In this document: piece after piece, positions 1 to 64,000 of the stretch
Numbering within the stretch: position 1 is the first letter of the stretch
Layout: each line of letters begins with the position of its first letter
Assembly: GCF_036013975.1 (NCBI RefSeq)
Contig: NZ_CP107904.1
Span: 124,001 to 188,000 of the forward strand
DNA from: Kitasatospora sp. NBC_00458
Lineage (GTDB): Bacteria; Actinomycetota; Actinomycetes; Streptomycetales; Streptomycetaceae
Direction: 5' to 3'
Length of the DNA stretch: 64,000 nucleotides
Position numbers and translations under genes: made by a program
Notes under the pieces: model-generated
Seen by the model: the letters and a program-made list of their open reading frames with translations, nothing else
What the model was told of the DNA's origin: nothing
The model's database searches: none

Positions 1-33
1 TCGCCGTGGGCGAGCGGCCGCCAGCGCACCGGC

Positions 34-1308
34 TCACCCACGGCGGGCCGCCGCGAGTCCGCGCTCGCCGGGTACCACGACCTGGCCGTCGGTGACCAGC
101 ATGAACCGCTCCAGGCCGGGGACCAGCACGTTGACCACCGCGAGGTCCGGTGTGACGTGGTGGTCGCGCCGGTAGACGCCGAAGCCGTGGTCCTTCAGGA
201 GGCCGAGGAGCCGGTCGAGGTGTCCGCCCGGGGTGTCGGGTACCGCGGTCGCCTCGAAGGGCCGGACCTCGGCCGTGGCCAGGGCGGCGGTGAAGTCGGA
301 CAGGTAGCAGGCGTGCAGCGCCGGGTAGGGCCCGGTGTCGTCGCGCTGTTCGGGCAGCAGGTGCGCGTACCGGTCGCGCAGGCCCATGGTGCTGTGCAGC
401 TGGACGAGTTCGCTCACCGCGCGGGAGACCGCGTACTCGCGGGACAGCGACGCGCCCCAGCCGCAGATCCGCGCCGGCTGTCCCGGGGGTGCGCTCTGGT
501 AGGCCGCGTACGCGGGCACGTCCAGGTCGGTGGTCATGTCGATCAGGTGCACCGGACGGCCGGTGCGGGCGGTGGCGAAGCCGAGGAGCGCGGCGGGGCC
601 CGGGGGCAGCGTCGCCGGGTCGACCACGGCCGGGCGGCGCGCGGGCGTGCGGAGGAAGCAGCCGATCAGCAGCATGGACAGCGCGTCCCGCTCGATCAGT
701 TCGTTGATCGCGTGCACCGCGGCCTCGACCGGATCGACCCCGGCGGCCCAGCCGTTGTTGACCGAGTAGCGGCCCACCGAGCGGTAGTCGTAGGTGTCAC
801 CGGCCTGCCGGCGCAGGTCGTCCCCCGCCGGGCGCAGGTACTCGGGCATCGAGAGGAAGAGCGGGACGTCGACGTCCGGACCGCCGTCGGGCGAGCGGTA
901 CGGCAGGCACCCCAACGGCCCGTCGGGCGCCTGGGCGAGCAGCGCGGCGGCGATGTCCCGTCCCAGCGGACCGGCCGCGACGTCGTGGGCGGAGGCCAAC
1001 CGGATCCGGGAGCCGTCGAGTCCGTCCACGCCGCTGAGCTGGTGCTCCAGCGCCTCGAACAGTGCTCCGGCCCGGGCCTCCTCCCGGCTGCCCTTGCCCA
1101 GCCCCAGCCCGGTGCGCAGCGGTACGCCGCCGCGCCGCAGGACGCAGCGCCACGTCCCGGGGCTGCCGTCGAGGACCGGTGCCAGATCGGCCTCCAGCCC
1201 CAGGTCGGCGATCGCTGCGGCGGCCCTCGCGAACGCCTGCCGCGGAGTGAGGCCGCGCTCCCCGGACTGGGGAGGAGCGGTGTGCGTGGTGGTGGTGGTG
1301 GTGGTCAC
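34..1308 (-). CDS. Stand-alone YcaO-family enzyme (peptide backbone-modifying)
   Basis: YcaO proteins use ATP to activate a peptide amide and install azolines, thioamides or amidines in RiPPs. I read the ATP-binding signatures in order: GKGSREEARAGALFEALEH near residues 80-100, ELIERDA (ExxER) mid-protein, and the RAVSELVQ stretch after it. About 424 residues from a GTG start at 1308; the in-frame extension further upstream is low-complexity and runs over the peptide gene, so I reject it. No E1-like/ocin-ThiF partner or TfuA is visible, although the next gene may begin at 37 (GTGA overlap with this stop) and leaves the window. It lies 95 bp downstream of a 44-codon gene that could be its substrate. 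The family assignment is firm; the chemistry is unknown. Confidence 0.85.
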   Translation of the reverse strand: MTTTTTTTHTAPPQSGERGLTPRQAFARAAAAIADLGLEADLAPVLDGSPGTWRCVLRRGGVPLRTGLGLGKGSREEARAGALFEALEHQLSGVDGLDGSRIRLASAHDVAAGPLGRDIAAALLAQAPDGPLGCLPYRSPDGGPDVDVPLFLSMPEYLRPAGDDLRRQAGDTYDYRSVGRYSVNNGWAAGVDPVEAAVHAINELIERDALSMLLIGCFLRTPARRPAVVDPATLPPGPAALLGFATARTGRPVHLIDMTTDLDVPAYAAYQSAPPGQPARICGWGASLSREYAVSRAVSELVQLHSTMGLRDRYAHLLPEQRDDTGPYPALHACYLSDFTAALATAEVRPFEATAVPDTPGGHLDRLLGLLKDHGFGVYRRDHHVTPDLAVVNVLVPGLERFMLVTDGQVVVPGERGLAAARRG

Positions 1309-1403
1309 GGCCGTCCCGTCTGCTGAGCGGGGGCGCGGTCCGCGACGGACGGCGTACGACCGTCGCGGACCGGCACCCTCGGACCTGTCGGCTTCGAACC
1401 CTG

Positions 1404-1538
1404 TCAGCCCTCGTCCGTGGACTCGGCCGGCTCGGTCCGGCCGCCGCCCTGGAGGAGCTCGGCGATGACGCTCTTCTCGGCCGCCGAGAGGACGACCTCG
1501 TCCGGGTGGAACTTGTCGCGGTCCTGGAATCCGCCCAT
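1404..1538 (-). CDS. 44-residue peptide, candidate RiPP precursor for the YcaO enzyme
   Basis: A short gene starting MGGFQDRDKFHPDEVV and ending ESTDEG. The start is set by a strong ribosome-binding site, AGGAGG seven bases before ATG at 1538; a longer reading from an upstream ATG (near 1632) lacks such a site. The first 30 residues are charged and predicted helical, like a leader, and end in LLQGGG, which resembles a double-glycine cleavage site. The remaining 11 residues (RTEPAESTDEG) contain Thr and Ser but no Cys. It is co-directional with and 95 bp upstream of the YcaO gene. Alternatively it is a small regulatory protein; no family was recognised. Confidence 0.6.
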   Translation of the reverse strand: MGGFQDRDKFHPDEVVLSAAEKSVIAELLQGGGRTEPAESTDEG

Positions 1539-1696
1539 GGGAACTACCTCCTGGAACTCGTCGGCCGACCGCCGGTCGGCGGCCGGGCCCGGGTCGCGCG
1601 GTACGGAGTACGCATACGTCCCACCACTCATGGTGACGATCCGGCGACGGCGTGTGAATGCTTGCCCGTCCGGGTGACTTGCGCGAGAGTCCGCAC

Positions 1697-2665
1697 ATGG
1701 ATGCACCGCTGTCCGTGCCGGCCCCCGGCACTCCGGCCTGGGGGGACCCTCTCACCGAGGCCCTCGAACTCACCGGCGTCCGCTGCGTCCTGTCGCGCGG
1801 TCTCACCGCCGCGGGCGCCTGGGCGCTGGCCTTCCCCGCGCCGGGCCGACTCAAGGTCCAGGCCGTGCTGCAGGGCACCGTCTGGCTGCTGGTGGAGGGC
1901 GCCGAGCCACCCGTACGCCTCGAAGCGGGTGGGGCGGCCGTCCTCGCCGGCGACCGCCCCTACATCCTCGCGAGTGATCCGGCGGTGCCGGCGGTTGACG
2001 CACTGCCGCTGCTCAGGGCCTCCGCCGAGCCCTTCTTCCACACCGGGGACGACGGCCGGGACACCGTCACCATCGGCGCCCACCTGGAACTCGACACCAC
2101 CGCCGAGGACCTGCTGCTCAGCCTGCTCCCGCCCGTGCTGCAGGTCGGCGCCGCGACGGCCGAAGCCCGCACCGCCTGCTGGCTCATGGAGCAGACGCTG
2201 CGGGAGCTGGCCTCCGACCGCCCCGGCGCCTCGTTCGCCGCCGGCCACCTCGCCCCGCTGCTCCTCGTCCAGGTCCTGCGCGCCTTCCTCACGGGTGCGG
2301 ACGCGGGTCACTGCCCGACGGGCTGGCTGCGCGCGCTGGCGGACGAGCGCATCGCGCCCGCCCTGCGGCTGATGCACGGCGACCCGTCCCGGCCCTGGAC
2401 GCTCGCCGAACTGGCCCGGGCGGCCGCGATGTCCCGCACCAGCTTCGCCAAGCGCTTCAAGGACGTGGCGGGCGTCCCGCCGCTGGCCTACCTCCGCCGC
2501 TGGCGGATGCACCGGGCCGAGCACACCCTCCGACGCGCGGACACGCCCCTGTCGGCCATCGCCTCCGCTCTCGGGTACGGCTCCGAGAGCGCCTTCAGCA
2601 ACGCCTTCAAACGCGCCACCGGCCTGTCGCCCCGCCACTACCGGGAGACGGTCCGCTCCGCGTGA
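1697..2665 (+). CDS. AraC-family transcriptional regulator with N-terminal cupin domain
   Basis: About 322 residues. The first 190 form a cupin-like sensor (RLKVQAVLQGTVWLLVEG and the GGAAVLAGD turn), of the AraC cupin_6 type. The C-terminal 100 residues are a double helix-turn-helix: LAELARAAAMSRTSFAKRFK followed by PLSAIASALGYGSESAFSNAF and the final GLSPRHYR. Start ATG at 1697 (MDAPLSVP) is preferred over upstream in-frame codons because it has a GAGAG purine run before it and begins the conserved cupin region. It diverges from the peptide/YcaO unit across 158 bp, so it may control that unit; many members of this family instead regulate a neighbouring oxidoreductase. The ligand is unknown. 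Confidence 0.85.
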   Translation: MDAPLSVPAPGTPAWGDPLTEALELTGVRCVLSRGLTAAGAWALAFPAPGRLKVQAVLQGTVWLLVEGAEPPVRLEAGGAAVLAGDRPYILASDPAVPAVDALPLLRASAEPFFHTGDDGRDTVTIGAHLELDTTAEDLLLSLLPPVLQVGAATAEARTACWLMEQTLRELASDRPGASFAAGHLAPLLLVQVLRAFLTGADAGHCPTGWLRALADERIAPALRLMHGDPSRPWTLAELARAAAMSRTSFAKRFKDVAGVPPLAYLRRWRMHRAEHTLRRADTPLSAIASALGYGSESAFSNAFKRATGLSPRHYRETVRSA

Positions 2666-2813
2666 CCCGGCGGCGGCGGGTAGTCGGCCGCCCCGGCGCG
2701 GGCCCGCGGGCATCCGGCGCACGGGCCCGCGGCCGGTGCGCCACCGCACGGCGGCCGCTCGCCGGCACCTGCCCCGGCGCCCGTCCGCGCCCTCGCCGGC
2801 GCCCTCGTCCGCG

Positions 2814-3728
2814 CTAGGCCAGGCGCGCCACGGCCAGGGACAGCGCGCGGTCGAGCGCCGCCGCGGCGTCGCACGGCACGTCGGGCTGGACGCCGGTGCC
2901 CTCCCAGTTGGTGCCCGAGACCGGGTTCACCGCGCGGGCGACCGGCACGCTGAGCTCCAGGTGCGGGTGCACCGTCCACCCCTCGCGCGGGTGCGCGCCG
3001 CCCCGGGTCGCCTCCCCGACGACCTCGGCGCGCCCGAGCTGCTGCAGGTCGTAGGCGAGCTCCTCGCCCCCGGAGAAGGTCTTCCCGCTCGTCAGCACGT
3101 AGAGCGGCTTGCTGCCGCCGAAGCGGGCACCCGGCACGAACGGCGGCGTCCAGGACTGCGCGGCCTCCTCGCCCTGCCGCGAGACCATGGTGTTGAGCAG
3201 GGTACGGCCCTCCAGCAGGTAGCCGCAGACGAAGGCGACCGTGTCCGGGTCGCCGCCGACGTTGCCGCGCAGGTCGAGGACGAGGGCGCGGGCGGGTGCC
3301 ACCAGGGAGAGCGCTGCGGCCAGCGGCTGCGCCGCCCAGTCCAGCGGGAACAGCAGGGGCGCGATCTCCAGGACCGCGACGCCGCCGTCGAGGAGCTCCA
3401 CGCGCGGAACACCGCCCAGCGAGGCGTCGAAGTCCCTCCGCATCGCGGCGAGGGCCGCCGCACCCCGCTCGGCCGGCACCGGCACGGCGTGGTGCTTGAG
3501 GCCGAGGTGCAGGTCGCCGTTGACGGACTGCAGGTCCGCGGTGACCGCTTCGGCCAACTCCTCGGCGGACTCGGCCCGGTAGGAGCCCTCGGCGCTCCGG
3601 CTCCGCAGCAGGTCCGCCAGCTGCCGGGCGACGTCGGGGAAGACGTAGTTCTCGCGGACCAGGTCGGCGATCGACTCGACGACGGCGACGGCGTCCAGCG
3701 CAGAGGGCGATGTGGTGGTGGTGGTCAT
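2814..3728 (-). CDS. S41-family peptidase (IRBP/tail-specific protease type)
   Basis: About 304 residues from ATG at 3728 (MTTTTTSPS). S41 features are in order: an N-terminal helical region (LVRENYVFPDVARQLADLL, typical of IRBP-like members), VLDLRGNVGGDPDTVAF, the nucleophile region LYVLTSGKTFSGGEELAYDL (TSGxTFSGGE with the catalytic Ser), and VVGEATRGGAHP near the C-terminus. There is no signal peptide or PDZ domain, so it is probably cytoplasmic, unlike exported Ctp proteases. It is divergent from an ArsR-like regulator across a 57-bp gap carrying a palindrome, which suggests direct repression. The substrate is unknown. Confidence 0.88.
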   Translation of the reverse strand: MTTTTTSPSALDAVAVVESIADLVRENYVFPDVARQLADLLRSRSAEGSYRAESAEELAEAVTADLQSVNGDLHLGLKHHAVPVPAERGAAALAAMRRDFDASLGGVPRVELLDGGVAVLEIAPLLFPLDWAAQPLAAALSLVAPARALVLDLRGNVGGDPDTVAFVCGYLLEGRTLLNTMVSRQGEEAAQSWTPPFVPGARFGGSKPLYVLTSGKTFSGGEELAYDLQQLGRAEVVGEATRGGAHPREGWTVHPHLELSVPVARAVNPVSGTNWEGTGVQPDVPCDAAAALDRALSLAVARLA

Positions 3729-3755
3729 GGAGGGAGTAGACCAGCGATCTTGCCA

Positions 3756-3779
3756 AAGCGTCAACAGTCGTTAACGCTT
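3756..3779. promoter_or_regulatory. Operator palindrome between S41 peptidase and ArsR-like gene
   Basis: AAGCGTCAAC-N4-GTTAACGCTT: ten-base arms with one mismatch, centred in the 57-bp divergent intergenic region. The size and position fit a dimeric winged-helix repressor site controlling both genes; the adjacent HTH gene is the obvious ligand-responsive candidate. Confidence 0.75.
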
Positions 3780-3785
3780 GATCCG

Positions 3786-4292
3786 GTGAGCCACCAACCA
3801 GACGAAGACGTCCAGCGGATCAGCACGCCTCGGCAGCACACCGCGCTCGCCCACCCCCTGCGCCAGCGCCTGCTGTTCGCCCTCAGCGGCCGGCCGTCGA
3901 CGATCAGTCGGCTCGCCGCACAGCTGGGGGCGAACAAGGGCAGCGTCTCCCACCACCTCAGGGTGCTGTGCGAGGCGGGGCTGGTCCAGGAGGCGGGAAC
4001 GCGGCAGGTGCGCGGCGGTACCGAGAAGTACTACCGGCGAACCGCCGAGCGGCTGCTCGTCGACGAACCGCAGCCCGGGGGAACGGCCGCGCTGCTCGGC
4101 GCCGTCGCCCAGGAGCTGGAACGCTCACCCGCCGAGCACCTCCTGACGCTGCGCCACCTCCGCCTCGGCCCGGCCAAGGCGGCACGGCTCGCCGAGGTGC
4201 TGGCCGCCCTGGTCGACGAGACGGAGGAGGACTCGGAGGCCGAGCCGCTGCACGGCCTCCTGGTGACGCTCTACCAGCAGGCCGGGACGTAG
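3786..4292 (+). CDS. ArsR/HTH_20-type winged-helix transcriptional regulator
   Basis: About 168 residues from GTG at 3786 (VSHQPDEDVQ). The winged helix-turn-helix covers roughly residues 10-90: TALAHPLRQRLLFALSG, STISRLAAQLGANKGSVSHHLRVLCEAGLV, then a wing ending GGTEKYYRRT. The C-terminal half is helical and probably dimerises. No metal-binding cysteine pair (CxC) is present, so it is not a classical arsenic sensor. The palindrome at 3756-3779 starts only 7 bp from its start codon, consistent with autoregulation and control of the divergent S41 peptidase gene. The GTG start gives the full HTH; longer upstream reading frames run through the peptidase gene. Confidence 0.85.
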   Translation: MSHQPDEDVQRISTPRQHTALAHPLRQRLLFALSGRPSTISRLAAQLGANKGSVSHHLRVLCEAGLVQEAGTRQVRGGTEKYYRRTAERLLVDEPQPGGTAALLGAVAQELERSPAEHLLTLRHLRLGPAKAARLAEVLAALVDETEEDSEAEPLHGLLVTLYQQAGT

Positions 4293-4411
4293 GGCGGGCA
4301 CCTGGGCCGACGTCAGGGCCGACGCCGGGGTCGGCACCGGCGCCGGAACCCCGTGCGACGGCCGGCGGAGCGCTACCCGGCGTCCGGCCGCTGCGCCGGG
4401 CGCCGACCGGG

Positions 4412-5251
4412 TCAGACGTCCCTTCGGTCGACCAGTGCCGCCGCCACCGCGAGCAGGACGAAGGGAGTGATCAGTAGGACGGCCCAGGCTCCGGGGGTGG
4501 AGGGGCCGTGGCGCTCCACGTGGCTGACGGTGAGGTGGCGGATCGCACTGTCCATCAGGGACTGGTGGACGCGCAGCATCCAGCCGCGGTTGCTCTGCAG
4601 GAAGACCGGTGCCAGGAAGAGGAATCCGAAGCACGCGGTGACGGCTCCCGCGCCGTGCCGCAGCAGGACGGCCAGAGCCAGTCCGATCAGGGCGACCCCT
4701 GCGAGGTGCAGCGAGCTCGCGAGGATCGCGCGCACGGCGCCCGGTGCGGTGAGGGAGAGACCGAAGTGCTTCTGCGCGAACATGGCCTGGCTGACGGTGA
4801 ACGTCGTCAGGGAGGCGGTGAGACCGACCCCCGCCGCGAGACCGCCGACCGTCGCGGCCTTCGCCGCGAGCACGGCGCGGCGGGCCGGCGCGGCGGTGAA
4901 GGTCGTCCTGATCGATCCACTGGAGTACTCCCGGCTCATGGCGAGCACGCCGACCGCCGTCAGGGCCAGTTGGAGAAGGGCGAAGCCACTGAAGGAAGCG
5001 GCCAGCGGATCGAAGCCGGCTCGCTCGTCCGGCTCCCAGCCGTCCCACTTGTGCACGGTGGAGTTGTTGGACAGCAGCGCGCTGCCGATGGAACCCAGCA
5101 GCCCCAGGCCGACGATCAGCCAGGTCGAGCGGGCTGCGCTCAGCTTGATCCATTCGGCGGCGAGCAGGTCTACGGCGCGCCTGGGGAGGCTGTCGCGGGT
5201 GGTGAGCGGGCCGGCGACCGGCTCGCGGACGGCCGGACTGTCGATGGTCAT
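4412..5251 (-). CDS. ABC-2 type transporter permease
   Basis: About 279 residues with six predicted membrane spans, beginning with LLAAEWIKLSAARSTWLIVGLGLLGSIG, the usual ABC-2 permease opening (EWxKL...RS). Further on, SREYSSGSIRTTFTAAPARRAVLAAKAA is the conserved cytoplasmic loop of this family. The start (ATG at 5251, MTIDSP) lies 5 bp after the stop of the ATPase gene, so the two form one operon and one exporter. A start further upstream would run into the ATPase. The cargo (drug, lipid or peptide) cannot be read from the sequence. Confidence 0.88.
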   Translation of the reverse strand: MTIDSPAVREPVAGPLTTRDSLPRRAVDLLAAEWIKLSAARSTWLIVGLGLLGSIGSALLSNNSTVHKWDGWEPDERAGFDPLAASFSGFALLQLALTAVGVLAMSREYSSGSIRTTFTAAPARRAVLAAKAATVGGLAAGVGLTASLTTFTVSQAMFAQKHFGLSLTAPGAVRAILASSLHLAGVALIGLALAVLLRHGAGAVTACFGFLFLAPVFLQSNRGWMLRVHQSLMDSAIRHLTVSHVERHGPSTPGAWAVLLITPFVLLAVAAALVDRRDV

Positions 5252-5255
5252 GGTC

Positions 5256-6188
5256 TCAGTCGTCCTGTTCTGTGCCGGCGGCCGAGCGAGCGGTGTGTTC
5301 GGCCTCGGCCGAGGCGAGGTCCATGAAGGCCTCCTCCAAACTGGCCGAGCGCGGGGTGAGTTCGTGGATCGCGATCCTGTGGGCGAGGGCCAGGTCCCCG
5401 ATCCGGGGGGCGGGAAGTCCGAGCACCTCGATCGCGCCGTCCACGAGGACACGGGTGCGGGCACCGGCCGCGGTGAGGGCCTCCTCCAGGTCCTTGCCCT
5501 GCGGCGTCCGGACGGTGACGGAGCCTCCGGTGGAGCTCTGCCTGATGAAGTCCGCCACCCCCGTGTCGGCGATCAGGCGTCCCCGGCCGATGACGATCAG
5601 ATGGTCGGCGGTGTTCTCCATCTCGCTCATCACGTGGCTGGAGACGAGAACGGTTCGCCCCTCGGCGGCGAGCCGGCGGAACAGCATCCTGATCCAGCGG
5701 ATGCCCTCCGGATCGAGGCCGTTGACGGGTTCGTCGAAGATGAGCACGGGCGGATCGCCGAGCAGGGCGGCGGCGATGCCGAGGCGCTGCTTCATGCCCA
5801 GGGAGTAGCCGGTCGTCCGCCTACGGGCGGCCGACGACAGTCCGACCTCGTCGAGGACCGCGTGCACGCGCGAGCGGCCGATGCCGTTGCTGCGGGCGAG
5901 CGCGGCCAGGTGGTGATAGCCGCTCAGGGCCCCGGGGACAGCGCCGGCATCGAGCAGTGCGCCGACCTGGTGGAGTGGGCGGCGCAGCGTGCGGTAGGGA
6001 CGACCGCCGATGAGCGCCGATCCGGCGGTGGGTGTGTCGAGGCCGAGGACCAGCCGCAGCGTGGTCGACTTTCCCGCTCCGTTGGGCCCCAGAAAGCCGG
6101 TCACCCGGCCGGGCTTCACCTCGACCGAAAGTCTGTCGAGTGCAAGCGAACCGCCATAACGTTTCGTCAGTTCCGTTGTCGTGATCAT
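5256..6188 (-). CDS. ABC transporter ATP-binding protein (exporter, DrrA/CcmA type)
   Basis: About 310 residues. Walker A is GPNGAGKST, the signature is YSLGMKQRLGIAAAL (LGxKQR variant typical of ABC-2 exporters), Walker B is PVLIFDEPVNGLDPEG and the switch is LVSSHVMSEM. The C-terminal extension (residues 215-310) is the usual DrrA-like accessory domain. ATG at 6188 has GAGGAAACG just upstream and gives the standard MITTTELTKRYGG start; an upstream in-frame ATG at 6212 lacks a site. It is first gene of a two-gene operon with the permease. Confidence 0.92.
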   Translation of the reverse strand: MITTTELTKRYGGSLALDRLSVEVKPGRVTGFLGPNGAGKSTTLRLVLGLDTPTAGSALIGGRPYRTLRRPLHQVGALLDAGAVPGALSGYHHLAALARSNGIGRSRVHAVLDEVGLSSAARRRTTGYSLGMKQRLGIAAALLGDPPVLIFDEPVNGLDPEGIRWIRMLFRRLAAEGRTVLVSSHVMSEMENTADHLIVIGRGRLIADTGVADFIRQSSTGGSVTVRTPQGKDLEEALTAAGARTRVLVDGAIEVLGLPAPRIGDLALAHRIAIHELTPRSASLEEAFMDLASAEAEHTARSAAGTEQDD

Positions 6189-6253
6189 TCGTTTCCTCGG
6201 TTGTGCCGCCAAGTCCTGAATCCGGATCAGTCTGCCGGGCTCGGCTTCGGAGT

Positions 6254-6297
6254 CGGCCGCCGGGGGTGCATGCCCGGTTGGGACTCCGCCGCCGCCC
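6254..6297 (+). repeat. 44-bp sequence repeated at 47277 (coding remnant)
   Basis: Bases 6254-6297 match 47277-47320 at about 40 of 44 positions. Both copies can be read as CMPGWDS(A/V)AAP in the same frame. Here the frame closes about 15 codons later; at 47 kb it stays open for about 65 codons. I take this copy as a fragment of the same gene as the 47-kb remnant, lying in the space between the ABC ATPase and the chitinase-nuclease gene. Confidence 0.5.
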
Positions 6298-6408
6298 CAT
6301 CGGCCTGTTGACGGCGCATCATGGACGATCGGGGCCTATAGTCGGCAACCCAACCATCCTCCAACGATTCGGTGACGATCTGTTGGGTGTGAGAAACGGG
6401 AGGAACTC

Positions 6409-9400
6409 TTGTTCCGCCGATTGATCTCCGCAGCGGTGGTGATGGCCGGGCTGGCGGCGTCACTCGTCGTGCCGGCCGCCGCCACCGACTTCCCCGCGGA
6501 CACCACGCCCTTGGTCACCTGGAACATGCAGGGGGCCGGCAACGAGGCACAGGACGGCAGCAAGTGGACCAACACGGTCCAGCGGCTGGCCTTGCAGGTG
6601 CCGATCCTGATGCTTCAGGAGGTCGGCCCGCACCCGCCTCGGAACAGCGTCGCACAGCCCGACCAGACCTTCACCACGGTCGACAGCCAGGGCGGCACGC
6701 ACCAGTTCACCGTGCTGCACCGGACCTGGACCGTCGACAGCGGCTACCGCAGTGCCGTCCCGACCCGTGAGGTCTACTTCCTGCAGTCCGCGGACGACGC
6801 GACCAACCCGCGCCGGATCGGCGGCCGGGTCAACAACGCGCTCGTCCTGACCGAGGCGCCCGACGAGCTGATCGTCGTCGGCAACCCGGTCGACGCCGGC
6901 CGGAACGCGCTCGGTGCGCGGTTCGGCGACGAGTGGTACTTCACCGTGCACGGCCTGTCCGGCGGCGGCGGTGACTCCGGGACGATGCTGGACGCCATCG
7001 ACGACCGGCTCGAAACCCTCGGGAACCAGCGTGGCGTCACCTACCACGCGACGATCGGTGGCGACTTCAACGTCGACCCGCAGGTCCTCGCCGACCGGAC
7101 GAGCTTCCCGCCGACCATGCGGATCCACGGCTCGGGGCAGGCGACCCACCAGAACGGCGGTGAGCTGGACTACTTCGTCACCACCCACTTCGACCACGCG
7201 CTGACGGTCACGGTCCGGCCCGAGGGCAACTCCGACCACCGGCCGGTCCAGTCCGGCCTGCTCAACGCGGCCGGAACCAGCCCGTCGCCCGGTGCCAGCC
7301 CGTCGATCGACGAGCTGCGGGTGATGCCGACCGGCGACGGGATCACGGCCGGTGTGCACAGCACCGACGACGGTGGCTTCCGGGACTACCTGAACAGCAT
7401 CCTGAAGGGCCTGACCACCGTTGCGGTGGTCGGTGGCACGGCGGCCGGCCTCATCTTCAAGCGCACGGACTTCGTCGGCGAGCTGAAGAACGGCAAGCGC
7501 GGCGACCCCGACCACATGGGGTTCGACGGCAAGGGCATCGACGACATCAAGGCCGAGTCGGTCCCCGCGCTGCAGACGCTGCGGCCGAACCTGATGACCC
7601 TGGTCGCGGGCACGGCCGACCTGGCCGGCGGCGCCGACGGCACGGCGACGGCCGGGAGGATGCAGAGCTTCCTGGACGCGATCCACCGGGCCTCGCCGAC
7701 GACCACGGTCCTGCTCGGGACCCTGCCGCCGTCGACGAACCCGACGTACCAGGCCCGGATCGACGCCTACAACAGCGCGCTCCGCACGATGGCCTACGCC
7801 AGGATCGAGGGCGGCGCGCGACTGGTGCTGGTCGAGCTGGGCTCGGTCACCCCGCAGGACATCACCAACGAGGTCTACCCGACCGACGCCGGCTACCGGA
7901 CGATCGCGGACGCCTTCGCCGAGGGCGTCCGGATCGCGGTCCTGCAGCGCATGATCAGCGGCCGCTCGTACGTCTGGGAGCCGATCGGCAAGATCCGGGA
8001 CACCGCCGCGACCGGCTCGAAGATCGGGTTCCCCGACCTGAACGGCGACGGCAGGGCCGACTACGCGGTGGTCGGCACGGACGGCAAGGTCACCGGCTGG
8101 CGCAACGACGACCCGCGCAAGGCCGCGGTCCCGCTGGGCGACATCACCCCGGCCGACCGCGGGAACAACCCGGCACTGGTCTACTTCGCCGACCTGGACG
8201 GTGACGGCAGGGACGACTACATCCGGATCCTGCCGTCGGCCGACTCGCCGACCGGCATCCCCGCGATGCGGATGTCGCGGAACACCGGCAGTGGCGACGA
8301 GATCCGCTGGGACACCGCGACGATCGTCGCGAACAACCTCACCTACGAGCCGGAGCTGTACTTCACCGACCTCGACGGGGACGGCCGCGACGACCTGATC
8401 ACGCTGGACCGGATGAGCTTCCCGACCGCCTGGCAGAACAAGGGCAGGGGAATGCCGACTCCGGGCGGCTGGGACAAGGTCGAGGGCTTCGCCACTCCGG
8501 GCGAGTCGCGCGGCGCGCAGGTCGCCTTCGCCGACATCACCGGTGACGGCAGGGCCGACACGGTCCGGGTCGAGTACACCACCGGTGAGGTCCGGGCCTG
8601 GCGGAACACCGGCGCCCCGTGGGGCGTCACCACCGGCTGGAAGTCGCTGGGCGTGATCCGCGCCGACGATCCGTTCCAGGGCACCTTCGGGACCTTCGCC
8701 GACCTGAACGGCGACGGGATCGAGGACTTCGCCATGACCCGCTCCGGTACGACGGCGAGGACCGCCGGCAAGGCGGCCGCGGCGAGCGGTGCCGGTGACG
8801 TCGAGGGCTGGCTGGTGCCGAGCTACGGCGACGGAAGCCGCAGCGAGGGCGGTGCCGGTGACCTCGGCGTCAACGGCGGTGCCGGAGACCCGATGGAGCC
8901 GCACCCCGGTGGCGACGACGGCGGTCCGCGGCCGGACGCGTCCGGCGACTGCCGGCCGGACGGTCTGGCGGCCACGCCGGGCGTGGCCACGCCGTACTGC
9001 AGGGTCTACCAGGGCGACGGCCGGGAATGGCTCGGTCAGGGCCGGGGCCGCCGGGTCGTGGGCTACTTCAACGGTGGCCGCACGGGCGCCGACGGCACGC
9101 CGCACTACCTGGTGAAGAACGTCCCCTGGTCGAAGGTGACCCACCTCAACTACGCGTTCGCCTCGGTGGAGGGGAACCGGATCCAGGTCGACGCGAACGC
9201 CACCCGGACGGAGTGGCCCGGCGAGGTCGGCGCCGAGATGGACCCCGCGCTGCCCTACAAGGGGCACTTCAACCTGCTGACGAAGTACAAGCGCCTGCAC
9301 CCGCGGGTGAAGACGCTGATCTCGGTCGGCGGCTGGGCCGGTTCCGGCGGCTTCTACACGATGACCACCAACGCCGACGGCTCGGTCAACCAGGGCGGGA

Positions 9401-11112
9401 TCGACACGTTCGCCGGCTCGGTCGTGGACTTCCTGCGGACCTACGGGTTCGACGGTGTCGACATCGACTTCGAGTACCCCACGGTCCTGGAGGACACCGG
9501 CAATCCGACCGACTGGGCGGTGTCGAACCCGCGTCGCAAGGGCCTGCCCACGACGTACGCCGCGTTGATGAAGACGCTGCGGGACTCGCTGAACCGGGCT
9601 TCGGCCGCGGACGACACGTACTACCTGCTCACCTCGGCGTCGTCGGCCTCCGGCTACCTGGCCCGCGGGATGGCGAACCAGACCGCGCTGGACCACCAGG
9701 ACTTCACCAACCTGATGGCCTACGACTACCACGGCACCTGGAACGACGTCGTGGGTCCGAACGCGGCGCTGTTCGACGACGGCAAGGACCCGGAACTGGC
9801 CGATCAGTACGCCACTCCGGAGTACGGGGGGATCGGGTACTTCAACACCCATTGGGCGATGACGTACCTGCGCGGCGCGATGCAGGCCGGGCGCGTCAAC
9901 ATCGGTGTGCCGTACTACACGCGCGGCTGGCGGAACGTCACCGGCGGTACGAACGGCCTGTGGGGCGAGTCGCGGAAGCCTAGCGGCTGCGAGCCGGGTA
10001 CGGGCGTCACGCGGCCGTGTGGTGACGGCGCCTTCGGCATCGACAACATCTGGCACGACGAGACCGGCAACGGCAGCGAGCTCGGCTCCGGGACGAACCC
10101 GCTGTGGCACACCAAGAACCTGGAGAAGAACGTCACGCCGGTCTACGCGCGCAGTGTCGGGCTGAGGCCGGAGACCGACATCACCGACCGGCGCACGGGC
10201 CGGTACACCCGGTACTGGGACGACACCACGAAGACGTCGTGGCTGTGGAACGCCGAGAAGAAGGTGTTCCTGTCGACCGAGGACGAGCAGGGCGTCGACG
10301 CGGTCATCGATCTGGTCAGGTCGACCGGTGCGGGCGGCGTGATGATGTGGGAGCTCGGCGGCGACTACTCCTGCCCGGCGGACATCCAGCCGGACACCCC
10401 GTGCGGGATGGGGTACACGCTGACCACCCGGCTGAACGAGAGGCTGGGCGAGATCGGTGCCTACGACAGCAGTCCGCGCACCGGCAGCAGTGCCGCCGCG
10501 CCTACGGTGACCGCCGACCTGAGCGTCGAGATGGTCGACTACCCGACCGCCACGGCGAACCTGTGGCCGTTGCAGCCGACCGTCCGGATCACCAACCACA
10601 CCGGGCGCACGCTCGGCGGCGGCAAGGACACGAAGCTGTCGTTCGACATTCCGGCCTCGACGTCACCGCTGGTCAAGGACGCCGACTGGCAGACGGACGC
10701 CCAGGGCGGCCGGTGGAAGCTGGCGCCCGGCACGACGTTCCACCGGGTCAGCACGACGCTGGACTACTGCCAGATCATCCCGGCCGGGAAGTCGCTCGAC
10801 CTGCCGATCATCTACTTCCTCCCGATCACCGGTCCGGTGAACACGAGCCTGTCGATCGGCGGTACGGCGTACGCGCCGGCGACCGACAACCTCAAGGGAC
10901 TCGGTACCGCGACCCCGCCGGCCGGTGGCTGCAGTGCCGGGGACTGGGACGCGACCAAGGTCTACTCCCCGGCCGGCCAGCCGATCGAGCAGACCACGGT
11001 CAAGTACGACGGCAAGGTCTGGAAGGCCAAGTGGGAGACGAAGGGCAGTGCCCCGGGCACCGGGGCCGACGCCGACCACGAGCCCTGGAAGCTGATCGGC
11101 GACGCCGGCTGA
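6409..11112 (+). CDS. Secreted multidomain CdtB-like nuclease / SGNH-like / FG-GAP / GH18 chitinase fusion
   Basis: 1,567 residues from a TTG start with GGGAGGAAC six bases upstream, followed by a Sec signal peptide ending AAA-TDF. In order: a CdtB/DNase-I-like domain (about 35-290) with TWNMQG, LQEVG, VHGLSGGGGD, GGDFNVDP and NSDHRPV, all catalytic positions kept; an SGNH-hydrolase-like domain (about 300-500) whose motifs read GDGIT, GTAD and YPTDAGY, so the Ser, Asn and His are lost; FG-GAP/VCBS repeats (about 540-785; DLNGDGRADY, DLDGDGRDDY); a Gly/Asp-rich linker; a GH18 chitinase (about 880-1360) with intact DGVDIDFEYP at 1015-1024; a beta-rich domain; and a C-terminal CBM5/12-like chitin-binding module (about 1507-1567, WDATKVYSPAGQ, WKAKW). 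It should act outside the cell on chitin-rich targets, with a nuclease attached. It has no evident operon partner and no DasR-like site was seen upstream. Confidence 0.9.
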   Translation: MFRRLISAAVVMAGLAASLVVPAAATDFPADTTPLVTWNMQGAGNEAQDGSKWTNTVQRLALQVPILMLQEVGPHPPRNSVAQPDQTFTTVDSQGGTHQFTVLHRTWTVDSGYRSAVPTREVYFLQSADDATNPRRIGGRVNNALVLTEAPDELIVVGNPVDAGRNALGARFGDEWYFTVHGLSGGGGDSGTMLDAIDDRLETLGNQRGVTYHATIGGDFNVDPQVLADRTSFPPTMRIHGSGQATHQNGGELDYFVTTHFDHALTVTVRPEGNSDHRPVQSGLLNAAGTSPSPGASPSIDELRVMPTGDGITAGVHSTDDGGFRDYLNSILKGLTTVAVVGGTAAGLIFKRTDFVGELKNGKRGDPDHMGFDGKGIDDIKAESVPALQTLRPNLMTLVAGTADLAGGADGTATAGRMQSFLDAIHRASPTTTVLLGTLPPSTNPTYQARIDAYNSALRTMAYARIEGGARLVLVELGSVTPQDITNEVYPTDAGYRTIADAFAEGVRIAVLQRMISGRSYVWEPIGKIRDTAATGSKIGFPDLNGDGRADYAVVGTDGKVTGWRNDDPRKAAVPLGDITPADRGNNPALVYFADLDGDGRDDYIRILPSADSPTGIPAMRMSRNTGSGDEIRWDTATIVANNLTYEPELYFTDLDGDGRDDLITLDRMSFPTAWQNKGRGMPTPGGWDKVEGFATPGESRGAQVAFADITGDGRADTVRVEYTTGEVRAWRNTGAPWGVTTGWKSLGVIRADDPFQGTFGTFADLNGDGIEDFAMTRSGTTARTAGKAAAASGAGDVEGWLVPSYGDGSRSEGGAGDLGVNGGAGDPMEPHPGGDDGGPRPDASGDCRPDGLAATPGVATPYCRVYQGDGREWLGQGRGRRVVGYFNGGRTGADGTPHYLVKNVPWSKVTHLNYAFASVEGNRIQVDANATRTEWPGEVGAEMDPALPYKGHFNLLTKYKRLHPRVKTLISVGGWAGSGGFYTMTTNADGSVNQGGIDTFAGSVVDFLRTYGFDGVDIDFEYPTVLEDTGNPTDWAVSNPRRKGLPTTYAALMKTLRDSLNRASAADDTYYLLTSASSASGYLARGMANQTALDHQDFTNLMAYDYHGTWNDVVGPNAALFDDGKDPELADQYATPEYGGIGYFNTHWAMTYLRGAMQAGRVNIGVPYYTRGWRNVTGGTNGLWGESRKPSGCEPGTGVTRPCGDGAFGIDNIWHDETGNGSELGSGTNPLWHTKNLEKNVTPVYARSVGLRPETDITDRRTGRYTRYWDDTTKTSWLWNAEKKVFLSTEDEQGVDAVIDLVRSTGAGGVMMWELGGDYSCPADIQPDTPCGMGYTLTTRLNERLGEIGAYDSSPRTGSSAAAPTVTADLSVEMVDYPTATANLWPLQPTVRITNHTGRTLGGGKDTKLSFDIPASTSPLVKDADWQTDAQGGRWKLAPGTTFHRVSTTLDYCQIIPAGKSLDLPIIYFLPITGPVNTSLSIGGTAYAPATDNLKGLGTATPPAGGCSAGDWDATKVYSPAGQPIEQTTVKYDGKVWKAKWETKGSAPGTGADADHEPWKLIGDAG

Positions 11113-11190
11113 CCACCCGCGGCCGCGCCGGCCGGCCGAAGGGGGCGCCGCATCCGGGCGGGGACGGGGAGCCGGGCTCGAAGACGACCG

Positions 11191-12654
11191 TCAGCGGGCG
11201 GGCCCGGCGGCCTCACCTGTGGGAGGGGAGGCGGGAAGCCGGGTCCGGAAGGTCGTGCCCTCCGGGGAGTCCGGAACCGTGAGGCTCCCGCCGTGGATCG
11301 CGGCGATGTCGCGTGCGATGGAGAGGCCGAGGCCGGTACCGCCCTCGTCGCGGCTCCGGGCGTCATCGAGCCGGGTGAAGCGCTCGAAGATCCTCTCCCG
11401 GTCCGCGACGGCGATCGGCGGGCCGTCGTTGACGACGTCGAGGACCGCCTCACCGGTCGAGGCGTCCTGGCGCAGCCGAACCGTCACCTTGTGCCGGGCG
11501 TGCCGTTGGGCGTTGTCGAGGAGGTTGGTCAGGAGCCGGCCGAGCCACCGGGGATCGCCGTCGACGCTGATCCGCGAGGCGATGTCGAGCTCGACGGGGT
11601 GGACACGGGAGCTCCGCGCCTCAGCCGTCATGACGATCTCGGCGAGGTCCACCGGCTGGTTCGGCCGGTCGGTCCCCGCGTCGAGGCGGGCGAGCAGAAG
11701 GAGGTCGGCGGCGATGTCCTGCAGTCGCCCGGTGTCCTGGAGGGCTCCGGAGACGAGCTCGTGGCGGACCTCGACATCCGGGTGGGTGAGTGCGACCTCC
11801 AGCTGGGTCCGCAGTACGGCGAGGGGGCTGCGCAGCTCGTGGGAGGCGTCCGCGATGAAGCGGCGCTGGCGTGCTCCGGACGCCTCCAGCCGTTCGAGCA
11901 TGGCGTTCATCGTGCGGGCCAGTTGCGCGATCTCGTCGTCGCTCCGGGGCACGGGGACACGGCGGGCGAGGTCACGGTCGCTGATCTCGGCGACCTCGGT
12001 GCGGATGGCTTCGACCGGTCGCAGGGCCCGTCCGGTGGCGCGCCAGGTGAGGACGCCGACGGTGAGCAGCAGGATTCCGCTCATGGCCGCGAGGGCGGCG
12101 GCGGTGAGGTCCTCGGCGGTGTCGGCGGTCCGGAGCGAGGCTCCGACACGGATGGTCGCAGGGCCGGTGGGTGTCGGGGCGGTGAGGGTGGCGACGCGCT
12201 GATGGTGTTCGTCACCGAGTGCGAGGACGTCGTAGGAGTCGTGCCCGTCCTCGGTGTCGGTAGGTGTGAGGGCGGGGCGTCCGGCGAGGTTCTGGCTGGA
12301 GGCCAGCACGATTCCGGAGGCGTCGGTCACCTGGATGAAGTCCGTGCCGTGGTCGAGCGGCAGGAGCGGGGGGAGGTGGCCCTCGCCGGCGAGGCGTGCG
12401 ACGGCCTGGGCCTGCTCGCGTGCGCCGGTCTCCACGGTGCGCTCCAGGTTGACCCGCAGCAGGAGGAGCACGGTGGCCGAGGCGGCCAGCAGGACGAGTG
12501 TCACGCCGACGCACGCGGCGATCGTCGTGCGGGTGCGGACCGAATGCAGTGCGAGCCGCTCGCCCAGCGCTGCGACGCGGGGGTCGCGGGCGAGTCGACG
12601 CAGTACGGCTCCGGCACGGCGACGCACGGGGCCCGTCAGGTCCTCGTCAGCCAC
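11191..12654 (-). CDS. Two-component sensor histidine kinase (OmpR-partner type)
   Basis: About 487 residues from GTG at 12654, overlapping the regulator stop by 8 bp. Two membrane spans (near residues 40-60 and 165-190) flank an extracytoplasmic sensor of about 100 residues; then a HAMP linker (RPVEAIRTEVAEISDRDLARRVP), HisKA (FIADASHELRSPLAVLRTQ with the phospho-His) and HATPase boxes (NLLDNAQRHA, DGPPI, GTGLGLSIARDIAAIHGG). It phosphorylates the response regulator encoded just upstream. The sensed signal is unknown; cell-envelope stress is plausible from the divergent DedA/PAP2 operon. Confidence 0.92.
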   Translation of the reverse strand: MADEDLTGPVRRRAGAVLRRLARDPRVAALGERLALHSVRTRTTIAACVGVTLVLLAASATVLLLLRVNLERTVETGAREQAQAVARLAGEGHLPPLLPLDHGTDFIQVTDASGIVLASSQNLAGRPALTPTDTEDGHDSYDVLALGDEHHQRVATLTAPTPTGPATIRVGASLRTADTAEDLTAAALAAMSGILLLTVGVLTWRATGRALRPVEAIRTEVAEISDRDLARRVPVPRSDDEIAQLARTMNAMLERLEASGARQRRFIADASHELRSPLAVLRTQLEVALTHPDVEVRHELVSGALQDTGRLQDIAADLLLLARLDAGTDRPNQPVDLAEIVMTAEARSSRVHPVELDIASRISVDGDPRWLGRLLTNLLDNAQRHARHKVTVRLRQDASTGEAVLDVVNDGPPIAVADRERIFERFTRLDDARSRDEGGTGLGLSIARDIAAIHGGSLTVPDSPEGTTFRTRLPASPPTGEAAGPAR

Positions 12655-13324
12655 CGTCGGCCGCCAGTCGGTAGCCGGCCCCGCGGACGGTCTGAACGGC
12701 GGCACGTCCGAAGGGGGCGTCGATCTTCCGCCGTAGGGCGCTGATGTGGACTTCGACGGTGTTGGGATCGCCGTCGGGTCCGCAGTCCCAGACCTGGTCG
12801 AGGATCTCCCGCTTGGACACGGCTTCGCCGGCATGCCGGGCGAGGTGGTCCAGGACCGCGAATTCCCGGGGCGTGAGCGGGATCGCCGAACCGGCGCGGG
12901 TGCAGGTACGGGCGGCCGAGTCGACGACGAGGTCACCGAGCACGGTGCGGCGGGGAGCCCGGCTGCCGATCCGCCGGGCGAGGGCCTTGAGCCGGGCGAC
13001 GAGGACGACGAACGAGAACGGCTTGGACAGGTAGTCGTCGGCGCCGGTGTCGAGCGCCTCCGCCTCGTCCCATTCGCCGTCCTTGGCGGTGAGCATGAGG
13101 ATGCCGACGTCGCTGCCGCCGGCCCGCAGCCGTGAGCACACCCGGTAGCCGTTGAGTCCGGGCAGCATGATGTCCAGGACGACCACGTCGTAGGCGTGGT
13201 CGGTGGCCTTCGCCAGGCCGGACAGCCCGTCGTGAGCGACGTCGACGGTGAAGCCCTCGGCTTCCAACCCGTGCTTCAGGGCGAGAGCCAGCCGACGTTC
13301 GTCCTCCACCACCAGTACGCGCAT
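12647..13324 (-). CDS. OmpR/PhoB-family response regulator
   Basis: 225 residues. The receiver domain has VEDERR, the phosphoacceptor in VVLDIMLPG and the KPF lysine motif; the C-terminal winged helix shows LTPREFAVLDHLARHAGEAVSKREILDQVWD and ends VRGAGYRLA. It is first gene of the regulator-kinase operon and diverges from dedA across about 125 bp. That gap contains CTTCAG direct repeats spaced 11 bp, the geometry bound by tandem winged-helix dimers, so autoregulation and control of the dedA operon are likely. Confidence 0.93.
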   Translation of the reverse strand: MRVLVVEDERRLALALKHGLEAEGFTVDVAHDGLSGLAKATDHAYDVVVLDIMLPGLNGYRVCSRLRAGGSDVGILMLTAKDGEWDEAEALDTGADDYLSKPFSFVVLVARLKALARRIGSRAPRRTVLGDLVVDSAARTCTRAGSAIPLTPREFAVLDHLARHAGEAVSKREILDQVWDCGPDGDPNTVEVHISALRRKIDAPFGRAAVQTVRGAGYRLAADGG

Positions 13325-13376
13325 GCCTCCAAGGGTGGCAGGTCCCGGCGCCGCGCAGCTGAAGGCGTCCTCAGGT

Positions 13377-13393
13377 CTTCAGCCGACCTTCAG
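13377..13393. promoter_or_regulatory. Tandem direct repeat, probable OmpR-type regulator site
   Basis: CTTCAG-N5-CTTCAG (11-bp period), with a further CCTCAG just before it. It lies between the response-regulator gene and dedA. The 11-bp period is usual for OmpR/PhoP-type dimers. Assignment to the adjacent regulator is inference. Confidence 0.55.
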
Positions 13394-13449
13394 GTAGGTA
13401 CCGACAAGCTGGTCCCGTCATCCGGGTGCGGACGAAAGGCACAACCGTC

Positions 13450-14097
13450 ATGATCACCTCCTCCGGCCTCCTGGCGGTGAACCCGCTGGACGCGGGTTCA
13501 CTGCTGGGGGCCTTCGGCGCGCTGGGCATCGCCCTGGTGCTCTTCGCGGAGACCGGGCTGCTCGTCGGCTTCTTCCTGCCCGGGGACTCCCTGCTGTTCA
13601 CAGCCGGACTCCTGTGCACGACGGGGACCCATGCCGGCCCCCGTCTCGAACTGCTCCAGGTGCTCGCAGCGTCCGCTGCGGGTGCCCTGGCCGGGGCGCA
13701 GACCGGCTACCTGCTGGGCCGCCGGGGCGGACGGGCCCTTCTCGCCCGCTCCCGCGACAGGAGGCTCCACGAGGGGGTGCGGCGGGCGGAGGCGATCCTG
13801 CACCGGTACGGCCACGGCAAGGCGGTGGTCATGGCGCGATTCGTGCCCGTCGTCCGCACGGTCCTCAACCCGATGGCCGGTGCGCTGGGGGTCCCCGCCC
13901 GTACCTTCACCCTCTGGCAGGTCGTCGGCGGTCTCGTGTGGACGACCGGCCTGGTGCTCGCCGGCTTCGCGCTCGGCTCGTCGGTGCCGAACGTGGACCG
14001 CTACCTGCTTCCGATCGTCGCCGCCGTGGTGGCCGTCTCCCTGCTCCCCCTCGCGCTGGAGCTGGTCCGCGCACGTCGGGGGAGGGTGCAGCCGTGA
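13450..14097 (+). CDS. DedA-family membrane protein
   Basis: 215 residues with about five membrane segments. DedA marks are ETGLLVGFFLPGDSLLFTAGLL near residue 35 and MARFVPVVRTVLNPMAGALGVPARTFTLWQVVGGLVWTTGLVLAGFALG near residue 125. DedA proteins move lipids such as undecaprenyl phosphate or phosphatidylethanolamine across the membrane. It starts a three-gene operon with two PAP2 phosphatases (GTGA overlap with the next), a pairing that fits polyprenyl-phosphate recycling. The start at 13450 is chosen over 13426 because it gives the usual N-terminus. Confidence 0.9.
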   Translation: MITSSGLLAVNPLDAGSLLGAFGALGIALVLFAETGLLVGFFLPGDSLLFTAGLLCTTGTHAGPRLELLQVLAASAAGALAGAQTGYLLGRRGGRALLARSRDRRLHEGVRRAEAILHRYGHGKAVVMARFVPVVRTVLNPMAGALGVPARTFTLWQVVGGLVWTTGLVLAGFALGSSVPNVDRYLLPIVAAVVAVSLLPLALELVRARRGRVQP

Positions 14098-14711
14098 CGT
14101 CGGGTGGTGTGTTGCCGGCGTTCGACGGGCGCGGGGTGGACGGAGGCCTGTACCTTCGTGCGGAGCAGTGGGCGCAGCATCTGCCGACCGTCGTGCGCAG
14201 CACGGTGGCTTCGTTCTCCGCCTACGGCCTGGGGTTGCTCGCCGCCCTGATGCTGGCCGCATGGTGGCGCTCCCGGCGGGGTGAGGCGGTGATGATGGCC
14301 AGGGCGCTCGCTGCGCCGCTCTGCGTGACCTCGGCGTTCGTCGGTTCCGCGGTCCTGAAGGACGTGGTGCGCGAACCGCGCCCGTGCCAGGTCCTGCCGG
14401 TCGGTACGACGCTGGAAGCCTGCCCTGCGCCCGGTGACTGGTCGCTGCCGAGCAACCACACGGTCATCGTCTTCGCAGGCGCGGCCGTCCTGTGGCTGGT
14501 GGACCGCCGTCTCGGCGGGATCGCGGTGCTGCTGGCCGTGGCCATGGCCGTCTCACGCGTGGTGGTGGGTGTGCACTACCCGCACGACGTGACCGCGGGT
14601 GCCGTGGTCGGCGCCGCTGCCGGCTACGGGCTCGGGCTGCTCTCCGGTCGTGGCGGGGCCGTGGTCGCCCGTCATCGCCACGGGCGCCTGCAGTGGTGGT
14701 TGTCGGCGTGA
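14094..14711 (+). CDS. PAP2-family lipid phosphatase
   Basis: About 205 residues, mostly membrane segments. The three phosphatase motifs are present: KDVVREPRP (KxxxxxxRP), PSNHT (PSGH variant with Asn) and SRVVVGVHYPHDV (SRxxxxxHxxxD). Such enzymes dephosphorylate undecaprenyl pyrophosphate or phosphatidic acid at the outer membrane face. GTG at 14094 overlaps the dedA stop by four bases; the gene overlaps the next PAP2 gene the same way, so the three are translationally coupled. Confidence 0.88.
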   Translation: MTSGGVLPAFDGRGVDGGLYLRAEQWAQHLPTVVRSTVASFSAYGLGLLAALMLAAWWRSRRGEAVMMARALAAPLCVTSAFVGSAVLKDVVREPRPCQVLPVGTTLEACPAPGDWSLPSNHTVIVFAGAAVLWLVDRRLGGIAVLLAVAMAVSRVVVGVHYPHDVTAGAVVGAAAGYGLGLLSGRGGAVVARHRHGRLQWWLSA

Positions 14712-15379
14712 GCGGCCACCGTGTCGTCCGGACCGCTCTTGCCTCCGCGGCGTTCGCCCTGCTCGCAGGGCTCCTCGCGCTGCGGGGATGGGTGCCGTTC
14801 GGCTTCGAGGAGCGGGCCGTCTCGTGGGCGGCCGGGCACCGGCCTCCCGTGGCACGGGAGGCGGTGGTGGTGCTGACGTCCCTGGGGACGGGCGCCGCTC
14901 CCTACCTTCTGATGCTGGCGGCCGGCTTCGTGTGTGCGGGTGCCCTCGCCGCGCCGCGCGTGCGGTGGCGGTCCGCAGTGGTGCTTCTGGCACCTGTGCT
15001 GTGGCTGCTGGCGGGGCAGCTGGTGCGCCAGGGCCTGATGCACGGCTTCGGGCGGCCCCGCCCGCCGGTCGGCCTCCGGGCCGCCGCGGCGTCGGGGTTC
15101 GCGTTCCCGTCCGGGCACACCTTCACGTCGGCGGTCTGTGCGGGTCTGGTCACGCTGGCCGTGGCCCGGACCCGGCCGGACCTGCTCCGGCCGACGGTGA
15201 CGGTCGCGGCACTGTTCGCGCTGGCCGTCGGCGCCAGCCGCGTCTATCTGGGTGTCCACTGGCCGCTCGATGTGCTCGGCGGCTGGCTTCTGGCTGCGGC
15301 ATGGCTCGCCTTGGGCACGGTCGTCCTCGATCGGGTGGTCGGTTTCGCCTCACGAACGGCGTCCAATTCCGGGCAGTAG
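14708..15379 (+). CDS. Second PAP2-family phosphatase-like membrane protein
   Basis: About 223 residues from GTG at 14708 (VSGHRVVRT), overlapping the previous stop. Motif 2 is a canonical PSGHT and motif 3 is SRVYLGVHWPLDV. Motif 1 is atypical: the stretch before GRPRP is VRQGLMHGF, with no Lys at the expected place, so activity or specificity may differ from its neighbour. Adjacent unlike PAP2 copies in one operon suggest two different lipid phosphate substrates, or that one is a partner subunit. Confidence 0.85.
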   Translation: MSGHRVVRTALASAAFALLAGLLALRGWVPFGFEERAVSWAAGHRPPVAREAVVVLTSLGTGAAPYLLMLAAGFVCAGALAAPRVRWRSAVVLLAPVLWLLAGQLVRQGLMHGFGRPRPPVGLRAAAASGFAFPSGHTFTSAVCAGLVTLAVARTRPDLLRPTVTVAALFALAVGASRVYLGVHWPLDVLGGWLLAAAWLALGTVVLDRVVGFASRTASNSGQ

Positions 15380-15537
15380 GCTGGTGCCGCCCGGCTGCCG
15401 TCAGGGCACACGTAAAATCGAACGGGACATACCCCGCGCATACGACCGGAGCGTCCCCGGTGTCACGCCACCAGGCCAAGGGTCCGACGATCCAACGTCA
15501 CGACCGCGTGCTCATCGGTATGCCAGGACGGAGAGAA

Positions 15538-15954
15538 ATGGTGCAGGACGGTCGGGACGCCAGGCGCCCGCACGGGGAACTGGTCGCGGACGTGCTGGCG
15601 GTGCTGTGGGTGGCGGGCGAGCCGCTGACGGCCCAGCAGGTCAGGGGGGCCCTGCAGCAGAAGCTGGCCAGAACGACGGTGGCGACGACTCTGGCGCGGA
15701 TGCACGAGAACGGCACCCTGGAACGCAGCCGGCCGGGGCGCTCCTTCGCCTACGCACCCGTGGCGGACGCCGCGGGCCTCGCTGCCGGAAGAATGCGACG
15801 GGAATTGGAGAAGGGGCCGCAGCGGGACCTGGTCCTGAAGCGGTTCGTCTCCTCACTGTCCGACGATGACGAGGACGTCCTCCGCCGTCTCCTGCTCCAG
15901 GCCGACGCCGTCCCGGAGCCCGAGCGGCGGCCCGAGGGAGACGGCGGAAGGTGA
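15538..15954 (+). CDS. BlaI/MecI/CopY-family transcriptional repressor
   Basis: About 138 residues. The winged HTH reads LVADVLAVLWVAGEPLTAQQVRGAL followed by ARTTVATTLARMHENGTLERSRPGRSFAYAP, the standard BlaI/MecI pattern; the C-terminal helices dimerise. GGAGAG precedes ATG at 15538; an ATG 18 bases upstream is possible. It overlaps the next gene, a BlaR1-like M56 peptidase, by four bases. In known systems the peptidase cleaves the repressor on a signal. No obvious TACA/TGTA operator was seen upstream. The regulated gene is not in view. Confidence 0.88.
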   Translation: MVQDGRDARRPHGELVADVLAVLWVAGEPLTAQQVRGALQQKLARTTVATTLARMHENGTLERSRPGRSFAYAPVADAAGLAAGRMRRELEKGPQRDLVLKRFVSSLSDDDEDVLRRLLLQADAVPEPERRPEGDGGR

Positions 15955-16898
15955 CCCTGTTCCTGGCGGTGGTCGCCCTGGCCCTGGTCGTCCCGTGGGG
16001 CGCGGCACCGGTGGCGCGCCACCTGGCGCGCCTGCTCTCGCCGAGGGCGGCGTCGCTGGCACTGCCCTCGGCAGCGCTTCTGCTCGCGGGTGGAGTGGTG
16101 TCGGCGCTGGTCGGCCTGTTCCACGTGCCGTTCCTGGCGCACTTCGAGCAGCTTCCGCTGTCCAGCGTGCTGTCCGAGTGGCCGGCGGTGGTTCCGGTCT
16201 CCTGTGTCGCCGGGGCGATTCTGGCATCGCAGGGTGCGCGGCTGGTGCGTCGGTGGCGCGAGCACCGCTCGCTGATCGCCCGCACCTGGGAGCTCACGGG
16301 CGGCGTTCCGGCCGTCGGCGACCTGCTCGTGGTTCCGGGCGCGGAGGCGGAGGCGTTCGCGCTGCCGGGCCACCGCGGACGGGCGGGCCGCGTGGTCGTG
16401 ACCGAGGGCATGCTCCGTGCGCTGAACCCCGCCGAGCAAGGCGTGCTGCTCGCCCACGAGAGGGCCCACCTGTCCGGACGCCACCACCTGCTGTCGCTGG
16501 CCCTGGAGCTGGCCGGGGCCGTCCATCCGGCACTGCGCGGACTGCGGGACCCGTTGGACTTCCACCTGGAGCGGTGGGCGGACGAGCGTGCTGCGGCGTC
16601 CGTGGGAGACCGGAGGCTGGCGGCCTCCGCCATCGCCCGCGCGGCGCTGGCCGCAGCGGCGTCCGAGGGGGGAGGCGGCCGCCGCAAGCACCTGCTGTCG
16701 GTGAGCACCGGCCCCGTGCCCCGGCGCGTGCGGGCGCTCCTGGAACCGGGTCACGCCGGAGCACGCGGACGTGCGCCGCGGGCCGCAGCCGTCGGCCTGG
16801 GCGCCGTGGTGGCGCTGGCGGCGCTGTCGGGCCTCGCACTCGCCTACGGCCTGCACGAGTACGTGGAGTTCATGGCCGAGGGTGTCAGGGGCCGGTGA
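15951..16898 (+). CDS. M56-family membrane metallopeptidase (BlaR1-like)
   Basis: 315 residues. Four membrane spans; the zinc site is LLAHERAHLSGRHH (HExxH) near residue 165, with a later Glu in ERWADERAA as a probable third ligand. It ends soon after the last span, so it lacks the extracellular penicillin-binding sensor of true BlaR1. This short form is common in actinobacteria next to BlaI genes and its inducing signal is unknown. Starts GTG at 15951 inside the blaI-like stop. Confidence 0.88.
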   Translation: MTLFLAVVALALVVPWGAAPVARHLARLLSPRAASLALPSAALLLAGGVVSALVGLFHVPFLAHFEQLPLSSVLSEWPAVVPVSCVAGAILASQGARLVRRWREHRSLIARTWELTGGVPAVGDLLVVPGAEAEAFALPGHRGRAGRVVVTEGMLRALNPAEQGVLLAHERAHLSGRHHLLSLALELAGAVHPALRGLRDPLDFHLERWADERAAASVGDRRLAASAIARAALAAAASEGGGGRRKHLLSVSTGPVPRRVRALLEPGHAGARGRAPRAAAVGLGAVVALAALSGLALAYGLHEYVEFMAEGVRGR

Positions 16899-17322
16899 CA
16901 CCCGGTGTGACCACATCGACGTGGACCAATCATCGAGGCGCGGGCACGGTTAGCCGGGAGCACCTGTTGGCGACCTTGGCCAAGTCGCAGCGGGTCCAGC
17001 TCGACTCGCTGCTCCGAAAGGTCTGTTCAGCCGCCGTCCGGGACGCCGAGGAGAGCCCGGGTCGGCATCCGGGCAGTGTCCGGAGGCCGGCCGACGGGCC
17101 GGCCCGGGCCTGCGCAGACGGGCATGACGGGGGCGATGCGCGCGACGACCAGGGGTGATCTGCAACCGCCTCAGGTCGACCCGGCAACAGATCCCGTGCT
17201 CCCTGCCGAAGTTGGCGCCACCCGCCGGTCGATCCATCAGCCCGTACCCGCCACGGGTTCGCCGGCCGTGCGGGTGACCCGCATCGCGCCCGGAGCCGGG
17301 CCGGCCTCGGGCGGTCTCCGGT
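16899..17322. other. Intergenic region between convergent genes, no gene seen
   Basis: 424 bp between the M56 gene and the ABC ATPase stop. The only open frames are shadows. I saw no strong hairpin with a T-run, no tRNA-like fold and no repeat shared with other parts of the window. Confidence 0.5.
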
Positions 17323-18762
17323 TCAGAGCCGCTTCGCGAGCGTCGCCCCGGCGGGACCACCGAGCGTGAGAACGCCGTCGGCGTGGTCCGCCACCAGCAC
17401 GAGGTCGTGGCTGACGAGAACGACGGCGAGGCCTCGTCGGGTCCGCAGACCGGCCAACAGCTCCATGATGCCGGCCGCAGTGGCTCCGTCGAGTGCGGAG
17501 GTGACCTCGTCACAGAGCAGGACGTCGGGTTCGGCCGCCAAGGCGCGGGCCACCGAGACCCGTTGGCGTTGACCACCGGAGAGTTCGTGAGGGTAGCGGG
17601 TCGCGAACCCGGCCGGGAGGCCGACGGCGGTGAGCAGCTCTTCGACGCGCTCCCCACACCGGGCGGCGGGCAGTCCGAAGTGGAGCCTCAACGGCCGGGT
17701 CAGGGTGGAGCCCACGGTTTGAGCGGGGTTGAGGGCGCCCAGCGGGTTCTGCGGCACGAGCTGGATGCGGCGTCGCTGGTCACGTGTGCGCCGCCGGTAG
17801 GAGGAGGCCAGCGGCAGACCGCCGAGGACGGCCGTACCTGTGTCCCGCGGGTGGAGACCGGCAAGCGTGCGGACCAGGGTCGTCTTCCCGCAGCCGGACG
17901 GGCCGACGATTCCGGTCAGGGTGCCCGGGAGCAGATCCAGGTCCAGATCGGCCAGAACCACCCGGCGGGTACGCCCGCTTCCGGTGGAGGCGCCCAGTGC
18001 CGCCACCTCCAGGACCGGCCCGGTGCCGTCCGCGGACCGGGGCAGGCCGCCGTCGACGACGGTCAGGGCCGTGGTGGGCGCCGCCGCGGCGCCTGAGGCG
18101 GGCTTCAGGGCAAGGGTGTCGTCAGCGCACCGGGCGACGAAGTCGGGGTCGTGGCTGGTGAAGGCGACGGCGATGCCCTCGCGCACGGCGAGGTCACGCA
18201 ACAGGTCTGCGATGTCGTCGCGCAGTGCCGGGTCGAGGCCGGCGGTGGGCTCGTCGAGAAGCAGGATGTCCGGGCGCCGCGCGAGCGCTCGGGCGAGCGC
18301 GACGCGCCGTTGCTGCCCGCCGGAGAGCCCGGCCGGGCGACGCCGCTCCAGTCGCTCATCGCCGGGCAGCCGGACCGCTCGCAGCAGGTCGGGGACGCCT
18401 GCGCGGCGCATGTCGGGTGCGGTCTCGGCGATGAGACGGCCGACGCGCATGCGCGGGTTGAGCCCGGATCCCGGATCCTGACCGACGAACGCCAGCCGGT
18501 GGCGGCGCAGTGCACGCAGCCGCTCGGCCGGCAGGGCGAGGACGTCGTGGCCGAGCACGTCGACGCTTCCGGCCGCGACGCGCGCACCCGGGGGCAGGGC
18601 TCCGACGAGGGCCCGCAGGAGCGTGGTCTTCCCGGCGCCCGAGGGCCCGGTGACGGCGTGGATCCGGCCGGGGACGAGCGTGAGCGTGGCGTCGACGAGA
18701 AGCGGCGTGTCGCCGAGGGCTATCGACAGACCGGCGACGTGGGCGGCGTGGGCGGTACTCAC
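17323..18762 (-). CDS. Fused double ATP-binding protein of a peptide/nickel-type ABC importer (DppD-DppF fusion)
   Basis: About 479 residues with two nucleotide-binding domains. Domain 1: GPSGAGKTTLL, LSGGQQRRVALARAL, ILLLDEPTAGLDPA. Domain 2: GPSGCGKTTLV, LSGGQRQRVSVARAL, VLLCDEVTSALDG. Each carries the LNP Q-loop context (PGSGLNPRM, PQNPLGALNPAQ) typical of oligopeptide/nickel importers. GTG at 18762 overlaps the permease stop. Last gene of the operon SBP-permease-permease-ATPase, whose promoter region carries an iron box. Confidence 0.9.
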   Translation of the reverse strand: MSTAHAAHVAGLSIALGDTPLLVDATLTLVPGRIHAVTGPSGAGKTTLLRALVGALPPGARVAAGSVDVLGHDVLALPAERLRALRRHRLAFVGQDPGSGLNPRMRVGRLIAETAPDMRRAGVPDLLRAVRLPGDERLERRRPAGLSGGQQRRVALARALARRPDILLLDEPTAGLDPALRDDIADLLRDLAVREGIAVAFTSHDPDFVARCADDTLALKPASGAAAAPTTALTVVDGGLPRSADGTGPVLEVAALGASTGSGRTRRVVLADLDLDLLPGTLTGIVGPSGCGKTTLVRTLAGLHPRDTGTAVLGGLPLASSYRRRTRDQRRRIQLVPQNPLGALNPAQTVGSTLTRPLRLHFGLPAARCGERVEELLTAVGLPAGFATRYPHELSGGQRQRVSVARALAAEPDVLLCDEVTSALDGATAAGIMELLAGLRTRRGLAVVLVSHDLVLVADHADGVLTLGGPAGATLAKRL

Positions 18763-19631
18763 AGCGGGGTCTCCGGGGTGGGCCTGGCGGGGGCGAGGGC
18801 TTCGGCGGCGAGGTTGACGCTTACCGCGAGCAGGCCGATGGCCAGGCACGGCGCCGCCACCGCCCAGGGGTTGAGGGTGATTCCGGCGGCGTTCTCCCGG
18901 ATCATCAGTGCCCAGTCGGCCTCGGGAGGCTGAGGTCCGAGTTGGAGGAAGGCGGCGACCGACACGACGTACACCCCCTCGACGAAGCGCAGCCCGAACA
19001 GGGCGAGCAGCGTGGACCGCAGATTGGGCAGAACCTCCCGCACCATCAGGTACCACAGGCGTTCGCCGCCCGCAGCAGCGACCTCGACGTAACCGGTGCC
19101 GGCGATCGGAGCGGCCGCAGCGGCGACGAGGCGCACCGCGTACGGCACGCCCAGGACGGTGGCGGCCGCGCCGACGGCGAGGCGCCCGCCACCGGGCCAG
19201 GCCAGGGCGACGAGCATGATGCCGAGAACCGCCGGCAGGAGGATCGCGAGGTCGGCGACGCGTTCGATCCACCGGCCGAGGGCGGGCCGGAGTGCGGCGA
19301 GGATCCCGAGGACCGTGGCGATCGCGGTGACCGCCAGGGCGATGGCCGAGGCGGTGGCGATCAGCGGCGCGCCGCCGGTCAGGACACGGCTGAGGACGTC
19401 GCGGCCGAGCTGGTCACCGCCCAGGACGGCGTCGCCGTCGGTGCCCGCGTACGGGAAGGTGACCGGTCGGTCGATCGCGTGCGGGGCGAGCAGCGGACCG
19501 GCGAGCGCCAGGAGGACGAGCAGGAGAGCGGGAACCGCACGGACCAGCACGCGCCCCCGGCGCCCGGCCCCGCCCGCCTTCGCCGGCGGAGGCTTCAGCC
19601 GGGGAATCCCGGCCCGGGTGGCGTCCGTCAT
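18759..19631 (-). CDS. Peptide/nickel-type ABC transporter permease (DppC-like)
   Basis: About 290 residues. Typical DppC layout: a short cytoplasmic N-terminus, first span (VLVRAVPALLLVLLALAGPLLAP), then a loop with GGDQLGRDVLSRVLTGG, the hallmark DxxGRDxxSR motif. The EAA cytoplasmic loop that docks the ATPase is modified to VEVAAAGGERLWYLMVREVLPNL. Start ATG at 19631 overlaps the upstream permease stop (ATGA). It pairs with the DppB-like permease. Confidence 0.9.
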   Translation of the reverse strand: MTDATRAGIPRLKPPPAKAGGAGRRGRVLVRAVPALLLVLLALAGPLLAPHAIDRPVTFPYAGTDGDAVLGGDQLGRDVLSRVLTGGAPLIATASAIALAVTAIATVLGILAALRPALGRWIERVADLAILLPAVLGIMLVALAWPGGGRLAVGAAATVLGVPYAVRLVAAAAAPIAGTGYVEVAAAGGERLWYLMVREVLPNLRSTLLALFGLRFVEGVYVVSVAAFLQLGPQPPEADWALMIRENAAGITLNPWAVAAPCLAIGLLAVSVNLAAEALAPARPTPETPL

Positions 19632-20623
19632 CTGCGCTCTCCCAGGGTGATCGTGCGGATGAGGTCGGCGAGCAGCAGAAGCAGGCTGACGGCGGTGCCG
19701 GCGGCCATCACGACTCCTGCCACCAGAGGGGTGTCCCGGTCGGCGATGGCACCGGCCAGGACGGCCCCGACGCCCGGGTAGTTGAAGAGGGTCTCCACGA
19801 CGACCGCACCACCCAGGAGCATCCCTGCGGAGGTGGCGATGCCGGTCGCGACGGCGGGCATCGCACCCGGGAGCATGTGGTGGACGAGGATGCGGCGCCG
19901 CGGCAGACCGTCGAGGACGGAGGCCTGGACGTGCGGCAGGCCCGCCTGGTCGGCGAGCGCGCCGCGCACGATCCTGGTGTTCCAACCGATCTGGGGGATC
20001 GCCAGCGCGAGTAGCGGCAGGACGAGCATGTCCCAGGACTCGGGTGCGCCGTCCGCCCCGGTCAGGGTGACGGCCGGAAGCCAGCCCGTCCACTGGGAGA
20101 GGAGCAGGAGGAGCGCTACGGACACGACGAACTCCGGTAGCGCGAAGGCGACGGTGGCAACGGCCTCGATGACCCGGTCGACCCGGCCTCCCGGACGGAG
20201 CACGGCCCAACCGCCCAGCGCGAGTGCACCGGTCGTACTCAGGGCGAGCGCGAGAACGCCGAGCAGCAGCGTGTTGGGAAAGGGCCCGGCGAGGACGTCG
20301 GTGACGTGCTGTCCCCGTGCCGTGGTGCCGAGGTCGCCGGCGGGAAGGCCCGTCATCCAGTCCCAGAACCGCTGCGCGAGCGGACGGTCGAGCCCGAGTG
20401 CGGCACGCCGGGCGGCGACGCCCGCAGCGCTCTCCCCGCGTTCTGCGGTGGCTCCGGCGGCGTCACCGGGCAACAGCTCGACTGCGGCGAAGACCGCGGC
20501 GAGCAGAGCGACGAGCAGGCCGAGGCGCCGAGCGGCGAGCCTGGCGGCCCGGCCCGCACCGGGGAGGATGCGGGCCGGGCCGCCAGGGGGTGCGCCCGCC
20601 CCGGCCGGGCGGGGTGTGGTCAA
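19628..20623 (-). CDS. Peptide/nickel-type ABC transporter permease (DppB-like)
   Basis: 331 residues. DppB features: first span LGLLVALLAAVFAAVELLPGD, the loop RRAALGLDRPLAQRFWDWMTGLPAGDLGTT (LGLDxPxxxRxxxW...GDLG), and the EAA-type loop HVQASVLDGLPRRRILVHHMLPG before the last spans. It overlaps the solute-binding protein stop by four bases, so it is co-translated with it. Confidence 0.9.
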   Translation of the reverse strand: MTTPRPAGAGAPPGGPARILPGAGRAARLAARRLGLLVALLAAVFAAVELLPGDAAGATAERGESAAGVAARRAALGLDRPLAQRFWDWMTGLPAGDLGTTARGQHVTDVLAGPFPNTLLLGVLALALSTTGALALGGWAVLRPGGRVDRVIEAVATVAFALPEFVVSVALLLLLSQWTGWLPAVTLTGADGAPESWDMLVLPLLALAIPQIGWNTRIVRGALADQAGLPHVQASVLDGLPRRRILVHHMLPGAMPAVATGIATSAGMLLGGAVVVETLFNYPGVGAVLAGAIADRDTPLVAGVVMAAGTAVSLLLLLADLIRTITLGERR

Positions 20624-22179
20624 CGGGCCAGCCAGGTCTTCTCAAGCTGGACCCGACCGTAGCCCGGCAGCTTGGGCAGGTCCCGCACGGCCGCGCCGGC
20701 GAGGTCGATGCCGTCGGCCATCCCCCACAGCAGGTAGCCGGACTTCGTGAACTCGATCTCCTGCAGCCGGTGCAGCAGCTTGGCCCGCTCGGCGGCGTCC
20801 GCGGTGCCCATGGCCGCGCGGTAGGCCTCGTCGAACGTCGGCTCCTTGAAGGCGGCCTCGTTCTGTCCGGAGTCGGAGAGCATCGTCTTCGACGCGAAGA
20901 AGACCACCGAGTCGTTGGTGCCCCAGTAGGTGGTGTACAGCGGGGCCTTGAGCCAACTCTCGTCCCAGAAGACCTTGGAGTCCTGCTTGACGACGTTGAT
21001 CTTCACACCCGCCTCGCGGACCTGCGTGGCGAACAGGGTCGCGGACTCGGCGAGGCCGGCGATGTCCTCGGTGGTGAGCAGGTCGTAGGTCTTGGAGGTG
21101 TCGAAGCCGGCGTCGGCGAGCAGCTGCTTCGCCTTGGCCAGATCCCGCGTGCGCTGGGGGATGTCCTTGGCCAGTGCGGGGTCGCCGGTGCCCAGGATGT
21201 CGTTGCCGACCGTGCCGTAGCCGGACAGGACCTGCTTGACCATCGCGTCCCGGTCGACGGCCGACTTGAGCGCCTCACGCACCCGGGGGTCGGCGAACGG
21301 GCCGTCGGCGGTACGCATGACGATCGGCATCGCCATGTCGTTCGGCCTGCGCAGGATCTGCACGTCCTTGTGGGTCTCCGCGGTCCGGGCGGCGACCGCG
21401 CCGACGTTGGAGGCGACGTCGATCTGGCCGGCGAGCAGGGCGTTGGCCATGGCCTGCGGGCTCTCGAAGAGCCGCACCTCGACGGCGTCGAGCAGCACCT
21501 TGCCGCCGTACCAGTCGTCGTTGCGCACCAGGCGGGCGTTGCCGTCCCGGTACCAGTCGAGCTTGAACGGGCCCGTGCCGGGCGCACCGGCGAGCGCGTC
21601 GTCCGTGGTGCCCTTCTTGAGGACGAAGGTGGTCAGCCTCGTCAGCAGCGGAAGGTCGGCGTTCGGGTAGTCGGAGACCAGGACGACGGTCTTCGCGTCC
21701 TCGGCCGTGATGCCTTCGGGCTGGATTCCGGGCAGGCGGCTCTTGCCCGCGGGGGTGTTCCGCAGGCGCTGCAGGGACCAGACCACGTCATCGGCGGTGA
21801 CCGGCGTGCCGTCGTGGAACTTCGCACCGTCGGCGAGCGTGAAGCGCCAGGTCTTCAGGTCGTCGGAGGGCTTCCACGAGGCGGCCAGCCGCGAGACGGT
21901 GTTGCTGGTGGCCCCGGGGACGGCCAGCGTGTCGTAGAGCAGGCTGATGATGAGGTAGTCGCTCTCATTGGCCTGGGTGCCGTGCGGATCGCGGGTGATC
22001 GCGGACGCCTTGCCGAGCGCGCCGACCTTCAGCGTCCCGCCGACACGGGGCTGCTGCGCAGCCGCACCGGAGGGCGCCGCGTCCTTGGAGTCGCCACTGC
22101 CGCTGCTGCAGGCAGCAAGAACACCGGCCGCACCGATACCGGTACCGGCCCACAGCAGCTGTCGTCTGGTGACGCCCAC
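20620..22179 (-). CDS. Extracellular solute-binding lipoprotein, family 5 (peptide/nickel type), iron-box controlled
   Basis: About 519 residues. The N-terminus TRRQLLWAGTGIGAAGVLAACSSG combines a twin-arginine-like RR with a lipobox (LAAC), so it is a lipoprotein, perhaps Tat-exported. The body is SBP_bac_5: WKPSDDLKTWRFTLADGAKFHDGTPVTADDVVWSL and GTGPFKLDWYRDGNARLVRND. GTG at 22179 with GAGGAACG upstream sets the start. A perfect iron box lies 35 bp upstream, so the operon should be induced in iron limitation; the cargo may be a metal chelate rather than a peptide. First gene of the four-gene import operon. Confidence 0.9.
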   Translation of the reverse strand: MGVTRRQLLWAGTGIGAAGVLAACSSGSGDSKDAAPSGAAAQQPRVGGTLKVGALGKASAITRDPHGTQANESDYLIISLLYDTLAVPGATSNTVSRLAASWKPSDDLKTWRFTLADGAKFHDGTPVTADDVVWSLQRLRNTPAGKSRLPGIQPEGITAEDAKTVVLVSDYPNADLPLLTRLTTFVLKKGTTDDALAGAPGTGPFKLDWYRDGNARLVRNDDWYGGKVLLDAVEVRLFESPQAMANALLAGQIDVASNVGAVAARTAETHKDVQILRRPNDMAMPIVMRTADGPFADPRVREALKSAVDRDAMVKQVLSGYGTVGNDILGTGDPALAKDIPQRTRDLAKAKQLLADAGFDTSKTYDLLTTEDIAGLAESATLFATQVREAGVKINVVKQDSKVFWDESWLKAPLYTTYWGTNDSVVFFASKTMLSDSGQNEAAFKEPTFDEAYRAAMGTADAAERAKLLHRLQEIEFTKSGYLLWGMADGIDLAGAAVRDLPKLPGYGRVQLEKTWLAR

Positions 22180-22213
22180 GTTCGTTCCTCGTTTCAGGTC
22201 GTGCTCGACTTGC

Positions 22214-22232
22214 TTAGGGTTACCTACCCTAA
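22214..22232. promoter_or_regulatory. Iron box (DmdR/IdeR/DtxR-type operator)
   Basis: TTAGGGT-TACCT-ACCCTAA, a perfect 7+5+7 palindrome closely matching the DtxR-family iron box (TTAGG...CCTAA). It lies 35 bp upstream of the solute-binding protein start, in the region shared with the divergent MATE gene. Confidence 0.85.
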
Positions 22233-22360
22233 GTTTGCGGGGTTCCGCAAACCGCAAGCCCGCCGCCCCGACCCTCCGCGCAAGCCCTAAGCCATCATCA
22301 AGTCCACTGCTCACCAGGGGAGTTGGAATCGAGAGCCGTCCTCGGCCCCGGCCAAAACTT

Positions 22361-22380
22361 TGACTACGTAAATATAGACA
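22361..22380. promoter_or_regulatory. Shared promoter motif upstream of MATE gene
   Basis: TGACTACGTAAATATAGACA matches the motif at 24196-24215 upstream of efeO at 16 of 20 positions. Ends form an imperfect inverted repeat (TGACTAC...ATAGACA). It probably binds one regulator shared by the MATE and efe transcripts; the regulator is unidentified. Confidence 0.5.
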
Positions 22381-22465
22381 ATCAACCGGTAAGGTTCGCC
22401 TCGGCTTTCCGATCACCGTGACGTCCCTGATGCCCGGCCACCCAGGCCCCACCGCACGGTGCTCC

Positions 22466-24004
22466 ATGTCGACGAGACCCCGCCAAGCTCCGCAGGAACT
22501 GACACCCGCCATGCAGCAGCTCACCACCCTGGCCCGCGACGGCCGCGCCCTCGCCGCGCTCGCCGTCCCCCTCGCCCTCACCCAACTCGCCCAGGTCGCC
22601 CTCACCACCACCGACACCGTGATGATGGGCGTCCTGGGCACCGAGGCCCTCGCCGCCGGCGGCCTCGCCCTGGTGATCTTCAACCAGTTCCGCACCATGG
22701 GCGTCGGCCTGGTCACCTCCGTCGGGAACCAGGTGGCGGCCGCCGCGGCCCGGGCCGAACGCGCCGCCGCCCACCCCGGCGCCGACGGCGGGGCCGACAC
22801 CGGGGCCGACGCCGGGACCATCCGGGAACCGGTCACCGGCTCCGGCACCGACGGCGGCACAGGCACCGACCACGAAGTCCGCGACCTGATACGCGCCGCC
22901 ATGGCCGTCGCCACCCTCGCCGGCCTGGCGGGCGCCGTCCTGATGGTCCTCACGGGCCAGGCCGCCACGCTCCTCGGCCAGGACGCCGCCGTCGCCGACC
23001 GCGCCCGGGGCGTGCTCGCCGCCCTCGCCCCCGGGCTGATCCCCTGCCTGTGGTTCCAGGCGATCCGCCAGTTCACCGTCGGCATGCGCCGCCCCCAGGC
23101 ACTGCTGCGGATCACCATCGCCTCCGTCGCCGTCAACGCCACCCTCAACTGGCTCCTCGTCCACGGCACCTGGGGCCTGCCCGAGCTCGGCCTCACCGGC
23201 ATCGGCGTCGCGACCAGCAGCGTCCACCTGCTGTCCTTCCTCGCCCTCTACGCCAGCGCCCGCCGCGACCCGCAGCTCGCCCCGCTGCTCGACCTCGCCT
23301 TCTGGAAGGCGGACGCCGCCACGGTCCGCCGACTACTCGGGCTCGGCACCCCGATCGCGGCCACCTACGGCTCCGAGGCCGGGTTCTTCTCCGTCACCGC
23401 CCTGCTCGCCGGCAGCTTCGGCCCGGCCGCGCTCGCCGCGCACACGGCCGTCAACCAGCTCGTCTACATCGTCTTCCAGGTCGCCGTCGGCCTGTCCCAC
23501 GCCGCATCCATCAACGTCAGCCGCGAACTCGCCCTCGGCGACCACGCCGCCGCCCGCCGGATCAAGAACACCGCACTCGCCTGCGGCGCCGCCGTCTCCG
23601 CCCTCGTCGCCCTCGCCTACCTCGCCGCCCCCGGCCTCGTACTGCGGCCCTACTTCGACCCGGACGCGGCCTCCGACCAGCAGGGCCTCCACATCGCGAC
23701 CGGCCTGCTCGTCGTGGTCGCCGTCCTGCAGTTCTTCGACTGCGCCCAGAACATCGGCGTGGGCCTGCTCCGCGGACTGGACGACACCGGAAGCGGCTTC
23801 CGCATCACCCTCATCGGCTACTGGGCCGTCGGCCTGCCCGCGGCCTGGCTCCTCGCCCACCCCCTCGGCGGCGGGACCCGCGGCCTGTGGTGCGGCCTCC
23901 TCCTCGGCCTCGCCACCACCGCCGCGCTCCTGCTCCGCCGCTACAGCCAGACCCTCACCGCCAGGGCCGCCACCACGCCCGGACCCGCCGCCGCCCGGGC
24001 CTGA
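22466..24004 (+). CDS. MATE-family multidrug/siderophore-type efflux protein
   Basis: About 512 residues with twelve predicted spans. MATE marks: LAVPLALTQLAQVALTTTDTVMMGVLGTEALAAGGLA at the N-terminus and ALRITIASVAVNATLNWLLVHG-like repeat halves; the second half opens VRRLLGLGTPIAATYGSEAGFF. A 45-residue Ala/Gly/Asp/Thr-rich cytoplasmic insert (about residues 100-140) is unusual for the family. The start is uncertain: GTG 22418, ATG 22466 and ATG 22511 are all in frame, none with a strong site. It sits between an iron-box operon and efeUOB, so siderophore or iron-chelator export is a reasonable guess. Confidence 0.85.
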   Translation: MSTRPRQAPQELTPAMQQLTTLARDGRALAALAVPLALTQLAQVALTTTDTVMMGVLGTEALAAGGLALVIFNQFRTMGVGLVTSVGNQVAAAAARAERAAAHPGADGGADTGADAGTIREPVTGSGTDGGTGTDHEVRDLIRAAMAVATLAGLAGAVLMVLTGQAATLLGQDAAVADRARGVLAALAPGLIPCLWFQAIRQFTVGMRRPQALLRITIASVAVNATLNWLLVHGTWGLPELGLTGIGVATSSVHLLSFLALYASARRDPQLAPLLDLAFWKADAATVRRLLGLGTPIAATYGSEAGFFSVTALLAGSFGPAALAAHTAVNQLVYIVFQVAVGLSHAASINVSRELALGDHAAARRIKNTALACGAAVSALVALAYLAAPGLVLRPYFDPDAASDQQGLHIATGLLVVVAVLQFFDCAQNIGVGLLRGLDDTGSGFRITLIGYWAVGLPAAWLLAHPLGGGTRGLWCGLLLGLATTAALLLRRYSQTLTARAATTPGPAAARA

Positions 24005-24195
24005 CCCACCCTGACCTGCCCTGACACCCGCCCTGGCCCCTCCTCGACCGAGCCGACCACGGCACGGCCGGTGATCACGGCCCGCCTCCGCCGAGAAGTC
24101 CCCCAAGCTCCTCCCCGTCCTGCAGACTCAGCCCCTCGACGGAGCCGTGGTTACCCGTCACACCGGGACAGCGAGAGCACCGGCCGCCTTCGATC

Positions 24196-24215
24196 TGACT
24201 ACGCGAAAGTAGACA
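24196..24215. promoter_or_regulatory. Promoter motif upstream of efeO, shared with MATE gene
   Basis: TGACTACGCGAAAGTAGACA: TGACTAC-N6-GTAGACA, a 7-base inverted repeat with one mismatch, 103 bp before efeO and the counterpart of 22361-22380. Confidence 0.55.
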
Positions 24216-24318
24216 TATTAGGCGACCCTCAGTAACGTGTGCCGGGCCTCGGCCCCTGGAGCCCCTGTCGCGCCGGGCACCTCCACCCGCCACACCACAC
24301 CCGATCCCCGGAGATTCC

Positions 24319-25461
24319 ATGTCCGCCCGTCGTTCCACCGCAGCCATGCTGCTCACCCTCGCTGTGGCGAGCGCCGCGTTGGCCGGCTGCTCGCAGAAGA
24401 AGGACGACAAGGCCTCCTCCGACGCTGTCAAGGTCAACGCCACCGACACCGCCTGCGAGGTCTCGAAGACCACGTTCCCGGCCGGTCACGTCGTCCTGGA
24501 CATCGCCAACAAGGGTTCGAAGACCACCGAGGTCTACGTCTACGCCGAGGGCGACAAGATCGTCACCGAGCGGGAGAACATCGGCCCGGGGACGAAGGCG
24601 AGCATCACCGCCGAGATCAAGGCCGGTTCGTACGAGATCGCCTGCAAGCCGGGGATGGTCGGTGACGGCATCCGCCAGAAGGTCACCGTCACCGGCGGGG
24701 AGGGTTCCGCGGCGGCGGCCGACCCGCGTCTGACGGCCGCGGTCGGTGCCTACCGCACGTACGCGCAGGAGCAGGCGGACGCCACGATCCCGGCCGTCGA
24801 GGCGTTCGCCGCCGCGGTCAGGGGCGGGGACGTGGAGAAGGCCAAGTCGCTGTTCGCTCCCTCGCGGACCGGCTGGGAGCGCACCGAGCCGGTGGCGGAG
24901 GGCTTCGGCGACGTGGACCCGAAGACCGACACCCGCGAGGACGGCCTGGAGCCCGGCCAGGAGTGGACGGGCTGGCACCGCCTGGAGAAGTCGCTGTGGG
25001 CGGACGCGAAGATCGGCGACGAGGAGAAGAAGCTCGCCGACCAGCTCGTCGCGGACCTGAAGGACTGGCAGAAGAAGATCCCCGAGGCGGAGATCACCGC
25101 GACCGGCATGGCCAACGGCGCCAAGGAGCTCCTCGACGAGGTCGCCACCGGCAAGGTCACCGGCGAGGAGGACCGCTACAGCCACACCGACCTCGCGGAC
25201 TTCGCCGCGAACGTCGAGGGCGCGAAGAAGGCGTACGAGCTGCTGAAGCCGGTCGCCGCGGAGAAGGACGCGGAGCTGGCGAAGACCCTGGACGCCGAGT
25301 TCACCGCGCTGGAGGGCCTGCTGGCCAAGTACAAGCAGGCCGACGCCTCGTACACCTCCTACGACAAGGTCACCGAAGCCGAGCGCAAGACCTTCTCCGA
25401 CGCGGTCAACGCACTGGCCGAGCCGCTGTCCAAGCTCGCCGCCGCGGTCTCCCCGAAGTAG
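24319..25461 (+). CDS. efeO: EfeO, iron-uptake lipoprotein (cupredoxin plus M75 imelysin-like domain)
   Basis: 380 residues. Lipoprotein signal with LAGC, a cupredoxin-like domain (about 35-130; VKVNATDTACEVSKTTFPAG...GSYEIACKPGM) and a helical M75 domain with the metal-site motif GWHRLEKSLW (HxxE) at about residue 215. EfeO binds ferrous or ferric iron outside the membrane and hands it to EfeU. It is first of efeO-efeB-efeU. A hairpin separates it from efeB, which may set relative expression. Confidence 0.95.
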   Translation: MSARRSTAAMLLTLAVASAALAGCSQKKDDKASSDAVKVNATDTACEVSKTTFPAGHVVLDIANKGSKTTEVYVYAEGDKIVTERENIGPGTKASITAEIKAGSYEIACKPGMVGDGIRQKVTVTGGEGSAAAADPRLTAAVGAYRTYAQEQADATIPAVEAFAAAVRGGDVEKAKSLFAPSRTGWERTEPVAEGFGDVDPKTDTREDGLEPGQEWTGWHRLEKSLWADAKIGDEEKKLADQLVADLKDWQKKIPEAEITATGMANGAKELLDEVATGKVTGEEDRYSHTDLADFAANVEGAKKAYELLKPVAAEKDAELAKTLDAEFTALEGLLAKYKQADASYTSYDKVTEAERKTFSDAVNALAEPLSKLAAAVSPK

Positions 25462-25495
25462 ACCGACCCCGAAGCAGGCCGTCGCCTACACCGGC

Positions 25496-25528
25496 GTGGT
25501 CGGCGGGCCCCATCGGGCCGCCGACCAC
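25496..25528 (+). terminator. Hairpin between efeO and efeB
   Basis: GTGGTCGGCGGGCCC-CATC-GGGCCGCCGACCAC: a 14-15 bp nearly perfect stem with a four-base loop and no T-run. It is probably an RNA-processing or partial termination structure inside the efe operon. Confidence 0.6.
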
Positions 25529-25575
25529 ACCACCCCGTACCACCCGGTTCCAGTACAGAGAAGGGCCCGTCGCCG

Positions 25576-26925
25576 ATGGACGCCGAGCAGGAACAGCAGG
25601 ACACCGCCTCGGCCGCCGCCGGGAGCGGCACCGCTCAGGACGCCGCTCAGGCCGTGGCCTCGGATGTGGCCGGTGTTGGTGGGGGTGGGTTCAGTCGTCG
25701 TGCGGTGATCGGGTGGGCGGGTGCGGGTGTCGCGCTGGGTGCGGCGGGTGTCGGTTCGGTGGCCGCCGCGACCCGCCAGGACGACCCCGCCCCGGGTGCG
25801 CCCGCCGCGGTGGGCGGGGACGTCCCCTTCTACGGGGAGCACCAGTCGGGGATCGCGACCCCGGTCCAGGACCGTCTGCACTTCGCGGCGTTCGACGTCT
25901 CCGCGTCCGCGACGCGTGAGTCGCTGGCGCGGATGCTGAAGGAGTGGACGAGGGCCGCGGCCGCGATGACGGGCGGGCGTGAGGTGGGCAGCGGTGCGGC
26001 GAGCGGTCTGCCCGAGGCGCCGCCCGACGACACCGGTGAGGCTTTGGGCCTGCCCGCGTCCCGGCTGACGCTGACCATCGGTTTCGGACCGACCCTGTTC
26101 GACAAGGACGGCACGGACCGTTTCGGTCTGAAGGCGAAGCGTCCCGAGGCGCTGATCGACCTGCCCCGGTTCAAGGGCGACAACCTCGACCCGCAGCGCA
26201 GCGGTGGGGACCTGTGTGTGCAGGCGTGTGCGGACGATCCGCAGGTCGCGGTCCACGCGATCCGCAACCTGGCCCGGATCGGGATGGGGACGGTCAACAT
26301 CCGCTGGTCGCAGCTGGGGTTCGGGAAGACGTCCTCGACGACGCCCGACGCCCAGACGCCGCGCAACATGATGGGTTTCAAGGACGGTACCCGCAACATC
26401 GCGGGTAGCGACACCGCCCGGCTGGCGCGGGACGTGTGGGTGGCGCCGGGTGAGGGTCCGGAGTGGATGACCGGCGGCTCCTATCTCGTCGCGCGTCGGA
26501 TCCGGATGCACGTCGAGACGTGGGACCGGACGTCGCTGAAGGAGCAGGAGGACGTGTTCGGCCGTACCAAGGGCGAGGGCGCGGCCTACGGCAGGACCCG
26601 GGAGCACGACGACCCGGACCTCGCCGCGATGCCCGCGGACGCGCATGTGCGCCTGGCCCACCCGGACTCCAACGGCGGGCGGATGATCCTGCGCCGCGGG
26701 TTCTCCTTCACCGACGGCACCGACGGCCTGGGCCGCCTGGACGCGGGCCTGTTCTTCCTGGCCTACCAGCGCGACAGCCGCACCGGTTTCGTCCCGCTCC
26801 AGCAGCGTCTGGCCGCGTCCGACGCGCTCAACGAGTACATCCAGCACGTCGGTTCGGCGCACTTCGCCTGCCCGGCGGGTATCCGCAAGCCCGGCGAGTG
26901 GTGGGGCCAGGCCCTGTTCGGCTGA
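25576..26925 (+). CDS. efeB: EfeB, Tat-exported DyP-type heme peroxidase/deferrochelatase
   Basis: 449 residues. Twin-arginine signal FSRRAVIGWAGAGVALGAAGVG, then the dye-decolorising peroxidase fold. GFKDGTRNI (GxxDG with the distal Asp) is near residue 265 and GSYLVARRIRMHVETWDR follows; the heme ligand His is in AHVRLAHPDSN near residue 360. EfeB oxidises ferrous iron for import by EfeU or takes iron from heme. About 115 bp separates it from efeO; efeU follows after 40 bp. Confidence 0.95.
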   Translation: MDAEQEQQDTASAAAGSGTAQDAAQAVASDVAGVGGGGFSRRAVIGWAGAGVALGAAGVGSVAAATRQDDPAPGAPAAVGGDVPFYGEHQSGIATPVQDRLHFAAFDVSASATRESLARMLKEWTRAAAAMTGGREVGSGAASGLPEAPPDDTGEALGLPASRLTLTIGFGPTLFDKDGTDRFGLKAKRPEALIDLPRFKGDNLDPQRSGGDLCVQACADDPQVAVHAIRNLARIGMGTVNIRWSQLGFGKTSSTTPDAQTPRNMMGFKDGTRNIAGSDTARLARDVWVAPGEGPEWMTGGSYLVARRIRMHVETWDRTSLKEQEDVFGRTKGEGAAYGRTREHDDPDLAAMPADAHVRLAHPDSNGGRMILRRGFSFTDGTDGLGRLDAGLFFLAYQRDSRTGFVPLQQRLAASDALNEYIQHVGSAHFACPAGIRKPGEWWGQALFG

Positions 26926-26965
26926 CCTCCCGACCCCCTGCCGCGAACCCCCCTGAGGAGGTGCC

Positions 26966-27805
26966 GTGTTCGGCAACTACCTGATCGGCCTGCGCGAGGG
27001 CCTGGAAGCCAGCCTCGTCGTCTGCATCCTGATCGCCTACCTGGTCAAGACCGGCCGCCGGGACCGGCTCCCGCCCGTGTGGGCCGGCGTCGGCGCCGCC
27101 GTCGCGCTGTCGATGGCGTTCGGCGCGGTGCTGCAGTACGGCTCCACCCAGCTCACCTTCGAGGCCCAGGAGGCACTCGGCGGGACGCTGTCGGTCATCG
27201 CGGTGGGCCTGGTCACCTGGATGGTGTTCTGGATGCGCCGCACCGCCCGGCACCTGAAGACGGAACTCCACGGGAGGCTGGACGCCGCCGTCGCCATGGG
27301 CACGGTCGCGCTCGTGGTCACCTCCTTCCTCGCGGTCGGCCGCGAGGGCCTGGAGACCGCGCTGTTCATCTGGTCCGCGGTCCAGGCCACCGACGACGGC
27401 TACAACCCGATCATCGGCGCCGCCCTGGGCCTGGCCACCGCGATGGTGCTGGGCTGGCTGTTCTACCGCGGCGCCCTGAAGATCAACCTCGCCCGGTTCT
27501 TCACCTGGACCGGCGCCATGCTCGTCGTCGTCGCCGCGGGCGTCCTCGCCTACGGCGTCCACGACCTCCAGGAAGCCGGCTGGCTGCCCGGCCTGCACGA
27601 CCGGGCCTTCGACATCAGCACCACCATCCCCAAGGACAGCTGGTACGGCACCCTCCTCAAGGGCGTCTTCAACTTCCAACCCGACCCCACCACACTCCAA
27701 CTCACCGTCTGGGCCGCCTACCTCGCCCCGACCCTCGCCGCCTTCTACGGCCTCTTCGGCAACCACCCCGCCAAACCCGCCAAACCCGCCACCCCGACCC
27801 CCTGA
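26966..27805 (+). CDS. efeU: EfeU, FTR1-family high-affinity iron permease
   Basis: 279 residues with seven predicted membrane spans. Both FTR1 iron-binding motifs are present: LREGLEASLVV near residue 10 and VGREGLETALFIW near residue 125. GTG at 26966 is preceded by GAGGAGGTGCC. Completes the EfeUOB system; gene order O-B-U is the usual actinobacterial order. The C-terminal tail is a Pro/Ala/Lys repeat. Confidence 0.95.
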   Translation: MFGNYLIGLREGLEASLVVCILIAYLVKTGRRDRLPPVWAGVGAAVALSMAFGAVLQYGSTQLTFEAQEALGGTLSVIAVGLVTWMVFWMRRTARHLKTELHGRLDAAVAMGTVALVVTSFLAVGREGLETALFIWSAVQATDDGYNPIIGAALGLATAMVLGWLFYRGALKINLARFFTWTGAMLVVVAAGVLAYGVHDLQEAGWLPGLHDRAFDISTTIPKDSWYGTLLKGVFNFQPDPTTLQLTVWAAYLAPTLAAFYGLFGNHPAKPAKPATPTP

Positions 27806-27924
27806 GACCGCCGACCCCACCGCCGGAGACCGCAGACCCCACCGCCAGAGACGGCCGACCCGACCCGTCTGAAGCGGTCGACCCGACCGTCAGAGCGAAG
27901 AGTTCAGGCCTCACCGCACCACCT

Positions 27925-27959
27925 GGAGCCCCGACCGGCAGCACGCCGGACGGGGCTCC
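27925..27959 (+). terminator. Terminator-like hairpin after efeU
   Basis: GGAGCCCCGACCGGC, loop AGCAC, GCCGGACGGGGCTCC: stem of about 14 pairs with one A-A mismatch, no T-run. Probable end of the efe transcript, 120 bp after the stop. A run of repeated GACC(C)CACCG/ACCCGACCG units lies between the stop and the hairpin. Confidence 0.65.
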
Positions 27960-27980
27960 GCGCATGGCACGGGCGACCCG

Positions 27981-28460
27981 GACCGGCGGCGGGCTGACGC
28001 CCGCGGGCCGTACACCCTGCGCGGCTACTACCGCGCCCCCGAGGTCAACGCCAACTCCTTCACCTCCGACGGCTACTACGCCTCGGGCGACCTGGTCCGC
28101 CGGCTGCCCTCGGGGCACCTGGTGGTCGAGGGACGGGTCAAGGACACCATCGACCGGAACGGGGAGAGCGTCTCGGCCGAGGAGATCGAGAGCCACCTGC
28201 ACGCCCACCCGGGGATCGCCCGCTGCGCCGCGCTCGGCCTGCCGGACGGCAGCGAAGGCCAACTGATCTGCGCCGCGGTCGTCCTGGCACCCGGAACGGC
28301 GGCGCTCACGCTGCCGGAGATCCGCACGTTCCTCATCGAGCGCGGCGTCGCCGCCTTCAAGCCGCCCGACCGCGCGGTGGCCGTCGACGACCTCCCGCCG
28401 ACCGCCATCGGCAAGATCGACAAGAAGTCCCTGGTCGCCCGGTTCTCCGCCCGGCAGTAG
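27981..28460 (+). pseudogene. C-terminal remnant of a 2,3-dihydroxybenzoate-AMP ligase (EntE/DhbE-like)
   Basis: The in-frame text ARGPYTLRGYYRAPEVN, SDGYYASGDLVRRLPSGHLVVEGRVKDTIDRNGE, AEEIESHLHAHPGI and PPTAIGKIDKKSL is the last third of an aryl-AMP ligase for catechol siderophores, including the A8 hinge (GRVKD) and the A10 catalytic Lys. The N-terminal two thirds, with the AMP-binding core, is absent: upstream is efeU and its terminator. No start codon with a site precedes it. Its position beside iron genes suggests that a siderophore locus once lay here. A surviving start at 28122 could make a C-terminal domain only. Confidence 0.8.
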
Positions 28461-28465
28461 GCCGC

Positions 28466-28511
28466 GCCGGGATCGGTGGGGCCGGGACTCTCCGGCCCCA
28501 CCGATCCCGGC
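28466..28511 (+). terminator. Perfect 20-bp stem hairpin after the ligase remnant
   Basis: GCCGGGATCGGTGGGGCCGG, loop GACTCT, then its exact complement. It starts 5 bp after the remnant stop codon and is the strongest hairpin found in the window. It has no T-run, as is common in these genomes. Confidence 0.8.
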
Positions 28512-28529
28512 GATCCCAGCGATCCCGCC

Positions 28530-28566
28530 CTGACCGCCCTGACCGCCCTGACCGCCCTGACCGCCC
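28530..28566 (+). repeat. Tandem repeat, about four copies of CTGACCGCC
   Basis: Exact nine-base units follow the hairpin. There is no coding support. Probably a slippage-prone intergenic repeat. Confidence 0.7.
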
Positions 28567-28659
28567 AGTCGAAGACCGTGAGGGGGCGGGCGAAACCGGT
28601 TGCGGGTGCGGCCCGGCGCCTGAGACCGTACGAGCTCCCGCACCTGCGACGAGGCCTGG

Positions 28660-29103
28660 ATGACGATCTACTTCTACGGCGCGGACGAAGTCCCTTACGG
28701 CTGCTTCTCCAACTTCTCCGCCCACGACCTGGAACTCGACGGGCACGTGTGGCCGACCTCGGAACACTACTTCCAGGCCCAGAAGTTCATCGGCACCCGC
28801 CATGCCGATCTCATCCGCCGGGCCCGCACCCCGCTGCGTGCCGCCGAATTGGGCCGTGACCCGTCCAGACCGTTGCGGCGGGACTGGGAGCGCGTCAAGG
28901 ACGACGTGATGCGTCGTGCCGTCGCGGCGAAGTTCCGGGCGCATGCGGACATCCGCGTCGTCCTGCTGTCCACCGCCGACGAGGAGATCGTCGAGGACAC
29001 CGGCACCGACCACTACTGGGGCCGCGGCAGGACCGGGACCGGCAGGAACATGCTGGGCCGGATCCTGATGCGCACCCGCAATCAGCTCCGCGCCGAGGCC
29101 TGA
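28660..29103 (+). CDS. NADAR-family (YbiA-like) N-glycosidase
   Basis: 147 residues. Family signature: FYGADEVPYGCFSNFSAHDLELDGHVWPTSEHYFQAQKF at the start and DHYWGRGRTGTGRNMLGRILMRTR at the end. YbiA-type proteins cleave the N-glycosidic bond of riboflavin-pathway intermediates as damage control; other NADAR members remove ADP-ribose from guanine in DNA or have roles in phage conflict. Full length for the family. Neighbours are remnants, so there is no operon context. Confidence 0.85.
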   Translation: MTIYFYGADEVPYGCFSNFSAHDLELDGHVWPTSEHYFQAQKFIGTRHADLIRRARTPLRAAELGRDPSRPLRRDWERVKDDVMRRAVAAKFRAHADIRVVLLSTADEEIVEDTGTDHYWGRGRTGTGRNMLGRILMRTRNQLRAEA

Positions 29104-29123
29104 GAAGGTCACGGTCACTTCGG

Positions 29124-29440
29124 GTGGCGCAGCCGAACTGCTACGCCCTGACCCTGGCAAAGCGGCTGAAGGCCGTGGGCGCTGCCAAGCACCGGACGGA
29201 CGGCGGCCCGCGAACCTCGGGCCCGGCTCCGGCCTCGCGCTGCACCCGGATGCGCTCGACGTCCCAAAGCGCTGGAAGAGTCCCCGGGTCGTGTTCGTGA
29301 ACTCGATGAGCGACCTGTTCCACGCCCGAGTGCCGCCGCCCTTCGTCCGGGGCGTGTTCCAAGTGATCGGGAGCACGCCCCAGCACACCTACCAGGTACT
29401 GACGAAGCGCTCGGTGCGCCTGCGCCGGGTGGCCGGGCTT
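29124..29440 (+). pseudogene. DUF5131 (phage Gp37/Gp68-like) gene fragment with frameshift
   Basis: Reads NCYALTLAKRLKAVGAAKHRTDGGPRTSG, then changes frame near 29217 to ALHPDALDVPKRWKSPRVVFVNSMSDLFHARVPPPFVRGVF and TPQHTYQVLTKRSVRLRRVA. This is the conserved N-terminal third of DUF5131 proteins. The start region is missing and the 3' part is replaced by a transposase fragment on the other strand. Confidence 0.7.
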
Positions 29441-29711
29441 CCCGCCCGCGCTGACCAGCCCCTTCTCGCAGCAGGCGTCCAACAGACGGTCGAAGGCCAG
29501 GCGTTCCATGCCGTGCTCGACCAGCCTGACCCGGAACCTCGCCAGGACCGTGTAGTCGAAACCGGTGTCGGTCAGCTCCCGCCCGAGCGCGTATTCCCAG
29601 CCGATCGCACGCACCGCCGTCAACGCGGCCTGCCGGTCGGTCAGGTTCTCCGTGAACCGCGGCACCGTGACCAGTGCCAACACCCCCGCCAGCTCGTCCC
29701 TCGCCCGCATC
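29437..29711 (-). pseudogene. IS1182-like transposase N-terminal fragment
   Basis: Text includes ALVTVPRFTENLTDRQAALTAVRAIGWEYALGRELTDTGFDYTVLARFRVRLVEHGMER and ends KGLVSAGGKP. This is the conserved N-terminal domain of IS1182-family transposases (ENLTDRQAA...WKYALGL...DTGFD). The DDE catalytic part is absent. It abuts the DUF5131 fragment, so the IS probably inserted there and then eroded. Confidence 0.7.
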
Positions 29712-29760
29712 GCGGGCGAACCGGACGGGAACGCCGCCCCGGCCTGGCGACGCGTGCGGA

Positions 29761-30513
29761 TCAGCAGGTACCGAGGTCCTGCCAGACGCCCCACTGACCG
29801 GTGGTGCCGGGCTCCTCGCCCAGCGTCCACCACTTGGCGCTCCACCGGTGGCCCTTCCACGAGACGGTGCTGCCACCGGTGTAGACCTGTGTGCCGACCC
29901 AGGAGGCGGTGGAGCACGCCGGGGCGGTGCCGGTCACGGTGAGCGTGTAGGTCGCGGAGGACGTGGCCTCGGTGCCGGTCAGCGTGCCCTTGACCGTCAG
30001 CGTGTAGGTGCCGGGGACGACCGTGGACACGGTCGACACCGACAGGGCGGCGCTGGAGCTCCCGTTGACTGAGGACGGGCTGACCGAGGCGGTGACCCCC
30101 ACAGGAACGCCGCTGACCGCCATCGCGATGGACGTGTTCGAGCCGTTGTTGATGATGGCCGTGCTCACGGCCGCGGTGGTCGACGAACCGGCGGTCACCG
30201 TGCCCGAGGACGGGCTGACCTGCACCTGGATGGCGGGCACCTGGACACTCGACGCGGAGGGCGACGGGGAGGAGGAGGAAGTGGCGGCTGGGAGGAAGGC
30301 CGCCGTCGGGTACTTGCCACCCGACTGCGAGGCGAGCTTGGACAGTCTGTCGTCGGCCTGGGCCTCGACGTACGGGGCGAAGACCTGGGCGGGCAGTGGG
30401 GTACCCGCCGCGTGGACGGTGCCGGTGCCGGTGAGCGCCACGCCGGCGATGGCGGCGGCGGTGACGGCCCCGGCGAGCAGGGCTCGGAGTGGTGCGCGAA
30501 CGGGTCCGGCCAT
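29761..30513 (-). CDS. Secreted chitin-binding protein, probably a GH18 chitinase lacking its catalytic domain
   Basis: 250 residues. Signal peptide ending VHAAG, then AGTPLPAQVFAPYVEAQADD followed by RLSKLASQSGGKYPTAAFL, which is how many Streptomyces GH18 chitinases begin. Instead of the rest of the barrel comes a Ser/Pro linker, a beta-sandwich of about 90 residues (VQVSPSSGTVTAG...YTLTV) and a CBM5/12-like module (ASWVGTQVYTGGSTVSWKGH, WSAKWW). No DxxDxDxE motif exists. ATG at 30513 has GGGAG upstream. A DasR-like palindrome lies 67 bp upstream, placing it in the chitin regulon. The frame is intact, so it could still act as a chitin-binding protein. Confidence 0.8.
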   Translation of the reverse strand: MAGPVRAPLRALLAGAVTAAAIAGVALTGTGTVHAAGTPLPAQVFAPYVEAQADDRLSKLASQSGGKYPTAAFLPAATSSSSPSPSASSVQVPAIQVQVSPSSGTVTAGSSTTAAVSTAIINNGSNTSIAMAVSGVPVGVTASVSPSSVNGSSSAALSVSTVSTVVPGTYTLTVKGTLTGTEATSSATYTLTVTGTAPACSTASWVGTQVYTGGSTVSWKGHRWSAKWWTLGEEPGTTGQWGVWQDLGTC

Positions 30514-30579
30514 GGACCGCGCTCCCTTCGAAGGTGGGGGACTTCGGCGACCTGAAGCACTCTGGCCCGGACCAATACT

Positions 30580-30595
30580 GGTGGTCTGGACCACC
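30580..30595. promoter_or_regulatory. DasR-responsive element (dre-like)
   Basis: GGTGGTCTGGACCACC, preceded by ACT, closely matches the dre consensus ACTGGTCTAGACCANT and is a near-perfect palindrome. It lies upstream of the chitin-binding protein gene. DasR is the N-acetylglucosamine-responsive repressor of chitin genes. Confidence 0.75.
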
Positions 30596-30654
30596 CGACT
30601 GTCAAGAGTCCTTACCGAGCTCTCGGGCTCAGCGGTTCCGCCGCACGAGCCACA

Positions 30655-30818
30655 GCAGCTCCAGAGTTCCTGCGGGCCGCGTTCCGCGTCGACCGGAACA
30701 CCCGCCAGGTCAGCTACCCCGAAGGCCGCACCAGCACCGCCGATGTCGTTGCACCTGGTGACGTGAACACGACCCGGTACGGGCGACGGCTGCTGCGCCT
30801 GCGGTCGCCGCACTGACC
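30655..30818 (+). pseudogene. Possible second IS1182-like transposase fragment
   Basis: Reads AEFLRAAFRVDRNTRQVSYPEGRTS and then degenerates to a stop near 30818. The F-x-(V/I)D-x-x-x-R-x-V-x-x-P-x-G-(R/K)-T-S pattern resembles an internal stretch of IS1182 transposases. It is on the opposite strand to the 29.4-29.7 kb fragment, with the chitin-binding gene between them. Confidence 0.4.
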
Positions 30819-30963
30819 ATGTTCTCGGTCGACAGCTGTGGATTTATCGGTCGTTCCGACCGAAAGGCCCTGCCGCATGGGCGCTGACACCCTACCGTGG
30901 AAGGGAGTCCGCCCCGGTCCGGGGCGGAACGGGGTGATCGAAGCGCACGGAGGAAGGAAAGCC

Positions 30964-31596
30964 ATGCGGGTACGTGCACGGCTGCGCGGGGGCGCGGTCG
31001 CGGTGGGGGCCGCGGTGCTGGCGGTTGGGGCCCTGGGGGCCGGGGTGGCTCCGGGTCAGGCGGCGGCTGCCGGTCAGTGGCGGCCGCAGCCGGGGACCCT
31101 GTACATCTCCGACTTGCCGAAGACCGAGTCGTGGCGCGCCAACCCGACCGTCCGGGGGTGGGGCGACGATTTCGACTGTCCGGTGGGCTGGCCCGCCGAG
31201 CCGGCCGAAGTCAATGTATGGCACCGGGACTTCACCACCGCGGAGACCGCGCTCGCCCAGCAGAAGGTGGCGGTCTTCGACACGGAGGCCGAGGCCATCG
31301 CCTTCGCGGACAAGGCCCGGCAGGACTACACCGCCTGCGCGCACGCCCCGCAGCGGCCCGGCGTGACCGCAACCTACCTCGACCACGGGGTGATCAACGT
31401 CGAGGAGGGCGCCACCCTTCAGGGGATGCACACCTTCGACTCCAACGCCACCGAGCGCCCCGACTACAACTACCTGTGGGGCGTGGGCCGCGACGGCGAC
31501 ACGGTGACGCTGGTCCTGTGGCAGAGCTACTGGGGCGATCCGCCTGTGATCGCGTGGAAGAACACCCTGAACACCGCGGTGAAGAAGCTGTACTGA
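30964..31596 (+). CDS. Secreted protein of unknown function
   Basis: 210 residues. A Sec signal peptide (RLRGGAVAVGAAVLAVGALGAGVAPGQAAA) precedes a mature domain with two cysteines (FDCPVGWP and YTACAHA) likely to form a disulfide. The mid-part EAIAFADKARQDYTACA and NYLWGVGRDGDTVTLVLWQ resembles the PknH-sensor-like domain of actinobacterial lipoproteins and secreted proteins, but I cannot assign it firmly. GGAGGAAGGAAAGCC precedes the ATG. Monocistronic. Confidence 0.8.
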   Translation: MRVRARLRGGAVAVGAAVLAVGALGAGVAPGQAAAAGQWRPQPGTLYISDLPKTESWRANPTVRGWGDDFDCPVGWPAEPAEVNVWHRDFTTAETALAQQKVAVFDTEAEAIAFADKARQDYTACAHAPQRPGVTATYLDHGVINVEEGATLQGMHTFDSNATERPDYNYLWGVGRDGDTVTLVLWQSYWGDPPVIAWKNTLNTAVKKLY

Positions 31597-31744
31597 GCAC
31601 ACGCCGCCGACTCCTCGCCGCGGGTCCCGACCGGGGCGGCGGCGGGGGTACGGGCGACGTTCTCGGTGCGCACCCGCAGCGGTGGGCTGGAGGGCTGCGC
31701 GCGGACGGCGCCGGCGGTGGCGGAAGGCCCCCGCCGGAGCCGGA

Positions 31745-32419
31745 TCAACCGCCGCCGACCCTGCGCCCGGTGATCTCGTCCGGCCGGATCCGGACCCAGA
31801 GCGGACGGTTCCCTCCGGCCCACGGGGTGGTCCCGGGCAGCTCCGACAGCCGCCGCACCTCGTCGGTGTCCGTCACGTGCCGTGCCTCTCCGAGGATCAG
31901 TACGCTCCAGCCCCGGCTGAGCCGGTCGTCGATCCGGTCGACCTGGAACGACACCGGCGAGCCGTCGTCGGGGGCCGCGCTGCTCCGGACGGCCGTGCGG
32001 AAGGCGACCGTCCCGGCCTCCACGGTGTAGTTGATCGGGAAGACCGCAGGCCCCGGCTCGACGGGCAGGGCGATCCGCCCCACGCCGTGCGAGCCGATCA
32101 TCTCCCAGCACTCGGCGGTCGTGAGGTGGAGGAGGAGCGGCCGCGGAGCCGCGCCGGGCTGTCCCGGCGGTGCGTCGCCCCGGCCCTCCGACAGGTCCTG
32201 ACAGGTGACTTGCAGGGCGGCGGCGATCCGCACGAAGCCGCCCGGGTCGAAGCCCGGTCCGGCCGCGAGCAGGTGCTGGAGGTAGCGCGGCGACATGGCC
32301 GCCCGGTTCGCCAGCACCTGCTCGGTCATGCCCAGTTGGGAGCACCGCTCGGCGATCCTGCGCGCGACGTCGGCAGGGTCGGCACGGCGGGCGGCTTCGA
32401 AGTCGGGGTCCTGGTTCAC
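31745..32419 (-). CDS. XRE-type HTH plus pyridoxamine-5'-phosphate-oxidase-like (PPOX/FMN) protein
   Basis: 224 residues. N-terminal helix-turn-helix (VARRIAERCSQLGMTEQVLANRAAMSPRYLQHLLAAG) fused to a split-barrel flavin/F420-binding-like domain (LTTAECWEMIGSHGVGRIALPVEPGPAVFPINYTVEAGTVAFRT). Such fusions are common in actinobacterial dormancy or nitroimidazole-reductase families. Start GTG at 32419. It lies 30 bp after a dehydrogenase remnant on the same strand, at the left edge of the DevS/DevR-like cluster. Confidence 0.85.
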   Translation of the reverse strand: MNQDPDFEAARRADPADVARRIAERCSQLGMTEQVLANRAAMSPRYLQHLLAAGPGFDPGGFVRIAAALQVTCQDLSEGRGDAPPGQPGAAPRPLLLHLTTAECWEMIGSHGVGRIALPVEPGPAVFPINYTVEAGTVAFRTAVRSSAAPDDGSPVSFQVDRIDDRLSRGWSVLILGEARHVTDTDEVRRLSELPGTTPWAGGNRPLWVRIRPDEITGRRVGGG

Positions 32420-32449
32420 CGTGTACTCCTCGGTTTGCCGGTCTCCGGG

Positions 32450-32785
32450 TCACGTACGGAAGAGCGCGACCTTGAGGGCGTCGTTCCCGCCCGCGTCGGC
32501 GAAGACGTCGTAGGCCTCCTGCATCTCGTCCAGGCCGAAGCGGCGGTCCCCGGCCTGGACGGTCCTCGTGCCGGGGCCGGTCTCGGTGACGGTGCCGACG
32601 GCCTCGTGGCCGAGGACGCGTCCGTCGGCGACCCCCGGGACGTCTCCCTTGAGGATGTGCAGGTCGGTGCCGCAGATGGTGACCGCGTCCGCTCGGACGA
32701 CGGCGTCCTCGGGGTCGCGGACGGCGGCGTCCGGGACCTCGCCCCAGGTTCGGCGGCCCGGTCCGTGGTAGGTCAGCGCCTTCAT
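32450..32785 (-). pseudogene. Internally deleted zinc-dependent alcohol dehydrogenase
   Basis: 111 codons remain open. The N-terminal part MKALTYHGPGRRTWGEVPDA, AVTICGTDLHILKGDVP and LGHEAVGTVTETGPG has the catalytic zinc Cys and the HE pair of a medium-chain dehydrogenase. It then jumps to the family's C-terminal end (FGLDEMQEAYDVFADAGGNDALKVAL). About 220 residues, including the structural zinc and the Rossmann fold, are missing, so it cannot be active. The frame is still clean, so the deletion was in-frame or is recent. Confidence 0.85.
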
Positions 32786-32901
32786 GTCCTGATCACTCCC
32801 GTCGGCCCTCGCCGGTACGGAACGGGGATGCCGTCCCGCCTTCTCCTCCAGCGTTCCCCCTGGGGCGGGTGGTCGCCATGGGGCGGGTGGGGTCGGCGGC
32901 A

Positions 32902-32915
32902 GGGCCGATCGGCCC
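32902..32915. promoter_or_regulatory. DevR/DosR-like palindrome 1
   Basis: GGGCCGATCGGCCC, a perfect palindrome, 91 bp upstream of the GTG of the GAF kinase and also upstream of the divergent dehydrogenase remnant. It is one of four perfect GGGCCG-N2-CGGCCC sites in the cluster. Confidence 0.65.
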
Positions 32916-33005
32916 CGGCGGGCGGCGGGCGAGGAAGGGCGGGCCCGAGTGGCCGCGTCTAGTCTGGCAGTGGCACCCGGCGAGTCTCGGATCCCGGAGG
33001 AACCG

Positions 33006-34724
33006 GTGGGCAGCACATCGGAGGATTCCACCCCTCTGCCCCGGCTTCGGCTGGACGATCTGCTGGACGAGCTCCAGGCACGGCTGGACGCGGCCCGCGG
33101 TACCCGTGACCGGGTGCACAGCCTGCTGGAAGCAGTCCTCGCGGTGGGCCGTGAACTCGACCTGGGCCAGGTTCTCCGGCACATCGTCGAGGCGGCGGTG
33201 ACGCTGGTGAACGCCGAGTACGGCGCCCTCGGGGTGATCGGGGACGACCACCGGCTCTCCCGGTTCGTCCCGGTGGGCATGAGCGATGAACTGGTCGAGC
33301 GGATCGGACCGCTGCCCTCCGGCCACGGTGTTCTGGGGGAGCTGATCCGGCACCCGGTTCCGCTCCGCCTGGCCCGGATCTCGGACCACCCGTCCTCCTC
33401 CGGCTTCCCGGCCCACCACCCACCGATGAACACCTTCCTGGGTGTGCCGATCCGGATCCGGGGCCAGGTGTTCGGCAACCTCTACCTGACCGAGAAACGC
33501 GGGGGCGGTCGGTTCGACGCCGAGGACGAGTCCGTGCTCGCGACCCTGGCCGTGGCAGCCGGGGTGGCGATCGACAATGCCCGGCTCTACGCCCGCTCCA
33601 AGCTGCGCGAGCGCTGGCTGACGGCCAACGCGGAGATCACCGGCAGCCTGCTGGCCGGCGACTCCGAGCAGCGGGTGCTCGACCTGCTGGTCACCCGGGC
33701 GGCCGAGATCGCCGGCGCCGACCTCGCGGTGGTGGCCCTGCCGCTCGCGGGCTCGGAGGAGTTGGAGGTACGGATCGCCGTCGGGCTGGGCGAGGACCGG
33801 CACCGGGGCCTGGTCCTCCCGCTGGACGGCTCCTTCGTCGGCGCCGCCGCCCGGACCGGCGGGCTGGTGGTGAGCACCGACGTGCGGACGGATCCGCGGA
33901 TCACCGCCGGTCCAGCGCGTTGGGAGGGGCTGGGGCCGGCCCTCGCGGTGCCGATCGGCACCGCGGGGCACGGAACGCGCGGGGTGCTGATGCTGGCCCG
34001 GGCGGCCGGTGCCCCTCAGTTCCGCGAGGAGGAGTCCGGTCCGCTCCTGGGATTCGCCGGCCAGGCGGCGGTGGCCATGGAGTTGGCGGAGCGCCGTCGC
34101 GATTCGGAGCAGGTCGCGCTGCTCCGGGAGCGTGACCGGATCGCCCGGGACCTGCACGATCTGGCGATCCAGCGACTGTTCGCCACCGGGATGACCTTGC
34201 AGGGCGCCACCCGCTTCATCGAGCATCCGGAGGCAACGGACCGGGTCCTCCGGGCGATCGACGACCTCGACGACACCGCCAGGACGATCAGGGCGACCAT
34301 CTTCGGCCTGCGCGCCCGCGAAGCCGGGCCCTACGCCGACGGTCTGCGCGCCCGGGCGGTCGAGCTGGTCGAGCGGGCGGCGGGGACACTCGGCTTCACC
34401 CCGAGCCTGCGGATGACCGGCCTGCTCGACGCCACCGTTCCGGCGACGGTCGCGGACGCGGTGCTCGCCGTGCTCCAGGAGGCCCTCTCCAACGCCGCCC
34501 GGCACGCCGCTGCGAGCGCGGTCGCGGTGTCGCTCACGGCCGGCGCCGACCTGGTGCTCACCGTGACGGACAACGGCGTCGGGCTGCCTGAGGGCGGGCG
34601 GCGCAGCGGGCTGGCCAACCTGGCCGAGCGGGCCGCCGAGCTGGGCGGCACCTTCCGTGCCCGGGCACTGCCCGGCGGCGGCACCGAGCTGCTGTGGCGG
34701 GTGCCGCTGGCCCCTCCGGCCTAG
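33006..34724 (+). CDS. DevS/DosS-like GAF-domain sensor histidine kinase (copy 1)
   Basis: About 572 residues. Two GAF domains: the first (about 45-205) contains HHPPMNTFLGVPIRIRGQVFGNLYLTEK, where His in HHPPM (137-138) aligns with the heme-ligand His of DosS; the second spans about 225-365. HisKA_3 follows (RDRIARDLHDLAIQRLFATG, phospho-His near 384) and an HATPase (NAARHA, DNGVGL, RRSGLANLAERA). It should sense oxygen, NO or redox state through heme. GTG at 33006 follows GGAGGAACCG, an ideal site. Likely partners are the two DevR-like regulators nearby. It ends 4 bp into the convergent nitroreductase. Confidence 0.92.
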   Translation: MGSTSEDSTPLPRLRLDDLLDELQARLDAARGTRDRVHSLLEAVLAVGRELDLGQVLRHIVEAAVTLVNAEYGALGVIGDDHRLSRFVPVGMSDELVERIGPLPSGHGVLGELIRHPVPLRLARISDHPSSSGFPAHHPPMNTFLGVPIRIRGQVFGNLYLTEKRGGGRFDAEDESVLATLAVAAGVAIDNARLYARSKLRERWLTANAEITGSLLAGDSEQRVLDLLVTRAAEIAGADLAVVALPLAGSEELEVRIAVGLGEDRHRGLVLPLDGSFVGAAARTGGLVVSTDVRTDPRITAGPARWEGLGPALAVPIGTAGHGTRGVLMLARAAGAPQFREEESGPLLGFAGQAAVAMELAERRRDSEQVALLRERDRIARDLHDLAIQRLFATGMTLQGATRFIEHPEATDRVLRAIDDLDDTARTIRATIFGLRAREAGPYADGLRARAVELVERAAGTLGFTPSLRMTGLLDATVPATVADAVLAVLQEALSNAARHAAASAVAVSLTAGADLVLTVTDNGVGLPEGGRRSGLANLAERAAELGGTFRARALPGGGTELLWRVPLAPPA

Positions 34725-35704
34725 GCTCCGGGGTCGAGGACGTCGGCTGCCGCCATTCGGGGGGTCGGGCTTCCTTCCGGGCCGTAGCCGAGGCGGATCA
34801 GCATCTGCACGTGCTCGGGCTTGAGGTGGGGCTCCCGGACCGTCCATCGCAGGTCCGGCCACTCCATGGCCTGGTGCAGGAGCGAGGCGCGCACCTCGTG
34901 GACGGTGGCGGCCAGCAGGACGTGTTGCAGGGCGAGTCCGGTGCGCAGCCAGTCCGCGGGGCGGTCGCGCTCGGTGGTGAGCACCGCGATGCGCGGCTCG
35001 TGCTCGAAGGTGGCGGGCGGTCGGTGCTCGGCGGGGCGGAGGGAGGAGAAGTCCCGCATCGGCAGGTGGCCCTCCCGGTCCTGCGGGCCCAGGGCGCGGG
35101 CCGGGATGCCGTAGGCCGGCACGTCGCCGCTGCGGATCCAGTCGCGGCTCTCGGCCCGCTTGCCGGGGTCGGTGGTGCTGCGGCGCTCGGCCTCGGCGGT
35201 GAGTCCGAGCAACCGGTCGGTCTCCTCCCGGCCGGGGAGGTGGAGGATCGTCTCCTCCTCCCGGGCCGCTGCCACCAACTGGTCCAGCACGTCGGCCGGC
35301 ACGGGCCGGTCGGTGAACGGTGTGCGGATGGAGTGGCGGCGCCAGACGGCGTCGTACAGGCTCTCCGTGCCGGGGAGTCGAACCGGGGACGTCTCGTCCA
35401 GGCGGACCGCGGCGAACAGGTCCGGGTCGGCGGGATCCGGCAGCAGCCGCACCTCGGGCGCCCAGCCGAGGTGGCGGGCGGCGACCCGGAGGTTGAGCAC
35501 CGCCGCGCCGACGGAGATGTGCATGGCCCGCCCCTCGGGGTCGGCGGCCGGGACGGCGCGCTCGCGCGCGGCGCGCACTTCCAGGATCGACGTCTCCGGA
35601 TCGAGCCGGAAGTGCCAGGGCTGGCTGTTGTGGATCGAGGGTGCGGCCACGGCGGCGGAGACCAGTTTCTCCAGGGCGGCGGCGTCGAGTGCGAGGGTGG
35701 GCAT
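34721..35704 (-). CDS. Acg-type nitroreductase-like flavoprotein
   Basis: 327 residues. The start LEKLVSAAVAAPSIHNSQPWHFRL and a later SLYDAVWRRHSIRTPFTDRPVP, plus GLALQHVLLAATVHEVRASLLHQ, mark the Acg/Rv3127 branch of the nitroreductase family. In mycobacteria these genes belong to the DosR regulon and bind FMN tightly, perhaps as a store rather than a reductase. Here it sits between a DevS-like kinase and a DevR-like regulator. Confidence 0.88.
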   Translation of the reverse strand: MPTLALDAAALEKLVSAAVAAPSIHNSQPWHFRLDPETSILEVRAARERAVPAADPEGRAMHISVGAAVLNLRVAARHLGWAPEVRLLPDPADPDLFAAVRLDETSPVRLPGTESLYDAVWRRHSIRTPFTDRPVPADVLDQLVAAAREEETILHLPGREETDRLLGLTAEAERRSTTDPGKRAESRDWIRSGDVPAYGIPARALGPQDREGHLPMRDFSSLRPAEHRPPATFEHEPRIAVLTTERDRPADWLRTGLALQHVLLAATVHEVRASLLHQAMEWPDLRWTVREPHLKPEHVQMLIRLGYGPEGSPTPRMAAADVLDPGA

Positions 35705-35726
35705 GGCGGGCTCCCGGGGTGTGGCG

Positions 35727-36011
35727 TCAGCCGGCGGGCGGGTCGGCGCCGGATCGCAGTACCTCCAGGCGGTGGCGGTACTCGTCGGCGTCGATCTCCC
35801 CGCGGGCGAAGCGTTCGGCGAGCAGCTGCTCGGGCGGGATGCGTTCGGGTGGCGGGGAGGGGTTCGTGCCCTGCGGATTCCGCGGCGTCTGCACCAGGTG
35901 GCGGACGAGGAGGACGACCGCCACGACGACCAGTCCCCAGAACAGCAGCATCCCGACGGCCATCAGGCCGAAGCCCCAGCCGTTCATGCCGTGATCGTTC
36001 CAGTAGGTCAT
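35727..36011 (-). CDS. Small membrane protein with SHOCT domain
   Basis: 94 residues. One membrane span (FGLMAVGMLLFWGLVVVAVVLLVRHL) and a C-terminal SHOCT motif (PPEQLLAERFARGEIDADEYRHRLEVL). Such proteins often accompany stress or redox genes and aid oligomerisation. A GGGCCG-N2-CGGCCC palindrome 76 bp upstream suggests DevR-like control. Confidence 0.85.
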   Translation of the reverse strand: MTYWNDHGMNGWGFGLMAVGMLLFWGLVVVAVVLLVRHLVQTPRNPQGTNPSPPPERIPPEQLLAERFARGEIDADEYRHRLEVLRSGADPPAG

Positions 36012-36086
36012 CGTGGGCTCCTCGGCCGGACGGGGTGGGGCTGCTGCCTCACCTCCACCGTGCATCCGGGGCCCTGGGCGGTGCAT

Positions 36087-36100
36087 GGGCCGACCGGCCC
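36087..36100. promoter_or_regulatory. DevR/DosR-like palindrome 2
   Basis: GGGCCGACCGGCCC, 76 bp before the SHOCT protein start, in the gap after the regulator gene at 36141-36878. Confidence 0.65.
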
Positions 36101-36140
36101 TGTCCGCGGGGCCGGGCGGGCCCGGTGCGGCCGCGCCCGC

Positions 36141-36878
36141 TCAGTGGGGCCGGTCGGGCCGGTGCTCGGGGTCCGCGTGGGCCGCGAGCACGGCGGCCTG
36201 GAGCCGTCGCTCCACCCCCAGCTTGGCCAGCACGCGCGAGACGTGGTTCTTGACCGTCTTCTCGGCGAGGTAGAGCTCCCGGCCGATCTCCCGATTGGTC
36301 TTTCCTTCGCCGACCAGGACGAGGATCTCCCGCTCGCGCGGGGTCAGCCGGGCGAGCGCGGCCTCGGTCGGGCTCTCGTCGTGGTGGCGGAGGCTCTCCA
36401 TCAGCTTGCGGGTGGTCGCCGGGTCGAGCATGGACTGCCCGGAGGCGACCGTCCGCACCGCACCGACCAGGTCGGCGCCCTTGACCTGCTTCAGCACGTA
36501 CCCGGCCGCGCCCGCCATGATCGCGTCGAGCAGCGCCTCGTCGTCGTCGAACGAGGTCAGCATCAGGCAGGCGAGCTCCGGCTGGAGAGCGCGCAGGTCC
36601 CGGCAGACTGTGACGCCGTCACCGTCCGGCAGCCTGACGTCCAGGACCGCGACGTCCGGTCGTAGCGCCGGGACGCGCGCCAGGGCCTGCGCACAGGTTC
36701 CGGCCTCACCCACGACCTCCATGTCGGGCTCCGCCCCGAGCAGGTCGCTCACCCCTCGCCGGACCACCTCGTGGTCGTCCAGCAGGAACACCCGCACGGG
36801 CCGCGCGGACTCGGCGGGCGGGGCCGACTCGGTCGCAGCCGTCGCCGGTTCCGGCTCCGCTGGGCTTGGCGTCGTCAC
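36141..36878 (-). CDS. DevR/NarL-family response regulator (copy 1)
   Basis: About 245 residues from GTG at 36878. A 27-residue Ala/Pro/Glu-rich leader precedes the receiver ([19 protein letters not shown], phospho-Asp in [15 protein letters not shown], Thr in [12 protein letters not shown], Lys in GYVLKQVKG). The LuxR-type HTH is [48 protein letters not shown]. It closely parallels copy 2 at 38144. It probably binds the GGGCCG-N2-CGGCCC sites. Confidence 0.93.
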
Positions 36879-36984
36879 GCAACGATTCTGCGCGCCGGAC
36901 GGCCGCGTCGCACCAGAGACCGGGACCGGCCATAGGGAACCCGGCGCACCACCGGCGGCAACGGTGCTGTCGGCGGCACGGTCA

Positions 36985-36998
36985 GGGCCGAACGGCCC
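36985..36998. promoter_or_regulatory. DevR/DosR-like palindrome 3
   Basis: GGGCCGAACGGCCC, 52 bp before the flavodoxin start, in the divergent gap with the copy 1 regulator. Confidence 0.68.
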
Positions 36999-37049
36999 AC
37001 ACCCGGAAAGGCGGTGGCGGAGGACGATGGAAGGAGAGAGGTGAGAGCG

Positions 37050-37583
37050 ATGCACACAGTGATCGTGTACGAGAGCATGTACGGCAACACGCGCGAGATC
37101 GCCGAAGCGATCGCCGCGGGCATCCACGAAGCCGCCCCGGACGCGGCGGTCGACTGCATCCCGGTGGCAGAGGCCGACGCCGGCCTGGCGCGGACCGCCG
37201 ATCTCCTGGTGGTCGGCGGCCCGACGCACATGCGCGGCATGTCCTCCGGTCTCAGCCGCAGGATGGCCGCCACGGCCGAGGCGAAGAAGGAGGGCCACGA
37301 GGACGCCGCGCGGGAAGCCGCTTCGACGGCGGAGGGGCCCGGTCTTCGCACGTGGTTCCACGACCTCCCGAAGGCCGGGGCCGGTACCCACGCGGCCGCC
37401 TTCGACACCCGCGCCGACATGCGGATGAGCGGCGGCGCGGCGGAAGGCATAGCGCAGCGCCTCTCCCGCCACTACTACGACGTGGTGGCGGAACCCGAGG
37501 GATTCGTCGTCGAGGAGGCCGACGGCCCCCTGCGGGCCGGCGAACTCGACCGCGCCCGCGCCTGGGGCGCCGGCCTGGTCTGA
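37050..37583 (+). CDS. Flavodoxin-family protein
   Basis: 177 residues. [25 protein letters not shown] is the FMN phosphate-binding loop of flavodoxins; [16 protein letters not shown] is the second flavin loop. It should be a small FMN electron carrier or redox sensor. ATG at 37050 has AGGAGAGAGG upstream. The upstream palindrome ties it to the DevR-like regulon. Confidence 0.9.
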
Positions 37584-38042
37584 CCGATCTCCGGGCCGCC
37601 GCCTGCTCGTGGCGGCTCGACGAGTCTGCGACGGAGGCCTTGCCGTCCTGCCCTGGCTGCGTCCTTCCCGGGCACCGATCACCGACAGAGCAGCGACCTC
37701 TCTCGGTGAGGCCGACACCCCGGGGGCCCGAGCACAAGCACAGTACTTGTGCACGGTGGAGTTCCAAGGGCCGAGGGCGTCGCGGTGACGGCGAGCACTC
37801 CCGTCCCCGCGGTGCTGGTCCGATCCGGACACGTGTCCGCAGAACGGCCGGCGACCGCCGCGGCCGCCCGCGCCGCGCGACAGCCGCCAGGACTGACCGG
37901 AGGCGACACCACGCCCCCCCGGCGCCGGCCACTGCCCTCGCGGAACTCGCCGAGTACGCCCCGCAGAAGCTCTCCTGCTCGTCCGGACGACCCGTGCTCC
38001 TCGCCTCAACCCCCTTGCCGCTCCCGGCACCCGGGCGAAGTA
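37584..38042. other. Intergenic region with one inverted repeat, no gene supported
   Basis: 460 bp between flavodoxin and the second regulator. At about 37732-37752 it has GCACAAG-N7-CTTGTGC, a perfect seven-base inverted repeat of unknown role. Open frames here are shadows with low coding quality. Confidence 0.45.
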
Positions 38043-38056
38043 GGGCCGTCCGGCCC
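38043..38056. promoter_or_regulatory. DevR/DosR-like palindrome 4
   Basis: GGGCCGTCCGGCCC, flanked by TA on both sides (TAGGGCCG...CGGCCCTA), 88 bp before the copy 2 regulator start. Suggests autoregulation. Confidence 0.68.
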
Positions 38057-38143
38057 TATCGGAACCGCCCCCGGTCACGCCAGACTTCGCAGAGGCTCAC
38101 ACGCGACCTGCCGCCAGGGCGGGCCCACGGGGTTGGAGTGGTG

Positions 38144-38845
38144 ATGACGGACAGTCCTGCGGCCGGGGCGCACGGCCCGGTGAAGGTGTTCCTGCTGGAC
38201 GACCACGAGGTGGTCCGCCGCGGCGTCCACGACCTGCTGGACGCCGAGCCCGACCTCCGGGTGATCGGCGAGGCCGGCACCGTCGAGCAGGCGCTCGCCC
38301 GTGTCCCCGCGCTGCGCCCCGACGTCGCGGTACTCGACATGCGGCTGCCGGACGGCGACGGGGTGACGGTCTGCCGCGAACTGCGCTCCCGCATGCCCGA
38401 CCTGGCCTGCCTGATCCTCACCTCGTTCGACGACGAGGAGGCGCTCCTGGACGCCATCATGGCCGGGGCCTCCGGCTACGTCCTCAAGCAGATCAGTGGT
38501 ACCGACCTCGTCTCCGCCGTCCGCACCGTCGCCTCCGGCCAGTCGATGCTCGACTCCGGCGCCACCACCCGGCTGATGGCCCGCCTGCGCGGAGACACCG
38601 TCACCGCATCCAGCTCCGGACTCCCCCAGCTCACCGAGCGCGAGCGGGAGGTCCTGGCGCTGGTCGGCGAGGGGCTCACCAACCGGCAGATCGGCCAGCG
38701 GCTCTACCTCGCCGAGAAGACCGTCAAGAACCACATCTCCCGCCTGCTGGCCAAGCTGGGCGTGGAGCGGCGTGTCCAGGCCGCCCTGATCGCCAATCAG
38801 ACCCTGGCCGACCGCACGCAGCCGACCGGTCGGCCCAACCGCTGA
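38144..38845 (+). CDS. DevR/NarL-family response regulator (copy 2)
   Basis: About 233 residues. Receiver [32 protein letters not shown], phospho-Asp in [14 protein letters not shown], and the [51 protein letters not shown]. The recognition helix is nearly identical to that of copy 1, so both should read the same DNA site. The ATG at 38144 has GGAG eight bases upstream; the longer open frame is through noncoding DNA. Confidence 0.93.
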
Positions 38846-38898
38846 ACCGGCCGCCCCGGGGACACCCGACCGGGCAGGTCCGGTCGGCAGCGTCAACG

Positions 38899-38912
38899 GG
38901 GACCAACGGCCT
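38899..38912. promoter_or_regulatory. Degenerate DevR/DosR-like site
   Basis: GGGACCAACGGCCT differs at a few positions from GGGCCGAACGGCCC. It is 37 bp before the small PPOX gene at 38950. Confidence 0.45.
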
Positions 38913-38949
38913 CTCCCCCGGCGCCCGGTGCGAAGGCACCATCGTTGTC

Positions 38950-39333
38950 ATGACACCTCACTCCACAACGCTGGACGAGTGGGAATGCCGGCGACGCCTC
39001 GCCGGCCTCGCGGTCGGCCGGGTCGTCTACACCATCGGTGCACTGCCCGCCGTTCAGCCCGCCCGCTACAGCCTCGGCGCCGACGGCAGCGTGCTGCTGA
39101 ACGCCGGCGCCGAGTCCGAACTGGTCCGTGCGGTATCCGGCGCGATCGTCGCCTTCGAGGCGGGAGAGCTCGACGCTGCCGAAGGCACCGGCTGGAGCGT
39201 GACCGTCCTCGGCCGCGCCGACGTCGCGCCGGATCACACGGCGAACGGTCCGACCGACACGGTCACCGTCCGGATCCTCCCCGAACTGGTGAGCGGCCGC
39301 CTGTTCCCGTCGACGCGCCCGGCCCGGCCCTGA
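38950..39333 (+). CDS. Small PPOX-type flavin-nucleotide-binding protein
   Basis: 127 residues. Split-barrel pattern CRRRLAGLAVGRVVYTIGALPAVQPARYSLGADGSVLLNAGAESELVRAVSGAIVAFEAGELD and GWSVTVLGRADV, the short PPOX class of the pyridoxamine oxidase-like family that binds FMN or F420. In DosR-type regulons such genes are common. Convergent with the second kinase gene. Confidence 0.85.
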   Translation: MTPHSTTLDEWECRRRLAGLAVGRVVYTIGALPAVQPARYSLGADGSVLLNAGAESELVRAVSGAIVAFEAGELDAAEGTGWSVTVLGRADVAPDHTANGPTDTVTVRILPELVSGRLFPSTRPARP

Positions 39334-39380
39334 CCGGACCTCGGCACGCCGAACGTCGAACACCCCGCCCGAGGGCCGGG

Positions 39381-41117
39381 TCAGTGCACCAGCGGCACCG
39401 ACCAGGCCAACCTGGTACCGCCGGCCTCGGGGCTCGTCAGCTCGAAGACTCCCCCCAGGCTCTCGGCCCGTTCCGCGAGGTTGCGCAGCCCGCTCCGCCG
39501 CCCCTGCTCCGCGATGCCCACCCCGTCGTCCTGCACCGTGAGCACCACACGCGACCCGGTCGCCTGCAGCACCACCTCGACCCGGCCTGCCCGTGCGTGC
39601 CGGGCAGCGTTGCTCAGCGCCTCGCCTAGGACCGCCACCACGTGATCGGCCAGCTCCGCCGACACATCCGTGTCGAGCAGGCCCTCCATGCTCAGCCGGG
39701 GCGGGAAGCCCAGCGCCGCCTGCGCCTCCTCGGCCACCCGCACCACCCGCGACCGCAGACCCTGAGTGCCCTCCACCTCGCGCGCCCGCAGGCCGAAGAT
39801 CGTCGACCGGATGATCTTGATCGTCTCGTCCAGATCCCCCACCGCCCTCAGCACCCGGTCCGAGGCGCCGGTGTGGTCGATCAACCGGGCCGCGCTCTGC
39901 AGTGTCATCCCCGTCGCGAACAGCCGCTGGATCGCCAGGTCGTGCAGGTCGCGGGCGATCCGGTCCCGGTCCTCCAGCATCACCAACTGCTCGGCGTCCC
40001 GGCGGCGCTCGGCAAGCTCCAGCGCCAGCGCCGCCTGGTCCGCGAAGCCCAGCAGCGGGCCGATCTCCCGGTCCGTGAACGCCGACTCCGCCGTCCGCCG
40101 GGCCAGCAGCAACACGCCGTCCACCGGACCGCCCGCCCGGCCAAGCGGCACGGCCACCGCCGGGCCGAGACCGTCGTACCGCCACGGCCCCGCCGGGAAG
40201 CGCGGATCGCCGGCCAGGTCCACCGTGGCCGCCGGAGTGCCCTGCGCACACGCTTCACCCGCCAGCGTTCCCTCCAGCGGCACGTCCAGGCCCAGCCTCC
40301 GGGCCGCGTCCCCGCCCAGCGCCAGCTCCACCCGCATCGTCCCGGTCCCCGGCACGGGCACCGAGACGTCCGAGAGCTCGGCGCCGGTGATCTCCCGCGC
40401 CCGACGCGCGATCAGCTCGACCACCTCGGAACGGGACCCTCCCGACAGCAGACCGCGGGTGATCTCCGCACTCGTGCCGAGCCAGCGCTGCTGACGCTGC
40501 GCCTCCTCGTACAGCCGGGCGTTGTCGATCGCCACCCCGGCCGCCACCGCCAGCGTGGAGATCACCGACTCGTCGTCGGTGTCGAACTCCTCGCCGGAGC
40601 GCTTGTCGGTCAGGTACAGGTTGCCGAAGACCTCCTCGCGCACCCGCACCGGCACCCCGAGGAACGCCCGCATCACCGGGTGGTGCGCCGGGCAGCCGTA
40701 CGACGACGGGTGCTCCGAGAGGTCCGCCAGACGGAGCGGCTCCGGTCGACGGATCAGCTCCCCCAGGAGGCCCCGGCCCGTCGGATAGGGGCCGATCCGC
40801 TCGATCTCCTCCTCGGACAGGCCCACGGTGAGGAACTGCGAGAGCGTCTCACCGTCGGGGCCGATCACCCCGAGTGCCGCGTATCGGGCGTCCACCAGGA
40901 CGGCGGCCGCCTCCACGATGCGCCGTAGCACCTGTGTCAGGTCCAGCTCCCGGCCCACCGACAGTACGACCTCCAGCAGGCTGTGCACCCGGTCCCGGGT
41001 GCCCCGGGCCACGTCGATCCTCGCCTGCAACTCCTCCAGCAGCTCGTCAAGCCTCAGCTGCGGGATCCGCGACCGAACCTCGTCCCCACCCACGCGATCC
41101 TCCTCGTCCCCTGCCAT
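39381..41117 (-). CDS. DevS/DosS-like GAF-domain sensor histidine kinase (copy 2)
   Basis: About 578 residues from ATG at 41117. The layout is the same as copy 1: GAF-A with AHHPVMRAFLGVPVRVREEVFGNLYLTDK (candidate heme His in HHPVM), GAF-B, then RDRIARDLHDLAIQRLFATG with phospho-His near residue 392 and HATPase boxes (NAARHA, DDGVGI, RRSGLRNLAERA). Having two kinases and two regulators in one cluster mirrors the DosS/DosT plus DosR arrangement, with a second regulator. One sensor may be an oxygen sensor and the other a redox sensor. Confidence 0.92.
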   Translation of the reverse strand: MAGDEEDRVGGDEVRSRIPQLRLDELLEELQARIDVARGTRDRVHSLLEVVLSVGRELDLTQVLRRIVEAAAVLVDARYAALGVIGPDGETLSQFLTVGLSEEEIERIGPYPTGRGLLGELIRRPEPLRLADLSEHPSSYGCPAHHPVMRAFLGVPVRVREEVFGNLYLTDKRSGEEFDTDDESVISTLAVAAGVAIDNARLYEEAQRQQRWLGTSAEITRGLLSGGSRSEVVELIARRAREITGAELSDVSVPVPGTGTMRVELALGGDAARRLGLDVPLEGTLAGEACAQGTPAATVDLAGDPRFPAGPWRYDGLGPAVAVPLGRAGGPVDGVLLLARRTAESAFTDREIGPLLGFADQAALALELAERRRDAEQLVMLEDRDRIARDLHDLAIQRLFATGMTLQSAARLIDHTGASDRVLRAVGDLDETIKIIRSTIFGLRAREVEGTQGLRSRVVRVAEEAQAALGFPPRLSMEGLLDTDVSAELADHVVAVLGEALSNAARHARAGRVEVVLQATGSRVVLTVQDDGVGIAEQGRRSGLRNLAERAESLGGVFELTSPEAGGTRLAWSVPLVH

Positions 41118-41336
41118 CGGCCGGTCGATTCTGGCAGACGACCGCAACGGCGTGACAGCGCCCAAACCGCCGCTTCTCGGACGGCCGGTCCGGACACACC
41201 GACGGCCGGCTCCGGACGGCGACCGACGTCCGGCCGACGCTGCTGCGGGCGGGGGCTTCACCGGCCGCCCCGGCAACACGCAGGCCGGCCGCGACGGAAG
41301 TCGCGGCCGGCCCGGGGGCGGTGTGGTGTACGGAGG

Positions 41337-41942
41337 TCAGCGTAGCCAGGCGTTGTCGCGGACCACCGGAAGCTCGGCCCAGCGGCGGCCGAGGCCCCAG
41401 GTGGCGCCGGAGCCGGTCACGGCCAGGAGGACGAGGACCAGGGCGTAGAGGACGTGGTAGTCGAGCAGCGGGTTGGTGGATCCGCTCGCGGTGCCGTCGG
41501 CCAGGTGACGGGCGGGCGGCCACTCGGCGGCCCACATCAGGCCGAGCAGAGCCGTGCCCCCGACCGCGGCGATCCGCAGCCCGACACCACCGATCAGTGC
41601 GAGACCGAGGCCGAGGAGGCTCAGCATGAACATCCAGTCCACCCAGGCCTGGCCGGCCATGGCGTGGAAGGTCCCGCGGAACGGCCCCGCCGCGACGTGG
41701 CTCAGGAAGCCCTGGGCGGGTGAGGCTCCGTCGACCCAGGCACGGCCGTCGGCGGTGGCGTAGCCGAGACCGAAGGTCTTGTCGAGGAAGGCCCAGAGGA
41801 AGAGCGCCCCGAGCGCGATCCGGACGGTGGCGAGGGCGGCGGCCGCGGCCGATGCGGTGCGGGCGGCGGTCTGCCGGGCGACGGCGCGTCGGAGGGTGGC
41901 GCGGCGGGGCGTCAGGGGCGTGTGGACGTTCTGGGTGGCCAT
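41337..41942 (-). CDS. DoxX-family membrane protein
   Basis: 201 residues. After a basic N-terminus come four spans: VRIALGALFLWAFLDKTFGLG, MFMLSLLGLGLALIGGVGLRIAAVGGTALLGLMWAAEW and YHVLYALVLVLLAVTG. The pattern R-x-x-x-G-x-x-F-x-x-x-F-x-x-K is the DoxX opening. DoxX proteins take part in membrane redox or thiol-stress functions. ATG at 41942 with GAGGAG upstream. Two DevR-like half-palindromic sites lie about 220-255 bp upstream. Confidence 0.88.
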   Translation of the reverse strand: MATQNVHTPLTPRRATLRRAVARQTAARTASAAAAALATVRIALGALFLWAFLDKTFGLGYATADGRAWVDGASPAQGFLSHVAAGPFRGTFHAMAGQAWVDWMFMLSLLGLGLALIGGVGLRIAAVGGTALLGLMWAAEWPPARHLADGTASGSTNPLLDYHVLYALVLVLLAVTGSGATWGLGRRWAELPVVRDNAWLR

Positions 41943-42164
41943 GATCGGCACTCCTCTGCTGAGGTGGTTCGGCGGTGGCGGTCCGTTCGAGCCGGTGCGC
42001 CGGAGTGCCCGGTACCGACTCGGGTCGAGCAGAAGTTCGGGGCGCTGTCCGGTCCGGGCGCCCGTGGCGGTGCCGCCCGTGGTGAGGGGCGGCACGGACG
42101 GTCGGTGCGCTCGCGGTCCCGGTGTCCACTCGAATCGTGCGCCCCGGGCACCTCGCCGGTCTGC

Positions 42165-42199
42165 GGGCCGTTGGTCCCGACTGCGGGAACGACGGTCCC
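42165..42199. promoter_or_regulatory. Two DevR/DosR-like sites in tandem, upstream of doxX-like gene
   Basis: GGGCCGTTGGTCCC at 42165-42178 and GGGAACGACGGTCCC at 42185-42199. The starts are 20 bp apart, two helical turns, as in tandem DosR boxes. Each deviates from the perfect palindrome. Confidence 0.5.
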
Positions 42200-42492
42200 G
42201 GTGCGGTCGTGCTCCCCGCGCGGTATGGCGCGCCGTCACACTCCGTCGGTCACCCGGCGCCGGGCGCCGGAGCGGACGGCCGCGGCCCGCTCCGTCGCGG
42301 CCGCCCGGTGGGACGACGGCGGAGCGACGACCGCCGTGGGACGGCGGCGGAGCGACAACGGCGGCGGCGAACTCGGCACCGGCTTGCCGGGTCTTCGATC
42401 GTGGGCGGTGCACAGTGTCCGGGCCACCGCCGTGCAGTCACCGGTGAGTGACGGGCCTGCCGACCTGGTCTGTTCTCAGGACCGGACAGCGA

Positions 42493-43518
42493 TCAGTCAG
42501 TGCTGCGCGGCCCTCGTGAAACTGTGAGGGGCGCGGATCGTCGGCTGGCGGGCAGGGCTCTGAACGCCCGCCGGTACGCCTGGGGCGTCGTGCCGAGGTG
42601 ACGGGCGAAGTGGTGGCGGAGGTTGTCGACGGTACCGAAGCCCGCGCGGTGGGCGATAGCGGTTACCGGGTCGTCCGTGGTCTCCAGGTGGTGCTGCGCG
42701 AGCAGGACTCTCTGCCCGGTCAGCCATTGCAGCGGCGTGGTCCCGGTCTCCTGCCGGAAGCGTCGGGCGAAGGTCCGTGGGGAGAGGTGGGCACGGTAGG
42801 CCATTGCGTCGACGGTCAGGTCCTGGTCGAGGTTGGCTTCCACCCAGGCCAGGACAGGGGCGAGGGACCCGGTCCCCTCCCGGGGGAGGGGGCGTTGGCG
42901 GTACTGGTGCTGGCCGCCGTCCCGGTGCGGGGGTGTGACCATGCGGCGGGCGATTGCGTTGGCGACGGCGCTGCCGTGCTCCTTGCGGATGAGGTGGAGG
43001 CAGGTGTCGACGCCGGCGGCGGTGCCGGCGCCGGTGATGACCGGGTCCTCGTCGACGTAGAGCACGTCCGACTCGACCCGGGCACGCGGGTGGCGGCGGG
43101 CGAGTTCGTCGGTGTAGCGCCAGTGCGTGGTACAGCGTCGCTCGTCGAGCAGCCCGGCCTCGCCCAGGAGGAAGGCCCCGGTGCAGATGCTCAGGACCCG
43201 GGCGCCACGCTTCACAGCAGCCCGCAGTTCCTCGGTCAGGTGGTCCGGCTGGCGCGAATTGAGGTCGTAGGCCGGGACGCAGATGAGGTCCGCCGAGGCC
43301 AGCCGCTCCAGGCCGTGCCGGACCCGCACCTCGAAGCCGTGGCGGGTCGGCACGCTGTCGCCGGTGGCCGAGACGAGAGCGAAGTCGTACGCGGGCAGCG
43401 CGTCGTCGCTGCGGTCGATCCCGAAGACCTCGCAGAACACACCCAGCTCGAACGCGTGGGCACCCTGGAGGGCCAGGACGGCGACGTCGTGAAGCACGGA
43501 TTCCCGATCCCTTCTCAC
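42493..43518 (-). CDS. GlxA/FtrA-type AraC regulator (DJ-1/PfpI domain plus AraC HTH)
   Basis: 341 residues. The N-terminal half is a DJ-1/PfpI-like domain (VAVLALQGAHAFELGVFCEVFG, RVLSICTGAFLLGEAGLLDERRCTTHW with Cys in the elbow). The C-terminal AraC domain is LTVDAMAYRAHLSPRTFARRFRQETGTTPLQWL and DPVTAIAHRAGFGTVDNLRHHFARHLGTTPQAYR. Family members control amine or amino-acid catabolism. It is divergent from a proline dehydrogenase across about 110 bp, so regulation of proline use is plausible. Confidence 0.9.
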   Translation of the reverse strand: MRRDRESVLHDVAVLALQGAHAFELGVFCEVFGIDRSDDALPAYDFALVSATGDSVPTRHGFEVRVRHGLERLASADLICVPAYDLNSRQPDHLTEELRAAVKRGARVLSICTGAFLLGEAGLLDERRCTTHWRYTDELARRHPRARVESDVLYVDEDPVITGAGTAAGVDTCLHLIRKEHGSAVANAIARRMVTPPHRDGGQHQYRQRPLPREGTGSLAPVLAWVEANLDQDLTVDAMAYRAHLSPRTFARRFRQETGTTPLQWLTGQRVLLAQHHLETTDDPVTAIAHRAGFGTVDNLRHHFARHLGTTPQAYRRAFRALPASRRSAPLTVSRGPRSTD

Positions 43519-43630
43519 TGCGGTGGCAGGAATTTCAGCCTACCTGTCATTTCTGCCACTCTCAGGTGGGAGCGCCACTCTGGAAGGCTCGCAGGCGTTC
43601 ATCCGTCCCGCGAACAGCTAGGCACAGCGC

Positions 43631-44587
43631 ATGACCACGCAGACCCCCGCCCCCAACGCCGCCCTCTCGTCAGAGGCCGCCCAAGTCCTGCGTGGGCTCG
43701 CGCTCGACGAGGAGCTGAAGCGGCGCGTCCCAGGCGACCCGGTCCTGGGCCCTCTGGCCCGCAAGGTCGCGCGGCGGTACGTGGCCGGTGAAACCCTGCC
43801 CGACGCCCTGGCGCGGGCGCAGCAGGTCCTGGCCGCCGGCCACCGCGTGAACGTGGAGTACATGGGCGAGAGCTGCCGCGACCCGCGGCGAGCCACGGAG
43901 GAGACCGACACGTTCCTCTCCGCGGCCCGTCTGCTGCCACCCGGGTGCTCGATCTCCCTCGACCTGTCCCACATCGGCCTCGCCGTCGACGCGGAGCTTG
44001 CCCTTGCCAACGCCTCCCGCCTTGCCCAGGCCACCGCCGACACCGGGCGGGAGATGGTGATCTCGGCTGAAGGCTCCGACCGGACCGACGAGGTTCTCGC
44101 CCTGCATCGCAAGCTGTGCGAGCGGTTCGACCATGTGGGCATCACCGTCCAGGCACGCCTGTATCGCACCGCAGACGACCTGCCGGAGCTGCTCTCCCGT
44201 CCCGGCCGCATCCGCCTGGTCAAGGGCGCCTTCCTCGAACCTGAGGCCATCGCCCACCGGCGCGAGGCCCCGGCCCTGACCGCCGCGTATCTTGCGTATG
44301 CGCAACAGCTGGCCGACTCGGGCCATCTGTGCTCCTTCGCCACGCACGACTGGGATCTGATCAACCGCGTTGACCGGCACCTCGGAGGGAAGGGCACCGA
44401 TTCCGATCCTTGGGAGTTCGAGACCCTCCTCGGCCTCGGGCCCGACCGCCTCCAAGCCATGGCCGAGCGCGGCCACCCCACCCGGGAGTACATCGTCTTC
44501 GGCACGGAATGGTGGCTCTACGTTTGCAACCGCATCGCCGAAGACCCCCAGCGCCTGCTCCAAGCCCTCGTCGACGCGGCCGCATGA
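43631..44587 (+). CDS. Proline dehydrogenase
   Basis: 318 residues. Motifs: RVNVEYMGESCRDPRRA, SLDLSHIGL, LVKGAFLEPEAIAH (VKGAxxE), FATHDWDLI (ATHD), FETLLGLGPDRLQAMAERGHPTREYIVFGTEWWLYVCNRIAEDP (R...YVPYG...YLxRRLxE variant with CNR). It is a stand-alone FAD enzyme oxidising proline to pyrroline-5-carboxylate, of the monofunctional class. Divergent from the AraC-type regulator. No P5C dehydrogenase is in the window. Confidence 0.9.
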   Translation: MTTQTPAPNAALSSEAAQVLRGLALDEELKRRVPGDPVLGPLARKVARRYVAGETLPDALARAQQVLAAGHRVNVEYMGESCRDPRRATEETDTFLSAARLLPPGCSISLDLSHIGLAVDAELALANASRLAQATADTGREMVISAEGSDRTDEVLALHRKLCERFDHVGITVQARLYRTADDLPELLSRPGRIRLVKGAFLEPEAIAHRREAPALTAAYLAYAQQLADSGHLCSFATHDWDLINRVDRHLGGKGTDSDPWEFETLLGLGPDRLQAMAERGHPTREYIVFGTEWWLYVCNRIAEDPQRLLQALVDAAA

Positions 44588-45054
44588 CCACCACCTGACC
44601 CGAGCCCACGTCATGACGCCTGAGCACACTGCCCTGCGAAGCGCCGGCGACCCGACGGCCGGAGCCGATCCGCCGCAACGACAGCCCCGGGCCGCTGCCG
44701 CCTCGCCATCGAGCGCGTGATCACTTCTTCTCCGGGGAGAGATCAGGCAGGAGCCACGGACTGCCCGACGAAGCGACGTCGCCGCTCGGCCTCGACGGAG
44801 TTCCGTCATACGGGTCGGACGGCTTGAGGACGGCACCCGCCGGGTGCATCCGGCCACGCCGGAGGAAGCGGCTCGTGCCGGCCCGGAGTGCGGCGCCTTC
44901 GCCTGCGGGCCGCGGACCCGGGACCTTCGGTGCCGAGGTGGGGCTGCTCGGCCCCTGTGGCCGGGCCGCCGGCCGGCGGGACGCTTGTCGCCGGACGGGA
45001 CCGTGCGCACCGGCGCCACGGCCGGGCCGACGACCAGGGAGGTCGCAGTGCCTC
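44588..45054. other. Intergenic region, no gene supported
   Basis: 467 bp between proline dehydrogenase and the adhE remnant. The open frames look like shadows; the last part may hold the old promoter of the fermentation operon. I saw no clear palindrome of the GGGCCG-N2-CGGCCC class. Confidence 0.4.
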
Positions 45055-45468
45055 GGAGCCCCTGACCCGGGAGAAGCTCTGCCCCGTGCTGGCCGTCCTG
45101 ACCGCAGGTTCGCGCCGGGAGGGACTCGACGAGGGCCTCCTCGCGGATCTCCGCGTCGAGCACGACGGCCTGCTCGGAGGGCCCCGGAGCGCTACCAGGC
45201 GATCGCCCGGATGCTCGGCCTGCCGGCCGCGACCCCGGAGCAGGGGGTGGAGTCGCTCGCCGCGGCGGTCGAGGACCTGCGCGACCGTGCCGGCGTCCCG
45301 CGCTCGTTCAAGGCGGCCGGGGTCGACGAGGCGGCCTTCCTGGCAGCCCTGCCGCAGCAGGCGATGAACGCCTACGAGGACCAGTGCGCCCCCGCCAACC
45401 CCCGAATGCCGATGCTCGCCGACCTGCAGCGGCTGATGCGCCAGGCCTACTACGGCGACCAGGCCTGA
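45055..45468 (+). pseudogene. adhE: Remnant of adhE (bifunctional acetaldehyde/alcohol dehydrogenase)
   Basis: Two pieces in different frames. The first (to about 45180), EPLTREKLCPVLAVLTAGS, matches the aldehyde-dehydrogenase half of AdhE (xPLxxEKLSPVLAxYxA). The second (45186-45468), RYQAIARMLGLPA, GVPRSFKAAGVDEAAFLAAL, AYEDQCAPANPRMP and LMRQAYYG, is the extreme C-terminus of the iron alcohol-dehydrogenase half. Full AdhE is about 870 residues, so over 80% is deleted. It is followed 14 bp on by a pflB remnant. Confidence 0.8.
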
Positions 45469-45482
45469 GAAGGGACACCGAG

Positions 45483-45600
45483 ATGACCACCTCGCAGCAC
45501 ACGCGCCCGGCCCCCGCCCCGGCCTGGGAGGGCTTCCGCGGCGAAGCCTGGCGGGACGCGATCGACGTCCGCGACTTCACCCAGCACCTCCGCACAGGGC
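45483..45600 (+). pseudogene. pflB: Remnant of pflB (pyruvate formate-lyase N-terminus)
   Basis: ATG with a site upstream, then PAWEGFRGEAWRDAIDVRDFTQHLRTG, which matches the AWEGF...W...(I/V)NVRDFIQ start of pyruvate formate-lyases. Similarity stops after about 38 codons and the rest of the frame is Pro/Arg-rich noncoding text. Next to the adhE remnant it marks a lost mixed-acid fermentation unit. Confidence 0.7.
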
Positions 45601-45886
45601 CGGGCGGTCTCTGCCGCCGGGGCCGGTTCGACCCGGGACAACCGGCACCCGGCGTGCGCGGGACGGCCGCTTCCCCTCGCCCCACCGGGCCCGCCCCACC
45701 GTCTGCCCGTGCCGCTTCGCGTCGTCGGCCCCACCATGGAAGGAGGGATGACGCCCTCGCACCGGCCCAGCACGGTGGCGGACCCGGCCGGACCCGGCCG
45801 AAGTAGTTGCCGACCCGAACGAGGCCCGGGCCGGACCGGCCGCCGTCTCCCTCGTGACCACCCACGCCCCTACCCTGGAGGGTCTT

Positions 45887-46762
45887 GTGAGCGGACCGAT
45901 CGTGGTGGGCTTCGACGGCTCGCCGGAGAGCGTGGCCGCGACCGGATGGGGCGCCCGCGAGGCGCTGCTACGAGGACTGCCGCTCGTCCTCGTCCAGGCC
46001 TGGCCGTGGCCGAACACCGACGTCCTCGGCACCGACGACGCGATCAGCTGGAGCCGGGAGCAATTGGCCGCCAAGGAGACGGAGCTCCGGGCCGTCCTCG
46101 CCGCCGGCGCCGAGATCACCTCGGCGCACGTCCGCGAGGATCCGGCCGAGGCTCTCGAAGCGGCCGGCCGGAACGCCACCATGCTGGTCCTCGGCTCGCG
46201 CGGGCTGAGCACCGTCCGCGGCTTCCTGGTCGGTTCGGTGAGCCAGGAGGTGCTGCGCCGGGCGACCTGCCCGGTCGTACTGGTACGGGCGGAGGAGGAC
46301 GAGCAGGCGAGCGCGTCGCCGGACGCCGCCGACGACGGCGACGTCGTCCTCGGCCTCGACCTCCGGCGCCCCTGCGACGACGTCATCGCCTTCGCCTTCG
46401 AGGCCGCCGGGCTCCGCTCGGCGCAGCTCCGCATCGTCCACGTCTGGGCGCCGCCGATCAGCAGCGAGTACACGGCACTCGCCGCCGTCGGGAGCATGTA
46501 CGGGGAGCTGTCCGCCCTCGAACAGCGGCAGCTCACGGACACACTCGCACCCTGGAGGTCGCGCTGCCCCCGGGTGACCGTGAACACGGCATTCGTCCGC
46601 GACAACGCGGCGGCCGGTGTCGTCGAGGCCGCAGCCGGCGCCGGCCTCCTCGTGGTCGGCCGCCGAATCCGGCGTTCGCCGATCGGCGCCCACATCGGGC
46701 CGGTCGCGCACGCCGCCATCCACCACGTGCAGTGTCCGGTCGCGGTCGTCTCCTACGGCTGA
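45887..46762 (+). CDS. Tandem universal stress protein (UspA family)
   Basis: About 291 residues with two Usp domains. Domain 1: GPIVVGFDGSPESVAATGWGAREAL and the ATP-binding loop VLGSRGLSTVRGFLVGSVSQEVLRRATCPVVLVR (GxxGxxxxxxGS). Domain 2: VVLGLDLRRPCDDVIAFAFEAA and LLVVGRRIRRSPIGAHIGPVAHAAIHHVQCPVAVV. GTG at 45887 has GGAGGG four bases upstream and is preferred to GTG 45854. Usp genes are typical DosR-regulon members; GGGCCGGACCGGCC at 45828 may be a weak site. Confidence 0.9.
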   Translation: MSGPIVVGFDGSPESVAATGWGAREALLRGLPLVLVQAWPWPNTDVLGTDDAISWSREQLAAKETELRAVLAAGAEITSAHVREDPAEALEAAGRNATMLVLGSRGLSTVRGFLVGSVSQEVLRRATCPVVLVRAEEDEQASASPDAADDGDVVLGLDLRRPCDDVIAFAFEAAGLRSAQLRIVHVWAPPISSEYTALAAVGSMYGELSALEQRQLTDTLAPWRSRCPRVTVNTAFVRDNAAAGVVEAAAGAGLLVVGRRIRRSPIGAHIGPVAHAAIHHVQCPVAVVSYG

Positions 46763-46928
46763 GACCGGACGCGGAGCCGCCGGTCGACGGCCATGCCGAC
46801 TACCAGGGGGACCTCGCGGACGAACGGCGGCGCCGACAGGACCGGGAAAGTCTCGCACCTGCCTCGTCTGCGGGCTCCCACTCGTCTGGAGGGCGGACCT
46901 CCGATCCCGCAGCGGGGAACGTACCGCT

Positions 46929-47035
46929 CTGCGTGCGCGGTCAGGACGGCAGGGTGACGGACTGGGCGTGGTGGAAGACGTTCTTGTCGTCCCACAGCTT
47001 CTTGGCCTTCTGCAGGCGGGCGTAGTTCTGCTTGT
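46929..47035 (-). repeat. Left 107-bp direct repeat: orphan 3' end of the BBE-like gene (att-like)
   Basis: Matches 62743-62849 at 103 of 107 positions. Read on the minus strand it is the last 30 codons of the BBE-like oxidoreductase (…KKLWDDKNVFHHAQS, stop at 46941) plus 12 bp beyond. No rest of that gene is present here. This is what is left when an element integrates into the 3' end of a gene. Confidence 0.85.
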
Positions 47036-47075
47036 TATCACGCGGTCGGCGTTTCTGCCCAGATCAGGGGCGTGA

Positions 47076-47087
47076 TCAAGCATCCGG
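47076..47087. repeat. Inverted repeat partner of 62724-62735
   Basis: TCAAGCATCCGG here and CCGGATGCTTGA near the other island end. Twelve-base exact match in inverted orientation, 41 and 8 bp inside the respective repeat. Could be recombinase-related or chance. Confidence 0.45.
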
Positions 47088-47088
47088 A

Positions 47089-47107
47089 GTCAGCAAAAGG
47101 TCAGCAT
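47089..47107 (+). repeat. GTCAGCAAAAGGTCAGCAT repeat, left copy
   Basis: Contains GTCAGCA twice with an 11-bp period. The same 19-mer is at 62540-62558 and with one change at 61969-61987. Lies immediately before the integrase remnant, where arm-type integrase sites are expected. Confidence 0.65.
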
Positions 47108-47128
47108 GACTCCGGAGGTCGGCCCACC

Positions 47129-47265
47129 ATGTCAACCACAGCTCTCATCCACGGAATGGGCAGCCTCTTCAAGGAGTGCGAGCACCCGAAGGCCCGCTGG
47201 AGCAGGTGCCCGCACGAATACAAGATCAGGTACCGCAACGCGTCTGGCCGCCAGACCGAGGAGTC
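47129..47265 (+). pseudogene. Truncated phage-type integrase, N-terminal fragment
   Basis: ATG with GGAGG upstream, then STTALIHGMGSLFKECEHPKARW and RCPHEYKIRYRNASGRQTEES, the opening typical of actinomycete tyrosine-recombinase integrases (…CPHxYKIRYRxxxGxQxEES). Similarity breaks after about 45 codons into unrelated sequence; no catalytic R-H-R-Y region follows. Confidence 0.65.
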
Positions 47266-47276
47266 ACCTCTCGCGC

Positions 47277-47474
47277 GGCCGCCAGGAGTGCATGCCCGGC
47301 TGGGACTCCGTCGCCGCCCCGGTCCACTGGCACGACTCCATCATGGGAGCCGTCCTCATGCTCAAGCGCTCCACCGAGATGCCGGCCGACCTGCGCCCGC
47401 TGATCTTCCACACGCTCAAGGCCGCCGAGAGCATCAGCGACCTGACGACGAGCCCACTCACGGCTGCCGTATAG
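47277..47474 (+). pseudogene. Unidentified gene fragment (CMPGWDS...)
   Basis: Open frame RQECMPGWDSVAAPVHWHDS, then MGAVLMLKRSTEMPADLRP and TLKAAESISDLTTS, ending at 47474. Its first 44 bp recur at 6254. It is fused to the integrase fragment in a different frame. Possible start at ATG 47292 without a strong site. Family not recognised. Confidence 0.4.
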
Positions 47475-47648
47475 CCCGTAGTTGCGAGGCCGACTCGGCG
47501 CTGCCGCCTGTGAACGAGGACAGGGGCGGCGCCGAGGTCCTCAGGAACGAGGCTGGCCCCTCCAACCCAAGACCGAACACCCGAAGCCCGCGTATGGGCC
47601 GTCCTGTGGTGGTGGCACTTACCCACATGATTCGGCAGGATCCGTTCC

Positions 47649-49442
47649 ATGAGGTCTCAGGACAGCGGGCTGTCACCCGCATGGGTTGCGCAGAAGGTCG
47701 TCACCTACGACGAACTCCAGGCAGCGGCAGGCTCGCTGTGGTGGCTGCAGTCCGATCCCGATCACGGCGGGGTCCGTCGGGTGATGTGTTCGGACCGCAC
47801 CGGCACGGCCTTCCCGGTGACGTCTCCCGGCTTCTCGGTGGGCAGTGAGCTCCACGCCTACGGTGGGGGCGGCTTCGCCGTAGTGGGGGGCGGGGTGTGG
47901 TTCGTCGGCGACGACGGTTCCCTCTTCTGTCAACCGCTCGGCGGCGCACCGGAGAGGATCGTGCCCGTCCGCGGCTCCGAGCAGTACGGGGACCTCGTTG
48001 CGGGCCCGGACGGTGGTGTGCTCGCGGTGCGCGGCGACGGCATCGCGGACGAGCTCGTCGCGGTCTCGCCGGCCGGTGCCGTCCAGGTACTGGTTCGTTC
48101 GTCCGAGTTCGTCTCCTGCCCCCGGATCGCGGGAGACGCCCTGGCGTATCTGGAGTGGGGCCGGGACCGGATGCCCTGGGACAGCTGCCGGCTCCTGCTG
48201 GCGGACATCCGTTCCGACCGGCCCGCGTCGGGTCGCGCGGTGGCCGGCGGTGCCTCGGAGTCCGTGGTCCAGCCTTCCTGGGGACCGGACGGCTCGCTGT
48301 ACTTCATGTCCGACCGGACGGGTTGGTGGAACCTGTACCGCCTCCGAGGAAGCACGGCGACGGCCGTCCTGCCGATCGACGCGGACTTCGCGCCGGCCCC
48401 GTGGGAAGGGGGCTACCAGTCGTACGGGTTCACCCCCGACGGCACCGTGGTGCTGACCGTCCTGGACGGGTTCTCCACCCAACTCGTGGCCGTCGATCCC
48501 GATGGCGGCTCGCGCAGGCTCGGCCCGAACCTCACCTCCGTGAAGCCCTACGTCGCCGTCGACGGCGACCGGCTCGCCGTCATCGGAGCTACCCCGACCT
48601 CCGCTCCGGACCTGTGGTCACTCGACCTCGCGGCCGGAGCGGACGCCCCGGCCCTCCCGCTGGGCGCAGCCCGCGAGTCGGCTATTCCCTGGACGCCCGC
48701 CCCACCGTCGGTCGACGCCACGCCGGGTTCCGGCGGACCGGTTCGTTTCCTGCTGCACCGGCCACCGACGGTGGCGGCTCCGGTGCCACTCGTCGTACGG
48801 GCGCACCCCGGTCCGACGGACGACGTCCCTCTGCGGCTGGACTGGACGACCCAGTTCTTCGTCAGCCACGGCTTCGCCGTCGCCGAGGTCCTCTACCGGG
48901 GCAGTACCGGCCGGGGCCGGACGTTCCGCCAGGAACTGCACGGCCACTGGGGCGAGTACGACGTCGACGACTGCGCGGTGGTGGCCGAGCACCTGCGGTC
49001 GACCGGCGTGGCCCGGCCCGACGCGATGTTCATCACCGGCGCGAGCGCCGGCGGGTACACCGCACTGCAGGCAGCGAGCCGCCCCGGACCGTTCGCCGGC
49101 GCGACGGCCGTCTCGGCGATCATCGATCCCGTGCAGTGGGAGCTGTCCGTACCGGAGTTCCAGCGCCCCCACGCAGCCGCGCTGCGAGGGACCGCCGGCG
49201 CCGTGGTGCCCGAAGGGATCCGATGCCCCGTGCTGGTGATCCACGGCACCGCAGACACGATCACATCCGCCGAAGAGGCCATGCGGTTCGCCCAGGAGCT
49301 GTCCGCCCTAGGCGGTGAGCACACCAGCCTGCTCCTGAAGGACGGCGACCACTACCTGTCGGCGCCTTCGGACCGGGAGCAGGCGCTCCACGCCGAACTC
49401 GACTTCTACCAAAGCATCATGAGCCGCCCGAAAGCCGGATAG
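47649..49442 (+). CDS. S9-family prolyl-oligopeptidase-like serine peptidase
   Basis: 597 residues. The N-terminal two thirds is a beta-propeller of WD/TolB-like blades (QPSWGPDGSLYFMSDRTGWWNLYR). The C-terminal alpha/beta-hydrolase has GASAGGYTALQ (GxSxGG, Ser near 465), HGTADTITSAEEA (Asp) and LLKDGDHYLSAPSDREQA (His). It would be a cytoplasmic dipeptidyl- or acylaminoacyl-peptidase-like enzyme; no signal peptide. It is the first intact gene of the island and converges with the XRE regulator, overlapping by 26 bp. Confidence 0.9.
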   Translation: MRSQDSGLSPAWVAQKVVTYDELQAAAGSLWWLQSDPDHGGVRRVMCSDRTGTAFPVTSPGFSVGSELHAYGGGGFAVVGGGVWFVGDDGSLFCQPLGGAPERIVPVRGSEQYGDLVAGPDGGVLAVRGDGIADELVAVSPAGAVQVLVRSSEFVSCPRIAGDALAYLEWGRDRMPWDSCRLLLADIRSDRPASGRAVAGGASESVVQPSWGPDGSLYFMSDRTGWWNLYRLRGSTATAVLPIDADFAPAPWEGGYQSYGFTPDGTVVLTVLDGFSTQLVAVDPDGGSRRLGPNLTSVKPYVAVDGDRLAVIGATPTSAPDLWSLDLAAGADAPALPLGAARESAIPWTPAPPSVDATPGSGGPVRFLLHRPPTVAAPVPLVVRAHPGPTDDVPLRLDWTTQFFVSHGFAVAEVLYRGSTGRGRTFRQELHGHWGEYDVDDCAVVAEHLRSTGVARPDAMFITGASAGGYTALQAASRPGPFAGATAVSAIIDPVQWELSVPEFQRPHAAALRGTAGAVVPEGIRCPVLVIHGTADTITSAEEAMRFAQELSALGGEHTSLLLKDGDHYLSAPSDREQALHAELDFYQSIMSRPKAG

Positions 49443-50748
49443 CCACCCCATCGGCTTCCGGCAGCACGGCCCGGGCGAACTCGCGCAGCTCCCGGGCCGG
49501 GGCGTAGTCGACATGAGCACTCAGGTCCGCCAGAACCCCGGCCACCCTTTCGACGCACCGGCCTGACCCGGTCCTGGCGGTGTAGGCGATGGCGTCCCGG
49601 GCGGCCGCGCACGCCTGGTCGACTTCTCCGCTGCGCAGCCAGGTGGCGGCGAGCAGAGCGGCATCGATCGCGCGTCGGCGAACCCTGTCCTCGCCCACAC
49701 CACTGAGGGCTTCGGCGAGTTGGCTCCTTGCGGCCGGGGCGCGACCGAGATCGTGGAGGCAGTGGGCCACCTCGTCCGCAAGGTAGGCCTGGTTGAAGTA
49801 GCGGATCCAGGCGGGTTCGTCCTGGTGGTCGACGGTTTCGAGTAGCCGTTCGGCCTGGATGATCAGCTTCGTCGCCTCGCCCTCCCTGCGCAGCCTGGCG
49901 TTGGCGCGGGCCACAACGACGGTGATGGCGGCCCGGGTCGCCGGGCTCGCGGCGCTCCCGGCAGCCGCCCGGGCCGACGCTGCCCACCGCAGGGCGGTCT
50001 CCGGCTCTCCGCAGTGCAGCGCAAGGTGCCCGAGGTTGACCGCCACGAGGTAGGCGCCGTACGCCTGGTCGTTGGTCACCGCCGTCAGGGTGAGTGCGCG
50101 CCGGTAGTAGGTCTGGGCCTCGTCGGGGTTGCCGGTGTCGACAGCCTGGTATCCGGCGAGCTCGCAGAACCCGGCAGTGAGTTTCGCCCGTCGGCGAGCG
50201 AGCGACTCGTCCGAGGCCGGACGACGGAGAAGGGCTTCGAGTTCGTTGTCGATGTAGGAGCTGACCTGCCGCCGGTACTGCCGAGCCCCGTGCGTGTGGT
50301 CGAGTTGACGGAACAGGTCGAGCATGCCCTCCACAGCACCGATATCGGCCTCGGTCACCGGAAGCGACGTTGCCGTGGTGCCGCGGTCCGAGTTGACGGA
50401 CAGCCAGTCCGTGACCAGGCCGCCCAACTGTGCCAACGGAGACACTGCGGACGGCGGCACCAGCCCGCCCTGCCCAGGTTGGTGCACCACCTCCAGGAGG
50501 CGCTCGCCGTCCTTTGGTGATGCTGCCTGCACGTCGGCATTCGGACTGCCGGGGAGAAGGGCCGGCAGCTCGGCCACGGCAACCTTCAACAATCTGGCGA
50601 GCTTCGGCATCTGCCACGGTTGCGGCGTCGCTGTGCCCTTCTCCCAGCGATGCACTGTTGTGCGGTCGACGTTCATCAGCTCTGCCAGCTGTTCCTGGGT
50701 GAAGCCGGCGGCTCTGCGCTGCGTGGCAAGCCGTCCCCATCGCGTCAT
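49417..50748 (-). CDS. XRE-family regulator with C-terminal TPR-like helical repeats
   Basis: About 443 residues from ATG at 50748 with GGGGAG upstream. The HTH is at residues 5-60 (LATQRRAAGFTQEQLAELMNVDRTTVHRWEKGTATPQPWQMPKLARLL). The remaining 350 residues are helical repeats of TPR type (AGYQAVDTGNPDEAQTYYRRALTLTAV, LALHCGEPETALRWAASARAA). Such proteins are common streptomycete regulators of development and secondary metabolism, perhaps peptide-sensing. It may regulate the downstream operon that starts 0.4-1 kb away on the other strand. Confidence 0.9.
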   Translation of the reverse strand: MTRWGRLATQRRAAGFTQEQLAELMNVDRTTVHRWEKGTATPQPWQMPKLARLLKVAVAELPALLPGSPNADVQAASPKDGERLLEVVHQPGQGGLVPPSAVSPLAQLGGLVTDWLSVNSDRGTTATSLPVTEADIGAVEGMLDLFRQLDHTHGARQYRRQVSSYIDNELEALLRRPASDESLARRRAKLTAGFCELAGYQAVDTGNPDEAQTYYRRALTLTAVTNDQAYGAYLVAVNLGHLALHCGEPETALRWAASARAAAGSAASPATRAAITVVVARANARLRREGEATKLIIQAERLLETVDHQDEPAWIRYFNQAYLADEVAHCLHDLGRAPAARSQLAEALSGVGEDRVRRRAIDAALLAATWLRSGEVDQACAAARDAIAYTARTGSGRCVERVAGVLADLSAHVDYAPARELREFARAVLPEADGVAIRLSGGS

Positions 50749-51140
50749 CGCGTTCTCCCCAGACCTTCTCGATCCGCCAACCGCGCAGGTCATCGGCAGA
50801 ATTTCAACATCACTGCCGCGCGGTGCAACAAGTCTGCACTGTCACAAAGAGCTTGGCAGGTGTTCCGTATGAGCCACCGAGGAGTTCGCGCCTCGGATCG
50901 GGCCCACCGCGCAGACCGACTTCCCTCGGCGTCGCGCGTTCCGGATGTGCCCGGCGTTCAGCCCGCCATGCCCAGCAGCTGTCCAGACAAGGAAGCCGAT
51001 GAGCACGATCCTCCTTCCCCCGGCAAATCCCGCACCTGCTTCCCCGCCCGGCTCGCCCCCGTGCCGCCCCCGTGCCGACCCCGGACTCTCACCGACCGCC
51101 GACCGGCGGGGGCGCCCAGAACCCTGAGGCCGGTGATTCG
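50749..51140. other. Upstream region of regulator and operon, no gene supported
   Basis: About 390 bp. It should hold divergent promoters for the XRE gene and for the small ORF/preQ0 run. Some open frames are present without coding character. No repeat or strong palindrome was recognised. Confidence 0.4.
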
Positions 51141-51311
51141 GTGGAGACGCTCATGTGGACGCTCTGGCTGATGGGCCACGTCCTCGTGATCACCCTCCTG
51201 GGTGTGCTCGTCCATCAGGAGCCGGACCACCAAGGCGTCGCACGCGGGCCGGACCCCGCCCGATCCGCGCCTGACGTCGGAGAAGCCTGGCCACGCCGCC
51301 ACCGGACATGA
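51141..51311 (+). CDS. Small predicted membrane peptide
   Basis: About 56 residues from GTG 51141 (or ATG 51153): ETLMWTLWLMGHVLVITLLGVLV forms one membrane helix, followed by a polar tail. Its stop overlaps the next ORF start (ATGA), which supports both being real. No family recognised. Confidence 0.45.
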   Translation: METLMWTLWLMGHVLVITLLGVLVHQEPDHQGVARGPDPARSAPDVGEAWPRRHRT

Positions 51312-51778
51312 GAACGACCATCCCTACTTCGGCAACGAGATGGCCGGTCCCGACGACGCTCGACGGCCTTCCCCGATTCTCGTACGTGCGGGCCCTGGTC
51401 TACATCGCCGGGGAACTCACGTGGTGGACCGGCTCCGACCCTCTCGACGACGTCGGCCCCGGGGCGCTGGCCGGCACCTGCAGCAAGATCCGCATCACCC
51501 TCGCCCCTTCGGCCGACATCGGAATCGCCGAAGAGGCTCTCGCTCGCTGCGAGGAGTCCCTGAGAGCCACCGACAGACTCCGCAGGGGCGCTCCAGCCGT
51601 CCGGCTGCTGCACGTGCGCCGTGCGTGCTTCGCGTCCGCAGTCGCTCGGCTCCTCTGCCCCACCCGTCCGACGGCGGCTCCGCCCCGAGTCATCCGGGGC
51701 GAGGTGCTCGCATCCACACCGGTACAAGTCCGTCCGTGTGTTGCCGGCCCGTTTGCCGGGCCAGCCACGGACGCATAG
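51308..51778 (+). CDS. Hypothetical helical protein (possibly DUF6415-like)
   Basis: About 156 residues. The middle (RFSYVRALVYIAGELTWWTGSDPL, PSADIGIAEEALARCEESLRAT) looks like the short helical proteins common in streptomycete regulatory neighbourhoods (DUF6415-like), which I cannot confirm. The C-terminal 50 residues are Pro/Arg-rich and may be frameshifted. It overlaps the small membrane peptide and lies 48 bp before queC. Confidence 0.4.
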   Translation: MRTTIPTSATRWPVPTTLDGLPRFSYVRALVYIAGELTWWTGSDPLDDVGPGALAGTCSKIRITLAPSADIGIAEEALARCEESLRATDRLRRGAPAVRLLHVRRACFASAVARLLCPTRPTAAPPRVIRGEVLASTPVQVRPCVAGPFAGPATDA

Positions 51779-51826
51779 CGACCGGACTCACTCCGCCTCC
51801 GACTCGGAGGACTACGAGAAAGACGT

Positions 51827-52540
51827 ATGGAGATGACTGACTTCACTCCCCCGCGGCACGCGGTGGTGATCGCTTCCGGTGGGCTGGACAGCACCACCGT
51901 CGCCTACTGGCTGGCCGCCAGCGGCAGCAGGCTCACGCTGCTCTCCTTCTACTACGGACAGCGTCACCGAAAGGAGCTGGAGTTCGCGCGGCGGAGCGCC
52001 GCCTGCCTCGGCGCGCGCCACGAGGTCGTGGACCTGAGCGGGCTCGGCCGACTGCTGTCGGGCTCGGCGCTCACGGACCCGGCGATCGCGGTGCCCGACG
52101 GCCACTACACCGCCGAGAGCATGCGCAGCACCGTGGTGCCGAACCGGAACGCGATCATGCTCTCGATCGCCGTGGCCGCAGCGGTCGCCGCCGAGGCGGA
52201 CGCGGTGGCGTTCGGTGCCCACGCCGGCGACCACGCCGTCTACCCGGACTGCCGTACCGAGTTCTTCGACCTGTTCGCCGAGACGGCCCGGGTCGGCAAC
52301 GAGGGGTTGATCCCCGAGGACTTCCGGCTGCTGGCGCCGTTCATCGACCAGACGAAGGCCGACATCGTCGCGGTCGGCCGGCAGGTCGGTGTGCCGTTCG
52401 CGGACACCTGGTCCTGCTACCGCGGCGGCGAGCTGCACTGCGGCACGTGCGGGACATGCACCGAGCGGATCGAGGCGTTCTTGCTCGCCGAGGTCGAGGA
52501 CCCGACCGGGTACGCCGCCGCCACCGGGGCGGAGCGATGA
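51827..52540 (+). CDS. queC: 7-cyano-7-deazaguanine (preQ0) synthase QueC
   Basis: 237 residues. ATP-pyrophosphatase loop SGGLDSTTVAYWLA, the YYGQRHRKELE stretch, VVPNRNAIMLSIA and GAHAGDHAVYPDCR, and the C-terminal zinc site CYRGGELHCGTCGTC. QueC turns 7-carboxy-7-deazaguanine into preQ0 using ATP and ammonia. All hallmark residues are present. ATG at 51827 or 51833. It opens the tightly packed operon; queD overlaps its stop. Confidence 0.95.
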   Translation: MEMTDFTPPRHAVVIASGGLDSTTVAYWLAASGSRLTLLSFYYGQRHRKELEFARRSAACLGARHEVVDLSGLGRLLSGSALTDPAIAVPDGHYTAESMRSTVVPNRNAIMLSIAVAAAVAAEADAVAFGAHAGDHAVYPDCRTEFFDLFAETARVGNEGLIPEDFRLLAPFIDQTKADIVAVGRQVGVPFADTWSCYRGGELHCGTCGTCTERIEAFLLAEVEDPTGYAAATGAER

Positions 52541-52938
52541 ACGGGACCAGCGTCTCCGGCCGGCACCGGATCGGGAAGTCGTTCCGGTTCGAGGCGGCCC
52601 ACTTCCTGCCCGGCCTGCCTGCGGGCCACCAGTGCGCGCGGATGCACGGCCACTCCTACGCCGTGGAGTTCGTCCTCACCGCGGACCGACTGGTGCCGCC
52701 CGGGTTCGTCACGGACTTCGGGGATCTCGCCCCGGTGAAACAGATGATCGACAGCACCCTTGACCACCGGGTGCTGAACGAGGTCCTGCCGGTCACGCCG
52801 ACGTCGGAGAACCTCGCCGCCTGGCTGGCCGGCTGGTTCGCGAAGCACGTGGAGTCGTCGTTGCCGGGTCGACTGGTGTCGGTGCGGGTGTCGGAGACGC
52901 AGAGCAGTTGGGCCGAGTTCGTCCTGGAGGAGCGGTGA
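52537..52938 (+). CDS. queD: 6-carboxy-5,6,7,8-tetrahydropterin synthase QueD
   Basis: 133 residues. Zinc His ligands in FRFEAAHFLPG and MHGHSYAVEF, the catalytic Cys in HQCARMHGHS, FVTDFGDLAPVKQMI and the Asp-His pair in STLDHRVLN, and ENLAAWLAGWF near the end. It makes carboxytetrahydropterin from dihydroneopterin triphosphate, the product of FolE. Overlaps queC and queE stops by four bases. Confidence 0.95.
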   Translation: MNGTSVSGRHRIGKSFRFEAAHFLPGLPAGHQCARMHGHSYAVEFVLTADRLVPPGFVTDFGDLAPVKQMIDSTLDHRVLNEVLPVTPTSENLAAWLAGWFAKHVESSLPGRLVSVRVSETQSSWAEFVLEER

Positions 52939-53648
52939 GCCTGTTGGGAGGCGATGCCGGTGCCGGGAAGGGCCTGCTGGTGGCGGAGTGCTTCGGTCCG
53001 ACGTTCCAGGGGGAAGGCCCGAGCACCGGGCAGCAGTCGTTGTTCGTCCGGCTGTCGCGGTGCAACCTGCACTGCCCTGGATGCGACACCCCCGAGACCT
53101 GGGACTGGTCCCGGTTCGACCCCCGCGAGGTGGCCACGCGGCACAGCGTCGAGGACCTGGCGGCGTGGGTGATGGCCCGTACGCCCAGGCTGGTGGTGGT
53201 CACCGGTGGTGAGCCGCTGCTCCAGCAGTCCCAGCTCGTCGACCTGGTCCAGCTCCTGTCCGGACGCCGCGTGGAGGTGGAGACGAACGGCACCGTCGTG
53301 CCGCAGCCGGAGCTGGTGGAGTCGGTCGCGGCGTTCAACGTGTCGCCGAAGCTGGAGGCCTTCGCCGCGCCCGGGGACCGTCCGATCGTCCCGGCAGCGC
53401 TGTCGGCGTTCGCCGCGTGCGGCAGGGCCCGGTTCAAGTTCGTCGTCCGCGAGGCCGCCCAGCTCGACGAGGTCGCCTCCCTGGTGGAGACGTTCTCGCT
53501 CCCCGAGGTCTGGATCATGCCGGAGGGCACGAGTAGCGAAGCGGTCCTCGGCGAGATGCGGGAAATGGCCGACGAGGTCCTGGAGCGGGGCTGGAACCTC
53601 ACCCCGCGGCTGCACACGCTGCTCTGGGAGGACGAGCATGGCCGGTGA
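52935..53648 (+). CDS. queE: 7-carboxy-7-deazaguanine synthase QueE (radical SAM)
   Basis: 237 residues. FGPTFQGEGPSTGQQSLFVRLSRCNLHCPGCDTPETWDW has the Cys cluster CNLHCPGC (Cx3Cx2C) that holds the 4Fe-4S cluster; VVTGGEPLLQ binds SAM. QueE forms the deazapurine ring. GTG start in the queD stop. The downstream RT-like gene starts 11 bp before its end. Confidence 0.95.
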   Translation: MSLLGGDAGAGKGLLVAECFGPTFQGEGPSTGQQSLFVRLSRCNLHCPGCDTPETWDWSRFDPREVATRHSVEDLAAWVMARTPRLVVVTGGEPLLQQSQLVDLVQLLSGRRVEVETNGTVVPQPELVESVAAFNVSPKLEAFAAPGDRPIVPAALSAFAACGRARFKFVVREAAQLDEVASLVETFSLPEVWIMPEGTSSEAVLGEMREMADEVLERGWNLTPRLHTLLWEDEHGR

Positions 53649-54591
53649 GGAGAGCAAGAAGCCTGGACGGCGCGGTCGTTCCGGCTCCCCGAGGCCGCGC
53701 GTGTTGGGTAGCGGCCAAGCAATCGGTGTGGAGGGGAGCGGGATCCTGCATGCCGTCCAGGCACGACCCACTATAGCCAACTCCCTCCCGCCGCGCGCCC
53801 ATTCGCTGATGCCTTTCCTCGTCGAGCCCCGTCATCTCAAGGCCGCCGCACGGGCGTGCATGCGCCGGGCCGGCGCGCCGGGTGCCGATGGGATGAGCTG
53901 GGCGGAGTTCCGGCAGGGCATGGACGGCCGACTGGAGTCCCTGGCCGAGCAGTTGCGGACGGGCTCCTGGATGCCCGGTCCGCTGCGCGAGGTGGGGATC
54001 ACCACCTACACCGGCAAGGAGCTCCGATCGGTGATCCCGACGGTGAGCGACCGCATCGTCCAGCGGGCGATGCGGAACGCGATCGAGCCGGTGCTGGAAC
54101 AGCGGGCGTTCGCCGACTGGGTTTCGGGCTACCGGGCCGGGCGGAACCGGATCACCGCGCTGTGTGACTCCGAGCGGCACCTGCGCGAGGGGTACCGGTG
54201 GGTGGCGGACGTGGACGTGCGGAGGGTGTCGGAGGGGTCGAGCGCGACCGAGGTCACCGATTGGCTGGCCGAGCACGTGGCCGACGGCCCGTTCCTGCGC
54301 TTGTTCGAGCGGGTGCTGGAGGCCTTGCCGTATCCGCTGGTCCCGGGCACTGCCCTCGCGCCCCTGCTGATCAACCTGCGTCTGTCGCGTGCCGACGCTC
54401 GCCTCGCGGAGTACCGCACGGTGCGGTTCGCGGACAACTACTGTCTCTTCTGCGGCGGCGCCGAGCAGGCCGCCGAGGCGATCGAGGCCGTCACCAGGGC
54501 GTTGGCGCGCTGCGGTCTTCGGCCGAACCTCACGAAGTCGAAGATCTGGGCCGGCGTGAACGCCGAAGACCTTTTCCTGATCGCCGGATGA
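53638..54591 (+). CDS. Reverse-transcriptase-like protein with degenerate catalytic motifs
   Basis: 317 residues from ATG 53638 (GGGAGG upstream), overlapping queE. Group-II-like landmarks: HLKAAARACMRRAGAPGADGMSWAEF and IPTVSDRIVQRAMRNAIEPVLEQRAF near the start, GTALAPLLINLRLSRADARLAEYRTVRFADNYCLFC near residue 250-275 and CGLRPNLTKSKI after. The YxDD box reads FADN (264-267), so the second Asp is Asn; motif A reads DVDVRRVSE (about 191-199) in place of D-x-x-x-F-F-D. No maturase or endonuclease domain. Either a pseudoenzyme or an unusual RT. Its place inside a biosynthetic operon is odd. Confidence 0.8.
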   Translation: MAGEESKKPGRRGRSGSPRPRVLGSGQAIGVEGSGILHAVQARPTIANSLPPRAHSLMPFLVEPRHLKAAARACMRRAGAPGADGMSWAEFRQGMDGRLESLAEQLRTGSWMPGPLREVGITTYTGKELRSVIPTVSDRIVQRAMRNAIEPVLEQRAFADWVSGYRAGRNRITALCDSERHLREGYRWVADVDVRRVSEGSSATEVTDWLAEHVADGPFLRLFERVLEALPYPLVPGTALAPLLINLRLSRADARLAEYRTVRFADNYCLFCGGAEQAAEAIEAVTRALARCGLRPNLTKSKIWAGVNAEDLFLIAG

Positions 54592-55166
54592 GCGGGGAAG
54601 CGATGACGACGAACCCGGCCGGGCACGCACTCGCATGGGTGCCGGTGCCGGGAGGTGTGTGCCTGTTCGGCGACCGGCAGCGGGCGTTGCGAGTGGTCCA
54701 CCTGGAGTGGACGGCGACCCCGGTCACGCCCGCTCAGCTCGGTCTCGGCCCCGACCACCGGCCGCTGGTCGGGTTGGCCCAGGTGCAGGCGGCCCGGATC
54801 GCGGCCGACCTGGGCGGCCGGCTGCCGCTGTCGAAGGAGTGGGAGTGGGCGGCCTCCGGGCCCGAGCGCCGTCCGTACCCATGGGGCGACGAAGAACCGG
54901 ACGAGAGCCGGGCGAATCTGCGCGACGTCTGCGGGCGGCTGACCCCTGTCGACTCCCACCCGGGCGGGCGGACGCCGACCGGGCTGTGGGACATGGCGGG
55001 CAACTGCTGGGAGTGGACCGCATCGAAGACGATCGGCGGCGGGTTCGTCATCCGCGGGGGCTCCTACAACTCCCTGCCGCTGTACGCCAGGTGCACGTTC
55101 CTGAACGCCGCGCCGGCGGAATTCTCCTCGTCGGGCATCGGGTTCCGGGTGGTGAGGCCGGCGTGA
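54588..55166 (+). CDS. Small FGE/SUMF1-fold (formylglycine-enzyme-like) protein
   Basis: About 192 residues from ATG 54588 (coupled to the RT stop) or ATG 54603. It has the family pattern LPLSKEWEWAASGPERRPYPWGDEEPD, PTGLWDMAGNCWEWTAS, FVIRGGSYNSLPLYARCTF and ends GIGFRVVRPA. The two active-site cysteines of true FGE are not both present (one Cys, in ARCTF), so it is not a sulfatase activator. The C-terminal segment has the position of the variable region in DGR target proteins. Function unknown; may be a substrate or carbohydrate-binding domain. Confidence 0.85.
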   Translation: MSGEAMTTNPAGHALAWVPVPGGVCLFGDRQRALRVVHLEWTATPVTPAQLGLGPDHRPLVGLAQVQAARIAADLGGRLPLSKEWEWAASGPERRPYPWGDEEPDESRANLRDVCGRLTPVDSHPGGRTPTGLWDMAGNCWEWTASKTIGGGFVIRGGSYNSLPLYARCTFLNAAPAEFSSSGIGFRVVRPA

Positions 55167-55606
55167 TCGGAGACCTCGTGATCGCGGGCTGCTCGCGCCG
55201 CAAGACACCGGAGACAGGCCTCCTGCCCGCCCTGGAGCGGTACGCCGGGGGCATCGCCCCGCAGCTGAGGGCCCGCTTCGCCGACCACCCGTACGCCCGC
55301 AGCCGGATCCGCTTCCTGTCCGCGGCCTACGGCCTGGTCGGGGCGGACGACCTGCTCGCCTCGTACGACCAACGTCTCGACTCGAACCGCGTCGAAGGAC
55401 TGCACCCGATCGTGAACACCCAGCTGCGGCGCGACTTCGCCGCCGCCGGCGTTCCGCGACGGGTGCTGCTGATCCTCGAACCCGACTACCTGGTCCTGCT
55501 CACCGACCTCCTGGCCCTGCCGGAACGGCCGGTTCTGCACTGGATCCCCGACCCTCGCGGCTGGCCCCAGGCCGCCGCCGTGCTCGACGAATGGAGGTGG
55601 CCGTGA
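55163..55606 (+). CDS. DUF6884-like protein
   Basis: About 147 residues from GTG 55163. GDLVIAGCSRRKTPETG near the start, LERYAGGIAPQLRARF and RIRFLSAAYGLVGADDLLASYDQRLD resemble the (P/G)CS-x-(R/K)K...LSAxxGL pattern of DUF6884 proteins, and more distantly the CS-x-x-K-P motif domains found with archaeal tRNA-guanine transglycosylases. The link to deazaguanine chemistry is therefore suggestive only. Overlaps neighbours on both sides. Confidence 0.6.
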   Translation: MIGDLVIAGCSRRKTPETGLLPALERYAGGIAPQLRARFADHPYARSRIRFLSAAYGLVGADDLLASYDQRLDSNRVEGLHPIVNTQLRRDFAAAGVPRRVLLILEPDYLVLLTDLLALPERPVLHWIPDPRGWPQAAAVLDEWRWP

Positions 55607-56643
55607 CGCACACCAGCCTCGCGGACACGCTCAAGACCCAGGCCAACGCCCACCGGTACTTCACGACGGGATTCACCGAGCGCACCGGCCTGGGCTGGCA
55701 CCAGCCCACCCCCGCCGGCGCCAGTGCCGGCCAGGCTCTGTCGGTTGTGATCCCCGCCCGCGACACCGCCTTCGCTCTGCCGACGGTGCTGGATTCGATC
55801 ACCGCCCAGCAGCACGCGGCCGACGTGGAGGTGATCCTGGTCGACGACGCCTCCACGGACGCGACGTTCGACATCGCCCGACGGCACCCGGCGGCTACCA
55901 CGGTGGTGCGCCTGGCCGACCGACGCGGCTCAGCCGCAGCCCGCAACGTCGGTGCCCACCTCGCCCAGGCCCCGACCGTCCTGTTCGTCGACGCGGACAT
56001 GGTGCTGCCCTCCCACGTGTTCGCCGACGTCGCCGCCCGCGCCGCGGCTGACACCGTGCTGACCGGGTTCCGGCACAACGTCCCCTACCAGGCATCGCCC
56101 TGCGGCGGGCCGCTGCTGCCCGACGGGCCGCCGCTCCTCACGGCCGACCACCGCGTCACCTGGACGCCCCCGGTGGGCAAGGTCCTGCCGTACTCGGGCA
56201 TCACGCTCACCGACCATCTGGACGGACGCCCGCTCGACGCCACCGACGACTTCCAGAACCTCGGGTACGGGCGGTCCTACTACGACTGGGACCTGCCCAG
56301 GATGGCCGTCACCGCGCTGCTCACCGTCCCGCGCGAGCTGCTGCTGGACGTCGGCGGCTTCGACGAGGAGTTCGGGGCACTGGGCTGGGGAATGGAGGAC
56401 ACCCACCTCGGCGCGGCCCTGATCGCCGCCGGCTGCCTCGTCATCCCGCTTCGCCAGGCCGTCGGCTACCACCTGGATCCCCCGGACGCCGCCGCCCAGT
56501 GGCAGACCAAGCTCGCCGGCTGGCCCAGCACCCTCGCCCACTACCGCCGCCTTCTGGCCCTGCCCGCACCCAGCGGGCGCGGTCGCACCTTCACCGCCAC
56601 CACTGACAAGCACCTGACCCACGCCGAGGTGATCACCCGATGA
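55603..56643 (+). CDS. GT2-family glycosyltransferase (GT-A fold)
   Basis: About 346 residues from GTG 55603, with GGAGGT six bases before; ATG 55591 is less likely. SVVIPARDTAFALPTVLDSI, EVILVDDASTD, GSAAARNVGAHLAQAPTVLFVDADMVL (DxD) are the nucleotide-sugar site; DVGGFDEEFGALGWGMEDTHLGAAL is the acceptor-side ED motif. It lacks membrane spans. Would transfer a sugar to the pathway product or a carrier. Confidence 0.9.
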   Translation: MTHTSLADTLKTQANAHRYFTTGFTERTGLGWHQPTPAGASAGQALSVVIPARDTAFALPTVLDSITAQQHAADVEVILVDDASTDATFDIARRHPAATTVVRLADRRGSAAARNVGAHLAQAPTVLFVDADMVLPSHVFADVAARAAADTVLTGFRHNVPYQASPCGGPLLPDGPPLLTADHRVTWTPPVGKVLPYSGITLTDHLDGRPLDATDDFQNLGYGRSYYDWDLPRMAVTALLTVPRELLLDVGGFDEEFGALGWGMEDTHLGAALIAAGCLVIPLRQAVGYHLDPPDAAAQWQTKLAGWPSTLAHYRRLLALPAPSGRGRTFTATTDKHLTHAEVITR

Positions 56644-57587
56644 TCCGTACGTTCGCCGCCGCCATGTTCGGCAGCACCACCGTCGTGCACGACCCGGCGG
56701 TCGGTACCAACCACCTTCCGCCCCAGTCCCTCCCCACCGGCTGTGTCGCCCTCGACGACCAACAGGTCGCCGCCTGGCCCCAGGCCGACCCCGCCGCCCT
56801 CGTCCTCGAATACCCGTTGAGCATGTGCTGGTCCCCGATCGTGCGCTGCAACCTGGACTGCCCCCAATGCCTCGACGACAAGAGCGTGCGCGAGTCCACC
56901 GCGGACGAGCGGCTCGCCCTGGCCGCGCACATCGCCGCCTCGGGTGTTCTGGGCGTCGACATCTCCGGTGGCGAGCCCCTTCTGCTGCGCGACCTGCCCG
57001 ACCTCGCCCGGGCGATCCGCCGCCAGGGCACCAGCGTCGTCAGCTGCACCACCAACGGCTGGCACCTCGCCCGCCGCGCCGAGGAGGTCGCCGGCGCTTT
57101 CGACGCGATCCGCGTCTCCCTCGACGGCGCCACCGAAGCCACCCACGACACCTGGCGCGGCCAGGACAGCTACCGCCGGGCCGTCGAGGGCATCCACGCC
57201 GCCGCGGCCGAGGGCCTGTTCGTCCAGCTGCAGATGGTCCTCATGCAGTCCAACAAGCACGAGGCCCAGGAGCTGCTGGAACTCGCCGCCCACCTCGGCG
57301 CCGGCGGGGTGACCTTTCTCCAGATGCTCCCCATCGGCTCCGGCGCCGCACTCGCCGCCGAGCAGATGCTCACCGACGAACAGGCCCAGGACACCGTCAC
57401 ACCACTCACCGCCCCCGACGGCGTCCGGGTCCGGCTGCGCACCCGCACCAGCGCCGGCGGCTTCACCGTCCTGCGCGCCGACGGCTACGCCTGGCGCAAC
57501 ACCCGGGGCGCCACCGGCATCTCCGCGTTCATCCCCGTCACCGGCCCGGCGGACCTGCGCCTGCCCACCCCCGGGAGCGCCTCATGA
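56640..57587 (+). CDS. Radical SAM enzyme
   Basis: 315 residues. A 65-residue N-terminal extension precedes PIVRCNLDCPQCLDD (CNLDCPQC, Cx3Cx2C), GVDISGGEPLLLRDLPDL (GGE), VSCTTNGWHL and RVSLDGATEATHD. No cysteine-rich SPASM tail was seen. It resembles the PqqE/MoaA-type class, so C-H modification or a carbon-carbon rearrangement of a small substrate or peptide is possible. It is the second radical SAM enzyme of the operon, distinct from QueE. Confidence 0.88.
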   Translation: MIRTFAAAMFGSTTVVHDPAVGTNHLPPQSLPTGCVALDDQQVAAWPQADPAALVLEYPLSMCWSPIVRCNLDCPQCLDDKSVRESTADERLALAAHIAASGVLGVDISGGEPLLLRDLPDLARAIRRQGTSVVSCTTNGWHLARRAEEVAGAFDAIRVSLDGATEATHDTWRGQDSYRRAVEGIHAAAAEGLFVQLQMVLMQSNKHEAQELLELAAHLGAGGVTFLQMLPIGSGAALAAEQMLTDEQAQDTVTPLTAPDGVRVRLRTRTSAGGFTVLRADGYAWRNTRGATGISAFIPVTGPADLRLPTPGSAS

Positions 57588-58141
57588 CCGACAGCCACTA
57601 CGCCGCGAGGCGGGTCTTCGCCCAGCACGTCCCGTTCGCGCCCACGCGCTACCAGTGCTTCGACGCGGCCCGGCTCATCGCCGAGTCCGTCGTCGGGACC
57701 GCCCCGGACGTCTCCTGCGTGATCGGCATCGCCTCGGGCGGGATCGAACCGGCCCGTCTCATGGCCGACTACCTCAGGGTGCCCTTGCACTTCGTCACCG
57801 CCAAGCACAACAAGGGCGACACCCCGTGGCAGCAGGCCACCAGCAACGTCGAGGTGGTGGTAGACAGCAGCCTTCCCGAGTGCTTCGTCGGAACGGTGCT
57901 CCTCGTCGACGACATCGCCGGCACCGGGGCGACGTTCTCCGCCGTCTCCGAGGCGCTGAACGGGCGACTCGACGACGATGCCGCGATCATGTCTGCGGCG
58001 CTGTTCCGCAACCGGGGCTGCACGCAACCGCCGGACCGGTGGGCCTGGACCGTCAACGACTGGGTCGTCTTCCCCTGGGAGAGGCCGCACCATGGCTCGA
58101 CCCAGCCGCTCCCGCCCTTGCGACAGGTGAGCGCCCGATGA
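57584..58141 (+). CDS. Phosphoribosyltransferase (type I fold)
   Basis: 185 residues. PRPP-binding loop VLLVDDIAGTGATFSAV and a PPi-loop region IGIASGGIEPARLMADYL place it in the HGPRT/xanthine-guanine group. A natural role is attaching ribose-5-phosphate to preQ0 or a derivative, as suggested for the PRTase in toyocamycin-type clusters (family knowledge, not shown here). Overlaps neighbours by four bases. Confidence 0.88.
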   Translation: MTDSHYAARRVFAQHVPFAPTRYQCFDAARLIAESVVGTAPDVSCVIGIASGGIEPARLMADYLRVPLHFVTAKHNKGDTPWQQATSNVEVVVDSSLPECFVGTVLLVDDIAGTGATFSAVSEALNGRLDDDAAIMSAALFRNRGCTQPPDRWAWTVNDWVVFPWERPHHGSTQPLPPLRQVSAR

Positions 58142-59271
58142 TCGCCCACGCCTCCTCCCGCGGCGTCCTGCTGGTCCTCGTCTCCTGGACCCCCGACGCC
58201 CCGGCCGGGATAGAGCGCGCGACGGCCGCCTTGGCCGTCGGCCTCGCGCGGAACGGCCACCGCCCGGTCATCGCGACCGCGGCGCCTCAGCCCGGTCACC
58301 CAGGCCTTCCCGGCGTCGCGATCGCACGTCTGCGGCTCGACGGTGTCCAATTCCCGTGCGACGACGCCGTGCTACGGCGCGCGGTCGTCCACCAGGACAC
58401 CGCGTTGACCCGTCAGATCCGGGACCTGATCACCGAACACCGCATCGACACCGTCCTGTTCACCGACGCGCTGTGGGGGCTCGGCCGCCTGTGCGGCGAC
58501 ATCCCCGGCCACGTCCGCCGGGCGCTCGCCGCGCACGTCAAGCCGCACACCCTCGACGCCCGTCCGGCGCTCGCCCGCGCCACCCGCGTCCTCGTGCCCT
58601 CCGCGGTCGTCCGCGACGAGCTGGTGGACTGGGGTCCGCGAAACATCCGTGTCGTGCCCAACGCGCTCCTGGCCGATGCCTCGGTGGCTCTACCGCCGCC
58701 GTCCCGCCGTGAGCAGCTGCGCCGCAGCGGTCCGGTGCGTGTGCTCGCGCGGCTCGGGCCGGAGAAGGGTGTGCTCGACCTGCTGGAGGCTGCCGCCGAC
58801 TGGGACCGGCCTGTCGAGGTGGCCCTCGCCGAAGCCGGGTTTGAGACCGGCGAGGGCTCGCAGTCCGAGCTCCTCGACCGCTGCCGCGAGGCGGCGGCCC
58901 GCACGCCGGGCGTCCACCTGCGCGGAGCACTGGCCTGGGACGAGGTGCTGCCCTGGCTCGCCGGAGCAGCCGTCGTGATCGTCCCCAGCCGCAAGGAGAC
59001 CTTCGGCCTGGTCGCGTTGGAGGCGATGAGCGTCGGCACTCCGGTCATCGCCTACCGTGTCGGCAACCTACCGGCCCTGATCGGCCCGACGGGCCACGGC
59101 GACCACCTGCTCGTCGACCACGGCGAGGGGCCCACCGCCCTCCACAAGGCGGCGCAAACCCTTTTGGAAGATGACATACTGTACGCCGCGACTACACAGA
59201 CCGTGTATCGGCGAGCGGCCGCGTTCGAGCCCCGCCGAATCGCTGACTTCTTCCTGGAAGCGGTGTCGTGA
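58138..59271 (+). CDS. GT4-family glycosyltransferase (GT-B fold)
   Basis: About 377 residues. LSxPGIER-type start (WTPDAPAGIERATAALAVGLARNGH), GPVRVLARLGPEKGVLDLLEAA and the donor motif VVIVPSRKETFGLVALEAMSVGTPVIAYRVGNLPALI (E-x7-E). It is a retaining transferase using a nucleotide sugar. With the GT2 enzyme and a PIG-L deacetylase it implies a decorated product, probably with an amino sugar. Confidence 0.9.
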   Translation: MIAHASSRGVLLVLVSWTPDAPAGIERATAALAVGLARNGHRPVIATAAPQPGHPGLPGVAIARLRLDGVQFPCDDAVLRRAVVHQDTALTRQIRDLITEHRIDTVLFTDALWGLGRLCGDIPGHVRRALAAHVKPHTLDARPALARATRVLVPSAVVRDELVDWGPRNIRVVPNALLADASVALPPPSRREQLRRSGPVRVLARLGPEKGVLDLLEAAADWDRPVEVALAEAGFETGEGSQSELLDRCREAAARTPGVHLRGALAWDEVLPWLAGAAVVIVPSRKETFGLVALEAMSVGTPVIAYRVGNLPALIGPTGHGDHLLVDHGEGPTALHKAAQTLLEDDILYAATTQTVYRRAAAFEPRRIADFFLEAVS

Positions 59272-60134
59272 TGCCCGAAGCCACAACAGCCCCTGCTCCG
59301 TTGCTGCTCGTCGACGGATTCAACCTTCTGTGGGCCGGCACCTTCGGCTTCCCCGCGCCGATCTTCTCCCGCGACAAGACCCGCGAGTTGACCGGGCTGT
59401 TCGCGTTCTTCGCCCTGCTGCGCGCGGCGATCCGTGACGACGTCGACGTCGCGGAGCCCGAGGTCCTGGTCGTCTTCGACGGCGAGCACGGCTCCGCCGA
59501 GCGCGCGGCCACCGACCAGGAGTACAAGGCGAACCGGGAGGCGACGCCCGAGGCGCTCAAGCCGCTGCAGTTCCTCGCCCCGGTCAAGGAGGGGCTGGAC
59601 GCGCACGGGATCCGGTGGATCGAGGTGGACGATGCCGAAGCCGACGACGTCATCGCCACCCTCGCCACCCGGGCCGCTGCCTCGCGTCCCGTACTGATCA
59701 TGTCGCGGGACATGGACTACTACCAGCTCCTCGACAGGCACGTGCGCGTCCTCAACCGATCCCGGAAGTCCTCCCAGCGGATCATCACCGCCACCGAGGT
59801 CGTCGCCCGGTTCGGCGTCACTCCCGCCCAGTGGCCGGCCTTTCGCGCCTTGACCGGCGACAAGTCCGACAACATCCCCGGCGTGCGGGGCATCGGACCG
59901 AAGGTCGCCGCCACCCTGCTGCGCGACGGCATGCAGCTGCGCGACCTGCCCGGGTCCGGGCGACTGACCGGCGCCAAGGGCGCGGCGATCACCACCGCCT
60001 GGGCCGACGTGCTCCGTTGGGAGGCGATGATCACGGTGCGCCGCGATATGGCCGTGCCCGTCGCCCTCAGCGGCCTGGCGAGCCCCCAGCTGCCGAAGCC
60101 CGCCGATGTCGTCGAGAAGTTGGGGCTGTGGTGA
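59268..60134 (+). CDS. 5'-3' exonuclease / FEN-like nuclease (Pol I N-terminal domain type)
   Basis: About 288 residues. Metal-binding acids in LLLVDGFNLLWA, VVFDGEHGSAER, VDDAEADDVIATLA and SRDMDYYQLLD; the helix-3-turn-helix is GDKSDNIPGVRGIGPKVAATLLRDG. It is a complete stand-alone nuclease, as in phage T5 FEN, not fused to a polymerase. GTG 59268 overlaps the previous stop. A DNA nuclease inside a nucleoside-type operon is unexpected. Confidence 0.9.
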   Translation: MMPEATTAPAPLLLVDGFNLLWAGTFGFPAPIFSRDKTRELTGLFAFFALLRAAIRDDVDVAEPEVLVVFDGEHGSAERAATDQEYKANREATPEALKPLQFLAPVKEGLDAHGIRWIEVDDAEADDVIATLATRAAASRPVLIMSRDMDYYQLLDRHVRVLNRSRKSSQRIITATEVVARFGVTPAQWPAFRALTGDKSDNIPGVRGIGPKVAATLLRDGMQLRDLPGSGRLTGAKGAAITTAWADVLRWEAMITVRRDMAVPVALSGLASPQLPKPADVVEKLGLW

Positions 60135-60748
60135 CGGGTTCGGTGCCGGGCTCGGTCCTGGCCGTCTTCGCACACCCCGACGACGCCGAACTGTGGGCCG
60201 GCGCCACCCTCGCGCTCCACGCCAGGTACTCCCCCGTCACCATCGCCGTCCCACACCGCGACGACACCCGCGACGCCGAGGCCCGCAGGGGCGCCGCAGT
60301 CCTCGGCGCTGCCCTGTATCAGCTCCCCCAGCTCGATCACGTCCTGCTGCAGCAACTGCTGCTGGAGACACGCCCCGAGATCGTCATCACCCACCCGCTC
60401 AACGACGTCCACCCCGAACACCGGGCCATCGCCACCACCGTGCTCGCGGCCGTCCCCGAGCCCCGGATCACCACCGGCCGACCGAACCGCCTCTACAGCT
60501 GTGACACCTACAACTCGCTCACCCTCGACGGACCGGTGCGCGCCGACGTGATCGTGGATGCCACGGCGACCTTCGACACCAAGATGGCCGCCCTGCGCGA
60601 GCACGCGAGCCAGCCGATCGAGCAGCACTTCGGTCCCATGGCCGAGACCCTCGGCCGGCTCTGGGGCGCCCGGATCGGTGCCCGGTACGCGGAGGCGTTC
60701 ACCGCCGTCCCGATCCTCGGCTGCCTACCCGGCGCCGCCCACCTCTGA
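60131..60748 (+). CDS. PIG-L-family N-deacetylase
   Basis: About 205 residues. VLAVFAHPDDAELWAGATLAL (AHPDD zinc motif) and ITHPLNDVHPEHRAIATTVL (HPxxDxHPEHR with the third ligand His). Relatives remove the acetyl group from N-acetylglucosaminyl compounds (MshB, BtrD, PIG-L). Fits the two glycosyltransferases by yielding a free amino sugar. Starts GTG in the exonuclease stop. Confidence 0.9.
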   Translation: MTGSVPGSVLAVFAHPDDAELWAGATLALHARYSPVTIAVPHRDDTRDAEARRGAAVLGAALYQLPQLDHVLLQQLLLETRPEIVITHPLNDVHPEHRAIATTVLAAVPEPRITTGRPNRLYSCDTYNSLTLDGPVRADVIVDATATFDTKMAALREHASQPIEQHFGPMAETLGRLWGARIGARYAEAFTAVPILGCLPGAAHL

Positions 60749-60800
60749 ATCGCCGCACCTCGCGGCCCACCCACCGTCAACTCACCCCCAAGGGATGACC

Positions 60801-61397
60801 ATGACGTCCATACCCATGCACGCCCAGCGCCGCCGGCCCGTCGACCGCCCCCGCGTCGAAGAGCTGACCCACCAACTGCTGCTCGCCCTCGGCGAAGACC
60901 CCCACCGCGACGGCCTCAAGGACACGCCCCGCCGGTTCGCCGACTGGTGGGGCGAGTTCCTCGACCACGATCCCGGCAGGCTCACCACCACCTTCGCCCA
61001 GGAAGGCCAGTACGGCGACTTCGTCCTGCTGAGCGGCATCGAGGCGTGGAGCGTCTGCGAGCACCACCTGCTCCCCTTCCGCCTCGACGTGTCCATCGCC
61101 TACGTACCGGACACCGTCGTGCTCGGCCTGTCCAAGCTGGTCCGACACCTGGAGGCCCGCACCCACGCCCTCCAACTCCAGGAACGCATCACCCGCGACG
61201 TCGCCCACGGCCTCGCCAAAGCGGTCGGATCCGACGACATCGCCGTCTTCACCGTCGGTGAGCACCTGTGCATGAGCATGCGCGGCGTCAAGGCCACCGC
61301 GGTCCGCACCACCACCATGTGTCGGCTCGGCCGCACCGAGAGCGATCCCGACCTGGCCGCCCGGATCGAACGCCTCGCGCTGCCCGTTCGCGCATAG
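60801..61397 (+). CDS. folE: GTP cyclohydrolase I (FolE)
   Basis: About 198 residues. VEELTHQLLLALGEDPHRDGLKDTPRRFA, the zinc/catalytic set CEHHLLPF, and GEHLCMSMRGVKA. Converts GTP to dihydroneopterin triphosphate, first step to preQ0 via QueD. ATG 60801 has AAGGGA six bases before; ATG 60795 is the alternative. It is separated from the deacetylase gene by 52 bp, the only clear gap in the operon. It may be a second FolE copy dedicated to this pathway, the housekeeping folate copy lying elsewhere (inference). Confidence 0.94.
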   Translation: MTSIPMHAQRRRPVDRPRVEELTHQLLLALGEDPHRDGLKDTPRRFADWWGEFLDHDPGRLTTTFAQEGQYGDFVLLSGIEAWSVCEHHLLPFRLDVSIAYVPDTVVLGLSKLVRHLEARTHALQLQERITRDVAHGLAKAVGSDDIAVFTVGEHLCMSMRGVKATAVRTTTMCRLGRTESDPDLAARIERLALPVRA

Positions 61398-61469
61398 CCG
61401 CCTCGGTCGGATCAGGCGAGGTCTTACGCGGCCAGCCCTCGCCTGGCGCGGACTCCGTTCCCGGGTGGC

Positions 61470-61783
61470 CCCGGACGTTCACCTGGCTCGCGGTCGGCAT
61501 CGGCATGGCCAGCCCCAACGCCGAAGCGGCCGCCAACAGTGCCCAGCTGCTGATCCTCCTCCCACTCATCTCCAGCGCCTTCATCCCAGCCGACACGATG
61601 CCGGGCTGGTTCCAGCCGATCGCCGAGTACCAGCCGTTCACCCCGGCGATCGAAACCCTGCGCGGACTGCAGCTCGGCACCGGGACCGGCAACAGCGGAT
61701 GGATCGCGATCGCCTGGTGCGTCACCCTCACCACGCTCGGATACCACTGGTCGACGGCACAGTTCGACCACGACCCGAAATGA
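61470..61783 (+). pseudogene. C-terminal fragment of an ABC-2 drug-type permease
   Basis: In-frame text FTWLAVGIGMASPNAEAAAN, LLILLPLISSAFIPADTMPGWFQPIAEYQPFTPAIETLRGLQLG resembles the last third of DrrB-like permeases (SSAFVPxxTMPGWLQxFAExxPxT). No N-terminus or ATPase is nearby. Directly follows folE. Confidence 0.75.
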
Positions 61784-61968
61784 GCGCCGGGGCTGCCGCC
61801 CCGCAGCCCCGCATCGCTCCAAGGCGGCGCACCCCGACACCGCATCGGCGTGCGCCGCCCTCGGCGTGCTCGACCTGCCGGCCCTGCCGACTACCCGGAC
61901 CACACTGTCGCCGCGCTACGGCAAGACGCCATGAGGTCCAGACCAATTGACTGATCGGCTGCCAGGAA

Positions 61969-61987
61969 GTCAGCAAGAGGTCAGCAT
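61969..61987 (+). repeat. GTCAGCAAGAGGTCAGCAT repeat, right copy 1
   Basis: Differs by one base from the 19-mer at 47089 and 62540. Lies in the gene-poor right end of the island. Confidence 0.65.
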
Positions 61988-62011
61988 CGATCCGACCAAG
62001 CCCTGTTAAAC

Positions 62012-62241
62012 CCAGCCAGGGGCACAACCCGAACGGCTCGGTCCTCGCCCATCCCCACACCCGCCGTCACCTCGCCCCCGGCCGAGCCGAGGACCTCAAA
62101 CGGGCTCTCGCCACCTGTGCACTGGACTCCGCCACCCTGCCCGCAGCCGTTCGCGACCGACTGGAGGACGCGCTCGCCGTCGCTGCAACGGTGCTCAAAG
62201 AGTCCCGCCCGCCCTGGGCCCGCAAGGAGCCGAACCGCTGA
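62012..62241 (+). pseudogene. Unidentified ORF remnant at island right end
   Basis: Open frame with GHNPNGSVLAHPHTRRHLAP, AEDLKRALATCALDSATLPAAV and LEDALAVAATVLKESRPPWARK, ending at 62241. It reads as protein-like (helical, amphipathic) but no start codon with a site was found. Not identified. The remaining DNA between 61784 and 62742 shows no other gene. Confidence 0.35.
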
Positions 62242-62539
62242 ACGCCTCTCCGGTTCGGCGAATACTGACGTTGAGGAGCGACTCGGTCGGCGGCCGAGTT
62301 TCCTTCACCAGCCGCCGAGAGCCGGGTCCGGGCATCGACACTCAGCAGCTCCGCGGGCCAACCCTCGAATATCGCCGCTCTGGACACCTGCACCCACCGA
62401 CCGACGACTGGAGCCGAGGTCCGCCCGCCAGAATCTCGCGCGGGCCAGCGGAGGCGGCAGAGGGGTCAACCGCCGCCCTCAAGGGTGCGTGAGCGGCTGT
62501 CGCTTCATGCCGATCACACCTGACTTCTCGTCAGCTCAG

Positions 62540-62558
62540 GTCAGCAAAAGGTCAGCAT
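62540..62558 (+). repeat. GTCAGCAAAAGGTCAGCAT repeat, right copy 2
   Basis: Exact match to the left copy at 47089-47107, with another GTCAGC starting 10 bp upstream, so three GTCAGC units are in phase here. Confidence 0.65.
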
Positions 62559-62723
62559 CTATCCGAGTACACCCTCGCGAATACGCGGATACCTGAGCTC
62601 ACCCCGGCCCCGGAGGAGCCGCGGCCGCCCGGCGGGCAAGTTCGACCGCCCTGCTGCGCCCAGGGCAGCACAGCAAAACGACCTCTTCACTTTCCCCCCA
62701 TTCGTCCCGGTATCATCCCTTTA

Positions 62724-62735
62724 CCGGATGCTTGA
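62724..62735. repeat. Inverted repeat partner of 47076-47087
   Basis: CCGGATGCTTGA, eight bases inside the right 107-bp repeat. Confidence 0.45.
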
Positions 62736-62742
62736 CGTGCCC

Positions 62743-62849
62743 CTGCGTGCGCGGTCAGGACGGCAGGGTGATGGACTGGGCGTGGTGGAAGACGTTCTTG
62801 TCGTCCCAGAGCTTCTTGGCCTTCTGCAGGCGGCTGTAGTTCTGCTTGT
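62743..62849 (-). repeat. Right 107-bp direct repeat: 3' end of the intact BBE-like gene (att-like)
   Basis: It includes 12 bp downstream of the stop and the last 30 codons. Its four differences from the left copy change one residue near the end (Ile/Val) and one further up (Ser/Ala). The island would have supplied one of the two gene ends. Confidence 0.85.
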
Positions 62850-64000
62850 AGTAGAGGCGCTGGTAGGCGGGCCGGTCGTCGCCGGCCACTCCCAGGTCGA
62901 CGTCGGGGTAGTTGACGTAGGCGCCGTCGGTGTCGGTGCCCACCTCGGGGATGCCTCCGGTCGCCTGGTAGGTCTCCTGGTACAGGCCGCGGAGGTACTC
63001 CAGGTGACCGGCGTCCTGGGCCGGGTCGGTCCAGTAGGTCTGGTACTGGAGCTTCATGACCGAGTCGCGCTGGGGCACGGCGGTCTCGGTGGGCCCGCGG
63101 TCGTTCACCTCGCAGCCGTAGGAGTCGATCTGCACCAGGGTCTGCGTGAGGTCGATCCCGTGGACGTCCTTGGTCAGCCACTTCCAGTAGGTCTCGATCT
63201 GGGCCGGGCGGAAGGGCCGCCGGTGATAGGCGGACTTGTACTTTCCCCGCTGGTTGGCCCCGGAGCCGTTGACCGTCATGGTCGCCTGGAGCCAGGGCAT
63301 CTGGCGCCGCTTGTCGGGGTAGGGCAGGTAGAGCCCTCCGGCACTCCAGGTCTGGACGGTCGACCTGGTCCTCATCCCGGCCTCGACCCGGGCGAGGAAT
63401 GCGTCCAACGGCGCCGGATCGTCCTCGTCCCACTGGCTGAACAGGACGATGTTCCCGTTCGTGTGGTGGGTGAGGTGGAGGATGGTGAACAGTCCTCGGT
63501 AGACCGACTCCTGCCGGCCGCTGTGCTCGGCGAGGAAGGCGCCGAAGTTCTCCAGCAGGATCCGGAAGTCCTCGGGGCGCTTGAGCAGTTCGGCCCACGG
63601 CCAGGCGACGCTGCTCAGCCAGACCCGCGGCGGCGGCTTCGGCAGGGCGTGGGCGAAGTGGTAGCGCAGGACGACGCCGAAGTTCCCGCCGCCGCCCCCG
63701 GTGTGCGCCCAGAACAGCTCGCGTTCCGGCGAGCCCTCCCGGTCCGCCCGGTGGGCCCTCGTCACCTCGACGCGGCCGCCCCGCACGGTGACCACGTCGA
63801 CCTGGACCAGGTGGTCGACCGTCAGCCCGTGGCGCCGGGAGAGCAGCCCGTACCCGCCGCCGCAGATGTGGCCGCCGGCTCCCACCGAGTAGCAGGAGCC
63901 CGCCGGGATCGTGACGTCGTGCGCGCGGAACAGGGTGGTGTAGACGTCCCAGTTGGTGGCGCCCCCTTCGACGCAGTAGGTGGCCGCCCCGAACTTGTCG
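62755..64000 (-). CDS. Berberine-bridge-enzyme-like FAD-linked oxidase (partial, runs off window)
   Basis: C-terminal 414 codons or so. FAD-binding PCMH region: CVEGGATNWDVYTTLF, GSCYSVGAGGHICGGGYGLLSRRHGLTVDHLVQVDVV. Substrate domain: TGGGGGNFGVVLRYHF and VNYPDVDLG. The BBE domain at the end, AYQRLYYKQNYSRLQKAKKLWD and NVFHHAQS, is typical. The protein oxidises sugars or secondary metabolites with covalently bound FAD. The N-terminus, probably with a Tat signal, lies outside. Its 3' end is the insertion point of the island. Confidence 0.88.
   Translation of the reverse strand, partial: DKFGAATYCVEGGATNWDVYTTLFRAHDVTIPAGSCYSVGAGGHICGGGYGLLSRRHGLTVDHLVQVDVVTVRGGRVEVTRAHRADREGSPERELFWAHTGGGGGNFGVVLRYHFAHALPKPPPRVWLSSVAWPWAELLKRPEDFRILLENFGAFLAEHSGRQESVYRGLFTILHLTHHTNGNIVLFSQWDEDDPAPLDAFLARVEAGMRTRSTVQTWSAGGLYLPYPDKRRQMPWLQATMTVNGSGANQRGKYKSAYHRRPFRPAQIETYWKWLTKDVHGIDLTQTLVQIDSYGCEVNDRGPTETAVPQRDSVMKLQYQTYWTDPAQDAGHLEYLRGLYQETYQATGGIPEVGTDTDGAYVNYPDVDLGVAGDDRPAYQRLYYKQNYSRLQKAKKLWDDKNVFHHAQSITLPS

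What the first reader, a model, noticed from the sequence alone, without database searches (positions are those of the whole stretch)
51827..61397. Thirteen-gene preQ0 operon with an RT-like protein, glycosyltransferases and a FEN-like nuclease: candidate undescribed system
QueC, QueD, QueE and FolE form a complete route from GTP to preQ0. Between them, and mostly overlapping by four bases, are an RT-like protein, an FGE-fold protein, a DUF6884-like protein, GT2, radical SAM, a PRTase, GT4, a 5'-3' exonuclease and a PIG-L deacetylase. preQ0 to nucleotide (PRTase), then glycosylation and deacetylation is a coherent path to an amino-sugar deazaguanine nucleoside, in the spirit of toyocamycin- or huimycin-type pathways. 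RT and exonuclease are not explained by that, and suggest nucleic-acid involvement (modification or phage defence). No TGT/DpdA homologue is seen, so the known DNA-incorporation route is missing.
Basis: partly seen in the sequence, partly recalled or inferred. Interest (0 to 1): 0.9.

Follow-up and report, generated by a model that had tools for sequence, protein, structure and literature searches.

The report
Deazaguanine gene cassette with RT–RNA pair
Many actinomycete bacteria share a block of genes that joins enzymes for making, and likely sugar-decorating, the unusual base preQ0 with a shortened reverse-transcriptase-like protein, a nuclease with all its active-site residues and a conserved, base-paired element, likely an RNA, that has no Rfam match; we found no description of this combination, and it would suggest that RNA plays a part in a small-molecule pathway.

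Summary
The finding is real and larger than stated. The 13 genes at 51827-61397 form one tightly packed operon in a Kitasatospora-like genome. An all-species genome scan with the RT-like protein found 30 loci, all in actinomycetes; 24 of 30 carry the same ten genes in one order (QueC-RT-FGE-DUF6884-GT2-radical SAM-PRTase-GT4-nuclease-PIG-L), and four of the other six are cut by contig ends. A second arrangement (7 loci) lacks GT2 and radical SAM but keeps FGE, DUF6884, GT4, RT and nuclease. The RT-like protein is a group II-type fingers-palm without thumb, with DNY where RTs have DD. The nuclease keeps 9 of 9 active-site acids in 28 of 28. It follows a preQ0 gene and precedes RT or FGE, shows strong covariation, has no Rfam match, and occurs in exactly the genomes that carry the cassette (6 of 70 and 4 of 394). 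It also keeps a reading frame open into RT or FGE. TGT is absent from the genome. Best reading: a TGT-free route to an aminoglycosylated 7-deazaguanine nucleotide, with RNA-level control by the RT-like protein. Chemistry, strand and function are untested.

The parts
51827..52540 (+). QueC, 7-cyano-7-deazaguanine (preQ0) synthase
   Evidence: PF06508 210.5 bits; found in 28 of 30 loci of the genome scan; in L017 and L040 the contig begins at or inside RT
52537..52938 (+). QueD, 6-carboxytetrahydropterin synthase
   Evidence: PTPS PF01242 104.3 bits
52935..53648 (+). QueE, 7-carboxy-7-deazaguanine synthase
   Evidence: radical SAM families; QueE by context
53656..53779 (.). Conserved structured element, likely RNA, directly after a preQ0 gene and before the RT core; strand not settled
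   Evidence: covariance model R1 99.7 bits; covariation; no Rfam match; co-occurrence with cassette
53661..53670 (.). element helix P1, 5' side (pairs with 53753-53762; the outer three pairs are weaker)
   Evidence: 7 of 10 pairs with changes on both sides in 42 sequences; inner 7 pairs also in unguided folding
53753..53762 (.). element helix P1, 3' side
53680..53690 (.). element helix P2/P3, 5' side (pairs with 53733-53743)
   Evidence: script fold
53733..53743 (.). element helix P2/P3, 3' side
53692..53698 (.). element helix P4, 5' side (pairs with 53711-53717; register uncertain)
   Evidence: 82.3% of cells paired, script fold; unguided folding pairs this part in another register
53711..53717 (.). 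element helix P4, 3' side (register uncertain)
53638..54591 (+). RT-like protein; core begins at ATG 53809, an in-frame extension from 53638 reads through the structured element
54588..55166 (+). FGE-sulfatase-fold protein
   Evidence: PF03781 75.4 bits; relatives of EgtB, OvsA, FGE by sequence
55163..55606 (+). DUF6884-like protein of the YaaA/DpdC group; predicted to act at the preQ0 nitrile
55591..56643 (+). GT2 glycosyltransferase
   Evidence: PF00535
56640..57587 (+). radical SAM protein
   Evidence: PF04055 67 bits; CX3CX2C kept
57584..58141 (+). phosphoribosyltransferase
   Evidence: PF00156 63.7 bits; purine PRTases in PDB
58138..59271 (+). GT4 glycosyltransferase
   Evidence: PF13692, PF00534
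59268..60134 (+). 5'-3' exonuclease of the DNA polymerase I 5'-nuclease type
   Evidence: PF02739, PF01367; best PDB Taq polymerase; 9 of 9 active-site acids invariant in 28 of 28
60131..60748 (+). PIG-L deacetylase
   Evidence: PF02585 39.4 bits; AHPDD kept
60795..61397 (+). FolE, GTP cyclohydrolase I
   Evidence: PF01227 161.4 bits; found in 8 of 30 loci
49417..50793 (-). divergent XRE/TPR regulator, possible regulator of the cassette
   Evidence: HTH_31 and TPR; genes clustered with it lie near the cassette in 17 of 31 loci including the window

Best explanation
This is a conserved actinomycete cassette that encodes a preQ0 supply, a phosphoribosyltransferase, a DpdC/YaaA-like protein, glycosyltransferases, a deacetylase, a thumbless RT-like protein, a 5' nuclease and a base-paired element that is likely RNA, and it likely makes an amino-sugar-bearing 7-deazaguanine nucleotide without TGT, with the RT-like protein predicted to bind the element and control the core genes. 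Inferred steps: (1) FolE, QueD, QueE and QueC make preQ0. (2) The PRTase joins it to PRPP, giving preQ0 nucleoside 5'-monophosphate. (3) The DUF6884-like protein adds water or an amine to the nitrile; in the first arrangement a radical SAM enzyme would follow, as RaSEA follows ArcS in archaeosine synthesis. (4) GT4 (with GT2, or with a second GT4 in the other arrangement) adds an N-acetylamino sugar and PIG-L deacetylates it. (5) The RT-like protein, derived from a group II maturase, binds the element at the start of the next gene block, as maturases are recalled to bind a hairpin at the start of their own gene; the nuclease would trim or cut that RNA or recycle misused nucleotide. Shown here: gene content and order, conservation of residues, covariation of the element and its co-occurrence. 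Not shown: every enzymatic step, the product, RNA binding, and which strand is the RNA.
For: Protein distances of the nine other core genes correlate with RT at r 0.82-0.89, consistent with joint inheritance; no gene outside the cassette was compared. No TGT in the genome, so preQ0 is not for tRNA queuosine. In one locus of the second arrangement (L041) no PRTase is found and a nucleoside deoxyribosyltransferase is present, which fits an N-glycosidic-bond step. DUF6884-like protein: YaaA/DpdC profile and fold matches; ArcS converts preQ0 5'-monophosphate almost fully in vitro and preQ0 base not at all (PMC11298593, abstract and passages). Sugar chemistry: PIG-L best matches BshB1, GT4 matches include MshA and BshA; aminotransferase and Gfo/Idh/MocA genes follow the cassette in 9 of 31 loci and a methyltransferase gene in 7. 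Element: 42 sequences, 82 cells changed on both sides against 29.4 +/- 3.9 in shuffles and 4-18 in slid controls; a model built only from the first arrangement finds it in 7 of 7 loci of the second; it always directly follows QueC, QueE or FolE and precedes RT or FGE.
Against: No enzyme or compound was tested. The ArcS paper itself gives a large Km (433 uM) for the monophosphate and doubts that reaction in cells. Among the genes my caller found, no multi-membrane-span protein lies inside the cassette in 31 of 31 loci by a crude hydropathy count, which is unusual for a secreted antibiotic. The nuclease is poorly explained by this reading. That the RT-like protein binds the element is inferred from neighbourhood and descent only; in the second arrangement the element is fused to FGE and the RT lies one to several genes away, and in L041 and L055 some core genes lie upstream of it. 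In P1, P2 and P4, A.C mismatches (65) outnumber G.U pairs (12) when read on the operon strand, which would suit an RNA on the other strand better than an mRNA element; consensus folding is nearly equal for the two strands (-81.2 and -84.5), P3 shows the opposite lean (12 G.U, 6 A.C), and coding constraint confounds the count. Single sequences fold only modestly better than shuffles (mean z -1.01 operon strand, -1.33 other strand; 17 and 26 of 42 below -1). In one search two measures are weak: pairs with a change on both sides 12 against 9.0 +/- 1.4 (16 of 500 shuffles reach it) and pair types 23 against 24.9 (469 of 500). A DNA hairpin is not excluded by sequence alone.
Confidence: 0.38

Rival explanations
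1. Nucleic-acid modification or phage defence: a preQ0 derivative is placed in DNA or RNA and decorated there, and the RT-like protein and nuclease act on nucleic acid, like a Dpd island or a defence RT system without TGT.
For: DpdC-like protein; RT with a conserved structured element; nuclease with all active-site residues; no transporter seen in the cassette; DUF6884 family matches candidate defence family PDC-M57A in 32 of 32, best E 2.7e-10; the RT matches PADLOC's general RT profile at 5.4e-39.
Against: No TGT; no methylase, helicase or ATPase family among the 13 proteins; among the ten proteins scanned PADLOC names no other Dpd component; sugar genes downstream look like natural-product chemistry; the 30 loci of the all-species scan all bear actinomycete titles (two peptide patterns only, so distant relatives could be missed).
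Confidence: 0.17
2. Ordinary nucleoside antibiotic cluster: RT-like protein and nuclease are self-resistance or repair proteins for an analogue that enters nucleic acid, and the element is a plain attenuator or riboswitch.
For: preQ0 genes as in toyocamycin and huimycin clusters (PMC7439116, passages); rare and patchy (11 of 394 class genomes hit, 4 of them this family) in large actinomycete genomes; regulator nearby; the element stands at one operon position and keeps a reading frame.
Against: RT, FGE, DUF6884 and nuclease follow the same distances as the biosynthetic genes; the element recurs in the second arrangement before a different gene; no exporter seen in the cassette.
Confidence: 0.2
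3. RNA-scaffolded synthesis: the structured RNA, held by the RT-like protein, carries the preQ0-derived nucleotide while the cassette enzymes modify it, and the 5' nuclease then releases the finished nucleotide.
For: one element per cassette genome, 6 of 70 and 4 of 394, matching the cassette exactly; ArcS acts on preQ0 in RNA; intact nuclease; RT-like protein altered at the polymerase features we could compare; A.C excess hints at an RNA other than the mRNA.
Against: The element appears translated (30 of 31 lengths multiples of 3; no in-frame stop in 31) and always follows a preQ0 gene, which a free carrier RNA would not need; no known way to insert preQ0 into it.
Confidence: 0.15
4. The RT and FGE pair is a diversity-generating retroelement, retron or degenerate group II intron sitting in a preQ0 operon by accident.
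For: RT next to an FGE-fold protein resembles DGR targets (recalled).
Against: No template/variable repeat: in 4 regions only two-copy repeats of 40-50 nt at 70-77% identity, which I take as chance; FGE C-terminal region is conserved, not variable; same order in 24 of 30 loci.
Confidence: 0.03

Closest known systems
Huimycin and toyocamycin clusters (PMC7439116, passages)
   Same: FolE, QueD, QueE, QueC make preQ0, then sugar is attached; actinomycetes
   Different: The seven hui genes named there are a regulator, four preQ0 genes, a methyltransferase and a glycosyltransferase; no RT, nuclease, FGE, DUF6884 or PIG-L among them
Dpd islands, 7-deazaguanine in DNA (PMC11888242, PMC6884629, passages)
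   Same: preQ0 genes with a DUF6884/DpdC protein
   Different: No TGT in the genome; of the Dpd proteins PADLOC names only DpdC among ten cassette proteins scanned; RT, sugar genes and structured element added
Archaeosine synthesis, ArcS plus RaSEA (PMC11298593, abstract and passages)
   Same: A protein acting at the preQ0 nitrile plus a radical SAM enzyme; archaeal AF0587 is the second fold match of our DUF6884 model
   Different: tRNA substrate placed by ArcTGT; no sugars, RT or nuclease in that pathway
Group II intron RT/maturases (6ar1, 5hhl)
   Same: Fingers and palm fold, 26% identity over 258 residues; descent likely
   Different: Ends at palm (chain residue 288 of 417): no thumb or later domains; YADD to xDNY; Phe five after the motif A Asp to Ser, Ala or Thr; fingers IPK lysine and following arginine changed
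Retrons and DRT systems with ncRNA
   Same: RT with neighbouring structured RNA
   Different: No evidence of a template; metabolic partners; best DRT-class PADLOC profile only E 4.6e-8
Taq/Pol I 5' nuclease
   Same: Same family and all active-site acids
   Different: Stand-alone protein in a biosynthetic-looking cassette

Membership tests
Dpd DNA-modification island | DpdA, a TGT relative | tested here: not met
   PF01702 0 matches in own genome, 14 of 14 controls positive; no such family among the 13 proteins
Dpd DNA-modification island | DpdC-like protein | tested here: met
   21 of 32 family members match a DpdC profile at E 0.1 or better, best 1.8e-4; the window member only E 0.02
Dpd DNA-modification island | preQ0 derivative in DNA | not testable with these tools
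   needs nucleoside mass spectrometry
preQ0-derived nucleoside cluster (toyocamycin/huimycin type) | complete preQ0 supply | tested here: met
   FolE, QueD, QueE, QueC
preQ0-derived nucleoside cluster (toyocamycin/huimycin type) | glycosyl or phosphoribosyl attachment enzyme | tested here: met
   PRTase, GT2, GT4
preQ0-derived nucleoside cluster (toyocamycin/huimycin type) | a pyrrolopyrimidine product | not testable with these tools
   no metabolomics
YaaA/DUF6884/DpdC superfamily | profile match of family members | tested here: met
   DUF6884 32 of 32, best 2.4e-14; YaaA 16 of 32, best 8.9e-5
YaaA/DUF6884/DpdC superfamily | shared fold | tested here: met
Group II intron RT/maturase | RT fingers-palm | tested here: met
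Group II intron RT/maturase | thumb/maturase domain and YADD | tested here: not met
   model ends at chain residue 288 of 417; DNY in all 26 rows of each alignment
Group II intron RT/maturase | group II intron RNA | tested here: inconclusive
   no Rfam family up to E 1 over 49000-62500 except a snoZ6 match below its cut-off inside QueE
Diversity-generating retroelement | template/variable repeat pair | tested here: not met
   none convincing at 40 nt or more in 4 regions
Archaeosine-type ArcS/RaSEA pair | ArcTGT placing preQ0 in tRNA | tested here: not met
   no TGT in genome
Retron or DRT defence system | RT activity on its ncRNA | not testable with these tools
   needs biochemistry; catalytic centre altered

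The most novel reading that the evidence does not exclude
A small-molecule pathway that runs on its own RNA: a retired group II reverse transcriptase holds a dedicated structured RNA on which a preQ0-derived nucleotide is built and glycosylated, and a Pol I-type 5' nuclease cuts the finished nucleotide free.
Probability: 0.15. Interest if true: 0.97.

Novelty: categorically new. Interest (0 to 1): 0.88.

Why it matters
A reverse-transcriptase fold and a 5' nuclease are fixed parts of a metabolic-looking operon across many actinomycete genera, together with a structured element that has no Rfam match. If the RT-like protein and RNA act in the pathway, RT domestication reaches beyond defence, mobility and repair into biosynthesis or its RNA-level control. 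The cassette also marks a TGT-free 7-deazaguanine route and a testable source of unknown nucleosides in named culturable strains.

Tried and rejected
N-terminal protein extension as the whole explanation of the conserved 53656-53779 segment: rejected as sole cause, because base pairs covary, G+C shows no codon rhythm over the 150 nt before the core ATG (0.705/0.663/0.686 by codon position against 0.708/0.529/0.841 in the RT core, 31 loci), and two codon-third T columns are invariant. Identity by codon position still dips at third positions there (0.663 against 0.721 and 0.756). Non-coding spacer: also rejected as sole cause, because lengths to the RT ATG are multiples of 3 in 30 of 31 loci and the RT frame has no stop in 31 of 31, while the other two frames have stops in 21 and 27 of 31. 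L018 is the exception, with one extra base in P1 and an offsetting loss.

DGR: no convincing repeats. tRNA gene in the cassette: none in 47000-64000. Rfam: nothing at the element. Phage or plasmid origin: 24 phage records match, the 20 listed at 25-30% identity; two plasmid records match; one, an Embleya plasmid (43%), proved to be the second arrangement, the other (Paraburkholderia, 32%) was not inspected. Transporter: none inside the cassette by hydropathy of called genes. Helix P4: my register is supported by the script fold but not by the tool folds.

Print: the listings of nine searches in the held library showed no paper on a preQ0 cassette with an RT; (reverse transcriptase, preQ0, biosynthetic gene cluster, Streptomyces) gave 0. 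Several listings were cut at 10-20 rows of hundreds, and the library lacks most subscription journals.

Weak points kept: the strand is open; counts on A7 lean to the model it was fitted to, so A5 and A8 (MAFFT) are the ones to trust. L018 was dropped from the fold comparison. L017 and L040 could not be tested for the element: their contigs begin 34 nt before, and inside, the RT core.

Full report
Place and genome. The window is bases 124001-188000 of a single 8.01 Mb contig. The closest named RT relatives are Kitasatospora, so the genome is Kitasatospora-like. The operon runs from QueC (51827) to FolE (61397). With the starts chosen, eleven of 12 junctions overlap, nine of them by exactly 4 nt; PIG-L/FolE is 46 nt apart.

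Is the set conserved? The RT core (260 aa) has 271 relatives at E 1e-5 or better among 3494 candidates (120 listed; the tool admits only proteins of similar length). One scan of species genomes with the RT alignment gave 30 loci in genera including Streptomyces, Kitasatospora, Micromonospora, Asanoa, Actinocatenispora, Thermoactinospora, Thermomonospora, Planotetraspora, Nocardiopsis, Amycolatopsis, Sciscionella, Saccharopolyspora, Saccharothrix, Actinosynnema, Crossiella and Prauserella. In 24 of 30, ten genes stand in one order and orientation: QueC-RT-FGE-DUF6884-GT2-rSAM-PRTase-GT4-nuclease-PIG-L. L015, L017, L039 and L040 are cut by contig ends, L032 lacks GT2, L031 loses the set after the start of GT4. 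QueD and QueE stand between QueC and RT in the window and many loci but not in most of the Pseudonocardiales loci. Seven further loci show the full set (L053, L068, L070, L071, L104-L106; in L105 the nuclease match is in two pieces). Pairwise distances of the other nine proteins follow RT at r 0.82-0.89; no gene outside the cassette was compared.

How common. Kitasatospora-like genus: 7 of 70 genomes hit at 1e-20, six of them with 71-100% identity and neighbours, the seventh (32%) without any other cassette gene in its short locus. Class sample: 11 of 394 at 1e-30; four are this family (G000, G201, G310, G312); of the seven weaker hits one was inspected and has no cassette. Own family: 10 of 394 at 1e-50. 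Family of G310: 13 of 317.

A second arrangement. An Embleya plasmid (L041), G312 (L055) and five genomes of the family of G310 (L097-L101) carry FGE, DUF6884, GT4, a PIG-L, a WbqC protein, RT, a second GT4 and nuclease with preQ0 genes, without a GT2 or radical SAM match (one member each of the PIG-L, WbqC and second GT4 checked by Pfam). PRTase is found in six of seven; L041 instead has a nucleoside deoxyribosyltransferase. No QueC was found in the fetched 19.5 kb of L055. So RT, nuclease, FGE, DUF6884, GT4, a deacetylase and a base-glycosylating enzyme stay together through rearrangement.

The nuclease. It matches Pol I 5' nucleases. Nine acids equivalent to the Pol I active site and the YK..R arch residues are invariant in 28 of 28 (equivalence by alignment to Taq, site roles recalled).

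The structured element. All loci of the first arrangement that reach it share about 120 nt directly before the RT core ATG, whichever gene lies upstream. On 31 sequences a 21-pair structure has 93.7% of cells paired and 82 cells changed on both sides, against 29.9 +/- 5.0 in 500 shuffles and 10-16 in slid versions. A model built from these then found the element in all 7 loci of the second arrangement, at 53.8-77.8 bits, none of which were used to build it, and there it lies before FGE, not RT. On 42 sequences aligned by MAFFT without the model, 82 cells against 29.4 +/- 3.9 (slid 4-18), and unguided RNAalifold places 21 pairs of which 15 have compensated changes. Two of the five measures are weak: the number of pairs with a change on both sides is reached by 16 of 500 shuffles in both counts, and the number of pair types is not above shuffles (218 and 469 of 500). 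Pairs that barely vary in the first arrangement change on both sides in the second (C-G to U-A in five, G-C to A-U in three). Script folding gave -81.2 (operon strand) and -84.5 (other strand) against -28.9 +/- 4.1 for shuffled columns (41 sequences, L018 left out). Single sequences fold only modestly better than their shuffles (mean z -1.01 and -1.33). Helices P1 and P2/P3 are firm; the register of P4 differs between methods. The element is found in 42 of 42 other cassettes whose contig reaches it (L017 and L040 do not reach). It occurs once in the own genome, in 6 of 70 genus genomes and 4 of 394 class genomes, in each case exactly those with the cassette (against 9, 34).

The element also keeps a reading frame. 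Frame is kept in 30 of 31 loci, no in-frame stop in 31, and in both second-arrangement loci examined (L041, L055) the same frame runs into FGE. In every cassette where it was located it directly follows QueC, QueE or FolE and precedes RT or FGE; in L041 and L055 some core genes (DUF6884, PIG-L, WbqC) lie upstream of that FolE. These facts favour a cis-acting mRNA element. Against this, A.C mismatches outnumber G.U pairs 65 to 12 in P1, P2 and P4 on the operon strand, which hints at an RNA on the complementary strand; helix P3 leans the other way (12 G.U, 6 A.C, 31 sequences) and coding constraint confounds the count. I leave the strand open, and sequence alone does not exclude a DNA hairpin.

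What it most likely does. See Best explanation. The small-molecule half rests on gene families and on the ArcS and DpdC precedents; the RNA half on covariation, position and co-occurrence. Missing transporters, the nuclease and the strand question keep the nucleic-acid rivals alive, so confidence is 0.38.

Known or new. Huimycin's seven genes share only preQ0 supply and a glycosyltransferase (PMC7439116, passages). Dpd islands need DpdA, absent here. A survey of bacterial RTs from 2014 (PMC4244168, passages) mentions neither QueC nor Streptomyces in its main text. The listings of nine library searches showed no report of this combination; the library is partial.

Noticed in passing
window 53809-54591; alignments A1, A4: The RT-like proteins all end on a conserved EDL segment with an invariant glycine as the last residue, in both arrangements; unexplained.
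   Followed up: partly
L014, L018, L020, L022, L028, L030, L036-L038 downstream of PIG-L: DegT aminotransferase and Gfo/Idh/MocA genes follow the cassette in 9 of 31 loci, and a methyltransferase gene in 7 (one member of each checked by Pfam), suggesting extra amino-sugar decoration.
   Followed up: partly
L041:12075-12578: Nucleoside 2-deoxyribosyltransferase gene (PF05014) next to the nuclease in the Embleya plasmid cassette, where no PRTase was found.
   Followed up: partly
L022, L025, L031: Sciscionella marina carries three cassette copies on two contigs, one of them missing its 3' part (L031).
   Followed up: no
L037, L038, L039: RT reading frame is split in two or three pieces in these loci, decay or sequencing error.
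   Followed up: no
upstream of QueC in 11 loci, e.g. L039:1997-2479: A conserved protein of about 160 aa without Pfam match, in most of these loci directly before QueC.
   Followed up: partly
DUF6884 family, alignment A2: 32 of 32 members match PADLOC candidate defence family PDC-M57A, best E 2.7e-10.
   Followed up: no
window 47649-49442 and 62755-63999: Peptidase S9 gene upstream and a berberine-bridge-type FAD oxidoreductase downstream; no link to the cassette shown.
   Followed up: no
window 61465-61783: Short ORF just after FolE whose translation reads like the end of an ABC transporter permease (by eye), possibly a remnant.
   Followed up: no
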